In this document: positions 1 through 51,690 of the stretch, in pieces
How positions within the stretch are numbered: the stretch's first letter is position 1
How the letters are laid out: every line of letters starts with the position of its first letter
NCBI GenBank assembly: GCA_034717495.1
Contig: JAYELL010000015.1
Span: forward strand, 1 to 51,690
Reading direction: 5' to 3'
DNA length: 51,690 nt
Origin: Chloroflexota bacterium
GTDB taxonomy: Bacteria; Chloroflexota; Anaerolineae; JAAEKA01
Notes under the pieces: model-generated
The model's input: the letters and a program-made list of their open reading frames with translations, nothing else
The model's database searches: none
Told to the model about the DNA's origin: nothing
Made by a program: the position numbers and the translations under genes

Positions 1-74
1 GAGCTTGTATTATCGAAGTAGTTGGGAAAGGGCGTCAAAACAGTTACCCAGGTTGCCAATGCATCCATAATAAT

Positions 75-293
75 CTCATGTTACGCACATGGCCAAGTTA
101 CGGGTCAAATGACATCCTGAGCCTCGCCAGCACGCCAGCAGGCGGTGCGTGAGCTACGCCAGCAGGCGGACCGTGAGGTCGGCGGTCCGGGAGGACTTCG
201 AAGGGCGGCATTTGACCCGTTCGCACACTTCGATCGCACTCAGTACACCTGCGCAGGGCCGCAGGCGCTGCGTGCGAACTGCGTAACTCCAGT
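75..293 (-). repeat. Dispersed MITE-like element, copy A (one internal unit)
   Basis: This is the reverse complement of 34350-34664. Its ends carry GTTACGCA at 80-87 and TGCGTAAC at 280-287, which are terminal inverted repeats. Between them lie a GC-rich body and one full 24-bp unit (beginning CGCCTGCTGGCG on the minus strand) plus a partial one. Copy B has five full units. The length difference, 315 versus 219 bp, is exactly 96 bp or four units, so the rest is colinear. The element contains no credible gene. Open frames across it are by-products of the repeat. Confidence 0.85.
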
Positions 294-322
294 TACAATG
301 ACGACAGGTTGGAGGTGACACC

Positions 323-1291
323 ATGGTCCGGGTTCTTCGTTTCACTTTTACGGCAGTAGCAACTCTCGTTTTCGGCATCGTAACTTCCGTTGGCATACTC
401 TGGCTCTTTGGCGAGCGCTGGCGGCCGGTACGGCGATCGACAATAGGATATTTTCGAAGCGCCGGGATGTCGCGCTGGCTGGAGGCGTTGCATGGCTACG
501 TCTATGTTCGTTGGAGCAATCAGTACATTGGCATCGGATTGGGCCAGGTCAAAACCCACCGGCGTGTCTTTCAGCACTGGAGCGCTGACTCTTATCACGG
601 CAAGGTATTGACCCATGACCTGGCCCGGCAGTTCCTCGTCCTGGATCACGACCTTGATCTGCCCGACCAGGAGCAAGTCATCCCCTATCCCACGGCGCGG
701 GACATCGTCGTCCGCAACCCCAAGGACATAGCCATATACAACTGCCCTTGCCGGCAGACCAGGGAGAATCCCTGTCTACCCCTCGATGTCTGCATGATCG
801 TCGGGCAGCCCTTTGTGGACTTTATCGTTGAGCACAACCCCAGGAGTGCCCGTCGCATCACACAGAACGAGGCCCTGGCGATCCTGGAAGCCGAGCACGA
901 GCGGGGACACATGCACACGGCCTACTTCAAGGATGCCATGGAAGGCCGGTTCTACGCGATCTGTAACTGCTGCCAATGTTGCTGTGGTGCCGTCGAGGTC
1001 ATGATGCGGGGCGGGATTCCCATGATTTCCTCATCGGGCTACATCGCCGAGATCGACGCCGACGAGTGTATCGCCTGCGGCGAGTGTGAGGAAGCCTGCC
1101 CCTTTGGTGCAATTCATGTCAACGGCACCGCGGTAGTCGATACAACCCTCTGCATGGGTTGCGGGGTCTGCCAGGTAGCCTGTGATCTGGATCTTCCCAC
1201 TCTCATTCGGGATGAAAGAAAGCCTCTGCCGCTGGATATCAAGGCGCTGGAGGCACAGGCCGTCAAGCCACTGGCTCAAAACGGGCCGTGA
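323..1291 (+). CDS. Membrane-anchored Cys-rich 4Fe-4S ferredoxin-type protein
   Basis: This is a 322-aa probable electron carrier. One hydrophobic segment (about residues 9-30) would anchor it in the membrane. C-terminally there are two 4Fe-4S motifs, CIACGECEEACP (C249, 252, 255, 259) and CMGCGVCQVACD (C277, 280, 283, 287). Before them are two further cysteine groups: C141-x-C143...C151...C157, and an unusual CNCCQCCC run at 214-221. The second suggests an extra cluster or metal site. The start is set by GGAGGTG at 311-317, six bases ahead of ATG. The gene begins just outside repeat copy A and its 3' end overlaps the convergent tryptophanase gene by 29 bp. The redox partner is unknown. The ferredoxin domain is certain and the physiological role is not. 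Confidence 0.8.
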   Translation: MVRVLRFTFTAVATLVFGIVTSVGILWLFGERWRPVRRSTIGYFRSAGMSRWLEALHGYVYVRWSNQYIGIGLGQVKTHRRVFQHWSADSYHGKVLTHDLARQFLVLDHDLDLPDQEQVIPYPTARDIVVRNPKDIAIYNCPCRQTRENPCLPLDVCMIVGQPFVDFIVEHNPRSARRITQNEALAILEAEHERGHMHTAYFKDAMEGRFYAICNCCQCCCGAVEVMMRGGIPMISSSGYIAEIDADECIACGECEEACPFGAIHVNGTAVVDTTLCMGCGVCQVACDLDLPTLIRDERKPLPLDIKALEAQAVKPLAQNGP

Positions 1292-2675
1292 AATGCCGTA
1301 GCACCGGTGCCTGCCAGGTGATACGCAGGCCCTCAATAGCATCCCTGCGCTGGCTGATGTAGGCCATCGCTTCGGCAACATAGTCCACATGGCTCTGAGT
1401 GTAGACCCGTCTGGGAATCGTCAACCTCACCAGGTCCAGGGGGGACGGCTGCTCCGGGCCACCGTCATCGGTTGGGCGGCCGAAGACGACCTGGCCAATC
1501 TCAACCGGTCGGATGCCTGCTTCCAAATACATGGTAGCCGCCAGGGCTTGTCCGGGATACTGATGGGCGGGGATGTGGGGTAGCATGGCACGGCTATCGA
1601 TGTAGATGGCATGTCCCCCCGGCGGCTGCACAATCGGCACGCCCGACTCGCTCAGCTTCTCACCGAGATATGCGCTCGATCGAATGCGGTAGCGCAGATA
1701 GTCCTCTTGCAGCACTTCCCGCAACCCCACTGCGATGGCCTCCAGGTCGTAGCCGGCCAGCCCGCCGTAAGTGGGAAAGCCCTCGGTCAGGATCAATTGA
1801 TTCTTGCAGCGCTGGGGCAGGTCGAGATACGGCTGCCGTTGGTAGGGAGGATCGTTGAGGGCCAGAAAACCACCGATGTTTGCCAGTCCATCCTTTTTTG
1901 CGCTCATGGTGCATCCATCGGCGTAACCAAACATCTCCCGGGCGATCTCGAGCGGTGTTTTGTGGGCGTATCCCTTCTCCCGCTGTTTGATGAACCAGGC
2001 GTTTTCGGCAAACCGACATGCATCCAGGAAAAACAAGAGACCGTTTTCGCGACAGATCTCACTGGCTGCACGGATGTTCGCCATGCTGACCGGTTGACCG
2101 CCCCCTGCGTTGTTGGTCACAGTCAGCATGACCACCGGTATCTTTTCGACGCCAACCTCCCGGATGGTACGTTCCAGCGCTTCTGTGTCGATATTACCCT
2201 TGAAAGGATGGACCAGGGCTGGCTCGAGTCCCTCGGAAACCACCAGATCGCGCGCTTCCGCGCCGCGAAACTCCACGTTCGCCCGCGTCGTGTCGAAGTG
2301 GTTGTTGTTTGGCACCACATCACCTGCCTGGCAAAGTGCACCGAACAGGATACGTTCCGCCGCGCGGCCCTGATGGGTTGGTATGACATGCGTATAGCCG
2401 GTAATCTCCTGTACTGCCTCTTCGAAGCGATAAAAGGATCGGGCGCCGGCGTAACTCTCGTCTCCCCGCATCATGCCAGCCCACTGGTTGGAGGACATGG
2501 CTCCCGTGCCGCTGTCCGTCAGCAGATCGATAAGAACATCATCAGACTTCAACAGAAAGAGGTTGTACCCCGCTTCCACCAGTACCTGCTGCCGGTGCGC
2601 GTAGGTCGTAAACTGTATCGGTTCAACGGTCTTGATCTTAAAGGGTTCGATGATGGTCTTGAACTTGTGAGGCAT
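1263..2675 (-). CDS. tnaA: Tryptophanase (PLP-dependent beta-eliminating lyase)
   Basis: The 470-aa product belongs to the tryptophanase/tyrosine phenol-lyase family, which is PLP-dependent and cytosolic and releases indole or phenol plus pyruvate and ammonia. Family blocks are visible: LLTDSGTGAMS (51-61), RGDESYAG, PTHQGR (99-104), GGGQPVSMAN, and the PLP lysine in SAKKDG (K260/K261). Tryptophanase is favoured over tyrosine phenol-lyase because the C-terminal block reads LRHFTARF with His461, where tyrosine phenol-lyases have Phe, and because of the HIPAHQYPGQALA stretch. AAGGA lies ahead of ATG. The gene follows hom by 10 bp, so the two are probably cotranscribed. Its 3' end overlaps the convergent ferredoxin gene. 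Confidence 0.9.
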   Translation of the reverse strand: MPHKFKTIIEPFKIKTVEPIQFTTYAHRQQVLVEAGYNLFLLKSDDVLIDLLTDSGTGAMSSNQWAGMMRGDESYAGARSFYRFEEAVQEITGYTHVIPTHQGRAAERILFGALCQAGDVVPNNNHFDTTRANVEFRGAEARDLVVSEGLEPALVHPFKGNIDTEALERTIREVGVEKIPVVMLTVTNNAGGGQPVSMANIRAASEICRENGLLFFLDACRFAENAWFIKQREKGYAHKTPLEIAREMFGYADGCTMSAKKDGLANIGGFLALNDPPYQRQPYLDLPQRCKNQLILTEGFPTYGGLAGYDLEAIAVGLREVLQEDYLRYRIRSSAYLGEKLSESGVPIVQPPGGHAIYIDSRAMLPHIPAHQYPGQALAATMYLEAGIRPVEIGQVVFGRPTDDGGPEQPSPLDLVRLTIPRRVYTQSHVDYVAEAMAYISQRRDAIEGLRITWQAPVLRHFTARFEPVA

Positions 2676-2685
2676 AATTGTTTCC

Positions 2686-3726
2686 TTATGTTCCTGCTAT
2701 ATCCAACAGGTCTCCCAGGACCGCGTAGCCAGTCTCGCGTTTGCCCGCGCCAGGACCCACCAGCGTGACGTCTCCCAATAGATCCGTGGTGAAGGTTAGC
2801 GCGTTGCTGGCACCACCGACCCCGGCCAATGGATGGCTCAGGGAAACACGCGTGGGTTTGATGCTGGCCCTGGTAACGCCATCCTCCTGCCAGACGCGGG
2901 CGATGAGCTTCCAGCGCTCACTGGCGTTTTGCGCGGCCTGGATGTCTCTGGCATCGATCTCGGTGATACCGGTACGATCCACATCCGACAGGGTTAATTT
3001 GCCGTTCATCAGGACGTTCGCCAGGATGACGGCCTTTCCAGCCGCGTCCCAACCCTCCACGTCGGCTGTGGGATCCGCCTCTGCGTAGCCAAGACGTTGG
3101 GCCTCGGCCAGTGCGGCATCATAGCTCTGCCCCTCTTCCATCTGGCTCAGGATGAAGTTGGTAGTGCCGTTGAGGATACCTCGAATCTGGTTGATTTCGC
3201 ATCCGGCCAGCGTTGTTTCAGCCATACGAATGGCGGGTGTGCCGCTCATGACGGTTCCTTCAAAGCGGAACTGAACCTGATTGTCCCGGGCCAGTTCCGC
3301 CAGTTCCCGATAGGCAAGCGCGACGGGACCCTTGTTGGTGAGTAGGGCGTTCTTTCCACTTTCGAAGGCTGCCCTGACGTGACTGATAGCCGGCTCACCG
3401 GTCTGTACATCGGTCCAACTGACTTCAATCATGGTGTCCGCATTGCTGTTCCAAATCGTTGTTATGCTGTCCCAATCACGACGCAGTGTTGGGCTATCCG
3501 GATAAGAATCCAGTTTTCCGGTGCGACGCACTGTGTTCAACAGGGTGGCGAGATCGAGGCCGGTTGGTTGGTAGAGGTTGCCTTTAACCAGATCGCTGAT
3601 GGCAACAATCTGGAATGCCGTCCCGAAACGCTCAATCAACTCGTCTTCCTTATCCAGCAGGATTTCAGCGAATCCCTGACCGACGGTTCCAAAACCGATC
3701 AGTGCCAGGCGGTGGACTCGGGTCAT
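2686..3726 (-). CDS. hom: Homoserine dehydrogenase, short form without ACT domain
   Basis: The 346-aa enzyme reduces aspartate semialdehyde to homoserine with NAD(P)H in the threonine/methionine branch. The N-terminus has a Rossmann GFGTVGQG motif. The middle carries the homoserine dehydrogenase core, including RGILNGTTNFILSQME and YAEADPTADVEGWDAAGKAVILA. The protein ends after the catalytic domain, so the regulatory ACT domain of longer forms is absent. The frame is open for 12 codons further upstream, but AAAGGAG sits just before the ATG at 3726 (MTRVHR), which fixes the start. It lies between queG and tnaA on the same strand, 10 bp from tnaA. Pairing with tryptophanase is not a usual threonine operon. 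Confidence 0.9.
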   Translation of the reverse strand: MTRVHRLALIGFGTVGQGFAEILLDKEDELIERFGTAFQIVAISDLVKGNLYQPTGLDLATLLNTVRRTGKLDSYPDSPTLRRDWDSITTIWNSNADTMIEVSWTDVQTGEPAISHVRAAFESGKNALLTNKGPVALAYRELAELARDNQVQFRFEGTVMSGTPAIRMAETTLAGCEINQIRGILNGTTNFILSQMEEGQSYDAALAEAQRLGYAEADPTADVEGWDAAGKAVILANVLMNGKLTLSDVDRTGITEIDARDIQAAQNASERWKLIARVWQEDGVTRASIKPTRVSLSHPLAGVGGASNALTFTTDLLGDVTLVGPGAGKRETGYAVLGDLLDIAGT

Positions 3727-3864
3727 AGGTGACTTCTCCTTTGTTGTGCCGCGTGATGACATTGGGCCGCATCGTCGTCCGTCGCGATGGTACGCACGCA
3801 GGTGCCGTCAACCGGGCGTGATCACAACCGTTTCATTACAAGAATGGTGTCGCCGCAGCAGTTC

Positions 3865-5046
3865 TCATTTCATGGCCAGCGCTGCGGTGATTTCCAGCAA
3901 GACCTCGGGGTCATGTTCCTTTTCCAGACAAGACTGTAGCAACAGGCGGGCATGGGCAGTGCCGATCTTTCCCAGCGCCCAGGCAGCGTGGCTGCGGATC
4001 AACGATTCGCTATCCTCCATAGCCTGTGAAAGGCCCGGGATGGCCGCTGGGTCAGCCCAGTTTCCCAGGGCTACGCAGACGTTGCGCAGTAGCCCGCGGC
4101 GTTTGGCTCGTTTGATCGGCGATTTGCGAAAACGTTGCCGAAAACCCTTCTCGTCCAACGCCAGCAGGTCCAGAAGTTTGGGTGCAGCGACCTCTGCCAA
4201 CTCTCCTGTTCGCGGGAGTTGCCTTCGAGTGGCGTAACGCCGGTTCCATGGGCAGATTGTCTGGCACAGGTCACAACCGAAGACCCAGTTGGCGAGCAGA
4301 GGCCGAAGTTCCAAAGGGATTGCTTCGCGATTCTCGATCGTCAGATAACTGATGCAGCGTCGTGAGTCCAGGATGAAGGGCTCTGGGAATGCCCCGGTGG
4401 GACAGATGTTCAGGCACCGGGTGCATTGACCACAGGTGCCCTCATGTGAATGCGAGACCGGGACGGGTTCTGAAGCAGTCCAGGAGCCGTAGGCCAGTTT
4501 TTCGGGAACCAGGAGTTCAGCCAGGAAAAACCAGGATCCTGCACCAGGTACGATCAGACAGGTGTTTTTCCCGCCAAAACCCAGGCCAGCGCGGGATGCC
4601 CAACTGCGCTCGAGGATGGGGCTTGTGTCGACGCAGGCCCGTCCCATGTCTGTGCGACCGGAAGCTTCTCTCAGGGCGGTATCCAGATCAAACAACCGGC
4701 GCTTGAGAGTGTCATGGTAATCGGCCGACCATGCGTAGCTGGCGATCAGTCCTCGCGACCGATCATTGCGCAGTTCCGAAGGCAGGTTGCCCGAAAAGTA
4801 GTTGGCGCCGAGCACCACGATGGAGCGCGCCTCCGGCAGCAAGTGCCTGGGATCGGCTCTTTCAGCAGCCCGCCCAGGCAAATAGCTCATTTCTGCGGCG
4901 TGTCCATCCTCGATCCATCGCATAAATAGGTCGAAATCGGGACTTGGGCCGACCGGTGCCACGGCGACAACCTCGAATCCCAGTTCGAAAGCCTTGGATC
5001 GAACAACTGCTGTCAATCGGCCGGGATTCACCGTCTCTTTCTCCAT
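3865..5046 (-). CDS. queG: Epoxyqueuosine reductase
   Basis: The 393-aa cytosolic, cobalamin-dependent iron-sulfur enzyme performs the last step of queuosine formation in tRNA (epoxyqueuosine to queuosine). Family hallmarks are the VDTSPILERSWA block with its catalytic Asp, GLGFGGKNTCLI, the first cluster CGQCTRCLNICPTGA, and the second CDLCQTICPWN. The last 90 or so residues form HEAT-like repeats (SLIRSHAAWALGKIG), as in longer QueG proteins. The start is taken at MEKETVNPGRL because the conserved N-terminus begins there and AGGT precedes it. An in-frame ATG at 5115 behind AAAGGG is the alternative and would add 23 residues. No other queuosine gene is in the window. Confidence 0.92.
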   Translation of the reverse strand: MEKETVNPGRLTAVVRSKAFELGFEVVAVAPVGPSPDFDLFMRWIEDGHAAEMSYLPGRAAERADPRHLLPEARSIVVLGANYFSGNLPSELRNDRSRGLIASYAWSADYHDTLKRRLFDLDTALREASGRTDMGRACVDTSPILERSWASRAGLGFGGKNTCLIVPGAGSWFFLAELLVPEKLAYGSWTASEPVPVSHSHEGTCGQCTRCLNICPTGAFPEPFILDSRRCISYLTIENREAIPLELRPLLANWVFGCDLCQTICPWNRRYATRRQLPRTGELAEVAAPKLLDLLALDEKGFRQRFRKSPIKRAKRRGLLRNVCVALGNWADPAAIPGLSQAMEDSESLIRSHAAWALGKIGTAHARLLLQSCLEKEHDPEVLLEITAALAMK

Positions 5047-5194
5047 GCTACCTGCATATATTTTCCGCCGCCAGTCTGGCTGTTGTTTCGCATGGTCTCT
5101 GGCAAATCGTCTCATGGCCCTTTGCCGCGCGTCTGGTGTCCTGTTGCCAGGCTATGATGCCAGAAGCAAGAGGGCTTGTCAAGGTGTGGAATTG

Positions 5195-5222
5195 AAAAAA
5201 GCCGCCGAAAACGCGGCGGCTT
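5195..5222 (-). terminator. Intrinsic terminator of the plsX-fabF run
   Basis: On the minus strand a perfect 9-bp stem (AAGCCGCCG pairing with CGGCGGCTT, 5199-5207 with 5214-5222) with a 6-nt loop is followed by six T residues (5200-5195). It lies 27 bp beyond the stop of the 5249-5962 gene, the last gene of the plsX-fabF run, and upstream of queG. Confidence 0.85.
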
Positions 5223-5248
5223 GAGCGTATGGTTTCAAATGGGTGGTC

Positions 5249-5962
5249 CTATTTTGGCGTGGATGTAAACAGTTTCTCGAGTTCGTCGAGAGTGGCTTTG
5301 TCGATGCGCTTGACTTTGGCACGCTGTCGCATCAGTGCCTTGAGACCCTTGGGCACAACCACGGGAATATCGGGATTGTTCAGATCCAGATTGACTTTTG
5401 GATTGATGAAGAGGGCAACCGGTTGAACTTCTTCGTCCAGGTCGGGCATATGGGTTTCCAGGTAATCCTGCATCTTGCGTGCTTCTTCCTGGGCCTCGAC
5501 GGTGGGATTGCCCAGGCCTTCCCTGCCAAAAGCAGTCAAAAAACGACTAATAGAGAAGGGTTGCTTCCAGCGACTACCTGTATTACTGATCTCGCCGCCC
5601 TGGTCCCGCACAGCAAAGGTATAGAGTCCGCTTGGGCCGGCGAACACATAGGAAGCGGGTAACATCCAGCTGTAAAGCATATAGCGGTCGTCGAACCCCT
5701 TGAGTTCCTTTGCAAGGATTTCATCAGGGCGAGGACTGCGGCCAAAACGGCGAACGTTGTAGCTACCAACATTGGCCGCGATAAACCCGATCAGAAGGCA
5801 TCCGATGGAACCCATCATCCAGAATAGGTAGTTGGGGTCAGTGGGTTCCGTTCGAAACGAGATTACCATTCCGATGGCAAGGACGCCAAGACCGGCCCAA
5901 CTGGCAATCTGACCGATCTTGGCGCGGCGTTGTACGTGTTGTTCGTTGACGAGGGCGCGCAT
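5249..5962 (-). CDS. Uncharacterised membrane protein, two N-terminal TM helices, NERD-like soluble part
   Basis: I do not recognise this 237-aa protein firmly. Two hydrophobic helices (about 19-36 and 46-64) are separated by a short acidic loop. A basic RRFGRSPRPDEIL stretch then leads to a soluble domain. The block VFAGPSGLYTFAVRDQGGEI, followed by a tryptophan-containing stretch, resembles the start of nuclease-related (NERD) domains, but the match is weak and was made by eye. The C-terminus (PKGLKALMRQRAKVKRIDKATLDELEKLF) is a charged helix. AGGAAACACT precedes the ATG. The gene follows fabF by 55 bp and the terminator lies just beyond, so it is the distal gene of the lipid-synthesis transcription unit. 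Confidence 0.6.
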   Translation of the reverse strand: MRALVNEQHVQRRAKIGQIASWAGLGVLAIGMVISFRTEPTDPNYLFWMMGSIGCLLIGFIAANVGSYNVRRFGRSPRPDEILAKELKGFDDRYMLYSWMLPASYVFAGPSGLYTFAVRDQGGEISNTGSRWKQPFSISRFLTAFGREGLGNPTVEAQEEARKMQDYLETHMPDLDEEVQPVALFINPKVNLDLNNPDIPVVVPKGLKALMRQRAKVKRIDKATLDELEKLFTSTPK

Positions 5963-6017
5963 AGTGTTTCCTGAGTGTGTGAGTAAGATGGTTTCTACAG
6001 ATGTGTAGATGCTGCGC

Positions 6018-7424
6018 TTATGGCAGATACTTGCCGACGATCAGACAGGCATTCTGTCCGCCGAGCCCAAAGCTGTTGGAAAGAGCCGCCTTGATCTCTG
6101 TCTTGCGGGCAACCGCGGGCACATAGTCAAGATCGCATTCAGGATCGGGATTCTCGTAGTTGACTGTCGGGTGAACGACGTCATGGAAAACCGAGAAGAT
6201 GCAGGCCATGGCTTCGATCGCGCCTGCGCCCCCGAAGCAGTGACCGATCATTGACTTGGTGGAACTGACCGGGATATCGTAGGCCTGCTCACCGAAGACC
6301 TCCTTGATTACCAGCGTTTCGTGGGCATCGCCGAGGGGGGTGCCGGCGGCATGGGCATTGATATAACTGATGTCGTCGATCGAGAGGCCTGCATCGCTAA
6401 GGGCTCCCCGCATTGCCAGGGCGCCACCGCTCCCTGTTGGATCGGGCTGAGCGGCATGATAGGAATCTGCTGACTGACCCCATCCCAACACCTCTGCGTA
6501 GATACGGGCACCGCGTGCCAGTGCGTTTTCCAGGCTTTCGAGAACGAGGATAGCCGTACCCTCACCGATGACGAAACCGTCACGCTCGGCGTCAAAGGGC
6601 CGGCTGGCACGGGTCGGTTCATCGTTGCGGGTGGTCGTAGCCCGCAAGGCCTCAAACCCGCCGTAGAAGACATCACTAACCATAGCCTCGACACCGCCAG
6701 CCAACATGATGTCGGCCGTGCCCCTGCGGATTTCCTCCAATGCAATGCCGATAGACTGGGTGCCTGCAGCGCAGGCCGTCACAACGGTGTTCAGTGGTCC
6801 TCTAAACCCAAAGGCGTTGCTGATGTGGAAAGAAGCAATGTTGGGAAGCCCATTGATGGTTTCCATGGGGCGGCCACGTAATTTCTTTTTCCCTGCCGAG
6901 CGTTTGATCGCGGCAACGAATATGTCCATGCCACCTACGCCCGTTCCCATGGTGACGCCGGCTCGATCGCCATCAATATCATCCGGTTTGAGGCCCGCAT
7001 CTTCCAAAGCTTCATAGGCCGCGACAACGGAGACCTGAGAACAGCGGGCCATCCGCCGCGCTTCCTTGTGGGGAATGCGGATTGACGGGTCGAATTCCTT
7101 GATCTCCGCACCAATACGACTTGCGTACGGGCTGACGTCGAATTGGGTCACAGGCCCGATGCCCGATTTTCCCTCGATCAGGGCTTCCCACGTCTCCTGA
7201 GCAGTGTTGCCTACTGGAGTAACGGCGCCCATACCGGTAACGACCACCCGTCGACGAGTTTGCTGTTCTTCGGCTGCCAATGCACCAAGGGCAGCCATGA
7301 TTGCCTCATCGCTTGGAGGCGGCGCCTCGTCGGGCACGGTGCCGTTCATCGACAGCAGTTCATTTGCCAGTGCCTGCCGAACGTTCTCTGGCAATCTCTT
7401 CAATACATCGCGTACGCTAGTCAT
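6018..7424 (-). CDS. fabF: Beta-ketoacyl-ACP synthase II with N-terminal extension
   Basis: This condensing enzyme elongates acyl-ACP with malonyl-ACP in fatty acid synthesis. The ketosynthase begins near residue 59 (RRVVVTGMGAVTPVG). Cys218 (TACAAGTQS), His358 (INAHAAGTPLGD) and His395 with Lys390 (STKSMIGH) give a complete Cys-His-His site. The usual NAHGTST loop reads NAHAAGT here. At 468 aa the protein is about 55 residues longer than a typical FabF. The extra N-terminus (DVLKRLPENVRQALANELL, then a Pro/Glu/Ala linker) is predicted helical. AAGGA eight bases before the ATG at 7424 supports this long start. It follows plsX by 59 bp, as expected for a membrane-lipid operon. Confidence 0.92.
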   Translation of the reverse strand: MTSVRDVLKRLPENVRQALANELLSMNGTVPDEAPPPSDEAIMAALGALAAEEQQTRRRVVVTGMGAVTPVGNTAQETWEALIEGKSGIGPVTQFDVSPYASRIGAEIKEFDPSIRIPHKEARRMARCSQVSVVAAYEALEDAGLKPDDIDGDRAGVTMGTGVGGMDIFVAAIKRSAGKKKLRGRPMETINGLPNIASFHISNAFGFRGPLNTVVTACAAGTQSIGIALEEIRRGTADIMLAGGVEAMVSDVFYGGFEALRATTTRNDEPTRASRPFDAERDGFVIGEGTAILVLESLENALARGARIYAEVLGWGQSADSYHAAQPDPTGSGGALAMRGALSDAGLSIDDISYINAHAAGTPLGDAHETLVIKEVFGEQAYDIPVSSTKSMIGHCFGGAGAIEAMACIFSVFHDVVHPTVNYENPDPECDLDYVPAVARKTEIKAALSNSFGLGGQNACLIVGKYLP

Positions 7425-7483
7425 GAATGTCCTTTTCTTTGAACCAACAGCTTGCAGTGTAATAACAATGGCTACTATTCAGA

Positions 7484-8503
7484 TTATTTCGACTCCGGTT
7501 GTGTTTCCAGGCCTTCTCTAATCTTGGCAACGACCTCCGCCTGGACCGCGTCGCGCGCAACCTTGATCGCACTGCGCACCGCCCTGGCATTGGACCGGCC
7601 ATGACCGATGATACAGATATTGTTGAGACCGAGCAGCACACCACCACCGATTTCAGCGTAATCCAGTTTTGCTCCCACTGCTTGCAGCGAGGGCCGCATT
7701 AAGAGGGCGCCGACTTTCGAAAGTGATCGACTTGTGATTTCCTCTTTGAGGGTGTCCACAATCAGCGAAGCAACACCCTCGGCCAGCTTGATGATGACGT
7801 TTCCCGTGAAGCCATCGGTGACGACGACATCGGCCACGCCCTCGGTAATATCCTTGCCTTCCACATTGCCGATGAAGTTCAGTCCTGGTGTGGCCTTGAT
7901 CAAATCGAAGGCCTCGATCACCGGCCTATTACCTTTACCTTCTTCCTCGCCAATGGAGACGAGACCAACTCTGGGCTCCGGTATCGCCAGTACGTTTTCG
8001 GCGTAAATATCGCCCATTACGGCAAATTGCTGGAGATATTCCGGTCGCCAGTCGGTGTTGGCGCCGATATCAAGCAGGAAGCACTTTCCTGTCCTGGTAG
8101 GGAAGATTGTGGCCAGTGCGGGCCGGTGGATTCTTCGTCTTCCGTCGATCTTGATGCGACCGAGCTTGATCAGAGCAATTGCCAGACAGGCGCCAGTGTT
8201 GCCACAGGTTACGAACGCATCCGCTTCACCCGATGAGACGAGATCCATGCCAACGTGCATCGACGACTCAGGCTTGCTCCGCAGGACCTTGCTCGGTTTG
8301 TCATCCATATCGATCGTTTGACCGGCGTGAACGACAGGCAGGTCGAGGCCGCTGGTGTCATGCCCGGAAAGCTGCTGTCGAATGACCTCTTCTTCGCCTA
8401 CCAGCACAACTGTGATATCAAATTCTCTGGCAGCTATGACAGCACCTTCAACTGTAACGTCCGGTGCATGATCTCCGCCCATGGCGTCGAGAACGATTTT
8501 CAT
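7484..8503 (-). CDS. plsX: Phosphate acyltransferase PlsX
   Basis: The 339-aa peripheral membrane enzyme converts acyl-ACP and phosphate to acyl-phosphate, the donor for glycerol-3-phosphate acylation. Recognisable blocks are MKIVLDAMGGDHAP at the N-terminus, VTCGNTGACLAIALIKLGRI, and LLDIGANTDWRPEYLQQFAVMG. VVTDGFTGNVIIKLAEG and GGVLLGLNNICIIGHGRSNARA follow. The frame stays open for 42 codons upstream, but the conserved start is MKIVLDAMGG at 8503. The length is normal. It is the first gene of the minus-strand unit with fabF. The usual fabH, fabD, fabG and acpP neighbours are missing here. Confidence 0.94.
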   Translation of the reverse strand: MKIVLDAMGGDHAPDVTVEGAVIAAREFDITVVLVGEEEVIRQQLSGHDTSGLDLPVVHAGQTIDMDDKPSKVLRSKPESSMHVGMDLVSSGEADAFVTCGNTGACLAIALIKLGRIKIDGRRRIHRPALATIFPTRTGKCFLLDIGANTDWRPEYLQQFAVMGDIYAENVLAIPEPRVGLVSIGEEEGKGNRPVIEAFDLIKATPGLNFIGNVEGKDITEGVADVVVTDGFTGNVIIKLAEGVASLIVDTLKEEITSRSLSKVGALLMRPSLQAVGAKLDYAEIGGGVLLGLNNICIIGHGRSNARAVRSAIKVARDAVQAEVVAKIREGLETQPESK

Positions 8504-8956
8504 GATTCGATTTCGTAAACCCTCAGTGCCAGCGTGCCAAGTCCGGCCAGGGCGTCCAAAACAGCCCCGATTTTCAGAACGGCTCTCGCAAGCGTTGAAA
8601 GCTGCCCCGGCATCGACTGCTTCGTACACTCATGAGTCGCGTCAATACTGCCAACAGGATTTGCCCGCTAAATGTTAGAACACGGTTGATGGCTGTAAGT
8701 TGCGTTCTGCAACGGGAAACCAGACCGAAATTTCAGTATCCACGAATCGGTGGACTCTGTCAAAAAAGCGCGTGGTACCCTGTTTGATCCGTTGGTGCGA
8801 GAACAACATCTTCCAGCCCGCGACTTTCTTGGGCTGGAAACGTATTATGAAGTAGAGATTGAACGATTATTTTCGTTTGCCAACCTTCGGCGGTGGATCT
8901 GCCACAGTCGATTACAAATGGAGTTGCTGATCACCTGGTCAGCAGGAGGTTATTTG
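8504..8956. other. Non-coding gap between plsX and the PspC gene
   Basis: No gene is supported in this 453-bp stretch. It is the divergent upstream region of plsX (-) and the PspC gene (+). A frame open from 8750 into the PspC gene lacks a family match before 8957. One hairpin is visible at 8813-8837: CCAGCCC pairs with GGGCTGG around an 11-nt loop, without a T tract. A short inverted repeat (GCTGA/TCAGC) at about 8927-8944 sits directly at the PspC ribosome binding site. No convincing -35/-10 pair was found. Confidence 0.5.
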
Positions 8957-9208
8957 ATGCAGAAACGACTTTATCGGTCCCGGACGAACCGGGTCGTGTC
9001 CGGCGTATGTGGTGGTTTCGGAGACTACTTCAACGTGGATCCCGTGTTGATCCGCGTGATTGTCGCTGCTCTGGGATTAATGTCCTTCGGGACCATCTTG
9101 ATTCTTTACCTGGCGATGGCGCTGATCGTCCCACTTGAGCCGGCACAGGCACTTTCAGAGCGACCTGAGCAGACAACCATCACTGAGGCCGGGGAAGAAT
9201 CTGGCTAA
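8957..9208 (+). CDS. PspC domain membrane protein
   Basis: The 83-aa protein is a single PspC domain. The N-terminus MQKRLYRSRTNRVVSGVCGG contains the typical SGVCGG(F/L)GDYFNVDP block, followed by one long hydrophobic segment (about residues 31-58) and an acidic tail. PspC proteins sit in the cytoplasmic membrane and are linked to envelope-stress signalling in other bacteria. Here it stands alone, with no pspA or pspB. The start is fixed by AGGAGGT at 8944-8950, six bases before the ATG. The longer upstream frame is rejected because PspC domains begin at the K/R-L-x-R-S motif. The gene is monocistronic and is followed directly by the octamer minisatellite. Confidence 0.88.
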   Translation: MQKRLYRSRTNRVVSGVCGGFGDYFNVDPVLIRVIVAALGLMSFGTILILYLAMALIVPLEPAQALSERPEQTTITEAGEESG

Positions 9209-9228
9209 TTGTTAGTGGCGGAGGGGCA

Positions 9229-9436
9229 GGTAGACAAGGACCAGGTAGACAAGGAAACAGGGAAACAGGGAAACAGGGAAACAAGGAAACAGGGAAACAA
9301 GGAAACAGGGAAACAAGTACACAAGTACACAGGGAAACAAGGAAACAGGGAAACAAGGAAACAAGGAAACAAGTACACAGGGAAACAAGGAAACAAGGAA
9401 ACAGGGAAGAAGGGAAGAAGGGAAGAAGGGAACAGG
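9229..9436. repeat. Octamer minisatellite with variant units
   Basis: After two GGTAGACAA copies, 9253-9436 is exactly 23 consecutive octamers. Most are GGAAACAG or GGAAACAA. Interspersed are GTACACAA/GTACACAG units, and the run ends with GGAAGAAG three times and GGAACAGG. All six frames through it are low-complexity, and minus-strand frames read as FPCFPVSL-type repeats, so none is a gene. It lies 20 bp after the PspC stop codon. Confidence 0.9.
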
Positions 9437-9467
9437 AAGGCATGGCGGGCAAGGTGGCAGGTGATCT

Positions 9468-9620
9468 GTGAGGAAGCAGTCCGAGGGCGGCCAGCGGGTT
9501 GAAAGAGGCTTTGAGGATTGGAAGTGTTGGCAATTGGCGCGGCGGTTGATGATCAAGTGCCATAAGATGGCCAGGACACTGCCCCAGATTGAGCGCTTTG
9601 ACCTGGCGTCGACTATGCCT
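9468..9620 (+). pseudogene. Remnant of a four-helix-bundle (S23/Avd-like) protein gene
   Basis: A frame beginning at GTG 9468 encodes FEDWKCWQLARRLMIKCHK followed by MARTLPQIERFDLAS. This is the classic N-terminal third of the S23/four-helix-bundle family (F-E-D-L-x-x-W-x-x-A, then an E-R-F-x-L-x-S block). The family continues Q-M-R-R-A-A-x-S-I-P-x-N-I-A-E-G, but here the text breaks after S-T-M-P into CCCTCCCCGGGCCGGGG and non-family sequence. About 80 C-terminal residues are missing, so this is a truncated relic. It sits between two tandem repeats (9229-9436 and 9701-9746). Confidence 0.7.
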
Positions 9621-9700
9621 CACGACCCCTCCCCGGGCCGGGGGGTGGGTCCGGCCGTGCCAGTCTGCATTTTCATCGTTGCTGGTGTGCCAACGATCAT

Positions 9701-9746
9701 GTTGACTTGTCTACTCATCTACTTGCCTACTTGTTTACTTCCTCCT
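9701..9746. repeat. Short tandem repeat, complementary in style to the 9229-9436 array
   Basis: The repeated words are CTACTTG, CTACTCA and TTTACTT. Read on the minus strand this becomes GGAAGTAAACAAGTAGGCAAG and similar, close to the GGTAGACAAGG words at the start of the 9229-9436 array. The two arrays therefore face each other around the gene relic. Confidence 0.6.
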
Positions 9747-9755
9747 CATAGGCTG

Positions 9756-9784
9756 TTGACGTTGGCAGCATAAGACGGTACAAT
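9756..9784 (+). promoter_or_regulatory. Sigma-70-type promoter of the AMMECR1 gene
   Basis: TTGACG (9756-9761) and TACAAT (9779-9784) are separated by 17 bp. Transcription would start near 9791, leaving a leader of about 105 nt before the ATG at 9897. It lies immediately after the short repeat. Confidence 0.7.
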
Positions 9785-9896
9785 GAAGCTGCAAAATCGG
9801 CCGGAGGCTTATTTTTCGCGACTGGACGATCTCTATCTCGAATTGCGCTGACGCGAAAAACGAAAAAAACAGAGTTTGAACAGGCAAGATAGCCCG

Positions 9897-10421
9897 ATGT
9901 CACATACTCTCGTGAACCTGGCGCGCGACGCGATCCGCTATTACCTCGAAACCGGGAAGCATCTCGCTGTGGGCGACAGGCCAGGCAATGGTCCGGCTGG
10001 AGCACTGTTTGTATCGTTGCATGATACGGCGCAGCCTGGAGAAGAACAGGGTGCCCTGCGCGGTTGTCGGGGAAGCCTTCGCCCGGTGGAGGATACCCTG
10101 TTTGCCGAGGTTGTGCGACAGGCGGTCTATGCCGCTGCTGACGATCCACGAGTGACAAGCGTGTGTCTGGAGGAGGTTGACGCAATTGAGATCACCGTCT
10201 ATCTCCTGGGTCCTCGCGTTCTGGTGGAGAACCTGGAAGAACTGGATCCAGCTCGTTACGGAATCCTGGTGGAAGCCGGATATCGCCGTGCGCTGCTGCT
10301 GCCGGCGATATCCGGCATCGATACCGTCTCCGATCAAGTGATGCTGACGAAACGAAAGGCGTCGATTGGGCCCGACGAGCCCGCGGAAATCTATCGATTT
10401 GAGGCCGAAATCCTGGAGTAG
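9897..10421 (+). CDS. AMMECR1 domain protein
   Basis: The 174-aa protein is a single AMMECR1 domain. The signature GALRGCRGSLRPVEDTLFAEVV matches the conserved L-R-G-C-x-G block, followed by the ITVYLLGP strand and the YGILVEAGYRRALLLPAISG block near the C-terminus. The family is widespread and its biochemical function is not settled. In other genomes it occurs with Memo-like and radical SAM proteins, but neither is nearby here. The ATG at 9897 (MSHTLVNLARDAIRYYL) is preferred because helix 1 of the domain starts there. A TTG seven codons upstream is the alternative. The gene has its own promoter (9756-9784) and terminator (10435-10465), so it is a monocistron. Confidence 0.85.
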   Translation: MSHTLVNLARDAIRYYLETGKHLAVGDRPGNGPAGALFVSLHDTAQPGEEQGALRGCRGSLRPVEDTLFAEVVRQAVYAAADDPRVTSVCLEEVDAIEITVYLLGPRVLVENLEELDPARYGILVEAGYRRALLLPAISGIDTVSDQVMLTKRKASIGPDEPAEIYRFEAEILE

Positions 10422-10434
10422 GATTGGCGGCCAG

Positions 10435-10465
10435 CCCCTCTCATGGGCGAGAGGGGATTTTTTTT
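10435..10465 (+). terminator. Intrinsic terminator of the AMMECR1 gene
   Basis: A perfect 8-bp stem CCCCTCTC/GAGAGGGG (10435-10442 with 10449-10456), a 6-nt loop, then A and eight T residues (10458-10465). It begins 13 bp after the stop codon. Its T tract overlaps the -35 box of the following promoter. Confidence 0.9.
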
Positions 10466-10493
10466 GACAATTGATCTGGCGATATGTTATAAT
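10464..10493 (+). promoter_or_regulatory. Promoter of the GntR/UTRA regulator and sugar module A
   Basis: Consensus TTGACA (10464-10469) and TATAAT (10488-10493) with an 18-bp spacer. The start point would be near 10500, inside the palindrome at 10491-10504, which suggests autoregulation. Confidence 0.85.
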
Positions 10494-10504
10494 GTCATGA
10501 CATT
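10491..10504. promoter_or_regulatory. Palindromic operator candidate AATGTCATGACATT
   Basis: A perfect 14-bp palindrome overlaps the -10 box and the expected start site of the GntR gene that begins at 10533. The half-site ATGTCA/TGACAT recurs seven times at 12313-12375 and in a 15-bp palindrome at 15242-15256, both upstream of genes in the same run. Binding by this GntR protein is inferred from position and symmetry. Confidence 0.6.
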
Positions 10505-10532
10505 TGTTCTATCCCTGGAAAATCTCTCCACG

Positions 10533-11270
10533 ATGACTGAAGACCAGATCTATCGCCACAGTAAACTACCTCTTTACCATCAGCTCCATGAGATTCTGCG
10601 CGGTGGCATTATGCGCGGCGACTGGTTACCGGGCGAGATGCTTCCTCCTGAATCGCAATTGATCGAGCAGTACCAGATCAGCAGGACAACGGTACGGCAG
10701 GTCTTTGATATGCTCGTCAACGAGGGACTGGTCTATCGCCAGAGAGGCCGGGGTACCTTTGTTTCCCAGCCAACCATTGAACAGAGCCAGGTCAGAATCG
10801 TCAGTTTCACCGAGGATATGCGCCAACGGGGCCTTGAGCCCGGGACCCAGGTACTGGAAGCCGGTTTGCTGCCGGCGCCCAACGACATTGCCAGGATACT
10901 CGGGGTTCCCGCCGGCAGCGAGCTGGCTCACATTCAACGTCTGCGGCTGGCCAATGACGAACCTCTCAGCATGGAAGATGCCTATCTGGTCCACCGATAT
11001 TGCCCGGGGATCCTGCAACGGGACTATGCCAGCGATTCCCTGCGCCGGACCCTGGAACAGTTCTACGGAGTGCGGCTGGAGCGTGCCACACAGGTTACCA
11101 GAGCTGTGCCGGCGTCGAACTCTTTGAGCGAACACCTGGGTGTCAATCCGGGATCGGCAACGCTGTTTCTGGAGCGTGTGTCCTACGACCTGGAGCAACA
11201 ACCAGTTGAATTTCTGCGGATCTACTATCGCGGCGACCGGTATTCTCTGTATAGCGAACTGCTGGGCTAG
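10533..11270 (+). CDS. GntR-family transcription regulator, HutC/UTRA subfamily
   Basis: The 245-aa cytosolic DNA-binding protein has an N-terminal winged helix (about 10-75), with LYHQLHEILRGGIMRGDWLPGEMLPPESQLIEQY followed by ISRTTVRQVFDMLVNEGLVYRQRGRGTFV. A UTRA effector domain (about 95-240) carries the usual QRLRLANDEPLSMEDAYL and FLERVSYDLEQQPVEFLRIYYRGDRY blocks. UTRA domains bind small metabolites, often sugars or sugar phosphates. The ATG at 10533 is chosen because it precedes the winged helix and follows the promoter at 10464-10493. A frame open from 10443 would start upstream of the transcription start. It heads the sugar module and is its probable regulator. Confidence 0.9.
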   Translation: MTEDQIYRHSKLPLYHQLHEILRGGIMRGDWLPGEMLPPESQLIEQYQISRTTVRQVFDMLVNEGLVYRQRGRGTFVSQPTIEQSQVRIVSFTEDMRQRGLEPGTQVLEAGLLPAPNDIARILGVPAGSELAHIQRLRLANDEPLSMEDAYLVHRYCPGILQRDYASDSLRRTLEQFYGVRLERATQVTRAVPASNSLSEHLGVNPGSATLFLERVSYDLEQQPVEFLRIYYRGDRYSLYSELLG

Positions 11271-11327
11271 ATGCCCTGTCAGAAAAGCATGAGGAGCCGG
11301 GGGAGCAGGCAAGGAGATACTCACCAT

Positions 11328-12305
11328 ATGAAGGATATCAAGGTCTCGTGTGGTATTTGGTTTCTGGGAGCAACCAGTGATCGTTTTGTCAAGCAGGGGT
11401 ACCGGCCTGACATCGGAATCGAGCAACGCTTTAAGCTGGCGGCTTCAATCGACGGGATTGACGGGTTGGAAATGCACTATCCAACGGAGGTCACTGATGA
11501 CAGCTACAAGGATCTGAAGATGCTGGCGAATGACCTGGGAATGGAGATTGTGCAGTTCTGTCCCCATCTTTGGGTTGACCCCAAGTTCAAGTATGGCCAG
11601 TTTACCAATTCAGATCCCCAGATCAGGCAGGATGCTCTCGATCTGGCCAAACGAACCACCGATATCGCTCAGGTCATGGAAGCGCATATCATGGTCTATT
11701 GGCCTGCACAGGATGGCTATGATTATCCCTTTCAGATCGATCATCGCCGCGCACTGGATTGGCTGGTTGAGAATCTGGCCGCCTGGTGCGACCACAATCC
11801 CGATCAGAAGATCGTTGTCGAGTACAAGGCATGGGAACCTCGCTCGCGAATCTTGCTGCCGACCATCGGTCATTGCATGACGATCGTGAACGAGATCAAC
11901 CGGCCCAACTTTGGTGTCAATATCGATATGGGCCATGCCTTCATGATGAAGGAAAACCTGGCGGAATCAATCGCACTTTGCAGCCGCTACGGAAAGCTTT
12001 TTCACACCCACTGGAACGACAACTGGAAGCTCTTCGACGACGATCTTATCGTTGGCACCGTCAATCTCTGGGAAACGCTGGAGGCGCTGCTCTGGCTGGA
12101 TGAATGGGGCTATGACGGTTGGTTTGGACTCGATCTGTTCCCCTACCGGGAGGATCCGGCTGAGGTTGTCTCTGAGACCATCAAGAATCTCAAGTTTGGC
12201 TACGAGCTGCTGGACCGGGTACCCCGCGAAGATCTGCTCGAGTGTATGCACACCTACGATGCCATCAGGATCTCCCAATTGATGCGACAGATGCTCGGCG
12301 GATAA
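11328..12305 (+). CDS. Xylose-isomerase-like TIM-barrel sugar isomerase (TIM 1)
   Basis: The 325-aa protein is a metal-dependent TIM barrel of the AP-endonuclease/xylose-isomerase superfamily. VVEYKAWEPRSRILLPTIGH resembles the E-x-K-x-x-E-P...LPTxGH block of xylose isomerases. NIDMGHAFMMKENLAESI and THWNDNWKLFDDD supply further probable metal and substrate residues (Glu, His, Asp). It shares this layout with the 33284-34333 protein. Substrate unknown; ketose/aldose isomerisation is inferred from family and neighbours. AAGGAG at 11311-11316 and ATG at 11328 set the start, so an earlier in-frame ATG at 11271 is rejected. It follows the GntR gene and precedes a sugar kinase. Confidence 0.75.
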   Translation: MKDIKVSCGIWFLGATSDRFVKQGYRPDIGIEQRFKLAASIDGIDGLEMHYPTEVTDDSYKDLKMLANDLGMEIVQFCPHLWVDPKFKYGQFTNSDPQIRQDALDLAKRTTDIAQVMEAHIMVYWPAQDGYDYPFQIDHRRALDWLVENLAAWCDHNPDQKIVVEYKAWEPRSRILLPTIGHCMTIVNEINRPNFGVNIDMGHAFMMKENLAESIALCSRYGKLFHTHWNDNWKLFDDDLIVGTVNLWETLEALLWLDEWGYDGWFGLDLFPYREDPAEVVSETIKNLKFGYELLDRVPREDLLECMHTYDAIRISQLMRQMLGG

Positions 12306-12312
12306 TACCAAG

Positions 12313-12375
12313 ATGTCAGCATGTCAAGATGACATAATGACATCGTGACATGCTGGCATAATGACATGCTGACAT
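12313..12375. repeat. Array of TGACAT/ATGTCA half-sites upstream of the kinase
   Basis: The motif occurs as ATGTCA at 12313 and 12321 and as TGACAT at 12330, 12338, 12346, 12362 and 12370. Several are 8 bp apart, and the pair 12321-12335 forms an inverted repeat with a 3-bp spacer. The array fills the gap between the isomerase stop and the kinase ATG and leaves no visible ribosome binding site. It is either a clustered operator for the module's GntR protein, whose promoter carries the same half-sites, or another minisatellite. Confidence 0.6.
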
Positions 12376-12379
12376 AACT

Positions 12380-13378
12380 ATGAAAATCGTAACCCTTGGT
12401 GAATTGCTGATCGATATGTTCCCGGCAGAGGTCGGATGTCGACTGGTCGAAGTGTCGGCCTTTCATCCGAAACCGGGGGGTGCTCCCGCCAACGTCGCTG
12501 TCGCGGCTCGCCGTCTGGGAGCCACTACGGCGTTCATCGGCAAGGTGGGCGACGACGCCTTCGGCCGTTTTCTGATCGATGTACTGAGGCAGCAAGGGGT
12601 CGAAACACGGGGAATGCGAATCGACGAGGAAGCGCGCACCACCATGGCCGTGATCGCCATGCCCGACGAAAACAGCGCGGAGTTCGTATTTTACCGCAAT
12701 CCGGGCGCCGATCAGCGGCTTCGGCCCGACGAACTGGATCGGGACCTGTTGGCCTCGGCAAAAGCCCTGCACTTTGGCTCCCTAAGCCTGACACACGAGC
12801 CAAGCCGTGCAGCGACCCACGAGGCGGTAACGGTCGCTCGCCAGGCAGGCGCCCTGGTTTCCTATGATGTGAACTACCGGCCAAGCCTGTGGGAGTCACC
12901 CGAAAAGGCCGTCGCCCAGGCTGCAAAGATGGTACCGCGGGTGGACCTGCTAAAAGCCAATGAGACAGAGCTGGGCTTGCTGACCGACGGCCGGTGGTCG
13001 ATGGTCGATGGTCGATGGTCAATTCAGGAGGCGGCAAAAACCCTCCTGGAGCGGGGCCCCTCGTTGGTGGTGGTGACACTGGGACCAGGTGGAAGCTACG
13101 TGCAAACCGCTCAGGGGGGCAGGTTCATCCCCGCCTTCCCGGTGGATACTGTGGATGCCGTTGGCTGTGGCGATGCATTCATAGCCGGTGTGCTGGTTCA
13201 GCTGACTGCCGGCGCAGACTGGCAGCAGCACCTGGAGTTGGATCAGCTGGAGTCGATTCTGAGATATGCCAGTGCGGTTGGCGCACTTACGGCAACCAAA
13301 CAAGGAGTGATCCCGGCGCTGCCAACGGCCAGGCAAGTGGAAGTGTTTCTGGCCGACAGGTTGAACCAGGGGCTTTGA
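12380..13378 (+). CDS. PfkB-family carbohydrate kinase, fructokinase-like
   Basis: The 332-aa ribokinase-fold enzyme phosphorylates a sugar with ATP in the cytosol. The N-terminal PfkB signature is KPGGAPANVAVAARRLG (31-47), and the C-terminal one is DAVGCGDAFIAG (259-270) with catalytic Asp265. The text is closest by eye to fructokinases (MKIVTLGELLIDMFP, EFVFYRNPGADQRL). Residues 203-214 (DGRWSMVDGRWS) are foreign to the family and come from a 7-bp tandem repeat inserted in frame. The ATG at 12380 follows the TGACAT array with no clear Shine-Dalgarno sequence. It lies between an isomerase and transketolase genes, so its product is probably a ketose phosphate. Confidence 0.85.
   Translation: MKIVTLGELLIDMFPAEVGCRLVEVSAFHPKPGGAPANVAVAARRLGATTAFIGKVGDDAFGRFLIDVLRQQGVETRGMRIDEEARTTMAVIAMPDENSAEFVFYRNPGADQRLRPDELDRDLLASAKALHFGSLSLTHEPSRAATHEAVTVARQAGALVSYDVNYRPSLWESPEKAVAQAAKMVPRVDLLKANETELGLLTDGRWSMVDGRWSIQEAAKTLLERGPSLVVVTLGPGGSYVQTAQGGRFIPAFPVDTVDAVGCGDAFIAGVLVQLTAGADWQQHLELDQLESILRYASAVGALTATKQGVIPALPTARQVEVFLADRLNQGL
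12995..13022. repeat. In-gene 7-bp tandem repeat (TGGTCGA x3 + TGGTCAA)
   Basis: Four consecutive heptamers lie inside the kinase gene and encode most of residues 206-214. The reading frame is kept. Such GRWSMVD-coding repeats are usually seen between genes. Confidence 0.85.
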
Positions 13379-13419
13379 TGGCAAGTTGTTTCATGCAACA
13401 ATGATCGATGAGGAATTCT

Positions 13420-14262
13420 ATGACTATTTCGACTTTGCAGGTCAATGACCGCCAGCGACTGAATGAACTGGCGAACAAGTTCCGCTGCACTGTGCTGGAT
13501 ATCACGACCCATGCAGGCTCGGGCCATCCATCCAGTTCCTTCTCCTCGGTGGAGATCTTGACAGTGCTCTATTTCGGAGGAGTGCTACGTTATCGGGCGG
13601 ATGAACCCGATTGGCCCAATAGAGATCGTTTCATCTTGAGCAAGGGGCACGCCGCTCCTCTCTTTTACACCGTTCTGGCCGAAGCTGGTTATTTCGATAA
13701 ACAGCTTCTCGGGACCCTTCGAACGATTGGCAGCCCTGTCGAAGGGCATCCGGTCCAGGGCAAACTTCCCGGAATCGAGAATACCAGCGGTTCCCTGGGC
13801 AAGGGAATCTCGGTTGGCATCGGGCACGCCCTCGGCGCACGGATGAACGATCTTGGGTACCGCGTCTATGTGCTTTTGGGCGACGGGGAGTGCGAGGAAG
13901 GCCAGATCTGGGAAGGTGCCATGGCGGCTGCTCATTTCAAGAACGACAATCTGGTGGCCATCGTGGATTACAACAAGTACCAGGAGACAGGCCCCATCAG
14001 CCGGGAGATGGCACTGGAGCCGTTTGCGGACAAATGGCGTTCCTTCGGCTGGTATGCCATCGAGGCGGATGGACATGATGTCGATGAACTGAGCCAGGCC
14101 TTTCGAGATGCCGGGAATGTCAAGGGAAAGCCATCGGTGATCATTGCTCACACGGTTAAAGGCAAGGGAGTCTCCTTTGTCGAGGCAGATTTCACCTATC
14201 ATGGCCGGGCATTGACTGAGGATGAAGCAGTAGGAGCGCGGGAGGAACTAGAATGTCGTTAG
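13420..14262 (+). CDS. Transketolase, N-terminal (ThDP-binding) subunit
   Basis: The 280-aa product is the pyrophosphate-binding half of a split transketolase. The family texts are LDITTHAGSGHPSSSFSSVEIL, FILSKGHAAPLFYTVLAEAGYF and GSLGKGISVGIGHALGAR. The ThDP motif GDGECEEGQIWEGAMAAAHF is followed by NLVAIVDYNKYQETG. It needs the partner subunit encoded next. The start is set at ATG 13420 because GAGG ends seven bases before it. An ATG at 13408 in the same frame overlaps the ribosome binding site. The stop codon lies inside the next gene (10-bp overlap), which fits translational coupling. Substrate: a ketose phosphate, or in catabolic gene clusters a special sugar phosphate. Confidence 0.9.
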   Translation: MTISTLQVNDRQRLNELANKFRCTVLDITTHAGSGHPSSSFSSVEILTVLYFGGVLRYRADEPDWPNRDRFILSKGHAAPLFYTVLAEAGYFDKQLLGTLRTIGSPVEGHPVQGKLPGIENTSGSLGKGISVGIGHALGARMNDLGYRVYVLLGDGECEEGQIWEGAMAAAHFKNDNLVAIVDYNKYQETGPISREMALEPFADKWRSFGWYAIEADGHDVDELSQAFRDAGNVKGKPSVIIAHTVKGKGVSFVEADFTYHGRALTEDEAVGAREELECR

Positions 14263-15218
14263 GCGAGCGAGCAGGATTGAAGCCTGCCAAGAGAATGCGA
14301 GAGGTCTTCGGCGATGCAATGCTGGATCTGGTAGAATCCAATCCGAAGATCGTTGTCCTGGATGGCGATCTTTCCAATACGACCAAAACCCTGGCAGTGC
14401 GCGAGGCTTTCCCGGAGCGGTTCTACAACATCGGGCTGGCAGAGAGCAACATGGTAAGCATCGGCGCCGGGCTTGCCGACTGCGGATTTTTGCCCTTTAT
14501 TACCAGCATGTCCTCATTTTTGCTCTGCAATGCCTACGACCAACTGCGTCTGAATATCGCAATTTCCAGCGTCAATGCCAAGGTTGTGGGCAGCCATGGC
14601 GGCATTACACTGGGCAAGGATGGGGCCACGGCGATGGCCATCGAGGATCTGGCCCTGGTGGGCGGCCTGCCCACTTTCACCATCCTCGTACCCGGTGATC
14701 CCGCCTCCATGCATGCTGCAGTCAAAGCCATGGCAGAGTGGGATGGGCCGGTCTATCTCCGTTCGAGCCGGGTCGCCATGCCCCACATCTATCCCATGGA
14801 TGCCTGTCCCTTCGAGATTGGTAAGGCCAACCTGGTTCGAGAGGGCGGCGATGTTACTATCATCGGTTGTGGTATGATGGTTGCCGCAGGACTGGACGCT
14901 GCTGCCGTTCTTGCCGAAGAGGGTATCGAGGCCCGTGTGCTGGACATGCATACCTTGCGACCGATGGATGTGGATGCCATCGTCGCAGCCGCTCAGGACA
15001 CAGGTGCCATCGTAACCGCTGAAGAGCATTTATTACACGGCGGCTTCGGAAGCAACATTGCCCGTATCGTGGCTGAAAACCATCCGGTACCCATGCGTTT
15101 CATCGGCCTGGCGGATACCTATACAGACTCAGGTGATCCTGACCTGCTATTGGCCAAATATGGCATGAGCGCGGATGATATTGTAGTCGCGGCCCGGGAG
15201 GCTGTGGCGGCAAAGTGA
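14253..15218 (+). CDS. Transketolase, C-terminal subunit
   Basis: The 321-aa second half contains the pyrimidine-binding domain and the C-terminal domain. VVLDGDLSNTTKTLAVREAFPERFYNIGLAESNMVSIGAGLADCG carries the conserved Glu in GLAESNM that activates ThDP. GSHGGITLGKDGATAMAIEDLALV and VRDG-type blocks follow, and the end (IVTAEEHLLHGGFGSNIARIV) is typical. It overlaps the N-terminal subunit gene by 10 bp, so the two form one enzyme. Two-subunit transketolases are common in Chloroflexota and Firmicutes, and some act in specialised sugar catabolism. Three bases behind the stop a TGACAT-type palindromic region begins. Confidence 0.9.
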   Translation: MSLGERAGLKPAKRMREVFGDAMLDLVESNPKIVVLDGDLSNTTKTLAVREAFPERFYNIGLAESNMVSIGAGLADCGFLPFITSMSSFLLCNAYDQLRLNIAISSVNAKVVGSHGGITLGKDGATAMAIEDLALVGGLPTFTILVPGDPASMHAAVKAMAEWDGPVYLRSSRVAMPHIYPMDACPFEIGKANLVREGGDVTIIGCGMMVAAGLDAAAVLAEEGIEARVLDMHTLRPMDVDAIVAAAQDTGAIVTAEEHLLHGGFGSNIARIVAENHPVPMRFIGLADTYTDSGDPDLLLAKYGMSADDIVVAAREAVAAK

Positions 15219-15256
15219 TGTCATCTTGTCAAGATATCACAATGTCATAATGACAT
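15218..15256. promoter_or_regulatory. Second TGACAT/ATGTCA operator candidate
   Basis: ATGTCA at 15218-15223 and a perfect 15-bp palindrome ATGTCATAATGACAT at 15242-15256 sit between the transketolase and the SAF oxidoreductase genes. The half-site equals that of the palindrome over the GntR promoter. Function is inferred. Confidence 0.5.
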
Positions 15257-15273
15257 AACATCGAGGTTTGTAC

Positions 15274-16563
15274 ATGCTATCAACATGGTTGAAACAACGC
15301 CAGGCGGACGGTACGCCGATCCGCATCGGTGCCACAGGCGCCGGCTGGATGGGAAGTGGTTTCGTTGCCCAGGTAAGACACGTTCCAGGTATGGAGGTAT
15401 CGATACTGGCTGATGCGGACGTGGGCGCGGCGCGGCGGGCTTTTTTGAATAGTGGCATCGCCGGGGATGCCGTTGTCGAGTGCCACAACCCCGAACAGGC
15501 CATGGACGCTATCCGCGCCGGCAAAAGAGTCGTTACCGGCGACTACACCCTGGCCGCCAGGGTAGACGCGATAGACATCGTAACCGATGTGACTCCCTCG
15601 CCAGCCTCCGGCGCGGAGACGGCTTACGCCGGGATTCAACATGGCAAGGATGTCGTGCTCGTCAATATCGAAGCCGATGTGACCGTAGGACGGGCACTGA
15701 AGCAACTGGCCGCTGAGGCAGGCGTGCTCTACAGCGTCTCTTCCGGAGACGAGCCGGGCTGCCTGATGGAACTCTGGGAGTTCGTGCATTTACTGAATTT
15801 CGAGCCCGTTGTGATTGGCAAGGGGAAGAACAATCCCCTGGACCCCAGTGCTACCCCGGACACGGTTGCCGAGGCGGCCCGTCGAGCCAACAAGGACGCC
15901 TACCAGACCGCCTCCTACGTGGATGGCACGAAGACCATGTTTGAGATGAGCTGTGCGGCCAATGCCACCGGGTGTTTGCCCATGCAACGGGGCATGATCG
16001 GTCCCGAAGCCACCCTGGAAACGGTGACCGATCTCTTCATGCTGGAAGAGGATGGCGGTATTGCACGCTTTCCCGGCGCAGTCGATTTCGTGCAGGGCAA
16101 ATCGATGGCGGGTGGCGTCTTCGTGACCTGCCGGGTGGATGATGCGCGCATCGCCGATGATCTGAAGTATCTTAAGGTGGGCAATGGGAAATATTCGACC
16201 TTTTTCCGCCCCTTCCATCTCTGGTTCATCGAAGCACCAATCTCTTTCGCCAGAGCATATCTGGATCGCCAGGTGACACTGGTGCCTCTGGATCAACCTG
16301 TCGCGGAAAACATGACCGTTGCCAAGCGTGATCTGAGCGCCGGCGAGACCATGGATGACTTCGGCGGCTACCTGTTTCGCGGCGTGATGGATCGGGCTGA
16401 CGCAGCGCTCGAGTTGAATGCCTTGCCGGCCGGCCTGGCACCCGGCGCCACCATGCTCAACGCTGTGGCTCAAGATCAGATCGTCACCTGGGACGATGTA
16501 CAGCTTGACGAGAATAGCACGCTGGTCAAGCTGCGGCGGATTCAGGACGGGACTTGCGTATGA
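15274..16563 (+). CDS. SAF-domain NAD(P)-dependent oxidoreductase, COG4091 (DXR-II/DLO-like)
   Basis: The 429-aa protein has an N-terminal Rossmann domain ([13 protein letters not shown], about 20-32), a homoserine-dehydrogenase-like middle and a C-terminal SAF domain (about 340-425, [21 protein letters not shown]...). This is the COG4091 architecture. The family includes the alternative DXP reductoisomerase (DXR type II) of Brucella and many uncharacterised relatives near sugar genes. A substrate that is a branched or deoxy-sugar phosphate or sugar acid is plausible but not shown. SD GAGG lies seven bases before ATG 15274. The stop overlaps the E1alpha start (ATGA), so the genes are coupled. 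Confidence 0.8.
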
Positions 16564-17519
16564 CCTTAACTGCCGAAAAAAAGCACGATCTTTTGAGACA
16601 GATGTATACGATTCGCGCCTTTGAAGAGATGGCTGAACAACTGTACACGATGGGAAAGATCCACGGTACCATGCATCTTTCCATCGGTATGGAAGCATCG
16701 GCGGTTGGCGCTGTTGCCGCGTTACAGGATGATGACTTTATTTTGAGCACCCACCGGGGCCACGGTCACTGTATCGCCAAAAACGCCGACCTGAATCTCA
16801 TGATGGCGGAGTTCATGGGCAAAGAAACGGGCTACTGCCGTGGCCGCGGCGGCTCGATGCACATCGCCGACGTCGATGGCGGCAATCTGGGCGCCAACGG
16901 CGTTGTTGGCGGGGGCATCCCCATTGCCGTTGGGGTGGGCTTGAGCCAGAAAATGCAAAAAACCGGCAGGATTTGCCTCAGCTTTTTCGGCGACGGTGCG
17001 GCCAACCTCGGCCCCTTTCACGAGGCGCTCAATATGGCCGCCATCTGGACGTTGCCGGTGGTCTTTGTCTGCGAAAACAACCAGTATGCCATGTCCTATT
17101 CGGCCAAAAAAGCTTTTGCCATTGATAAGATATCCGATCGCGCTGCGGCCTACGGCATGCCTGGCGAAACGGTCGATGGCAACGACCTGATGGCCGTCTA
17201 TACAGCCGTGCGTCGGGCCGTTGACCGGGCTCGTGACGGGGGTGGGCCATCGTTGATTGAATCCAGTACCTATCGATGGCGCGGCCATTCCAAGAGCGAC
17301 GCCAATCGTTATCGAAGCAAAGCGGAGATCGAGGAATGGCGGGCCAAAGACCCGATAGCGCGCTTTCGACAGCAGTTGATCGATGCAGGTGAACTGGACG
17401 ACCAGGGGGCCGACGCGATCATGCAGGCAGCTTCTGGCGCGATCGACACAGCCGTCGAATTCGCGGACTCCAGCCCGGAACCGGACCTCGCGACCATCGA
17501 GGATGGCGTGTATGCCTAG
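16560..17519 (+). CDS. 2-oxoacid/acetoin dehydrogenase E1 component, alpha subunit
   Basis: The 319-aa product is the ThDP-binding subunit of a pyruvate/acetoin dehydrogenase-type E1. Typical stretches are [44 protein letters not shown] and [10 protein letters not shown]. The ThDP motif [31 protein letters not shown] and the phosphorylation-loop-like [16 protein letters not shown] follow. The length is right for a heterotetrameric E1. The start shares ATGA with the preceding stop. It decarboxylates a 2-oxo acid or cleaves acetoin with transfer to E2 lipoate. Which substrate is used cannot be read here. The position behind the SAF oxidoreductase suggests a 2-oxo intermediate made in this pathway. 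Confidence 0.9.
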
Positions 17520-18501
17520 AGAACTGACCTACCTGGAAGCGGTGCGCGAAGCTCTGCAGCAGGAGATGCGCAGGGATGAAAGAGTCTTCGTCATCGGCGA
17601 GGATGTGGGTGTCTACGGCGGCGCCTTCGGTGTGACCCGCGGCATGGTTGAGGAGTTCGGCGAGGAACGGATCATCGACACGCCGATCAGCGAGCTGGGC
17701 ATCGCCGGCGCGATCACAGGTGCAGCGCTGACCGGAATGCGTCCTGTCGGCGAGATCATGTTCATGGATTTCACCACCCTGGCGGCTGAGCAGTTGGTCA
17801 ATCAGGCTGCCAAGATCCGTTTCATGTTCGGCGGCAACGCCACTGTTCCCTTCGTCCTGCGAACGCCTGCGGGATCGGGCACCGGTGCAGCCGCCCAACA
17901 TTCCCAGAGTCTGGAGAACTGGTTCGTGCATGTGCCTGGTTTGAAGGTAGTCATGCCCAGCACGCCATATGATGCCAAGGGTCTGCTGGTGGCTTCCATT
18001 CGGGACGATAATCCGGTCATGTTTATCGAAAACAAGCTGCTTTATAAGTCCAGAGGGCCTGTACCGGAGGAGATCTACACCCTGCCGCTCAGCGTATCGG
18101 AGGTGAAGAGAGAAGGCCGCGATGTGACAATAGTGGCGACTGCGATCATGGTACAGCGTGCCCTGGAGGCTGCCCGGCAGTTGGCTGAGATGGGCATCGA
18201 GGTTGAGGTTGTCGATCCGCGCACATTGAAGCCTCTGGATCGGCAGCCAATCATCGCTTCGGTCATCAAGACCGGCCGCGTATTGATTGTGCATGAGGCC
18301 TGCAAGACAGGTGGCTTTGGTGGTGAATTGGCCGCGGTGATCGCCGGGAGTGAAGCCTTCGATTTTCTCGATGCTCCCATCATCCGGCTGGCGGGCCGGG
18401 ACATGCCAATTCCCTACAACCGCACTTTGGAGTACCATACAGTGCCTCAGGTCGACGATATTGTCCAGGCGGCCCGGAAGCTGGCCGAAGGCAGCGTATG
18501 A
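17512..18501 (+). CDS. 2-oxoacid/acetoin dehydrogenase E1 component, beta subunit
   Basis: The 329-aa beta subunit pairs with the preceding gene. The start block [42 protein letters not shown] carries the conserved Glu/Asp of the family. It is followed by [29 protein letters not shown] and the C-terminal ...[19 protein letters not shown]. The ATG at 17512 overlaps the alpha-subunit stop by 8 bp, and the upstream extension of the frame lacks family sequence. Alpha and beta subunits form the heterotetramer that loads acyl groups on E2. The next gene is E2, 64 bp further on. Confidence 0.9.
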
Positions 18502-18565
18502 TGCTTCGCTATCACGGTCTCTGGATGGCCCGTTTCAGGCGCGAATGGTGCGCAGGAGGTATGGT

Positions 18566-19873
18566 GTGGCAACCTCTGTAATCATGCCCAAGCTGGAGAT
18601 GTCCCAGGAGACGGCAACCGTTATCGAATGGTTGGTCGAGGAGGGACAGGCGGTTGACAAGGGTGCGGCACTTCTGGAGGTCGAGACCGACAAGATCACG
18701 GTCGAGGTCGAGTCGCCCGCGTCGGGACTGCTGGCAGGCATTTGCGTGCAATCGGGGGAGGTCGTTCCCGTCACGTCGGTCATCGCCTACATTCTCGAGC
18801 CCGGTGAGCAACTGCCCACGGCCAACGAGGGGCCGATGGGGTCACCTGCTGCGGAACGAAACATCAATGTAACCCCCGTGGCCGCGCGACTGGCCGAAGC
18901 ACAGGGCGTTGACATGGCCGCTGTAACAGGCACCGGGGCAGGTGGGCGAATCACGAAAGCGGACGTCGAATCCGCCGTGGCTCGTGCTCAGCCATCCGGC
19001 ACCGGGGTAACGGAAGAACCCAGGCCACGGGCCACGCCGGCAGCCCGGCGGACCGCTCGGGAGACCGGCGTCAACCTGGCAGGCGTTGGTGGTACGGGAC
19101 CACGCGACCGGATCCAGGTTTCCGATGTCGCGGCAGTTGCAGCCATGGCCGGCCGGCCGCCAATCGACAGGCAGCCAGCCAGCGTGGTTCCGCTGGAGGG
19201 GATGCGTCTCAGGATTGCTCAGCGCCTGACCGAGAGCTATCAGAACACCCCCCATGTCACGTTTACGGTCGACGTGGATATGACTGCCGCGTTGATGGCA
19301 CGCCAATCCTTGAACCGGCGGGCTGAGGTGCAGGAACGCCCCCGTATCTCAGTGACCGCATTACTGGTCCAGGTCTGCGCCTGGGCGCTGAAGCGACATC
19401 CCCGGCTCAATGCATCGCTCCAGGGCCAGGAGATACATCTCCACTCGAAGGTGAACGTCGGTGTGGCAGTTGCACTCGACGAGGGCCTGATCGTACCCGT
19501 GATCCAGCAGGCGGATCAGCTGTCGGTGAGCGAGATTTCCCTGAAGCTGGCCGACCTGACGGAACGCGCCCGCTCGGGCCAACTCCTCCCCGATGATGTC
19601 GCCGCAGGTACCTTCACCATCAGCAACCTGGGCATGTTTCGAATCGATCACTTCACGGCAATTATCAACCCTCCCCAGTGCGCCATATTGGCTGTGGGTC
19701 GGATTTCCAAGCGGCCGGTCGTCGAAGAAGGGCAGGGCGACGATCAATTGGTGATTCGACCGGTGATGACGATGACCCTTTCGGTCGATCATCGACTGGT
19801 GGACGGCGCGGCGGCGGCTCGATTCCTGACCGATCTTGTCGACGCGTTGGAGGCTCCGGTTCTGATGCTGTGA
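18566..19873 (+). CDS. Dihydrolipoamide acyltransferase E2 with two subunit-binding domains
   Basis: The 435-aa E2 core transfers the acyl group from lipoate to CoA. Order: one lipoyl domain (1-82, lipoate on K43 in ETDKITVEVESP), linker, peripheral-subunit-binding domain 1 (102-137, VTPVAARLAEAQGVDM...GGRITKADV) and a second such domain (156-193, ATPAARRTARETGVNL...RDRIQVSDV). The catalytic domain follows and ends with DHRLVDG, whose His is the active base. Two binding domains behind a single lipoyl domain is uncommon. A GTG start at 18566 is chosen because AGGAGG ends six bases before it. No E3 gene follows, so lipoamide dehydrogenase must come from elsewhere. Confidence 0.88.
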   Translation: MATSVIMPKLEMSQETATVIEWLVEEGQAVDKGAALLEVETDKITVEVESPASGLLAGICVQSGEVVPVTSVIAYILEPGEQLPTANEGPMGSPAAERNINVTPVAARLAEAQGVDMAAVTGTGAGGRITKADVESAVARAQPSGTGVTEEPRPRATPAARRTARETGVNLAGVGGTGPRDRIQVSDVAAVAAMAGRPPIDRQPASVVPLEGMRLRIAQRLTESYQNTPHVTFTVDVDMTAALMARQSLNRRAEVQERPRISVTALLVQVCAWALKRHPRLNASLQGQEIHLHSKVNVGVAVALDEGLIVPVIQQADQLSVSEISLKLADLTERARSGQLLPDDVAAGTFTISNLGMFRIDHFTAIINPPQCAILAVGRISKRPVVEEGQGDDQLVIRPVMTMTLSVDHRLVDGAAAARFLTDLVDALEAPVLML

Positions 19874-20050
19874 AGCAGTGTTATCAGGTTTTCGGTGGGC
19901 CGTGACCAATTCCCTGCATAGAGCCTATTTCTGCGGCATCTGCCCGTACCGGATGCTTCGCAAAGGATGCCGCGCTCCGCAGTCAAATTGGCTGCCGCCG
20001 GCCTTTGCGTATTACGCTCCACGGACGGCCTGCGCCACGCGTGGCATTGG

Positions 20051-20079
20051 CAATTGACCATTGACGAATTGACTATTGA
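20051..20079. repeat. Short CAATTGAC/ATTGAC tandem repeat
   Basis: Words CAATTGACCATTGAC and GAATTGACTATTGA follow each other in the 230-bp gap between E2 and the next TIM barrel. Single degenerate copies occur at 22041-22052 and 31164-31175. The rest of the gap (19874-20050) shows no gene and no clear terminator. Confidence 0.6.
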
Positions 20080-20103
20080 ATCCTTTAGCTACGGAGGTAA
20101 GCT

Positions 20104-21066
20104 ATGCGAATCGGCGTATTCACCGCCCTATGGGGCAATCTTTCCTTTGAGCAAGCCATCGACATGGCGGTGGCATCGGGTGTTTCGGCAGTTGAAATCG
20201 GTGCCGGTGGCTATCCGGGCGTTCCCCATTGCCCGGTGGATGCGCTTCTGGAAAGCGAGACAGCTCGATCTGAGTACCTGGGCGCAATTCACTCGCGCGG
20301 CTTGATTCTCAGCGCTTTGAGCATCCACAACAACCCGGTCCATCCTGATCCGGCGGTTGCAGCCGAGGCGGACGAGACGTTCAAGAAGGCTGTGCGTCTG
20401 GCACAGTTATTGGAAGTGCCGGTGCTAAACACCTTTTCGGGCCTGCCTGCCGGCTCGCCTGACGACAAGATGCCTAACTGGGTGACCTGTCCATGGCCGC
20501 CCCATTTTCTGGAGATTCTCGATTACCAGTGGAATGACGTGACTATTCCCTATTGGCAAGGCGCCGCCAAATACGCCGAGGATTTCGGAATCAAGGTGGC
20601 TTTCGAGATGCATCCCGGCATGCTGGTTTACAATGTGGAGACCTTGCTGAAGCTGCGCGATGCGGCAGGCCCCGTGCTCGGCTGCAATTTCGATCCCAGC
20701 CATCTCTGGTGGAACGGAGTCGACCCGGTGGCGGCCATTCGCAAGCTGGGCGATGCCATCTTCCACGTCCACGGCAAGGATGTCTACGTCGACAACATCA
20801 ATATCGCGGTCAATGGTTGTAACGACAACAAACCGTACGATCAGATCCTGGACCGGGCCTGGACCTTTCGCAGCATCGGCTATGGACATGGTGCCGACGC
20901 CTGGAAGGATATTGTCAGCGCGTTGCGGCTGGTGGGCTATGACTATGTCATTTCCATCGAGCACGAGGATGCCTTGATGTCGCAGGCAGAGGGTCTGGGC
21001 AAGGGCATTGCCCTGCTGCAGGAAGCCTGTGTATTCGAAGAGGCGGGCGAGATGTTCTGGGCCTGA
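20104..21066 (+). CDS. Sugar phosphate isomerase/epimerase TIM barrel (TIM 2)
   Basis: The 320-aa protein is of the AP-endonuclease-2/xylose-isomerase-like fold. Probable metal ligands lie in AFEMHPG (Glu), NFDPSHLWW (Asp, His), HVHGKDV (His) and SIEHEDAL (Glu). The motif RSIGYGHG...WKDI and the E-x-H-P and D-P-S-H words are shared with the protein at 28907-29953, so these two are a pair of the same subfamily. Substrate unknown. GGAGGTAAGCT just before the ATG gives a firm start. It lies between the E2 gene and a divergently regulated GntR gene with its own promoter, so it may close module A or open module B. Confidence 0.75.
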   Translation: MRIGVFTALWGNLSFEQAIDMAVASGVSAVEIGAGGYPGVPHCPVDALLESETARSEYLGAIHSRGLILSALSIHNNPVHPDPAVAAEADETFKKAVRLAQLLEVPVLNTFSGLPAGSPDDKMPNWVTCPWPPHFLEILDYQWNDVTIPYWQGAAKYAEDFGIKVAFEMHPGMLVYNVETLLKLRDAAGPVLGCNFDPSHLWWNGVDPVAAIRKLGDAIFHVHGKDVYVDNINIAVNGCNDNKPYDQILDRAWTFRSIGYGHGADAWKDIVSALRLVGYDYVISIEHEDALMSQAEGLGKGIALLQEACVFEEAGEMFWA

Positions 21067-21246
21067 CGCAGGCCGCCCAGGGGTCGCGAGCCGCTTGACA
21101 ATCTGGCAGCATCAGCGGTCTCTCTTCAGACGCCATCAAGGGCTGAGCGGTTATCTGAACGCATGGTCAAAGGTCGCTCACCCCAGGTTTCCGGCATGCC
21201 CATTTTTCAGATGAGCGATGGGATCAATGGTCGAGTTGAAAAACCC

Positions 21247-21275
21247 TTGACAGGTTGGTTTCAGGGTGTTATAAT
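21247..21275 (+). promoter_or_regulatory. Sigma-70-type promoter of the GntR/FCD gene
   Basis: TTGACA (21247-21252) and TATAAT (21270-21275) with the ideal 17-bp spacer. The start point would be near 21282, so translation must begin after that and earlier in-frame start codons (from 21163) are excluded. Confidence 0.85.
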
Positions 21276-21339
21276 CGGCGCATACGAGCGATATACAGGT
21301 TGCATATCAGGGCGGTGTCGCCCACCAGGACTTCAAACA

Positions 21340-22035
21340 TTGAGCGTTCAGCCTGACCCCACCTTCGCCTCTTCCACGGAAAACACCGCCGACTCATCTC
21401 TTCTTCTCCGTGATCTGGCCTATCAGCATATCAAGGATGCGATTCAACAATCCGATGTTCAACCGGGTGAGCCCATTTCCGAGACGCGCCTGTCGAGCGA
21501 GCTGGGCATCAGCCGGACGCCGGTGCGTGAGGCGCTTCAGATCCTGGCCCAGGAGGGATTGATTCAGATCATCCCTGGACGGGCGATCACTGTGGCAGCA
21601 CCCTCACTGCGAGATGTCCAGGATGCGATCCACGTGCGTTTTCTTCTGGAGCCTGAACTGGCTCGTCTCGCTGCCAGGAATATCAGCGAGGAACAGCTTC
21701 AGACGCTGGCAGCAGCGCAACAGGAACTGGAACGGGCGGTTGCCGAACAAAATCGGGTAACCTGGACCAGGGTGGACAATGTCTGGCACGAGACGATATC
21801 TGCTGCGTGCCCCAATAAACTGTTGGGAGACCTGGCGTTACAGATCCGCAACCGGGTCTCTTTTTTGTCGATAGATGCCCAGGGAAACTGGGACCGACTC
21901 GCGAGTTGCACCGCTGAACATCGCGAGATTGTCGAGATGATCGCTGCAGGCGATTCCGAAGGCGCTGAGGAGGCTGCCAGCGCCCACCTCGGCAATTACC
22001 GGGAAAACATCTTCCAGAGATTGAGCCATCACTGA
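21340..22035 (+). CDS. GntR-family transcription regulator, FadR/FCD subfamily
   Basis: This is a 231-aa regulator. The winged helix spans about residues 25-85 (LLLRDLAYQHIKDAIQQSDVQPGEPISETRLSSELGISRTPVREALQILAQEGL) and the helical FCD effector domain spans 100-225. FCD metal-binding residues seem present (RVDNVWHETI, TAEHREIVEMIAAGD, EEAASAHLGNYRENI, with three His). Such regulators respond to organic acids or sugar acids. The start is inferred as TTG at 21340 (SVQPDP...), behind AGGA and downstream of the promoter at 21247-21275. No ATG in frame lies between promoter and domain. It stands directly before the ABC sugar transporter and probably controls it. Confidence 0.85.
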   Translation: MSVQPDPTFASSTENTADSSLLLRDLAYQHIKDAIQQSDVQPGEPISETRLSSELGISRTPVREALQILAQEGLIQIIPGRAITVAAPSLRDVQDAIHVRFLLEPELARLAARNISEEQLQTLAAAQQELERAVAEQNRVTWTRVDNVWHETISAACPNKLLGDLALQIRNRVSFLSIDAQGNWDRLASCTAEHREIVEMIAAGDSEGAEEAASAHLGNYRENIFQRLSHH

Positions 22036-22153
22036 GCCCCCAATTGTCAATGTCAGAGGAAGATGCGACCATTGCCGACCAGGGTCTCATAGCCACCAAC
22101 GAGGTTTCTCGGGCAGGAATAGGTAGGAAGCCCATTGGTTACTCACTGTCAGT

Positions 22154-22204
22154 AAAACCTGCCAACGTGATTGCTGAGTGCCACCAGTGCCCGACAGGTT
22201 TTTT
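22154..22204 (+). terminator. Possible intrinsic terminator behind the GntR/FCD gene
   Basis: AAAACCTG (22154-22161) pairs with CAGGTTTT (22195-22202), and six T residues follow from 22199. The 33-nt loop is long, so efficiency is doubtful. The remaining 290-bp gap to the binding protein gene shows no consensus promoter. Confidence 0.35.
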
Positions 22205-22324
22205 GGTCAGCGCACAGCAAACCGGTCAAAGGAGGTGCCCAATAATTCAGATCAACCAGCTAAGTGAATTTCGACCATCGATCAATTTTGCGAAACACTC
22301 TCACACGAGGAGGAGTCAAATACG

Positions 22325-23716
22325 ATGCGTAAGCACCTGTTACCCCTGTCACTGATCATGATTCTTGCTATGCTGTTTTCGGCCTGTGTGCCAGCAGCCC
22401 CTGCCCAGCCAGTCGCCGAAGCGCCGGCGGAAGAGGCCCCTGCAGTTGAGGAAGGCCCGGCGGTCGATGAGCTCAACATTCTCTGGGCCCAGTGGGACCC
22501 TGCCGACTATCTACAGCAGACAGCCGATCTGTACGAGGAAGAGACCGGCATCAAGGTCAATGTCGTTCAGGAACCCTGGCCTTCGTTCTATGACCTGTTT
22601 GCCGCCGAAGTGGCTGCGGGCGGCGATACCTGGGACATGGTGGTTGGCGACAGCCAGTGGATAGGCCAGATGACCAGCGAGGGCCACTATATGGATTTGA
22701 CCGATTTCCTGAACGAAACCGGCCTGGCGGATAGCGTCGTGCCGGCCACCCTGACCTACTACGGCGAGTACCCCGCAGGCTCCGGCAGCTACTGGGCCTA
22801 TCCCACCGAGGGTGACGCCGATGGGTGGGGCTATCGCAAAGACTTGTTCGAAGACCCCGACGAAATGGCTGCCTTCGAGGCGGAGTATGGCTATCCCCTG
22901 GACGTTCCTGAGACCTATGAGCAGTTCATGGACATTGCCAAGTTCTTCACCCGCCCCAGCGAAGGTCTCTATGGCGTCGGTATCTACACCAAGAAAGCCT
23001 ACGATGCGATTACCATGGGCGTGGAAAACACGATGTTCCCCTGGGGCGCCGATTGGAAGGACGAAAACAACAACGTGCTGGGCGTCGTGAACTCGCCGGA
23101 AGCTGTCGCAGCGCTGGAGTACTACAAGGAGCTGTACGACTGCTGCCAGGGACCTGGGCTGAGTGATGCCTTCTTCACCGAGGTCAACGACGCGATGATC
23201 AATGGATCCATCGCCATGGCCATGAATTACTTTGCTTTCTTCCCGGCGCTGGTCAACTCGGGCACCAACCCCGACTACTACGACAAGATAGGCTTCTTCG
23301 CCAATCCCAAGGGACCAGACGGACACGGTGGCGCTGCCCTGGGTGGACAGGGTCTGAGCGTTGTCTCCCACGTCAGCCCGGAACGCCAGCAGGCTGCTCT
23401 GGACTTCATCGAGTGGTTTGGCCAGGACGATATCCAGGCCAAGTGGGCTGAGTTCGGTGGCTACACTACCAACTCGAAGGTGTTCGAATCTGAGGAGTTC
23501 CTGAATGCCACGCCCTACAACCGGGCATTTGCGGACACCATGACCTTTGTCAAGGACTTCTGGAACATCCCGATCTTCGGACAGCTCCTGGAGATCACCC
23601 AGCGTGAGTTTGGCAAGTATATCATCGAGGGTGAAGGTACAGCTCAGGAGGCCATGGATACCATCGCAGAGGAGCACGACAAGATCCTGCGCGATGCCGG
23701 CTATATCACCGAATAG
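22325..23716 (+). CDS. ABC sugar transporter, substrate-binding lipoprotein (CUT1 type)
   Basis: The 463-aa family 1 extracellular solute-binding protein has a lipoprotein signal with lipobox L-F-S-A-C (Cys21). An Ala/Pro/Glu-rich linker (22-47) typical of Chloroflexota precedes the binding domain. The MalE-like fold is recognisable: WAQWDPADYLQQTADLYEEETGIKVNV, GDTWDMVVGDSQWIGQM, NGSIAMAMNYFAFFPAL and a C-terminal TAQEAMDTIAEEHDKIL. It acts outside the membrane and delivers substrate to the two permeases that follow. GAGGAGG lies ahead of the ATG. A strong hairpin behind the stop (23738-23772) separates it from the permease genes. Confidence 0.93.
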   Translation: MRKHLLPLSLIMILAMLFSACVPAAPAQPVAEAPAEEAPAVEEGPAVDELNILWAQWDPADYLQQTADLYEEETGIKVNVVQEPWPSFYDLFAAEVAAGGDTWDMVVGDSQWIGQMTSEGHYMDLTDFLNETGLADSVVPATLTYYGEYPAGSGSYWAYPTEGDADGWGYRKDLFEDPDEMAAFEAEYGYPLDVPETYEQFMDIAKFFTRPSEGLYGVGIYTKKAYDAITMGVENTMFPWGADWKDENNNVLGVVNSPEAVAALEYYKELYDCCQGPGLSDAFFTEVNDAMINGSIAMAMNYFAFFPALVNSGTNPDYYDKIGFFANPKGPDGHGGAALGGQGLSVVSHVSPERQQAALDFIEWFGQDDIQAKWAEFGGYTTNSKVFESEEFLNATPYNRAFADTMTFVKDFWNIPIFGQLLEITQREFGKYIIEGEGTAQEAMDTIAEEHDKILRDAGYITE

Positions 23717-23737
23717 CGGCTGAAGGTTTCCCACACA

Positions 23738-23772
23738 AAGGCTGGCCCAGTCGCTTGGGCCGGGCCAGCCTT
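23738..23772 (+). promoter_or_regulatory. Intercistronic stem-loop between binding protein and permease genes
   Basis: AAGGCTGGCCC (23738-23748) pairs fully with GGGCCAGCCTT (23762-23772) around a 13-nt loop. No T tract follows. In the family, such structures after the binding protein gene protect the upstream mRNA or attenuate downstream transcription, giving excess binding protein. That role is inferred. Confidence 0.7.
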
Positions 23773-23812
23773 CTGGCCGACATTTCATACTCCCCGACAA
23801 GGAACCTCAATC

Positions 23813-24772
23813 ATGAGCGTAGCCCAAACGCAAACCGGCACGCCCCAGGTGCAACAGGAACGGCGGCGACGAGGTCTCAGCGACCGGGCCATCATCAGCC
23901 TGTTTATCTGGCCGACTTTGATCCTGCTGATTGCGTGGAACGTTTTCCCTCTCTTTTACAGTCTGTTTCTCTCTTTTACCGATTATTCCGCCATCTCACG
24001 CCAGGCGCCAACCTGGGTCGGCGTACAGAACTACATCGATATTCTCTCCAGCGACCGGCTTTGGGGTTATTTCTCCACCACTGGACGCTATACCGTTGTG
24101 GCTGTCGGTTTTGAGACCATTCTCGGCTTCACGCTGGCCATGCTGATCAAGGAAAAATTCAGGGGGAGCGGTCTGATCACTACCCTTATCCTGATTCCGA
24201 TGATGCTTTCACCCGTGGTGGTGGGGCTGTTCTGGAAGCTGATGTACAATCCAACCTTTGGCTATTTCAACTACCTGCTTGGCTTCACAGACCCCACCAG
24301 GGCTCCAGACATGCTGGCGGGTCGGTTTGCCAATCAGCCAGTGCCCGACCTGGCCTTATGGTCAGTGGTGCTGGTGGATATCTGGATGTGGACGCCATTT
24401 CTCATGCTGCTGTCGCTGTCGGGGCTAAAGGCGATTCCGGAATACCTCTACGAAGCTGCTGTGATCGACCGGGCCAGCTCGTGGTTCCAATTTTGGCGCA
24501 TAACACTTCCCCAGGTAATGCCGCTGTTGCTTATCGGTGTCCTATTCCGTACCATCGACGCCCTCAAGTCCTTTGATCTGGTCATGGGCATGACCAGCGG
24601 CGGACCTGGGGATCAAACTGAGTTGATTGCCGTCAATCTCTATCGCCAGGCGTTTCTCGGCCAGTTCCGGACCGGTGATGCCAGTGCTTTGGCCTATATC
24701 ATCCTGATTATCATCATTTCCGTCAGCAATCTATTGATCCGGGCGATCAACCAGGGCAACACAGAGGGTTAA
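23813..24772 (+). CDS. ABC sugar transporter, permease 1 (MalF/UgpA type)
   Basis: This 319-aa inner-membrane protein has six predicted helices. The first is near residues 22-45, after a basic cytoplasmic N-terminus (QERRRRGLSDRA). The EAA loop that docks to the ATPase reads EYLYEAAVIDRASSWFQFWRITLPQVMP. Other family words are TWVGVQNYIDIL and TSGGPGDQTELIAVNLYRQAF. AAGGAA precedes the ATG. The stop is followed after 4 bp by the second permease gene, so the two are one translational block. Confidence 0.92.
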   Translation: MSVAQTQTGTPQVQQERRRRGLSDRAIISLFIWPTLILLIAWNVFPLFYSLFLSFTDYSAISRQAPTWVGVQNYIDILSSDRLWGYFSTTGRYTVVAVGFETILGFTLAMLIKEKFRGSGLITTLILIPMMLSPVVVGLFWKLMYNPTFGYFNYLLGFTDPTRAPDMLAGRFANQPVPDLALWSVVLVDIWMWTPFLMLLSLSGLKAIPEYLYEAAVIDRASSWFQFWRITLPQVMPLLLIGVLFRTIDALKSFDLVMGMTSGGPGDQTELIAVNLYRQAFLGQFRTGDASALAYIILIIIISVSNLLIRAINQGNTEG

Positions 24773-24776
24773 GGCC

Positions 24777-25781
24777 ATGTCAGATTTTTATGAAAGCGGA
24801 CCGGATTACGAGGTTACAGAGTCAATTCGGGTGGACAAGGTCAGTCCAAGCGCGCGCCGGCGAGGTCGTCTGCGAGCTCTGATTGTGCTGATTATCGCCA
24901 TCATCATGTTGATCCCAATTTTTGTCATGATGATGACCGCCTTCAAGACCCGGGCCGAGGTCGTTTCAGTGCCGCCCAAGGTCTTCTTCGAGCCATCGCT
25001 GGAGGGCTTTGTCTTCCTGTTGACAGAGCGGGCGGTGGTCCCGCCAAATCGCATCGAGGAGTTTGAGCGCGCGGCAGCAGAGGGTAACCTGACCATGTTC
25101 GAGCAGGTTGCCTTCGACAGCGGCCAGGAGATCACTGGGCCGAGCGACTATATCAGGCGTCTGATGAACTCGGTGATCATTGCCGGGTTATCGACTTTGA
25201 TATCGGTGGTATTGGGGTTTTTCGCAGCCTACGCGTTCAGCCGGTTCACCATACCTGGAGAGAACGATATTCTTTTCTTCATCCTGAGTACCCGTATGCT
25301 GCCGGCCGTGGTGGTCACGATTCCCTTGTTTCTGATGTACCGGCAGCTTGGCCTGCACGATACTCACATCGGTATGATCCTGCTTTACACGGTTTTCAAC
25401 CTGTCCTTCTCGGTCTGGCTGCTGAAAGGTTTTATCGACGAGATTCCCAGGGAATATGAGGAGGCAGCTTTGGTGGATGGCTATACCAGGATGCAGACCG
25501 TGTTCAAGATCGTTTTGCCCCAGGCCATGACCGGCATCGCAGCCACCACCGTTTTCTGTCTGATCTTTGCCTGGAACGAGTATGCCTTCGCCCTGATGCT
25601 CACCAGCAACACCGCTCGCACGGCGCCACCGAGTATCGCGACCATGTTGGGTCGCGGCGGCATCGAGTGGTCTGCCATCGCGGCCGGCAGCCTTGGCTTT
25701 TTGATCCCTGTGGTCATTGTCGTTTTTCTGCTTCGCGACTACCTGGTGCGCGGAGTTACCTTCGGCGCCGTACGCAAATGA
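24777..25781 (+). CDS. ABC sugar transporter, permease 2 (MalG type)
   Basis: This is the 334-aa partner permease. It has six predicted helices, beginning with one at about 35-55. The EAA loop is EIPREYEEAALVDGYTRMQTVFKIVLPQAMTG. Between helix 1 and the core domain there is a charged insertion of about 35 residues (ERAVVPPNRIEEFERAAAEGNLTMFEQVAF) that enlarges the first external loop beyond the usual MalG size and may touch the binding protein. SD AAGG precedes the ATG at 24777. It forms the membrane channel with the previous gene product. Confidence 0.92.
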   Translation: MSDFYESGPDYEVTESIRVDKVSPSARRRGRLRALIVLIIAIIMLIPIFVMMMTAFKTRAEVVSVPPKVFFEPSLEGFVFLLTERAVVPPNRIEEFERAAAEGNLTMFEQVAFDSGQEITGPSDYIRRLMNSVIIAGLSTLISVVLGFFAAYAFSRFTIPGENDILFFILSTRMLPAVVVTIPLFLMYRQLGLHDTHIGMILLYTVFNLSFSVWLLKGFIDEIPREYEEAALVDGYTRMQTVFKIVLPQAMTGIAATTVFCLIFAWNEYAFALMLTSNTARTAPPSIATMLGRGGIEWSAIAAGSLGFLIPVVIVVFLLRDYLVRGVTFGAVRK

Positions 25782-25818
25782 CGGGCTGGGTTGCTCATAT
25801 CATCCAGGAAATGAACCA

Positions 25819-26904
25819 ATGGCAACAATAGAACTTCAAGATGTAGAGAAGAAATTCGGCGACAATCACGCCGTGAAACCGATGAACCTGACCATCAATG
25901 ATGGCGAGTTTGTTGTGCTACTGGGCCCTTCGGGCTGCGGAAAGACTACCACGCTTCGTATGATCTCAGGGCTGGAGGCGGTCACCGGCGGCACGATTCT
26001 GCTGGACGACGAAAACGTGACGTGGCATCACCCCAGCGACCGGGACATGGCTTTCGTCTTCCAGCTTTACGGCCTGTATCCCCACATGACCGCACGCGAG
26101 AACATTGCGTTCCCGTTGAAAGCCGAGCGCCTGCCCCGAGACGAAATCGAGAAGCGCGTCTCTGAGGTTGTTGATCTCCTGCATATTGAACACCTGCTTC
26201 GGATGAAGCCTGGCAAGCTGAGTGGCGGCGACCAGCAGCGTGTCGCCCTGGCTCGCGCGCTGGTGCGCCGCCCGGCGGCTTTTCTGATGGATGAGCCGCT
26301 GGGTGCCCTCGATGCGGATTTCCGGGAGAGCATGCGCGCCGAGATCAAACAGCTTCACATCGACCAGAACGCCACCACAGTTTATGTTACCCACGATCAG
26401 ATCGAGGCGATGGCCATGGGCGATCGCATCGTCGTCATGTCCGACGCCGAGATTCAGCAGGTCGGGACTCCGGCAGAGGTTTATTTCGATCCCTCAAGCC
26501 TGTTCGTCGCCCGTTTCATCGGCAGCCCCGGTATGAATCTGGTGACCGGACACTTCGCCGAAGGCGTTGTCGATCTGGGCAACCACAATCGTTTTTCCGT
26601 GCCTGCCGGGTGGCACCGTGATCTGGTGCGCGAGTTGGGAGGTGAAGGAAATGTCATCCTGGGTTTCCGTCCGGAAGCTGCGATCATTTCCGACGACGGG
26701 TCGTTGGTCGGCGATGTATACGCCAGCGACCTGATGGGCGCATTCACCATGCTGCATGTCAACATGAACGAGGAAGACATCGTTCACCTGAGGTCAGATC
26801 GCTCCAGGTTGTTCCCTACCGGTACGACGGTACGGTACGATGTGGATCCAGGGATGGTGCGTTTCTTTAACCCTGACACCGAAGAAGCGATCGTTCGGAG
26901 GTAG
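25819..26904 (+). CDS. ABC sugar transporter, ATPase 1 (MalK/UgpC type)
   Basis: The 361-aa ATP-hydrolysing subunit lies on the cytoplasmic face. Walker A is GPSGCGKTT, the Q-loop VFQLYGLYPHM, the signature LSGGDQQRVALARALVRR, Walker B FLMDEPLGALDA and the H-loop YVTHDQIEAM. A C-terminal OB-like regulatory domain follows (GFRPEAAI...). All catalytic motifs are intact. The signature has Asp where many have Gln. The start is ATG 25819 (MATIELQDVEKKFG); 34 upstream codons in frame overlap the permease gene and lack family sequence. A second, different ATPase follows after 4 bp, so the transporter probably uses a heterodimer. Confidence 0.93.
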   Translation: MATIELQDVEKKFGDNHAVKPMNLTINDGEFVVLLGPSGCGKTTTLRMISGLEAVTGGTILLDDENVTWHHPSDRDMAFVFQLYGLYPHMTARENIAFPLKAERLPRDEIEKRVSEVVDLLHIEHLLRMKPGKLSGGDQQRVALARALVRRPAAFLMDEPLGALDADFRESMRAEIKQLHIDQNATTVYVTHDQIEAMAMGDRIVVMSDAEIQQVGTPAEVYFDPSSLFVARFIGSPGMNLVTGHFAEGVVDLGNHNRFSVPAGWHRDLVRELGGEGNVILGFRPEAAIISDDGSLVGDVYASDLMGAFTMLHVNMNEEDIVHLRSDRSRLFPTGTTVRYDVDPGMVRFFNPDTEEAIVRR

Positions 26905-26908
26905 GGCC

Positions 26909-27964
26909 ATGACCAATGTCAAGCTGCAAAACATGGTAAAAACGTTCTCCCGTGTGACTGCCTTGAACGATGTTTCCTTCGACGTCAGGGACGGTGAGTT
27001 TTTTGTACTGCTCGGCCCGACTGGCGCCGGCAAGACCACCACGCTTCGGGTGATTGCCGGGTTGGAGGACCTGGATTCGGGCGACATCTTTTTCGACGGT
27101 GAGTCGATCGCCGGGTATACCCCTGCGGATCGCGATGTTGCTTTTGTGTTTCAGCAGTACTCACTCTATCCAACGATGACGGTCTACGATAACCTGGCGT
27201 TTCCACTGAAGGCACCTGTTCGAAAGTTTAGCAAGCAGGAAATTTATCAGCGGGTTACCGATGTGGCCGAGATGTTGCGAATCTCCCACCTGCTGGACCG
27301 AAAAACGGCCAAGCTCTCCGGTGGTGAAATGCAGCGAGTGTCCATCGGGCGGGCTATCGTACGTCAACCGCGGATTTTCCTGATGGACGAGCCCCTTTCC
27401 AATCTGGACGCCAAACTACGCGAGGCGCTGCGTGTCGAGCTTCAACACCTGCAGAAGACCCAGAACAGCACGACTCTGTTTGTAACCCATGACCAGATCG
27501 AAGCGCTGACGATGGCCGATCGCATCGGAGTTCTAAACCTGGGCGAATTGGTCCAGGTCGGATCACCTGAGGACATTTACGACCGGCCGGCGACTACTTT
27601 CGTGGCACAACTGGTGGGCACTCCCCGGATCAATCTCGTGAGCGCAACGCGCAGCAATGGCAGGTTGCAGGTGAAGGACTCTGATCTGGACCTGGCCGTG
27701 CCACCATTGGATCTCCCGCAGGAATTCCTGCTGGGTGTGCGGCCTGAGGATGTCAAGATTGCTCCAGCAGCCAAGTTTACGGGCGAGATTGTGCTTTCCG
27801 AACCCTTGGGTGTGGAGACCATTCTGCACATACGTACCGGTGAAATGACTATTCTGAGCCTGATTCCCGGTATCACCGATGCAAGAATCGGTGACCAGGT
27901 CCGCTTCGACTTTGCCAGGGAACGCCTGCATTTCTTTGACGAAGAGGGCAAACGGATTCAGTAA
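26909..27964 (+). CDS. ABC sugar transporter, ATPase 2 (MalK/UgpC type)
   Basis: The 351-aa second ATPase has Walker A GPTGAGKTT, Q-loop VFQQYSLYPTM, signature LSGGEMQRVSIGRAIVRQ, Walker B FLMDEPLSNLDA and H-loop FVTHDQIEAL. The C-terminal regulatory domain contains GVRPEDVKIAP. All catalytic residues are present in both ATPases, so neither is a degenerate site. GGAGG precedes ATG 26909. It closes the transport operon and is followed after 20 bp by a TIM-barrel isomerase, so transport and metabolism are probably cotranscribed. Confidence 0.93.
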   Translation: MTNVKLQNMVKTFSRVTALNDVSFDVRDGEFFVLLGPTGAGKTTTLRVIAGLEDLDSGDIFFDGESIAGYTPADRDVAFVFQQYSLYPTMTVYDNLAFPLKAPVRKFSKQEIYQRVTDVAEMLRISHLLDRKTAKLSGGEMQRVSIGRAIVRQPRIFLMDEPLSNLDAKLREALRVELQHLQKTQNSTTLFVTHDQIEALTMADRIGVLNLGELVQVGSPEDIYDRPATTFVAQLVGTPRINLVSATRSNGRLQVKDSDLDLAVPPLDLPQEFLLGVRPEDVKIAPAAKFTGEIVLSEPLGVETILHIRTGEMTILSLIPGITDARIGDQVRFDFARERLHFFDEEGKRIQ

Positions 27965-27984
27965 CGGGGCAAAGGAGAACCACT

Positions 27985-28833
27985 ATGAGATTCGGTGTAA
28001 ATACCTGGGTTTGGACGTCACCGCTCACGACGGCTGAGTTGGAAAGGCTGGCGCCGCACGTCGCCGGGATGGGTTTCGATTGGATCGAGGCACCGCTCGA
28101 AACCGTGGGAGACCTGGACTACGTGCGGGGTGCTGAGATCATCCGCGAGAATGGCCTGGGCGTAAGCACCTGTGCTGCCATGGGCCCTGATCGTGATCTG
28201 ATTCATCCCGACCCTGCGGTTCGCGATAATGGCATGAACTACGTCCGGGCGTGCATCGAAGCGACGCAAGTCCTGGGTGCCACTAACCTGGTAGGGCCGC
28301 TCTATTCGGCCGTTGGTCGCACCTGGGAGATGACTGCCGGGGAACGGGCACGGGATACCGACCTGTTGGTCGAAAATCTCAAGTCGTTGGCAGCATACGC
28401 CGCCGATCACGGCGTCGTTCTGTGCCTGGAACCACTGAATCGCTTCGAGACCAGCTTCATCAATCTGGCCGATCAGGCCATAGCAGTGGTTGATCGTGTG
28501 GATAGTCCAGCCTGTCAGATATTGCTGGATACCTTTCACATGAACATCGAGGAGAAATCTCCAGGCGATGCCATTCGAGCTACCGGGACGCGTTTGAAAC
28601 ATCTACATGCCTGCGGCAACGATCGCGGCTCTCCAGGCAGCGGCAATATCGACTGGGTGGATATTGCCCAGGCGCTGGAAGAGATCGATTTTGAAGGTCC
28701 GGTGGTGATCGAGTCATTTACGGCCAAGGTCAAGAGTATTGCCCGGGCTGCCGCGATCTGGCGTTCACTGGCGCCCACGCAGGATGCGCTGGCCCAGGAT
28801 GGACTGGTGTTTTTGAAGGAACTGTTTTCGTGA
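27985..28833 (+). CDS. D-tagatose/D-allulose 3-epimerase-like TIM barrel (TIM 3)
   Basis: The 282-aa protein is of the ketose 3-epimerase type. The expected metal and catalytic residues are visible: Glu in LEPLNRFETSFIN, Asp in LLDTFHMNIEE, His in LKHLHACGNDRGSPGSGNIDW and Glu in PVVIESF. This is the full pattern of D-tagatose 3-epimerase relatives, whose natural substrates are free ketoses or ketose phosphates. The protein at 37455-38342 shares the NRFET..FIN and FHMN.EE words. AAAGGAG precedes the ATG, 20 bp behind ATPase 2. Epimerisation of an imported ketose is likely; the exact sugar is unknown. Confidence 0.82.
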   Translation: MRFGVNTWVWTSPLTTAELERLAPHVAGMGFDWIEAPLETVGDLDYVRGAEIIRENGLGVSTCAAMGPDRDLIHPDPAVRDNGMNYVRACIEATQVLGATNLVGPLYSAVGRTWEMTAGERARDTDLLVENLKSLAAYAADHGVVLCLEPLNRFETSFINLADQAIAVVDRVDSPACQILLDTFHMNIEEKSPGDAIRATGTRLKHLHACGNDRGSPGSGNIDWVDIAQALEEIDFEGPVVIESFTAKVKSIARAAAIWRSLAPTQDALAQDGLVFLKELFS

Positions 28834-28906
28834 GCAACCATGGGGCGTGACGCCTGAAACGTGTTGCGAACCTCTACGATAAAATACTTTGCAAGGAGCA
28901 ACTATC

Positions 28907-29953
28907 ATGGGACGACCGGTTACACTATTCACCGGCCAGTGGGCAGATCTAACCTTTGATACGATCTGCGAGAAGGCCAAATCCTTTGGCTACGATGGCG
29001 TCGAGATCGCATGCTGGGGCGACCACTTCGAGGTCGACAAAGCGCTGGAAGATGACGCCTACCTGCAATCGCGCCGGGATATTCTTGACAAGCATGGCTT
29101 GCAGTGTTTTGCCATCAGCAATCACCTCGCCGGCCAGGCGGTGTGCGATCGAATAGATGAACGCCATGAGAGTATTCTGCCACCGCGGATATGGGGCGAC
29201 GGCTCGCAAGATGGCGTGCGCTCCCGCGCCGCCGAAGAGATGAAGAATACTGCCCGCGCCGCGGCAAAGTTTGGCGTGGACGTGGTGCCAGGCTTCACCG
29301 GGTCACCCATCTGGCACATGGTTTATTCCTTCCCTCCCAATCCCCCCGATTTTCTGGAGAAGGGCCTGACTCTCTTCGCCGAGCTGTGGACACCCATCCT
29401 GGATGTGTTCAAGGAGCAGGGTGTGAAGTTTGCCCTCGAGGTACATCCAACCGAGATTGCCTTCGACATCGCCAGCGCCGAGAGCGCCATCGAGGCCCTC
29501 GATGGACACAGTGCGTTTGGCTTCAACTACGACCCGAGCCACTTCGGCTATCAAGGCGTGGATTATGTTGGATTCATTCGCAAGTTTGCCTCCCGCGTCT
29601 TCCACGTGCACATGAAGGACGTGTACTGGTCTTCGGGTCCCATGGAAGCTGGCGTTTTTGGTGGCCACCTCAACTTCGGTGACCCGAGGCGCTTCTGGGA
29701 CTTCCGCTCCGTCGGTCGGGGCTCGATCGTTTTCGAGGATGTCATTCGCGCCTTGAACGATATTGGCTACGATGGACCTCTCTCGGTGGAATGGGAGGAT
29801 GCCAGGATGGACCGCGAGCATGGCGCCACCGAGTCGGCCGCCTTCGTGCGCAATCTGGACTTTGAACCGGCGGCTGTGGCGTTCGATGCTGCTTTTGCAT
29901 CCGACTCTGAGTCTGACCTGATCAGCCCGCAGGAATACGTGGAACGACGATAA
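28907..29953 (+). CDS. Sugar phosphate isomerase/epimerase TIM barrel (TIM 4)
   Basis: This 348-aa protein pairs with TIM 2 at 20104-21066. Both share E-x-H-P ([13 protein letters not shown]), N-x-D-P-S-H ([13 protein letters not shown]), HVHMKDVYW, the W-D-F-R-S-V-G-R-G word and a closing [11 protein letters not shown]. The Glu, Asp, His and Glu of these words are the probable divalent-metal ligands. AAGGAG at 28893-28898 sets the start at ATG 28907 ([15 protein letters not shown]). A 73-bp gap separates it from TIM 3. It precedes a Gfo/Idh/MocA dehydrogenase, a pairing often seen in inositol- or oxidised-sugar catabolism. Substrate unknown. Confidence 0.78.
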
Positions 29954-29967
29954 GCAAGGAGACAATC

Positions 29968-31161
29968 ATGAGCGAAGATACTGGTTTCACCACCATGGCA
30001 GGTCCGGCGGCTGAGGGGGAAGCACCGGAGATCGGCGTGGGAATGCTGGGCTATGCCTTTATGGGCAAGGCACACACGAACGCATACAAAACCATTCCCT
30101 ATATGATGTATCCGCCGCCCGCGATTCCCAGGTTGGTAGCGATTTCGGGGCGCAATGAGGTGGCTGTGGCGCAGGCAGCCAGGCGCTATGGCTACGAAAA
30201 GTATTACACAGACTGGCGGGATATGATCGAGGACCCCGATGTCCAGATGTTGGATAACGGTGGTCCCAATAATCTACATGCCGGTCCCGCCGCGCTGGCT
30301 GCCCAATACGGCAAACATGTCCTGTGTGAGAAGCCGTTAGCCCGCACCGCGGACGAGGCCAGGGCGATGTTGGACGCGGTTGAGAAAGCCGGCGTCAAAC
30401 ATATGACGGCCTTCAACTATCGTTTTGTGCCCGCCATTCGACTGATTCGCAATCTGATCGATCAGGGTAAACTGGGTCGCATCTATCACTTCCGCGCCGT
30501 GTACCTTCAGGAGTGGATCATGCCCCACTATGGCACACCCAAGATCTGGCGCCTGAACAAGGAAGTGGCCGGCAGTGGTGCCCTGGGCGACCTGGGTGCC
30601 CATATTATCGACCTGGCCCACTATCTGGTGGGCGGTATCAGCTCGATTGCCGGTATGACCACTACCTTCATCAAGGAGCGGGACAAGGAAGAGGGTGGCA
30701 CTGGCGTTGTCGATGTGGACGATGCGTTTGCGGCTGCCATGGAGTTCGAAAATGGGGCTCTGGGCACCCTGGAGTGTTCGCGCTTTGCTGCCGGCCGCAA
30801 AAACTATAACAGCTTCGAGATCAACGGTGAAAAGGGAAGTGTGCGTTTCAACATGGAGCGCCTGAATGAACTGGAGGTCTTCTGGGTGGGCGAAGAGCCG
30901 AAGGAAACTCAGGGTTTTCACGTGATCAACGTCTCCGAGGGCTATCATCCCTGGTGGGGCAATTGGTGGCCTCAGGGACATATCATCGGCTGGGAGCACA
31001 CCTTCGTCCATGAAATCACGCATTTCCTCGATGCTATCGTCAATGACAAGGACGTTGGGCCTCACGGGGCCACGTTTGAGGATGGGTATCGTTGTAACGT
31101 CGTCTGCGACGCGATTGCCGAGTCGCAAGAGACCAGAAGACATATCGACATAAAGTACTAG
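29968..31161 (+). CDS. Gfo/Idh/MocA-family oxidoreductase
   Basis: The 397-aa NAD(P)-dependent dehydrogenase of sugars or inositols has an N-terminal Rossmann domain (GVGMLGYAFMGKAHTNAY, about 23-40). The E-K-P motif (HVLCEKPLART, near 117-127) supplies the catalytic Lys. The middle FNYRFVPAIRLIRNLIDQGKLGRIYHFRA block is followed by GALGDLGAHIIDLAHYL, with the conserved D...H of the catalytic site. The 20-residue N-terminal extension is polar and Gly/Ala-rich. AAGGAG lies before the ATG, 14 bp after TIM 4, so it is in the same operon. Oxidation of a sugar or cyclitol at a hydroxyl is inferred. Confidence 0.88.
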   Translation: MSEDTGFTTMAGPAAEGEAPEIGVGMLGYAFMGKAHTNAYKTIPYMMYPPPAIPRLVAISGRNEVAVAQAARRYGYEKYYTDWRDMIEDPDVQMLDNGGPNNLHAGPAALAAQYGKHVLCEKPLARTADEARAMLDAVEKAGVKHMTAFNYRFVPAIRLIRNLIDQGKLGRIYHFRAVYLQEWIMPHYGTPKIWRLNKEVAGSGALGDLGAHIIDLAHYLVGGISSIAGMTTTFIKERDKEEGGTGVVDVDDAFAAAMEFENGALGTLECSRFAAGRKNYNSFEINGEKGSVRFNMERLNELEVFWVGEEPKETQGFHVINVSEGYHPWWGNWWPQGHIIGWEHTFVHEITHFLDAIVNDKDVGPHGATFEDGYRCNVVCDAIAESQETRRHIDIKY

Positions 31162-31200
31162 CTAATTGTCAATGGCTGAGAACTTGACTAAGGATTGATC

Positions 31201-31635
31201 ATGGAGAAAAGACGACCTCACGTGCCGAAAGGCCTTCTCATCGCCATCCCTGTTTTTTTGGTCCTGGGTGTGATCGCGGGTCCTATCATCCGTGCTCTTG
31301 TACCACCCGAAAAGTTGGCTTCCAACATCCTTCTCTATGGCCTTCCTTTTATCTTGGTGTTTATTGGTATCCTTCTGGCCTACATTTCCTTTATCTGGGC
31401 TGTGGCCAGCGTGCTGAACAACAATGTATCTGCCCGAACCTTCAAGTGGATCGAACGGATAGCCATCGCGGGCATCCTGCTGGGCATTTTTTGCATATTC
31501 CAGCCCTGGATATTTGGCCTCTTCGGCCGCGGCTTTGTGCTGCTGTTGGCTTCCCTGCTGTTTTACATTCTGTGGAGCCATATTGTGGCCAAACCGATTG
31601 AGGATGAGGAAGTCCAGGCCTTGCCGGGTACGTGA
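31201..31635 (+). CDS. Small four-helix membrane protein, unknown function
   Basis: The 144-aa protein starts with a basic N-terminus (MEKRRPHVPKG), followed by four hydrophobic segments (about 12-30, 42-68, 87-103 and 106-126) and a short acidic tail ending EDEEVQALPGT. No family is recognised. The frame also allows a TTG two codons upstream; ATG 31201 behind AAGGA is preferred. It sits between the Gfo/Idh/MocA gene and xylulokinase on the same strand. It lacks the length and motifs of a transporter. A role in sugar uptake or as a small membrane partner is possible but not supported. Confidence 0.65.
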   Translation: MEKRRPHVPKGLLIAIPVFLVLGVIAGPIIRALVPPEKLASNILLYGLPFILVFIGILLAYISFIWAVASVLNNNVSARTFKWIERIAIAGILLGIFCIFQPWIFGLFGRGFVLLLASLLFYILWSHIVAKPIEDEEVQALPGT

Positions 31636-31758
31636 GACCACCCAGGCTGCTTTCTTTGTACTGTGTTGCACTCATTCGCTCCGGGTTCGGAGTCGAGGCT
31701 GCGCACAGCCTGGACGCCTGAAAAAAAACAGGAATAGAACCCGGTTTCGAGGCTTGAA

Positions 31759-33270
31759 ATGATGTCAGCAAAGAACCTCTTTCTGGGACTCGATGTGTCG
31801 ACCACCGGTGCCAAGGCACTGCTGGTTGATGAATCGGGACATGTTATTGGCAGCGCGACCAACCTCTTGTCGTTGTCGACCCCCAGGCCCCTCTGGTCCG
31901 AACAGGACCCGGAAGACTGGTGGGTCGGAATGGCTGCCAGTATTCGCGAGGTACTGCAGGACAACCAGGTGACAGGCTCATCTGTCGCTGCGATCGGCCT
32001 GACCGGCCAGATGCATGGCCTGGTCATGCTCGACGGTGGAGGCCAGGTACTTCGTCCAGCCATTCTATGGAATGACCAGCGAACTGGTCCCCAGTGCGAT
32101 GAAATCCGCCGGCGGATCGGCAGGCGGCGTCTCATCCGGATCACCGGCAATGACGCGCTACCGGGATTCACAGCACCCAAGATTCTCTGGGTCCAGCAGA
32201 ATGAGCCTGACCTGTATGCCAGGACCAGGCACATTCTACTGCCGAAGGACTATATCCGGTTTCGGCTTACCGGCCAGTTTGCTGTTGATCGGGCTGGTGG
32301 TGCCGGAACCATTCTGTTCGATTTGAAGGACCGCACCTGGTCTGATGAAATGACAGAGGCGCTGGAGATTCCGGCGGCATGGCTGCCGCCGACCTTCGAA
32401 GGATCCGAGGTATCTGGTGTGGTCACGGCAGTTGTTGCTGCCGAGACGGGCCTGGCCGAGGGCACACCGGTTGTGGGTGGCGGTGGCGATCAGGCGGCGC
32501 AGGCTGTTGGCGTTGGTGCCGTCAAACCTGGCATCGTCGCATTGACTCTTGGAACATCGGGAGTTGTTTTCGCCTCGACGCCGGCGCCACTGATCGAGCC
32601 TGAGGGAAGGTTGCATGCCTTTTGTCATGCCGTTCCGGGAGCCTGGCATTTCATGGGTGTGATGCTCAGTGCCGCGGGGAGTCTGCAATGGTATCGTGAC
32701 CAGTTGGCCCGTGAGATGAGCTTTCCAGACTTGCTTGCCGAGGCGACCGAGGTGCCGCCGGGCAGTGAGGGCCTGTTCTTCCTTCCCTACCTGACTGGCG
32801 AGCGCACGCCCTATCCTGATCCGCTGGCCCGGGGGGCATGGGTCGGCTTGACCCTGCGCCACCACCGCGCTCATTTGACCAGAGCCGTGCTGGAAGGTGT
32901 CGCCTTCGGTATCAAGGACAGTTTCACCTTGATCCAGGAGGCCGGCCTGGGAGAAGTCGAACAGGTTCGCATTTCCGGCGGCGGCGCTCGCAGCCCTGTC
33001 TGGCGGCAGATCATGGCCGACGTGCTTGGTGTTGAGTTGGTAACGGTAAACACCGCCGAGGGCGCAGCCTTCGGCGCGGCGCTGCTGGCGGCTGTGGGTG
33101 CGGGAGCTTTTGCTGACGTGCCCTCGGCCTGCGAAAAGACCATACAGATCACCGGCAGCAGCAAACCTGGCGCCGACAGTTGGACCTACCAGCGCTACTA
33201 TCCACACTACCGGGCGCTCTACCCTGCTCTTTCCAATGAGTTCACCGCTATCGCCGAACTGGTCGAATAA
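31759..33270 (+). CDS. xylB: Xylulokinase (FGGY family)
   Basis: The 503-aa cytosolic kinase phosphorylates D-xylulose or a close ketose. The N-terminal phosphate loop is GLDVSTTGAKALLVDE. The xylulokinase-typical words GLTGQMHGLVMLD and ILWNDQRT follow. GGGGDQAAQAVGVGAVKPG contains the catalytic Asp, and the C-terminal adenine-binding block is ISGGGARSPVWRQIMADVLGVELV...EGAAFGAALLAA. The length is normal. Two ATGs are adjacent (31759 and 31762); GAGG lies ahead. The next gene is a xylose-isomerase homologue 13 bp downstream, so the pair resembles a xylAB unit. Relatives in FGGY accept ribulose or apulose, so the sugar is not certain. Confidence 0.9.
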   Translation: MMSAKNLFLGLDVSTTGAKALLVDESGHVIGSATNLLSLSTPRPLWSEQDPEDWWVGMAASIREVLQDNQVTGSSVAAIGLTGQMHGLVMLDGGGQVLRPAILWNDQRTGPQCDEIRRRIGRRRLIRITGNDALPGFTAPKILWVQQNEPDLYARTRHILLPKDYIRFRLTGQFAVDRAGGAGTILFDLKDRTWSDEMTEALEIPAAWLPPTFEGSEVSGVVTAVVAAETGLAEGTPVVGGGGDQAAQAVGVGAVKPGIVALTLGTSGVVFASTPAPLIEPEGRLHAFCHAVPGAWHFMGVMLSAAGSLQWYRDQLAREMSFPDLLAEATEVPPGSEGLFFLPYLTGERTPYPDPLARGAWVGLTLRHHRAHLTRAVLEGVAFGIKDSFTLIQEAGLGEVEQVRISGGGARSPVWRQIMADVLGVELVTVNTAEGAAFGAALLAAVGAGAFADVPSACEKTIQITGSSKPGADSWTYQRYYPHYRALYPALSNEFTAIAELVE

Positions 33271-33283
33271 TCTGGAGTGAGGT

Positions 33284-34333
33284 ATGGAGGATCTAATGGA
33301 CAAGTATGGCTATCGGTTTTCATTCGGCCCATGGAACATCCACGAGGGCGCCGACCCCTTTGGTCCACCGGTGAGGCCAGGCGTGGATTTCGACGAAAAG
33401 CTGGCGATTCTCAAGGAATTGGGATTCGACGGGATGCAGTTCCACGATGATGACGCCGTGCCTGACCTGGATAATCTGACCGCGCTGGAAATTCGCCAAC
33501 AGGGTGAGGCCATGAAGGCCAGGCTCGATGACCTGGATTTGGTGGCGGAGTTTGTGGCGCCCAGGCTGTGGGAACATCCAATGACCGTCGATGGCGGGTT
33601 CACGGCAAATGATCCGCGTGCCCGGGCGTATGCCATCGAACGAGCCATAAAATGCGCGGACATCTGTCGATATCTGGGAACGGACCTGATGGTTCTCTGG
33701 CTGGCCCGGGAGGGCACCTATTTACGCGAAGCCAAGGACGCGGTGCGGGCAACCCACCTGTTGGTGGAGGCGATCAATGCCCTGCTCGACCATGATCCTG
33801 ATCTTAGAATTGTCATCGAACCCAAACCCAATGAGCCCATGGATCTGGCCTATATTCCGACTATTGGCCACGCTCTGGCGCTGGGTTTCATGGCCAGCGA
33901 CCCATCCCGGGTGGGTGCGCTGGTCGAATCTGCCCACGCGGTGCTGGCCGGGCTCGATCCAGCCGATGAAATGAGTTTCGCCCTGGCCTTTGACAAGCTA
34001 TGGAGTGTCCACCTCAACGATCAAAACGGTTTGAAGTTCGATCAGGATCGGTCCTTTGGATCGGTGGACCTGCGCAGGGCCTTCAACCAGGTAAGGGTGT
34101 TGGAGGAGAATCGGTTCTTCGACGTGGGCATGGTGGGTCTCGATGTCAAGGCACTACGTACGCAGCCGCCTGATCTGGCGACCAAACACCTGAGCAACAG
34201 CTTGAAAACCTTCTTGCGCCTGGTCGAGATTGTGCGCAGGTTGGATCAGGAGAAGATGGACGAACTGATCGTTGCCCGCGACTACGAAGAACTGGACTGG
34301 TTGGTCCTGTCTGCATTGATGGGCAATGGATAG
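33284..34333 (+). CDS. Xylose isomerase homologue with altered metal site (TIM 5)
   Basis: This 349-aa protein clearly matches the xylose isomerase family: YRFSFGPWNIHEGADPFGPPVRP, FHDDDAVP with catalytic His54, WEHPMTVDGGFTANDPRARAYAI, and IEPKPNEPMDLAYIPTIGHALAL with Glu179 and Lys181. E215-x-x-H218 and KFDQD (Asp253, Asp255) are also kept. In the family block HIDLNGQNG, the Asp metal ligand is His243 here (SVHLNDQNG), and a new Asp246 lies three residues on. The protein is also about 40 residues shorter than usual. It may therefore isomerise another aldose. It is 13 bp behind xylB. A 24-bp-unit repeat element begins 16 bp after the stop. Confidence 0.82.
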   Translation: MEDLMDKYGYRFSFGPWNIHEGADPFGPPVRPGVDFDEKLAILKELGFDGMQFHDDDAVPDLDNLTALEIRQQGEAMKARLDDLDLVAEFVAPRLWEHPMTVDGGFTANDPRARAYAIERAIKCADICRYLGTDLMVLWLAREGTYLREAKDAVRATHLLVEAINALLDHDPDLRIVIEPKPNEPMDLAYIPTIGHALALGFMASDPSRVGALVESAHAVLAGLDPADEMSFALAFDKLWSVHLNDQNGLKFDQDRSFGSVDLRRAFNQVRVLEENRFFDVGMVGLDVKALRTQPPDLATKHLSNSLKTFLRLVEIVRRLDQEKMDELIVARDYEELDWLVLSALMGNG

Positions 34334-34349
34334 TTTGCATCCCTCAGTG

Positions 34350-34664
34350 ACTGGAGTTACGCAGTTTGCACGCAGCGCCTGCGGCCCTGCGCAGGTGTAC
34401 TGAGTGCGATCGAAGTGCGCGAACGGGTCAAATGCCGCCCTTCGAAGTCCTCCCGGACCGCCGACCTCACGGTCCGCCTGCTGGCGTAGCTCACGCACCG
34501 CCTGCTGGCGTAGCTCACGCACCGCCTGCTGGCGTAGCTCACGCACCGCCTGCTGGCGTAGCTCACGCACCGCCTGCTGGCGTAGCTCACGCACCGCCTG
34601 CTGGCGTGCTGGCGAGGCTCAGGATGTCATTTGACCCCTGTATTTGCCAGGTGCGTAACATGAG
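34350..34664 (+). repeat. Dispersed MITE-like element, copy B (five internal units)
   Basis: Terminal inverted repeats GTTACGCA (34356-34363) and TGCGTAAC (34652-34659). Five complete 24-bp units start at 34475, 34499, 34523, 34547 and 34571, and a partial sixth starts at 34595. Each unit contains GCCTGCTGGC, an imperfect hairpin. The rest matches copy A (75-293) in inverse orientation nearly base for base. It separates xylB-xylA from the FAD oxidase gene and carries no gene. Confidence 0.9.
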
Positions 34665-34690
34665 TCAGTAACTCAAGGAGTCACCCGAGC

Positions 34691-36130
34691 ATGAAACGAG
34701 CTCTTTTTCAATATGAGATGGTTCGCAGCGAGCTGGAGGAAATCGTCGGGGCACCTTTTGTCTCGGTGGATGAGAGCGATCGGTTGGTGTATTCGACCGA
34801 TTGGTCCTGGATGCCACAGATGTGGCTCGATCGGGGCGAACCGCTGCCAACCCCCGATTACATCGTTCATCCTGGTTCCCCCGGGGAAATCTCGGAGATT
34901 ATGGATATCGCCAATAAATACCGCATCCCGGTTGTGCCATGGGGTGGCGGTTCCGGTACCCAGGGGGGAGCTTTGCCGATATTCGGGGGAATCCTGCTGG
35001 ACACCAAACGACTGGACAAGATCATTGAGATCGATGAAAAATCGTTGACTGTCACCGCCCAGGCGGGCATCATCGGCCAGCAACTGGAGTGGGCATTGAA
35101 TGAAAAGGGTCTCTTTTTGGCCCACTATGCGGCCGCTTCCCGCTGCGCAACTCTGGGTGGCTATCTGGCGCCACGGGGCACAGGCACCATCAGCACCAAG
35201 TATGGCAAGGCGGAAGATCTGGTCCTGAGCATGGAGATCGTACTGCCGACAGGCGAGATCATTCGAACGCCCCAGGTGCCTCAACACGCTGCCGGACCGG
35301 ACTGGCCTCCTCTATTCCTCGGGGCAGAGGGCACTTTCGGCGTAATCACCGAGGCCACCATGCAGGTGGAGTACATTCCCGAGGCTCGCCTTTTGCGTGG
35401 TATTCTCTTCGATGATTTGAGTAAGGCTCTGGAGGCAGGACGGCGCATGATGACAAGGCGATTGCACCCCTTTGTCATTCGCCTGTACGATCCAGCCTCG
35501 ACTGCCAGCCGGATCAAAAAGATCCTCGGCTACGAGTACGACGGGGCATACATGGTATTGGGTTTCGACGGAGATCCCGATATCGCCGCGCTCGAAGAAC
35601 AGAAGGCACTGGAGATCTGCAAGGACCTGGACGGACGGGACCTGGGTCGTGAGCCGGGTGAGGCCTGGTGGGAACACCGCTATGACTTTTACTACCCACC
35701 GATCAATCTGAAGCTGCCGTGGATGTACGGAACCACCGAGACGATCACAACCTACGACAAGATCGAGGATCTTTACTGGGCGGAAAAGCGGGCGGTCGAA
35801 CAGGGTTTTTCCGACTGGAACGTCAGGTTTATCGGCCACTTTTCCCACTGGTTCCACTGGGGTGTGATGCTCTACTGCCGCTTCATCATAGAAGATCCTC
35901 CCGAGGATGCCCAGGAAGCGCTTCGTTTACACAACCGGGTGTGGAATGTGGCTATGCAGACAGTGATCGCCAACGGCGGTATGATCAATGAGCATCACGG
36001 GGTTGGCTTGAAATTGAGCAGATATATGCGCAAGCAGTATGGCGATGCCTGGCCCTTCCTGCAACGCATTAAGTCCACCATCGATCCCAACGGGATCATG
36101 AATCCCGGCAAGGTGGGCTTTGGCTTCTGA
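34691..36130 (+). CDS. FAD-dependent oxidase/dehydrogenase, GlcD/AGPS type
   Basis: The 479-aa flavoprotein is of the vanillyl-alcohol-oxidase fold. The FAD-binding PCMH domain spans about 45-225 (VVPWGGGSGTQGGALP, RCATLGGYLAPRGTGTISTKYGKAEDLV, LGAEGTFGVITEATM). The FAD-oxidase C-terminal domain ends in NGGMINEHHGVGLKLSRYM...IKSTIDPNGIMNPGKVG, with the conserved histidines. Substrates in the family are 2-hydroxy acids (glycolate, D-lactate) or alkyl-DHAP. AAGGAG precedes the ATG. The next gene encodes an Fe-S subunit, as in glycolate oxidase (GlcD plus GlcF), so oxidation of a 2-hydroxy acid with electron transfer to the respiratory chain is the best guess. Confidence 0.88.
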   Translation: MKRALFQYEMVRSELEEIVGAPFVSVDESDRLVYSTDWSWMPQMWLDRGEPLPTPDYIVHPGSPGEISEIMDIANKYRIPVVPWGGGSGTQGGALPIFGGILLDTKRLDKIIEIDEKSLTVTAQAGIIGQQLEWALNEKGLFLAHYAAASRCATLGGYLAPRGTGTISTKYGKAEDLVLSMEIVLPTGEIIRTPQVPQHAAGPDWPPLFLGAEGTFGVITEATMQVEYIPEARLLRGILFDDLSKALEAGRRMMTRRLHPFVIRLYDPASTASRIKKILGYEYDGAYMVLGFDGDPDIAALEEQKALEICKDLDGRDLGREPGEAWWEHRYDFYYPPINLKLPWMYGTTETITTYDKIEDLYWAEKRAVEQGFSDWNVRFIGHFSHWFHWGVMLYCRFIIEDPPEDAQEALRLHNRVWNVAMQTVIANGGMINEHHGVGLKLSRYMRKQYGDAWPFLQRIKSTIDPNGIMNPGKVGFGF

Positions 36131-36175
36131 TCTGGTCCGGACCGTTGTTCGTGTTTCGTATGTGAGGAACGTTGT

Positions 36176-37285
36176 ATGTCACCTGAGAACATTCTCCTGA
36201 CTGCCGACAATTGCAGATACTGCCTGATGTGTCGACATGTTTGCCCGGTCGCCCACGTTACCCGCCTGGAGACTCTCACTCCCCATGGATGGGGGTTGTT
36301 GATTTCCTCGGAGAGGCGGGGACTCATCTCGTGGAACGAGAGTTCCGTTGATCGGCTCTATTCCTGTGCCGACTGTGGTACCTGCCGCGCCCACTGTGTA
36401 ACCGATCAACCGTTGCCCTATGCTATCGCAGTAGCCCGAGCCCAGGTTGTCGATCAGCGGAAGGCGCCTGAGACAGCTTATGCCGTCGACGAATCCCTGC
36501 GCGCATGGGGCAATCCCTATCGGGAACAGCTCCCCGAGCCTGTTTCAGGCCTGGGAGATGTGGCGCTGTTCGTCGGGGATGATGCCTGCTGGCAACGACC
36601 CGATGTGCTGGACGCCGCGTTGCTGCTCTTGAAAGGGGTGGGGATAGAACCGGTGCTGGTGGGCGTGGGCCGAAACAGCGGCTATCTTGCCAGCTCGCTG
36701 GGATTTCCTGAAACGGCGCGCCAACTGGCGGCCGCCAACCTGGCTGACATCAGAGCCAGTGATGCTCATAAACTCCTGGTGCTGACGCCCGGCGATTACT
36801 ACGCCTTTTCTCAGCTATACGAGGAACGGCTGGGAATCGATTGGCCTCGCTCTGTGATCGTGGAGGAAGTGACGAATTTCCTGGCCGAGGAACTGGCCCT
36901 GGGACACCTGGCCTTTCGCAGATCCGCAGAATCCCCACCCTATGCCTACGTTGATCCGCCGCATTCGTTGCGCGTGCCCGACCGCCATGATGCGCCAAGA
37001 AAGCTGCTGACGGCCATCATGCCCGACAATCGGCGCGAACTGTTCTGGCGGCGGGACCGGGCACACCCGGTGGGCAGCAGTTCCCTTCAATATGTCCAAC
37101 CGGATATCGCGACCGACCTGACCTACGCCCGGCTTGGCGATGCCAATGCGGTCGGCGCCGAACTGATCATTACCGAGGACCCCGGCGCTTTACACGCCCT
37201 GGACACCCATGCAGCCCGCTTCCGCCTGCGGGCGCAGGGCCTTTACGAGTTGCTGGCTGCTCATCTTGGCTCAGAAACTGTTTGA
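36176..37285 (+). CDS. Iron-sulfur subunit, GlcF-like, with cysteine-less CCG domains
   Basis: The 369-aa protein has two intact 4Fe-4S motifs at the N-terminus: C13-x2-C16-x2-C19-x3-C23-P and C64-x2-C67-x2-C70-x3-C74. The remainder aligns by eye with two CCG domains of GlcF/HdrD-type proteins, but their cysteines are gone. The CCG word reads RNSG near 166-169, DPCH is DPPH (260-263), and CCGxGG is HPVGSSS (297-303). Only Cys138 remains in the whole C-terminal part. It likely passes electrons from the FAD subunit 45 bp upstream but cannot hold the usual non-cubane cluster. The stop codon lies within the left terminal repeat of the 37278-37406 element. Confidence 0.82.
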   Translation: MSPENILLTADNCRYCLMCRHVCPVAHVTRLETLTPHGWGLLISSERRGLISWNESSVDRLYSCADCGTCRAHCVTDQPLPYAIAVARAQVVDQRKAPETAYAVDESLRAWGNPYREQLPEPVSGLGDVALFVGDDACWQRPDVLDAALLLLKGVGIEPVLVGVGRNSGYLASSLGFPETARQLAAANLADIRASDAHKLLVLTPGDYYAFSQLYEERLGIDWPRSVIVEEVTNFLAEELALGHLAFRRSAESPPYAYVDPPHSLRVPDRHDAPRKLLTAIMPDNRRELFWRRDRAHPVGSSSLQYVQPDIATDLTYARLGDANAVGAELIITEDPGALHALDTHAARFRLRAQGLYELLAAHLGSETV

Positions 37286-37406
37286 AAGGCCTTGTCCATG
37301 GGCCTGTTGGGTCTTCAAGGTGTGCTTCGCGGCATCAGGCGGGTTTCCAGGCCTGAATTGCAGCTTTCGAGCGGCCTGGGGAGGCTTTCGACCCCTTTTC
37401 AAACAG
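37278..37406. mobile_element. 129-bp terminal-inverted-repeat element (MITE-like)
   Basis: CTGTTTGAAA (37278-37287) and TTTCAAACAG (37397-37406) are perfect 10-bp inverted termini. The interior has no gene. The left end supplies the TGA stop (37283-37285) of the Fe-S gene. No target-site duplication is evident. A long-range hairpin for RNA processing is the alternative reading. Confidence 0.5.
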
Positions 37407-37454
37407 CTACTGACAGACTCTTCAATTCGACGTAACTGAAACAGGAGGTATTCC

Positions 37455-38342
37455 ATGCATCTTTCAATGCACAACTGGATGAGGGCTGAGCCCCTCGAGG
37501 TCACCATACGACGGCTTGCCAGATATGGCTACGAAAGCATCGAGATTGGTGGCGAACCGGACAGGTATGACACGGCAGAGGTCCGCAAGCTGCTCAAGGA
37601 CAACGGCCTGCGCTGCTGGGGTTCAATCAGCTTGATGTTCGCCGGCCTGGACCTGTTGCAGGCCGATGCTCAAGGCCGGGCCAATACAGTGCAGTATCTC
37701 AAGGACTGCATCACCATGGTCAAGGAACTGGACGGGGAGCTCATGTCCATCGTGCCCTCCGAGGTCGGCAAGGTCAATGCCCAGGCCGATCCTGAGACCG
37801 AGTGGAATTGGGCCGTCGAGGGCTTGCGGGAAGTGAACGCCCATGCCAAAAAGGAAGGGGTTCGTATCGCCGTCGAGGCGCTCAACCGCTTTGAAACCAA
37901 CTTCATCAACCGTCACGATCAGGCGGTCCTGCTTGCGACGGAAGTGGGTGACAACTGCGGCGTATGTCTGGATTCCTTCCATATGAACATGGAAGAGGCC
38001 AACTTCCGCCAGGCGCTTCTCGATACAGGCGATTTGATCTGGGACTATCACGTGGCGGACAACAATCGCATGGCGTGCGGCATGGGTGCGCTCAACTGGC
38101 GGGACATCGTCGGCACCCTGAAGGAAATCGGCTACGATGGCGCTCTGACTGTCGAATTCGTGGCGCCATTGGATCGTACGCCTGCCAACCCGTACAAGAA
38201 CGCTACCGCTGCGGCCGAGTCGGAGTTGACCGAAGAACAGCTCAAGTTCATCGAGGACCATGGCAGTGGTGTCCTGTCGGAAGAATTCTACAGCTGGTTG
38301 GTGGAAGAGACGGCCAAGACACTGTTGCCTCTGATCAAGTAG
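37455..38342 (+). CDS. Ketose 3-epimerase-like TIM barrel (TIM 6)
   Basis: The 295-aa protein is of the D-tagatose 3-epimerase/hydroxypyruvate-isomerase-like fold. The probable ligands are Glu in VEALNRFETNFIN, Asp in CLDSFHMNMEE, His in DYHVADNNRMACGMGALNW and Glu in LTVEFVAP. It shares these words with TIM 3 (27985-28833), and with its longer C-terminus (EDHGSGVLSEEFYSWLVEETAKTLLPL) it is the larger of the two. AGGAGG lies just before the ATG. It stands between the Fe-S gene and the UPF0261 gene and is the sixth such barrel in the window. Substrate unknown. Confidence 0.8.
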   Translation: MHLSMHNWMRAEPLEVTIRRLARYGYESIEIGGEPDRYDTAEVRKLLKDNGLRCWGSISLMFAGLDLLQADAQGRANTVQYLKDCITMVKELDGELMSIVPSEVGKVNAQADPETEWNWAVEGLREVNAHAKKEGVRIAVEALNRFETNFINRHDQAVLLATEVGDNCGVCLDSFHMNMEEANFRQALLDTGDLIWDYHVADNNRMACGMGALNWRDIVGTLKEIGYDGALTVEFVAPLDRTPANPYKNATAAAESELTEEQLKFIEDHGSGVLSEEFYSWLVEETAKTLLPLIK

Positions 38343-38446
38343 TTGGCAGCCGCAAACACTGACTGAAACCGTCTTCCGACCATCTCGGGGACAGCTTCCA
38401 ACTGAAGTGGTAGGGTAAAATTGCATTTTGTCCAGGAAAGCTGCCG

Positions 38447-38465
38447 GGCAAGATGCAATCTTGCC
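38447..38465. promoter_or_regulatory. Perfect 19-bp inverted repeat upstream of the UPF0261 gene
   Basis: GGCAAGAT (38447-38454), spacer GCA, ATCTTGCC (38458-38465). No T tract follows, so an operator or leader hairpin is more likely than a terminator. It is 65 bp before the ATG of the UPF0261 gene, in a 187-bp gap with no other signal. Confidence 0.45.
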
Positions 38466-38529
38466 GTACAGTTAGTCCAGGCAAGGTGGCAAGAGCCCGG
38501 TTCTGGCTTGTCCGGGTTAGGGGTTGTCT

Positions 38530-39780
38530 ATGGGAAAAAACGTAGTAATCATCGGCACGCTGGATACAAAGGGACCGGAGATTGCTTACCTGCGGGACAG
38601 GATGCAGGATTTAGGCCTTTCCACGACTGTCATCGACTCAGGCATTCTTGGTGAACCGCTGGATATCATCCCGGATATCAGCCGCGCCGAGGCCGCGACT
38701 TACGGAGAGACGAACATCGACGCACTGCGCAACGCCGGTAGCCGGGGCAAAGCGGTTGAGGGAATGCGCGGGGCCCTCAAGGTGCTGGCCCGGGAGTTGT
38801 ATCGAGAGGGCAAGTTAAATGCCATCGTCAGCATGGGAGGTGCCGAAGGAGCCGTAATGGGTGCCGCAGCCATGATGGGTTTGCCGGTCGGGGTTCCCAA
38901 GGTGCTTGTGTCTCCCATCGCATCCGGAAAACACTACTTCGACCCGCTGGTTGGTACCAGTGACATCATGGTCGTTCACTCCATCGTGGACATCCTGGGA
39001 CTGAATCCGATTGCCACGACGGTGTTTGACAACGTGGCGGCGGCAGTTGCCGGGATGGTCGGGCATGGCCACGAGCTGTCGAAGCCGGGCGACGAGGACC
39101 GTTTTGTGGCAGTGACCATGCTGGGCAACACGACTCTTGCCGGCATGGCGATGAAGGAACGGCTCGCGGACCATGGCTATGAAGCGGTGATCTTCCACTC
39201 CAATGGGGTGGGTGGACCGGCCATGGAGGAATTGGCGGAAGCCGGTCAGTTTGTGGGGGTCATCGATCTTACCACCAACGAGACCTATGATCCCATGACC
39301 GGTGGCATCCACGATGGGGGCCCGGACCGGTTGAAGAGAGTCGGTCTGCTGGGTTTGCCCCAGGTAGTTGTGCCTGGCTGTATCGATTTCTCTGTTTTCC
39401 ATGCCGATGCCATCCCTCCCGAGCTGCAGGGCCGGCCCGTGTATGACCACAACCCTGAATACACCCTGGTGCGCGCCAGCCAGGAGGAGATGATGGCTCT
39501 TGGTGAACTCTTCGCCGAGCGACTGAACCTGGCAACCGGTCCAGTAATCGTCGCGGTGCCCACGCAGGGCTTATCGATTCCAAATGTGCCGGATGGACCC
39601 TTCTGGGATCCAGAGGCGGACCAGGCGTTTCTGAACACGCTAAAAGCATCCATTCGCGACGATATTCCCGTTCTCAGTTACGAGCGCCATGTCAACGACC
39701 CATCATTTGGTGTTGCGATGGCAGACCTCTTTGCAGATATGATGGCGTCCAAGGGCGCCAAGGAGTCCGAAAATGATTGA
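38530..39780 (+). CDS. UPF0261 / Tm-1-like ATP-binding domain protein
   Basis: The 416-aa protein belongs to the UPF0261 family, which is related to the N-terminal half of the plant Tm-1 resistance protein. Family words are IIGTLDTKGPEIAYLRD, DSGILGEP, IVSMGGAEGAVMGAAAMMGLPVGVPKVLVSPIASG and SDIMVVHSIVDILGLN. The Gly-rich GGAEG segment and the D-T-K start fit nucleotide binding. Biochemical function in bacteria is not settled; it often sits beside sugar-acid or oxalocrotonate-like genes. ATG 38530 is preferred over a TTG two codons upstream. Its last 8 bp overlap the creatininase-family gene, so the two are coupled. Confidence 0.85.
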   Translation: MGKNVVIIGTLDTKGPEIAYLRDRMQDLGLSTTVIDSGILGEPLDIIPDISRAEAATYGETNIDALRNAGSRGKAVEGMRGALKVLARELYREGKLNAIVSMGGAEGAVMGAAAMMGLPVGVPKVLVSPIASGKHYFDPLVGTSDIMVVHSIVDILGLNPIATTVFDNVAAAVAGMVGHGHELSKPGDEDRFVAVTMLGNTTLAGMAMKERLADHGYEAVIFHSNGVGGPAMEELAEAGQFVGVIDLTTNETYDPMTGGIHDGGPDRLKRVGLLGLPQVVVPGCIDFSVFHADAIPPELQGRPVYDHNPEYTLVRASQEEMMALGELFAERLNLATGPVIVAVPTQGLSIPNVPDGPFWDPEADQAFLNTLKASIRDDIPVLSYERHVNDPSFGVAMADLFADMMASKGAKESEND

Positions 39781-40702
39781 CGATCATAATTCGCAGAAAT
39801 ACCGCGACGTTCCCCATTTTACCGAGGGTGACCAGGACTTCCGCTCGAATTTCCTTTCATGGGATTTGGGCGACCTCTGTATCACCGATATCGAGACCTA
39901 TCTGGAGACCAAGGATACAATTTTGGTACCCATGGCGAGCCTGGAGCAGCATGGGCCCCATCTTCCCCTTTACACCGACACGGTGACGGCCTGGGAGATA
40001 TCCAAGCGTGTCTCGGAGATGATTGCCGTGCTGCACACGCCCCCGATCTGGACCGGTTATTCCCCTCAGCATATGCACAAACCGGGCCATGGACGCGGCA
40101 CGATTACACTGCGAAGTAGCACTTTGCTCAATCTGGTGCATGACGTGGCTCGAAGTTTGATCCACCATGGTTTCAACCGCATTATCTTCATCAACGGCCA
40201 TGGCTCCAATGTCAAGGTGATCGACCCGATCCTGCGAAAATTGAGGTACGACACCGGAGCGTTGATCAGTTTCGTCAAACCCTATATGGAAAACTATGTG
40301 GGGATACTCGATGGACTGATGGAGAATCCCTGGGATGAGACACCGGGCTGGCATGCCAGCGAGTTGGAAACCGCGCAGGACCTGGCCTGGAACGAGGGAT
40401 TGGTCAGGATGGACCGGGCCGCCTTCACTCGGGCTCACGTTCCGGAGTTCCTTCCCAGGTCCTTTGAAAAGAAGGATGGTATGCCCGATGTGGAATTCGA
40501 GGACTACAAGTATTTCACCTTTCCAATGGATCACCATGAATTCATCGAAAGTGGCGTGATCGGCAATCCCTTGCGTGCTACCAGGGAAAAGGGTGAGGAG
40601 TCCTTCCGGCGCCTGTCGGAACACGTAGCTCGTGGAGTCCTTGAACTGATGGAAGTGCCTGTCGAAGTCCATGACCGGGAATTCGTGGATAGGGTTTTCT
40701 AG
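39773..40702 (+). CDS. Creatininase-family amidohydrolase/lactonase
   Basis: This 309-aa cytosolic metallohydrolase is of the creatininase superfamily. Ligand words are LEQHGPHLPLYTDT (Glu, His, Asp), FINGHGSNVKVI (His) and GWHASELETA (Glu, and a His of the active site). These proteins hydrolyse creatinine-type cyclic amides or related lactam/lactone rings; several bacterial members serve formamidopyrimidine or other substrates. In this cluster, ring opening of a sugar lactone would fit, but this is only an inference. It starts within the UPF0261 gene (8-bp overlap) and ends 93 bp before the LarA gene. Confidence 0.85.
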   Translation: MIDDHNSQKYRDVPHFTEGDQDFRSNFLSWDLGDLCITDIETYLETKDTILVPMASLEQHGPHLPLYTDTVTAWEISKRVSEMIAVLHTPPIWTGYSPQHMHKPGHGRGTITLRSSTLLNLVHDVARSLIHHGFNRIIFINGHGSNVKVIDPILRKLRYDTGALISFVKPYMENYVGILDGLMENPWDETPGWHASELETAQDLAWNEGLVRMDRAAFTRAHVPEFLPRSFEKKDGMPDVEFEDYKYFTFPMDHHEFIESGVIGNPLRATREKGEESFRRLSEHVARGVLELMEVPVEVHDREFVDRVF

Positions 40703-40795
40703 GATGATGTTTTTAATCCACCCCCCCGCCCCGTGGGCAGCCCCCAGAGCGGCAGCGAAGGGCTTCCTACCTGGGAGAGGGGAGAGGAGAATGAC

Positions 40796-42088
40796 ATGCA
40801 GGTAAGATTGGCGTACGGTCGAGATGGGCTGAAGGTGACTTTGCCCGATGGGTGTGACATTATCAAGCCCAGGGCTACTTTGGGATTGCCCGACGAGCAG
40901 GCGGCATTGGTCGCAGCCCTGCGCGAACCGATCGATTCGCCGCCGCTGGCGGAGCTAGTCCAGCCGGGGGATAGAGTCGTCATCGTGCATACCGACATCA
41001 CCAGGGCGACTCCAAACGACCGGATCCTGCCGCCGGTCCTCGCCGAGCTTGAAGGGGCGGGAATCAGACGCGAGGAGATAACCCTGTTGAACGGTCTTGG
41101 TACCCACCGTCCCCAGACCGAGGCCGAGCTGCGGGCCATGTTAGGCGACTCAATCGTTGACAACTATCGTTGTCTGCAACATGATTGCTTCGATGACGCC
41201 AGTCTTGTTTCGCTGGGTACCACACAGCTGGGCCATCCGGTGCGCATCAACAGGGACTATCTGGCGGCCGATTTCAAGATATTGACCGGTTTCATCGAGC
41301 CCCACTTCTTCGCGGGCTTCAGCGGCGGCCCCAAGGCGATATTGCCATCCCTGGCCGGCACTGAAAGTGTCTTCTCCAACCACAGCGTCTCCATGGTTGC
41401 CGATCCCCGGGCTACCTGGGGTGTGATCGAGGGCAATCCCATCTGGCAGGAGATGCGGGAAGTGGCGTTGCGCACTGAGCCCGGTTTTTTGCTCAACGTG
41501 ACGCTCAATGCCCGTCACGAAATCAGCGGTGTATTCGCGGGAGAGCTGCTGGCGGCTCATGCCGCGGGCTGTGACTTCGTGCGGGCAAGTGCCATGATTC
41601 CGGTGTCACAGCCCTACGATATCGTAATCACAACCAACAGTGGTTATCCCCTCGACCAGAATCTGTACCAATCGGTGAAGGGAATGAGGGCCGCTGCCGA
41701 GATCGTTCGAGAGGGTGGCAGCATCATCGTGGCTGCCGCCTGCGAGGATGGTGTGCCGGATCACGGCCAGTACGCTTCCTTGCTGGCGCAGGTCGATTCG
41801 CCTCAGCAAGCGCTGGACCTGATATCCCAGCCAGGATTCCTGGAACACGACCAATGGCAGGTACAGATACAGGCACATATCCAACTGAAGGCGGATGTTT
41901 ACGTTTACAGCCAGGGCCTCACTGACGACCAGATCGAAAACGCCCTGTTTTTATCCTGTCATGACATTGAGGAAACGGTCGATGCATTGCATCAACGCTA
42001 TGGGCCGAATGCCCGCATCGCTGTGCTGCCAGAGGGACCTCAAACGGTGCCCTATCTCGAAGATAACAGTTCAGATCATCGGATCTGA
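40796..42088 (+). CDS. larA: Nickel-dependent lactate racemase family protein (LarA)
   Basis: This 430-aa protein is a LarA homologue. VVIVHTDITRATPNDRILPPVL is the typical early block. TLLNGLGTHRPQTEAEL follows, and GFIEPHFFAGFSGGPKAILPSLAG contains the Lys that in LarA holds the nickel-pincer cofactor. LarA racemises D/L-lactate or, in relatives, malate and sugar acids. The cofactor makers LarB, LarC and LarE are not in the window, so they must lie elsewhere. GAGGAG precedes ATG 40796; the 21 codons upstream are GC-rich leader text without family match. The stop is followed 3 bp later by the TauE gene. Confidence 0.88.
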   Translation: MQVRLAYGRDGLKVTLPDGCDIIKPRATLGLPDEQAALVAALREPIDSPPLAELVQPGDRVVIVHTDITRATPNDRILPPVLAELEGAGIRREEITLLNGLGTHRPQTEAELRAMLGDSIVDNYRCLQHDCFDDASLVSLGTTQLGHPVRINRDYLAADFKILTGFIEPHFFAGFSGGPKAILPSLAGTESVFSNHSVSMVADPRATWGVIEGNPIWQEMREVALRTEPGFLLNVTLNARHEISGVFAGELLAAHAAGCDFVRASAMIPVSQPYDIVITTNSGYPLDQNLYQSVKGMRAAAEIVREGGSIIVAAACEDGVPDHGQYASLLAQVDSPQQALDLISQPGFLEHDQWQVQIQAHIQLKADVYVYSQGLTDDQIENALFLSCHDIEETVDALHQRYGPNARIAVLPEGPQTVPYLEDNSSDHRI

Positions 42089-42091
42089 CCG

Positions 42092-42838
42092 GTGGAAGAG
42101 TCAACCGTTGTTATCCTCTTGATCGCCGCTGTTGCCTTTTTCATGATCGGTCTGGCGAAAGGTGGCCTGGGTGCCACGTCGGCAACATTGGCGATGCCGT
42201 TGCTTGCGCTGGTGATGCCGGTGAGTGTCGTTATCGGCATGATTCTGCCGGTCCTGATGTTGGCAGATATCATTGCTGTCGGTTTCCACTGGCGGCGATG
42301 GAGTAACAGGCTTCTGGTTCTACTCATTCCTGGTGCCCTGTCGGGTGTCATCCTGGGAACCTATTTCATCACCAACGTGCCACCGGACGTGTTGCGTACG
42401 GCGCTGGGCATCATCATCCTGTTGTTTGCCGCCTACAAGGTTTTCGAAAGCCGCATTTTGGGGCTGTTCACTTATCACCCTCGAAATTGGCACGGTGTAT
42501 TGGCAGGAAGCACTTCTGGGTTCATCTCTACCCTGGCGCATACCGGAGGACCTCCCATCGGCATCTACCTTCTGATGCAGGAGGTACCGCCTCGCACCTT
42601 TGTTGCCACATCGGCCATGTTTTTCATGATCCTGAATTGGATCAAGGTCCCCTTTTATTTCTACGCCGGTATTTTTGACCTGGAGCGCCTGCGCCAGATC
42701 ATCTGGATACTGCCCATGGTGCCGCTGGGTGTGTGGACAGGCAAGCAGATCGTCGTCAAGATTGATCCAAAGGTCTACGAACGGATCATCGTGGCGATCC
42801 TGTCTGTATCAGCCCTGCTGCTTATCTTCAAAGACTGA
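42092..42838 (+). CDS. TauE/SafE family sulfite/organic-anion exporter
   Basis: The 248-aa inner-membrane protein has about eight hydrophobic helices. The family start FFMIGLAKGGLGATSATLAMPLLALVMPV is the first TauE repeat. LAGSTSGFISTLAHTGGPPIGIYLLMQ is the second, with its conserved G-G-P-P. The start is GTG 42092, four bases after the LarA stop. TauE proteins export sulfite, sulfoacetate or other small anions, so the gene may release or take up an acid end product of this operon. It is the last gene before a long repeat region, and no T-tract terminator was found. Confidence 0.88.
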   Translation: MEESTVVILLIAAVAFFMIGLAKGGLGATSATLAMPLLALVMPVSVVIGMILPVLMLADIIAVGFHWRRWSNRLLVLLIPGALSGVILGTYFITNVPPDVLRTALGIIILLFAAYKVFESRILGLFTYHPRNWHGVLAGSTSGFISTLAHTGGPPIGIYLLMQEVPPRTFVATSAMFFMILNWIKVPFYFYAGIFDLERLRQIIWILPMVPLGVWTGKQIVVKIDPKVYERIIVAILSVSALLLIFKD

Positions 42839-42879
42839 GGAATCGGGATCAAATCGAGTTTCTGCCCTGTACATCCCGC

Positions 42880-43065
42880 GACCGCCGCGGGATGGATCAC
42901 CAGCTCACACCTCTCGGTGGCCTTACCTAGCTCTCGCACCGCTTGCTAGCGTCACGGTACGCCTGCTGGCGTGCTAGGCCGCACCGCTTGCTGCCTCTCG
43001 GCACGCCTACCTCTCGGATCGGTTGCTACCGTGCTGGCGTAGCGTGCTGGCGTGGCGTAGCGTAG
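42880..43065. repeat. Degenerate relative of the 24-bp unit repeat
   Basis: Words such as CCGCTTGCTAGCGT, CGCCTGCTGGCGTGCT, CCGCTTGCTGCC and CGTGCTGGCGTAGCG occur in irregular order. They resemble the CGCCTGCTGGCGTAGC units of the inverted element pair. No terminal repeats are recognised, so this is a diverged or rearranged copy. No gene. Confidence 0.6.
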
Positions 43066-43178
43066 CGTCGCAATGACAAAAGAGGGCCTGTCACTGCGAG
43101 GAGATCGAGCGACGGCAGCAACCGAGTAAAGGCTGCGGGAGCAATCCAGCGAGATCAACGTGGCAGTCTCATTCATAC
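43066..43178. repeat. Dispersed repeat of the GTCATTGCGAG type
   Basis: The stretch runs TCGCAATGACA, then GTCACTGCGAGGAG...CGAGCGACGGCAGCAA and GGGAGCAATCC. This is the vocabulary of a dispersed intergenic repeat known from many bacterial genomes (CATTGCGAGGAGCGAAGCGACGAAGCAATC-like). Its function is unknown. No gene is supported. Confidence 0.6.
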
Positions 43179-43249
43179 TTGAGGAAACCGGGTCGCGAAG
43201 AGGGTCTGAGTTTGCTGCTTAGAAACTTGCGATTTCCGGACCGACCGTG

Positions 43250-43500
43250 TGTCATCCTCGCGTGCACCCCGGAGGGGCCCGCGAAGGCGGGGAACCAGAG
43301 CATGAACTCCTGGGCTCCAGCTCTGACTCACGCTAGGACGACCAATTATGGCACGCGATATCGATGGACTCCCGCGTGCGCGGGAGTGACGGATGCGTGA
43401 GTTTGTTGTACCGGCGCATCCCGCGACTGCTGTGGGTTGGTGCCCCCGCAATGACAGTGCGAAGCACGCCTGTTGGCGAGAGCCTCTGTAACAGTCACGC
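43250..43500. repeat. Dispersed repeat with outward hairpin ends
   Basis: The left end reads GTCATCCTCGCG...CCCGCGAAGGCGGGGAACCAGAG. The right end, GGACTCCCGCGTGCGCGGGAGTGACG, contains the perfect hairpin ACTCCCGCG-TG-CGCGGGAGT (43368-43387). These are complementary ends of a common intergenic element. A further CCCCCGCAATGACA word follows near 43445. The frames open here are not genes. Confidence 0.65.
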
Positions 43501-43515
43501 TTATTCTTCGGTGTT

Positions 43516-44370
43516 TTAATAGAGCGCTATCGCCAGCTGTTGCTGGTATTCCTGGGTTAGCGTGTGCTCTTCGCCTAGAACATCGAAGATGGACAACATG
43601 TTCTTGCGGGCATTCTCGCGGTAGGTGCCGCGATCCCGCCGTATCACTTCCAGTAGACCTTCCAGGGCTTCCCGGTAACTTTCCTTGGCTGCCAGGGCTG
43701 CTGCCAGATCAAGGCGGGCCTGTAAATCATCCGGATTGGCCGCCAAACGGCGCCTGGCATCGACTTCCCCTCCGCTCAGTTCGGCAGACTGGCGGAAGTT
43801 TGCCTTGGCGATCCAGCTCTCTGCTTCGGCGCGTTCCGGTTTGGCCTGTGGCACGCGTTGCAGCGCAGCCAGTGACTCATCCATCCGATCGAGATTGAAG
43901 AGAACTCTGCCAAGCCCGAGCAGGGCACCGGCGTTATTGGGATCGTCCAGCAACGCTTGCTGGTAGAGGCTTTCGGCCTGCCCAAGGTCACCCCCGGCTT
44001 CCAGGCGCCTGGCGTCGCCTACCAGGTTTTCGGCCGCGCCGGGAACCAGTTCGTCGATGAATCGTCGAATGTTGGGCTCGGGCTGGGCGCCGACAAACTC
44101 AGCGACCACCTGGCCATCTTTGAAGCCTTTGACGGCCGGGATTCCCTGTATGCCGTACCGCGCGGCGGTTTGTTGGTTGTGGTCAACGTTCAATTTGGCA
44201 AGAACCCAGGCGCCGTTGGCTTCCGTTGCCAACCGTTCGAGGACCGGTCCGATCATTCGGCATGGTGCACACCAGGGCGCCCAGAAATCAACAACTACGG
44301 GCCTGGAATGCGACTGCTCGATTACCTGCTGTTGAAAATCCTGATCAGTTACTTCGATGATGTTAGACAT
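43516..44370 (-). CDS. Thioredoxin-domain protein with TPR-like C-terminus (CnoX/YbbN-like)
   Basis: The 284-aa protein has an N-terminal thioredoxin fold with active site W33-C34-A35-P36-C37, then GIQGIPAVKGFKDGQVV. Tetratricopeptide-like repeats (about 120-280: AGGDLGQAESLYQQALLDDPNNAGALLGLGRVLFNLDRMDESLAAL...) follow. This is the architecture of YbbN/CnoX, a co-chaperone that protects proteins from overoxidation. The CxxC pair is complete, so reductase activity is possible. It is the distal gene of a minus-strand group; the LysM gene ends 14 bp upstream of its start codon. It ends next to the repeat region. Confidence 0.9.
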   Translation of the reverse strand: MSNIIEVTDQDFQQQVIEQSHSRPVVVDFWAPWCAPCRMIGPVLERLATEANGAWVLAKLNVDHNQQTAARYGIQGIPAVKGFKDGQVVAEFVGAQPEPNIRRFIDELVPGAAENLVGDARRLEAGGDLGQAESLYQQALLDDPNNAGALLGLGRVLFNLDRMDESLAALQRVPQAKPERAEAESWIAKANFRQSAELSGGEVDARRRLAANPDDLQARLDLAAALAAKESYREALEGLLEVIRRDRGTYRENARKNMLSIFDVLGEEHTLTQEYQQQLAIALY

Positions 44371-44384
44371 TGTGTATCTTCCTA

Positions 44385-45224
44385 TTAGTTCTCACTGTTG
44401 ATAGTCAGCTCAGACATGGTCTCGCCCGACATGTTAGCCAGGATCGCCGCACTTCCCCTGCTCCAAACGGCAGTGTTCCGGGCCCAGTGGAGATCGCCGA
44501 TGTCGTCGATTCCGGCTCTTGTATGTACCCAGATGGCTTCGCCTGGCACAAGCATATAGGGTGGAAAAACGTAGCGGGGCCCGTTGCTGTGCGCCAACGT
44601 CCAGTTGCGCAGTTGCACAGCTTCGCCGCCCTGGTTCTCGATGATTACTGCTTCCGCTTGAACGTCGCCGGGCGAGGCCACGCCAAGCAATACGACGTGC
44701 ACGCCTGTCACCGGCAGGGTCGCCGTGATGGCCGCTTCGGCCTCGATATCGGCGCTCGCAGTCGTTGTGACTGGCAGGGTCACCTCGGGGCCCGGCTGCG
44801 GGATATCAACCAGGGTCGGTGTCGCCGAAGGAGCGGTCGTTGGCGTTGGGGTCGGGGTTCCTGTGGGCAGACTCGCCAGTGGTACCAGGAGCTCTTGCCC
44901 CGTCACCAGGTGATTGGCATCGCCTATGTCGTTCAGCTTGAGCAGAATCTTCGGGTCGACATCCAGTCTTTCGGCGATGGCCAGGAGGGAATCGCCCAGT
45001 TGAACGACATAGATGCCTTTTGCAATGGTCGGCGTTGGTGTCAATGGAACAGTTGCTGTCGCAGTTGGCCCTGGCGTTGCGGTCGACGGCACGATGACGA
45101 AAGGGGTTGGTTCGGTGCCCGAATCGATCCAACCCAGGTTCACTGCAAACCAGAGAACTCCAAGTGTGATTAAGAGGGAGATCACGGCATTGACAACAAT
45201 CAGGCCAAGCCACTGGCGTTTCAT
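44385..45224 (-). CDS. Membrane-anchored LysM and lamin-tail domain protein
   Basis: The 279-aa envelope protein has a single N-terminal membrane helix (residues 6-28) and a Thr/Pro-rich linker. One LysM domain (about 71-116, IYVVQLGDSLLAIAERLDVDPKILLKLNDIGDANHLVTGQELLVP) would bind peptidoglycan-like glycan. A second Thr/Pro linker and a lamin-tail (LTD) domain (about 172-272, VLLGVASPGDVQAEAVIIENQGGEAVQLRNWTL...) follow. LTD domains are found in many secreted bacterial proteins. The start overlaps the stop of the lytic transglycosylase gene by 4 bp (ATGA), so the two are coupled. Both act on or in the cell wall. Confidence 0.88.
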   Translation of the reverse strand: MKRQWLGLIVVNAVISLLITLGVLWFAVNLGWIDSGTEPTPFVIVPSTATPGPTATATVPLTPTPTIAKGIYVVQLGDSLLAIAERLDVDPKILLKLNDIGDANHLVTGQELLVPLASLPTGTPTPTPTTAPSATPTLVDIPQPGPEVTLPVTTTASADIEAEAAITATLPVTGVHVVLLGVASPGDVQAEAVIIENQGGEAVQLRNWTLAHSNGPRYVFPPYMLVPGEAIWVHTRAGIDDIGDLHWARNTAVWSRGSAAILANMSGETMSELTINSEN

Positions 45225-47824
45225 TGCCCTCCTCCGTCTCCGTAGAGCCGCCGGTAGTTGGCGTAATGGGCCAGCACCCGTCGCACGTAGAGCTTCGGTT
45301 CTGCAATCGTAACTTCTTCAACGAACAGGTCGTGGTCGTCGGTATTGGCTTCGTCCAGGAAGTAACGGGCATTGCCGGGCCCGGCATTATAACCGACCAG
45401 GGCCGCATAGGGATTGCCGTCGAACATGTCCAGGGCAGCCGACAGATAGTAGGTGCCGAACTTGATATTGATGTAAGGTTTGTAGATGTCGCTTGCCTGG
45501 AAGCCGGACCAACCCAGCGCACTGGCGATCCACTCAGCGGTGCTGGGGATCACCTGGGTCAATCCCTGGGCCGCGGCGCTGGAGCGGGCCCCCCGTTCGA
45601 AAAAACTCTCCTGGCGAATCAGGGCATACATCAGCAGCGGATCAACTTCAAAGGCAGACCCTTCAGCCTCGACCATGTCGGCAAAGTAGTTGGGGTAGGC
45701 AAGCCGTTGGACAAACTCCGGCGATTCAAAGAGGCCATCAGGCGCGAGGGCGCCAAGCCGGACTCCTGCCAGCGTCGCGTGGCGGTATGCCCCCAAATCC
45801 CTGAAGTAAAGTGACAGCGCGTACATGGCCAGCGGGTCGTTTTTGTAGCGGTCACGCACGGCATCCAATTCCCGGATGGCCTCGGCGCGCAAACCGGCGC
45901 GAAGATAAGTCGCACCCCGCTGCAACTGCTTATCCACGGCAAGCTCAGCCGGCAGTTGGCGCAACGTGGCGGGATCGGAGACGCCGGGGGCAGCCCAGTT
46001 GGCAAGCCACGCATCAGCTTCCTCCTGCAGGCTTTCCTCGTCGGCGTTGGAACTGCTCGTTTTTTGCAGGGGCCCGTCGACGCCGGCCTGTGCAGCCAGT
46101 TCGGCCGCGCGCGCCGTGTAGTAGCTGTCCGGGGCTACCGGCCGGAGACCTTGCCAGGTTTCGATAGCTGCGTCGGTTTCGCCCAGCTCCAACTGCCCCT
46201 TGCCAAGCCAGAAACGTCCTGCGTGGGCATAGGTGTTGCCAGGATAGCTGTCGATCAGTCGCTGCCATGACTCGACGGCGCTGCCCGTTTGGCCGAGGCG
46301 ATATTGGCACAGGCCGCCCCGGTAAAGGGCTTCACCGGCCTGGGCAGACGCGGGATATTGACGGACTATGTCCAGATATTCGGTCGCGGCCGTCTCGCAA
46401 TCGTGGCTTCGTTCCGCGATTTGAGCGGCCTCCAGAAGAGCTTCAGGCGCTCTGACGGATGAGGCTTCGGCGGCCTGAGCGTAGAGGTCCCGGGCCACTT
46501 CATCGCGATCGAGGCGATACTGGGCCGTTGCCATACGGATCAGGACGCCGGCCCGATCCGGGTATTCCGGGTGGGTATCGAGCAAACCCTGCCACTCGGC
46601 CAGGGCCGACTCGTACTCCCTCTGTCCGTAGTAGGCTTCCGCCACCAGAACATGAGGATAGGCCGCATGTTCTGGCGTCTTCTCGAAGTACTCATACATC
46701 GCCGGGATTCCGGCACTTACGTAGCCATTGGCCAGCAGCAACCGGGCCCGAGTGTACTCGTCGACGGGCTGGGAGAGCAGATCGAGCTGGTTGATAGCAC
46801 TGACCGTGACGCCGCTGCGCTCCGATTCTTCGATGGCCTGCCGGTAGCGGGAGGCTGCAGCCTCAGGCTCACCGGCGTTTTCCAGAATCTGGCCCGCTCG
46901 AAACTGGATTTCAGCCTTATACCGGTCATATTGACTCTGGGCAATGATCTGGTCCAACTGAGCCAGTGCGTTCTGCCATGATTCTTTTTCGGCATATACC
47001 TCGGCCAGCTCTTCCCGGGCGGCGAACAGGACAAAGTTGTCGGGTGCCTGAGCAATGGCTTGCTGATAGGCATCGATGGCGCCCTCGTCGTCGCCGGTGC
47101 TGCGCATCAGGCGGGCAATGCGCAGATGGACGGGGCCAGCCAGCGTGTCGTCCTGCGCCAGGTAGCGGCGGTAGGCGTCGATGGCCTGCTGGGGTGCCAC
47201 GACCTGGGTGTATGCCCGAGCCAACCAGAAATCGGTCTCGGGTGGCAACTGCTCGGCCGGCACTTCTGCGCGGGCCTTCTCCAGGGCCACGATCGCCTCG
47301 GTCGGTAGATCATCCTCAAGATAGGCCTGGCCCAAGCGCCAGCGTGCTTCGTAGATCTGCGGATCGTCGGGCCGGTCACGGAGCAAGTTGGCGTAGGCCT
47401 GACGGGCTGCGCCATAGTTGCCCATGTCATGCAAGGCTCGCGCTTCGGAGAGTCGTTGGTTGGCAGGCAGGGTGGCCGTTGGTGTCAGCGTCGGCGTTCC
47501 TGTTGGCGTTGATGTCGGCCTCGGCGTGATGGTGGGTGATGGGGATGCCGTCGCCGACGGTGTTGCTGTGTTGGTGGGTTCCGTCGTTGGGGGGAGATCG
47601 TCCGCCGGCTCAGGGTAGGCCGTCTCGCCAGCATCCGAGGCAGCTTCGCCGCCGTCTTCCCGGCTGGAAACAGATGTGGCCCCGCTGTTTTGGCCGGGTC
47701 GCGGCGTGGCTGTGGCGGTAGCCGTAGCCGTGGGTTTGGCATCGCCGCAACCTGCTGCCATGATCAACAGCACCAGCAGGATCAACGCGGGCGGCCGTGA
47801 GAGGTTGAGTAACTTGATCAGCAT
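45221..47824 (-). CDS. TPR-containing lytic transglycosylase lipoprotein
   Basis: The 867-aa envelope lipoprotein has a signal peptide ending in lipobox M-A-A-G-C (Cys26), then a Thr/Pro/Ala linker. A long array of TPR-like helical repeats spans about 130-690. The C-terminal SLT domain contains ALIRQESFFERGARSSAAAQGLTQVIPSTAEW (catalytic Glu in RQES) and ALVGYNAGPGNARYF. Soluble lytic transglycosylases cut peptidoglycan. The TPR-helix body fits the Slt70-like layout. The frame is open for 34 codons upstream (to 47926), but the signal sequence starts at ATG 47824, so that is used; its SD is weak. Confidence 0.9.
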   Translation of the reverse strand: MLIKLLNLSRPPALILLVLLIMAAGCGDAKPTATATATATPRPGQNSGATSVSSREDGGEAASDAGETAYPEPADDLPPTTEPTNTATPSATASPSPTITPRPTSTPTGTPTLTPTATLPANQRLSEARALHDMGNYGAARQAYANLLRDRPDDPQIYEARWRLGQAYLEDDLPTEAIVALEKARAEVPAEQLPPETDFWLARAYTQVVAPQQAIDAYRRYLAQDDTLAGPVHLRIARLMRSTGDDEGAIDAYQQAIAQAPDNFVLFAAREELAEVYAEKESWQNALAQLDQIIAQSQYDRYKAEIQFRAGQILENAGEPEAAASRYRQAIEESERSGVTVSAINQLDLLSQPVDEYTRARLLLANGYVSAGIPAMYEYFEKTPEHAAYPHVLVAEAYYGQREYESALAEWQGLLDTHPEYPDRAGVLIRMATAQYRLDRDEVARDLYAQAAEASSVRAPEALLEAAQIAERSHDCETAATEYLDIVRQYPASAQAGEALYRGGLCQYRLGQTGSAVESWQRLIDSYPGNTYAHAGRFWLGKGQLELGETDAAIETWQGLRPVAPDSYYTARAAELAAQAGVDGPLQKTSSSNADEESLQEEADAWLANWAAPGVSDPATLRQLPAELAVDKQLQRGATYLRAGLRAEAIRELDAVRDRYKNDPLAMYALSLYFRDLGAYRHATLAGVRLGALAPDGLFESPEFVQRLAYPNYFADMVEAEGSAFEVDPLLMYALIRQESFFERGARSSAAAQGLTQVIPSTAEWIASALGWSGFQASDIYKPYINIKFGTYYLSAALDMFDGNPYAALVGYNAGPGNARYFLDEANTDDHDLFVEEVTIAEPKLYVRRVLAHYANYRRLYGDGGGQ

Positions 47825-47939
47825 GGAATGATGATAGTCGGTGCCCACATTCCTGTCAAATGCAGCGATTGCCACCGCCGGCATTCGTGCATTCGCGGCC
47901 CCATTCGTGGACGGCCTGCGCGCCACCCACCCAATGCGC

Positions 47940-47966
47940 GTACGGGCGAGGTCACCTCACCCGTAC
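47940..47966. promoter_or_regulatory. Inverted repeat in the divergent intergenic region
   Basis: Arms GTACGGGCGAGGT (47940-47952) and ACCTCACCCGTAC (47954-47966) match at 12 of 13 positions around a single C. It lies between the divergent transglycosylase and amylase genes. It may be an operator or a REP-like dispersed palindrome. Confidence 0.5.
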
Positions 47967-48054
47967 AACTTGTTGCCGGTAGTGTAATATGGTACTCTAA
48001 TGACAATTCCCGTGTGATCCAATCAGCCAGGAACCAGAAGCGAGGCAGCACAAA

Positions 48055-51000
48055 ATGCGACGACGCAAGCACTCCCAATTGTCCATTCCCGCGGCCTATG
48101 ACCGCGAGTTCCACGTATCCCGGTCAGCCAGGGATCGATACCTGTTTGATGAGTCCCTGTTTTCTGTCCGGGGAACTATTGCGCTTGCCAACTTTCGGGC
48201 AGCCCGGCAGTTTACCCAGCGCGTCAATGAACGGCATGATTTGCTGCGCTTTCCTGAGCAGGCGGTGAAGGCAGGACAGATCAACGCCATGGCGCTGATT
48301 CACGAACTCATGCACTTGATGATTCTTGCCTACCGCCAGCAAGGCAATCCTGGCGCTCTTTCAGAGGGACTGGCTTATGTGGAGAGCATTGTGGGAGAAG
48401 GAGCGGTTCAGAGCACTGAACAGCACTTCACCGATGAATTTCCGGCACCCACGGTTTACCAGGGCAATCAGACAGCAGAGCAGTACCTGGCAGGCCAAAC
48501 GGGCGAAGACCCCAACCAGGAAGTAGTTCTGGAGGAGATGCTGCTGCTCTGGCTCTCCAACAACAATCCTGCCTTTTCCCCCTATCGAGAGTTTTTTGAT
48601 GATAGTGAAATGGCCAGGGAAACAGCTTACAGGGAAGTCGTCGACGGCCTGCGAGAGTTTTTCGCCGAGCAACCTGCCTTCGGTCCGGGCGGCATGACCC
48701 TGATCGACCTGTTGGAGGCCCCTGCCAAGGCTTCTCCCCACTCTTTGTCAGGACAGTTAGAGTATATCCGTGAGAACTGGGCGCCCTATCTGGGCAAAAG
48801 CCTCTACCGCTTGCTGGCCGGGCTGGATCTGATCGCCGAAGAGGAAAAGCCTATCTTTTTTGGACCTGGCCCCTCGTCAGCGCCCGATTTTGCCCATCTG
48901 GACCCGGAGCCGGAACGGTTCAGCCATGACAAGTTCTGGATGCCCAAGGTAGTCATGCTGTCAAAAAACGCCTTTGTCTGGCTCGATCAGTTGAGCAAGG
49001 CCTGTGGCGAGAAGCTCTACCGCCTGGATCAGATTCCTGATGAGGCATTGGATACGCTGGCCCGGTCGGGTTTCAATGGCCTGTGGTTGATCGGCCTGTG
49101 GGAGCGCAGCAAGGCTTCCAGGCGCATCAAGCAGATGATGGGCAACCCCGAAGCTGTGGCCTCTGCTTACTCGCTCTACGATTACCAGATAGCGGATGAC
49201 CTGGGCGGCTACGAAGCCTACGAAGACCTGCGGGATCGGGCATGGCAACGGGGCATCCGGCTGGCCAGTGACATGGTGCCCAACCATGTGGGAATCGACG
49301 GACGCTGGGTCTTCGAACAGCCCGACTGGTTCATTTCGCTGGATTACAGCCCCTTCCCATCCTACACGTTTGATGGTCCTGATCTATCTGAGGACGGGCG
49401 GGTCGGCATCTATTTGGAGGATCACTACTATACCCGCTCAGACGCGGCGGTGGTTTTCAAGCGGGTGGATCGATGGACCGGGGATACGAAATATGTCTAC
49501 CACGGCAATGATGGTACCAGTATGCCATGGAACGATACGGCACAGCTCAATTACCTCAACGCCGAGGTGCGCGAAGGAGTCATCCAAACGATTTTACACG
49601 TGGCTCGCATGTTCCCGATTATTCGCTTCGACGCTGCCATGACCCTGGCCAAACGCCACTATCAGCGGCTTTGGTTTCCCGAACCTGGCAGCGGTGGCGA
49701 TATTCCCTCCCGGGCAGAGTACGGCCTGAGCAAGGAGCAGTTCAACGAGGCTTTTCCTGAGGAGTTCTGGCGTGAGGTAGTGGATCGAATCGCGGCCGAG
49801 GTGCCCGATACACTGCTGTTGGCCGAGGCGTTTTGGATGATGGAGGGCTATTTTGTGCGTACCCTGGGCATGCACCGCGTTTACAACAGTGCATTCATGA
49901 ACATGCTCAAGAACGAAGAAAACGCCAAGTACAGGTCGGTCATCAAAAACACCGTAGAATTCGACCCTGAGATTCTCAAGCGTTACGTGAATTTCATGAA
50001 CAACCCCGACGAGGATACGGCAGTGGCCCAATTTGGCGAGGGGGATAAGTATTTCGGCACCTGTACCTTACTGGCGACCATGCCTGGTCTGCCCATGTTT
50101 GGCCACGGCCAGGTGGAGGGCTACACCGAAAAATATGGCATGGAATATCGCAAGGCCTATTACGATGAAACGCCGAAACAATGGCTGGTCGAGCGGCACG
50201 AGCGAGAGATATTTCCCCTTTTGCACAAGCGATACCTCTTTGCCGGGGTCGGGAATTTCCTGCTCTACGATTTCTTCAACGCCGATGGATCGGTGAACGA
50301 GGATGTCTTCGCCTATTCCAATCAGGTGGGGGAGGAGCGCGGACTGGTCGTTTACCACAATAAATGGGCGGAGGCCGGCGGCTGGATTCGCGCCTCGGCG
50401 GCCTACGCTGTCAAGGGCCCGGATGGAGAGAAGCACCTGGAGCAGAAAACGTTGGCGCAAGGCCTGGTGCTACCCAGTGACAACAACGCATTTGTCATCT
50501 TCCGCGATCAGGTGACAGGGCAAGAGTATATTCGTAACTGTGCTCAGCTTCACGATGAGGGCATGTTTATCGAACTGGGCGCCTTCAAATACCACGTCTT
50601 TCTCGACTTCCGGGTCGTTCATGACGACCAGCTGAACCGCTACAGGCATTTGATGGGTTACCTCGATGGTCGGGGTGTACCCAACATCGAAGAGGCCATG
50701 GCCGAGATTGTGCTCCAGCCGGTGCTTGAGCCCTTCAGGTCGATTGCTAACGGTCATGTGATTCAGCGGGTGACCGATATGATCACTGGTGAGGAATCGG
50801 TCGATGGCGCGTTCCTGGTCGAAGTGAGTGAGCGGGCCGCGGGCCTGGCGGAGGCTGCCGCCAACTTCGCCGACACAGGCGGCGATAGCAGGTCGCTGGC
50901 GGGTCAGATGTCGGAGGAATTGGGACTTTTCATGAGTCTGCCCGACCTGGCCGAAGAGATGCCTGAGTTGAAGGCGACAGCAGCTGTGCTCAAAGAACAT

Positions 51001-51534
51001 CATGATGAGAGCATTGTTATCTGGGGAACGGCCCTCGGGTGGTTGATGGTCCATGACCTGGGGCAGGTCGTGGACCCGGACGACCCGGCTGCGTCCAGCC
51101 GCAGTTTGATAGACGAGTGGCTGTTGGGACGCCAGATCGCTGCCGCTTTGCAGGAGGCAGGCCTGGACGAAGGTATAGCCTGGCATGCCGTCAGCCTCAT
51201 CAAGGTGCTCGCCAGTCACCAGGACTGGTTTGATGTCAAAGCCCCGGCCGGCCGGGAGGCGTTGGTTGTCCTCACCAGGTTACTGCGCGATCGGGATGTG
51301 CAGCGGTTCCTCCAGGTTAATCGTCATCAAGGGGTTCTCTGGTTCAACAAGGAAGCCTACGAGCAGCTACGCGCCTGGTTGATGTTGCCGGCGATCCTCG
51401 ATGCCCTATCCGGCATGGAGGAAGACGAGGCCAGAGAGACCATCGCTGAGCGCTATGCCATTCTCCAGAAGCTGGCCGAGGCTGGCCGGGAGTCGGGCTA
51501 CCGGATCGAGACCCTGTTGGAGGCGGCCAGGTAA
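48055..51534 (+). CDS. GH13 alpha-amylase-family protein with N-terminal zincin-like motif
   Basis: This 1159-aa protein lacks a signal peptide, so it is probably cytosolic. Residues 300-760 form the GH13 barrel: region I DMVPNHVG (406-413), region II IIRFDAAMT with nucleophile Asp526 and Arg524, region III LLLAEAFW with Glu591, and region IV NNPDED (649-654), which replaces the usual N-H-D. The N-terminal 280 residues are not amylase. They contain HELMH (83-87) and, 16 residues on, Glu104 in LSEGLAYVE, the HExxH...E pattern of gluzincin metallopeptidases. The C-terminal 400 residues are mostly helical and unrecognised. Start: ATG 48055, with GAGG upstream. Confidence 0.85.
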   Translation: MRRRKHSQLSIPAAYDREFHVSRSARDRYLFDESLFSVRGTIALANFRAARQFTQRVNERHDLLRFPEQAVKAGQINAMALIHELMHLMILAYRQQGNPGALSEGLAYVESIVGEGAVQSTEQHFTDEFPAPTVYQGNQTAEQYLAGQTGEDPNQEVVLEEMLLLWLSNNNPAFSPYREFFDDSEMARETAYREVVDGLREFFAEQPAFGPGGMTLIDLLEAPAKASPHSLSGQLEYIRENWAPYLGKSLYRLLAGLDLIAEEEKPIFFGPGPSSAPDFAHLDPEPERFSHDKFWMPKVVMLSKNAFVWLDQLSKACGEKLYRLDQIPDEALDTLARSGFNGLWLIGLWERSKASRRIKQMMGNPEAVASAYSLYDYQIADDLGGYEAYEDLRDRAWQRGIRLASDMVPNHVGIDGRWVFEQPDWFISLDYSPFPSYTFDGPDLSEDGRVGIYLEDHYYTRSDAAVVFKRVDRWTGDTKYVYHGNDGTSMPWNDTAQLNYLNAEVREGVIQTILHVARMFPIIRFDAAMTLAKRHYQRLWFPEPGSGGDIPSRAEYGLSKEQFNEAFPEEFWREVVDRIAAEVPDTLLLAEAFWMMEGYFVRTLGMHRVYNSAFMNMLKNEENAKYRSVIKNTVEFDPEILKRYVNFMNNPDEDTAVAQFGEGDKYFGTCTLLATMPGLPMFGHGQVEGYTEKYGMEYRKAYYDETPKQWLVERHEREIFPLLHKRYLFAGVGNFLLYDFFNADGSVNEDVFAYSNQVGEERGLVVYHNKWAEAGGWIRASAAYAVKGPDGEKHLEQKTLAQGLVLPSDNNAFVIFRDQVTGQEYIRNCAQLHDEGMFIELGAFKYHVFLDFRVVHDDQLNRYRHLMGYLDGRGVPNIEEAMAEIVLQPVLEPFRSIANGHVIQRVTDMITGEESVDGAFLVEVSERAAGLAEAAANFADTGGDSRSLAGQMSEELGLFMSLPDLAEEMPELKATAAVLKEHHDESIVIWGTALGWLMVHDLGQVVDPDDPAASSRSLIDEWLLGRQIAAALQEAGLDEGIAWHAVSLIKVLASHQDWFDVKAPAGREALVVLTRLLRDRDVQRFLQVNRHQGVLWFNKEAYEQLRAWLMLPAILDALSGMEEDEARETIAERYAILQKLAEAGRESGYRIETLLEAAR

Positions 51535-51547
51535 TGGTTGGTCGCGT

Positions 51548-51649
51548 GGACACGGAGACACGGAGAGGGGGGATGCGGAGACGCGGAGAGGGGGGACACG
51601 GAGACACGGGGAGGGGGGATGCGGAGACACGGGGAGGGGGGACACGGCG
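51548..51649. repeat. 23-bp tandem repeat, four copies and a partial
   Basis: Units start at 51548, 51571, 51594, 51617 and 51640. The first word alternates GGACACGG and GGATGCGG, and each unit ends in AGGG-rich text. It begins 13 bp behind the amylase stop. The 41 bases to the window end hold GGAGTCGAGGCTG, also seen at about 31690-31703. Confidence 0.9.
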
Positions 51650-51690
51650 GTCGGATGGGTAGGAGTCGAGGCTGTGCGTAGCTCCCTTTA

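Follow-up and report, generated by a model that had tools for sequence, protein, structure and literature searches.

In this work, a single uninterrupted frame of 349 codons at 33284-34333 (+ strand) was studied in a 51,690-nucleotide stretch of DNA from a Chloroflexota bacterium (contig JAYELL010000015.1), the whole of which is called the window below. Its product is a member of the xylose isomerase-like TIM barrels (PF01261) and carries a histidine, His243, where xylose isomerase (XylA) has a metal-binding aspartate. The protein is probably a working sugar isomerase, as predicted from its fold and conserved residues. On balance, we favour the view that it converts an aldose to a ketose with two bound metals, that it represents a third XylA clade with His243 as a working ligand, and that its substrate is most likely an aldose other than, or besides, D-xylose. 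The gene and the codons that bear on this view are given below, where fractions of 81 refer to the window protein together with the best 80 of at least 573 confirmed relatives.

33284..34333, + strand: predicted isomerase of 349 residues, from the His243 subfamily within the XylA family (open frame, PF01261, TIGR02631, AlphaFold2 model)
33443..33445, + strand: codon of His54, equivalent of the ring-opening His (81/81)
33557..33574, + strand: codons Ala92-Pro93-Arg94-Leu95-Trp96-Glu97, the changed strand; class I XylA has Thr-Thr-Asn-Leu-Phe, then mostly Thr or Ser
33818..33826, + strand: codons Glu179 (metal 1 ligand) to Lys181 (equivalent of the catalytic Lys), aligned to E181/K183 (81/81)
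33926..33937, + strand: codons Glu215 (bridging ligand) to His218 (metal 2 ligand), both 81/81
34010..34012, + strand: codon of His243, aligned to the metal 1 ligand Asp245 of Streptomyces XylA in three alignments
34019..34021, + strand: codon of Asp246, a position likewise occupied by Asp in class I XylA of Chloroflexota (14/14 rows)
34040..34048, + strand: codons Asp253 to Asp255 (metal 2 ligands), both 81/81
34142..34144, + strand: codon of Asp287 (metal 1 ligand), 81/81

The match of the protein to PF01261 (77.4 bits, E 1.8e-21) passes the Pfam gathering score of 31.1. Class I xylose (glucose) isomerase, to which the XylA of Streptomyces rubiginosus belongs, is its closest family, although the score for TIGR02631 (199.6 bits) lies far under the curated cut-off of 447. 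The scores for class II XylA (TIGR02630, 68.5 bits, cut-off 533.25) and for the rhamnose isomerase family RhaI (TIGR02635, 27.6 bits, cut-off 531.35) are also below their curated cut-offs. An AlphaFold2 model, built from an alignment of 79 sequences from which L016 and L035 were left out, has a mean pLDDT of 87.3 and a pTM of 0.89. Its best VIA-align 2 match is glucose isomerase 6irk (Z 40.3, 2.2 A over 341 residues), and rows 1-48 of the 50 matches listed are all class I enzymes with near-tied scores (Z 38.4-40.3). L-rhamnose isomerases are absent among these 50 matches, which has no bearing on relatedness. The Streptomyces enzymes that top the structural alignment share 35-36% identity with the protein, and 14 class I XylA rows from Chloroflexota share 32.5-35.4%. 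A sequence-only reading of this DNA had called the protein short, and this is so because 39 residues of the C-terminal arm are absent relative to a full class I XylA (L094). The shortening is local, since this arm deletion, after residue 333, is the main internal gap.

Published work on Streptomyces XylA assigns Glu181, Glu217, Asp245, and Asp287 to metal 1, and Glu217, His220, Asp255, and Asp257 to metal 2 (PMC8070043, PMC11194214). Three alignments pair His243 with Asp245, namely a phmmer match to the Streptomyces enzyme, an hhalign comparison with six XylAs from Chloroflexota, and a joint MAFFT alignment, and this agreement excludes a frame or alignment slip. The replacement of the family Asp proposed by the sequence-only reading is thus borne out, and none of the three alignments places a conserved Asp of the protein at this position. 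Moreover, His243 is invariant in the window protein and the best 80 of at least 573 relatives (81/81), so it is a real subfamily marker; a chance substitution or an assembly or sequencing error as its source is excluded by this conservation. The relatives came from a scan with six search patterns, none of which contains residue 243; at least 589 stretches matched and 573 were confirmed, and the confirmed ones may include ordinary XylA. His54, Lys181, Glu215, His218, Asp253, and Asp255, which had been listed as kept, are all present in the same 81 of 81 sequences. Asp287, the remaining metal 1 ligand, is likewise retained, which means that one ligand type has been exchanged and none lost. With Glu179, Asp57, and Phe26, these residues are shared with class I XylA along with the fold. 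The ligand itself sets the protein apart from class I XylA, where Asp was found in 14 of 14 rows. On the other hand, Asp246 had been described as newly appearing, and this does not hold. Asp stands at this position in all 14 Chloroflexota class I XylAs, eight of them from genomes that also carry the subfamily, in the motif HIDLNDQ; the Asn-Asp-Gln after the ligand position is a likeness between the protein and Chloroflexota XylA. It is Gly in the four Streptomyces-type chains of the phmmer alignment that Asp246 is aligned with, and its own count of 81/81 in the window protein and the best 80 of at least 573 relatives is partly ascertained because one of the six patterns covers this residue.

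A histidine at this ligand position is a rhamnose-isomerase-type feature that is common in the wider family. In the crystal structure of Lactobacillus rhamnosus L-rhamnose isomerase (L-RhI), the structural metal is bound by Glu228, Asp261, His288, and Asp328 (PMC10908623), and the His metal 1 ligand (His288) as well as the arrangement of Lys230, His264, and Asp296/Asp298 resemble the site seen here. By hhalign, His243 of the subfamily falls in one column with the Asp of XylA and the His of RhaI (E values of 1.4e-11 between the subfamily and RhaI and of 2.8e-10 between XylA and RhaI). PMC11194214 reports that a few rhamnose isomerases were likewise retrieved when the metal motif of XylA served as the query. 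Of 19 RhaI loci from the phylum of the window, 16 have His as the aligned ligand and three have Asp. The three with Asp (L099, L111, L114) all pass the cut-off of the family and cluster in the tree, a natural exchange in the reverse direction. Since both residues occur within RhaI, the Asp-to-His swap alone predicts no new substrate. The step from a changed ligand to a different substrate, as the sequence-only reading had put it, consequently fails as a standalone argument; the statement that the protein is not simply a xylose isomerase has partial support from the separate clade, the frequently shared cluster with XylA, and invariant changes in residues aligned to the sugar side of XylA. According to published work, metal 1 of XylA is contacted by O2 and O4 of xylitol, and metal 1 of L-RhI is bound by O2 and O3 of L-rhamnose and D-allulose (PMC10908623). 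It is a speculation of ours that His243 may accompany the O2/O3 binding mode of L-RhI.

By comparing the sugar side of the pocket, further differences from XylA were observed. Three residues of one strand differ between XylA and the subfamily: T90 is Ala92, N92 is Arg94, and F94 is Trp96. Thr90 and Phe94 line the sugar site of XylA. Arg94 is present in 26 of 26 subfamily rows of the MAFFT alignment, and in 81 of 81 sequences when the window protein and the best 80 of at least 573 relatives are counted; in its place, Asn stands in every row of class I (14/14), class II (4/4), and RhaI (9/9). The Gly-Gly that follows the active-site Trp in class I XylA is Leu140-Ala141 here, and mostly Leu (76/81) and Ala (80/81) in the window protein and the best 80 of at least 573 relatives. 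In this respect the subfamily is like RhaI, whose rows have Leu (6/9) and then Ala (7/9) after the Trp. The strand Ala92-Glu97 may be more telling than His243.

The subfamily forms a widespread, conserved, and apparently uncharacterised third clade of the XylA family. A quick tree without bootstrap was calculated from 54 proteins, namely 26 of the 81 subfamily sequences, 14 class I XylAs, four class II XylAs, nine of the 19 RhaI proteins, and a second XylA-like protein of the window. The 26 subfamily rows lie on one side of a branch with an SH-aLRT of 97; the corresponding values are 94 for class I and 99 for the nine RhaI rows. The order of these groups is unsettled because long branches meet in the tree. 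Membership in RhaI itself was considered and excluded by the TIGR02635 score (27.6 bits against 531.35) and by the separate branches; the protein is 16.0-22.2% identical to the nine RhaI rows, it has Glu215 where all nine have Asp, and its His54-Asp57 region fails to align with them. Class II XylA shares the two-metal TIM barrel and, where aligned, the same catalytic set, but it has Asp as the ligand in 4/4 rows and its profile spans 435 positions. Going by record titles, the best 80 relatives are from Chloroflexota, Planctomycetota, Kiritimatiellota, Lentisphaerota, Verrucomicrobiota, Armatimonadota, Bacteroidota, Paenibacillus, and a few others. A search of plasmids returned 20 records, all below 60% identity and none of the subfamily; the 15 listed are 32-38% identical, and the labelled ones are named xylose isomerase. 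In the open-access literature, which includes few subscription journals, no paper was found that deals with the subfamily, with an exchange of this ligand, with a third class, or with the pocket residues.

We hypothesize that the enzyme works as follows. Metal 1 would be held by Glu179, Glu215, His243, and Asp287, and metal 2 by Glu215, His218, Asp253, and Asp255. The sugar ring would be opened by His54, O1 would be held by Lys181, and the metals would drive the hydride shift from one to the other of C1 and C2 that XylA and L-rhamnose isomerase also use. In this scheme, His243 would be a functional ligand of the rhamnose-isomerase kind and not the mark of a broken site. In Chloroflexota, the ketose product would most likely be passed on to the neighbouring xylulokinase XylB.

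The isomerase gene lies within a run of sugar genes on the + strand of the window:

22325-27964, + strand: ABC importer
starts at 27985 and 37455, + strand: AP_endonuc_2 or related proteins
28889..29953, + strand: AP_endonuc_2 TIM-barrel protein, IolE-like; 52-55% identical proteins in L040, L041, L054, and L065
29968..31161, + strand: Gfo/Idh/MocA oxidoreductase, levoglucosan-dehydrogenase-like (NF052479, 374.1 bits, below the cut-off of 650)
31759..33270, + strand: xylulokinase XylB, followed after 13 bases by the isomerase gene (TIGR01312, 576.4 bits, cut-off 380.25)
start at 34691, + strand: GlcD-like FAD protein
start at 36176, + strand: Fe-S protein
start at 38524, + strand: PRK02399-family protein
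start at 39773, + strand: creatininase-like protein
start at 40733, + strand: LarA

The intact xylulokinase gene reported next to the isomerase gene is confirmed by its TIGR01312 score, well above the cut-off. Many loci of Chloroflexota and two of Paenibacillus (L053, L076) have a close relative of the Gfo/Idh protein (49-82% identical) in the neighbourhood of the subfamily gene, and an IolE-like TIM barrel near the subfamily gene is also found in Lentisphaerota. Much of the set at 34691-42088 (the GlcD-like, Fe-S, AP_endonuc_2, PRK02399-family, creatininase-like, and LarA genes) recurs in L004, L011, L012, and L071. Among loci whose titles place them outside Chloroflexota, a XylB match was found in two of 43 within the fetched DNA, the length of which differs between loci, and the handover to XylB therefore cannot be general. 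Of 45 selected neighbours, 41 adjacent same-strand proteins from outside Chloroflexota were scanned (those upstream of L051, L061, L070, and L074 were left out); nine match Gfo/Idh and six AP_endonuc_2. The ORF caller applied to the loci is noisy and missed the known gene in 15 of the 80. The upstream neighbour of L061 is a FAD oxidoreductase by a separate scan. Glycoside hydrolases, a PIG-L deacetylase, and FAD oxidoreductases adjoin the gene in L050, L061, and other non-Chloroflexota loci, and an L-fucose isomerase does so in one locus. With neighbours so mixed outside Chloroflexota, the role of the subfamily may differ between phyla.

For 50 of the 80 loci, picked toward longer contigs, the genome was surveyed for co-occurrence with ordinary XylA; "not found" may here mean "not assembled". 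Class I XylA scored over its cut-off in 17 of these genomes and class II in another 13, together 30 of 50. Twelve of the 17 have the class I match on the same contig as the subfamily match, at a distance of 52-5025 bases between match ends, and XylB scores over its cut-off in all 12 pairs, between the two genes in eight and beside them in four. Within the fetched DNA, XylA was present in 14 of the 80 loci. XylB was over its cut-off in 36 of the 50 genomes. No canonical XylA over the cut-off was found in the other 20, and 15 of those carry XylB. The genome of the window, which is 95.64% complete, likewise has no canonical XylA match over the cut-off, and the xylulokinase model gives 18 match rows in it, three of them over the cut-off. 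This genome holds a rich set of FGGY sugar kinases, and some of the 18 rows are pieces of one gene. In L011, L012, and L014, XylA is located between the Gfo/Idh gene and xylB, a place where it is absent in the window. Of the surveyed genomes, 23 are Chloroflexota by record title, and class I XylA was found in 16 of these, against 22 of 147 drawn genomes of the phylum that lack the subfamily (Fisher p 1.7e-7, uncorrected for kinship and with the two sets sampled differently). The first count becomes 16/24 when L034 is included, which is titled Proteobacteria and is apparently the same genome as G003 of the phylum of the window. Among the 151 drawn genomes alone, four carry the subfamily and one of these has class I XylA, with no significant enrichment (p 0.49). 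We infer that the gene may have been a partner of XylA first and have become the sole isomerase later in some lineages.

The frequent position of the subfamily gene beside ordinary XylA makes an aldose other than, or besides, D-xylose the most likely substrate. A more specific form of this view, in which we place rather little confidence, is that the subfamily is a third, widespread class with a free aldose of its own, which would bind metal 1 via O2/O3 in the manner of L-rhamnose isomerase and contact the invariant Arg94 (possibly with a charged or branched group); next to xylA-xylB, the gene would have given a second entry to the same kinase. No canonical XylA was found in 20 of 50 genomes and in that of the window, and XylB is present in 15 of the 20, so xylose itself may be the substrate. 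The protein could in that case be the D-xylose isomerase of its genome, a divergent XylA serving XylB, in which the His would tune the metal preference or the pH optimum but leave the choice of substrate unaffected. The xylB gene 13 bases upstream, the lack of XylA in the interval from the Gfo/Idh gene to xylB, where L011, L012, and L014 carry it, and the His/Asp exchange inside the RhaI family are consistent with this. We nevertheless regard it as fairly unlikely, because 30 of 50 genomes retain a canonical XylA too, in 12 of them as a near neighbour, because class I XylA occurs in 16/23 Chloroflexota genomes with the subfamily against 22/147 without it (kinship uncorrected), and because the Asn of all 27 XylA and RhaI rows is Arg in 26/26 subfamily rows.

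Two further explanations concern the chemistry. The substrate could be a 3-keto-sugar intermediate of a levoglucosan-like pathway, handled with the linked Gfo/Idh protein and IolE-like barrels, and no simple aldose. PF01261 proteins are reported as eliminase and as hydrating enzyme of the levoglucosan pathway (PMC10066097), and the Gfo/Idh relatives near the gene in Chloroflexota, L053, and L076, the IolE-like barrel in Lentisphaerota, and the nine Gfo/Idh and six AP_endonuc_2 matches among 41 non-Chloroflexota neighbours point the same way. Yet the two-metal set with Lys181 and His54 is that of a hydride-shift isomerase, the Gfo/Idh protein at 374.1 bits is well below the levoglucosan dehydrogenase cut-off of 650, and the neighbours are very mixed, which makes this explanation distinctly improbable. 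A degenerate site that has lost isomerase activity could account for the exchange of one XylA ligand and for the C-terminal arm that is short by 39 residues. It is very hard to reconcile with ligands and catalytic residues kept in 81/81 sequences (the window protein and the best 80 of at least 573 relatives) from several phyla, and with an exchanged residue that is itself a reported ligand in L-RhI (PMC10908623); we give it hardly any weight.

Automatic annotation would probably name the subfamily proteins xylose isomerase. If the substrate is another one, members of Chloroflexota, Planctomycetota, Kiritimatiellota, Lentisphaerota, and other groups harbour a sugar-catabolic enzyme under a wrong name, and predictions from genomes with the subfamily overstate xylose use. 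The family also offers natural examples of an Asp-to-His change in a single ligand of an enzyme that has been much engineered for industry.

The second XylA-like protein of the window (11271-12305) also belongs to the AP_endonuc_2 family and has His as its ligand (HTHWNDN). It differs from the protein described here in an identity of 27.1%, in having no Asp55-x-Asp57 pair after the His, and in accompanying a PfkB kinase and a split transketolase. The region 10443-15218 encodes a GntR regulator, this protein, the PfkB kinase, and the transketolase in two genes. It looks like a separate isomerase-kinase-transketolase route of a kind similar to D-apiose catabolism.
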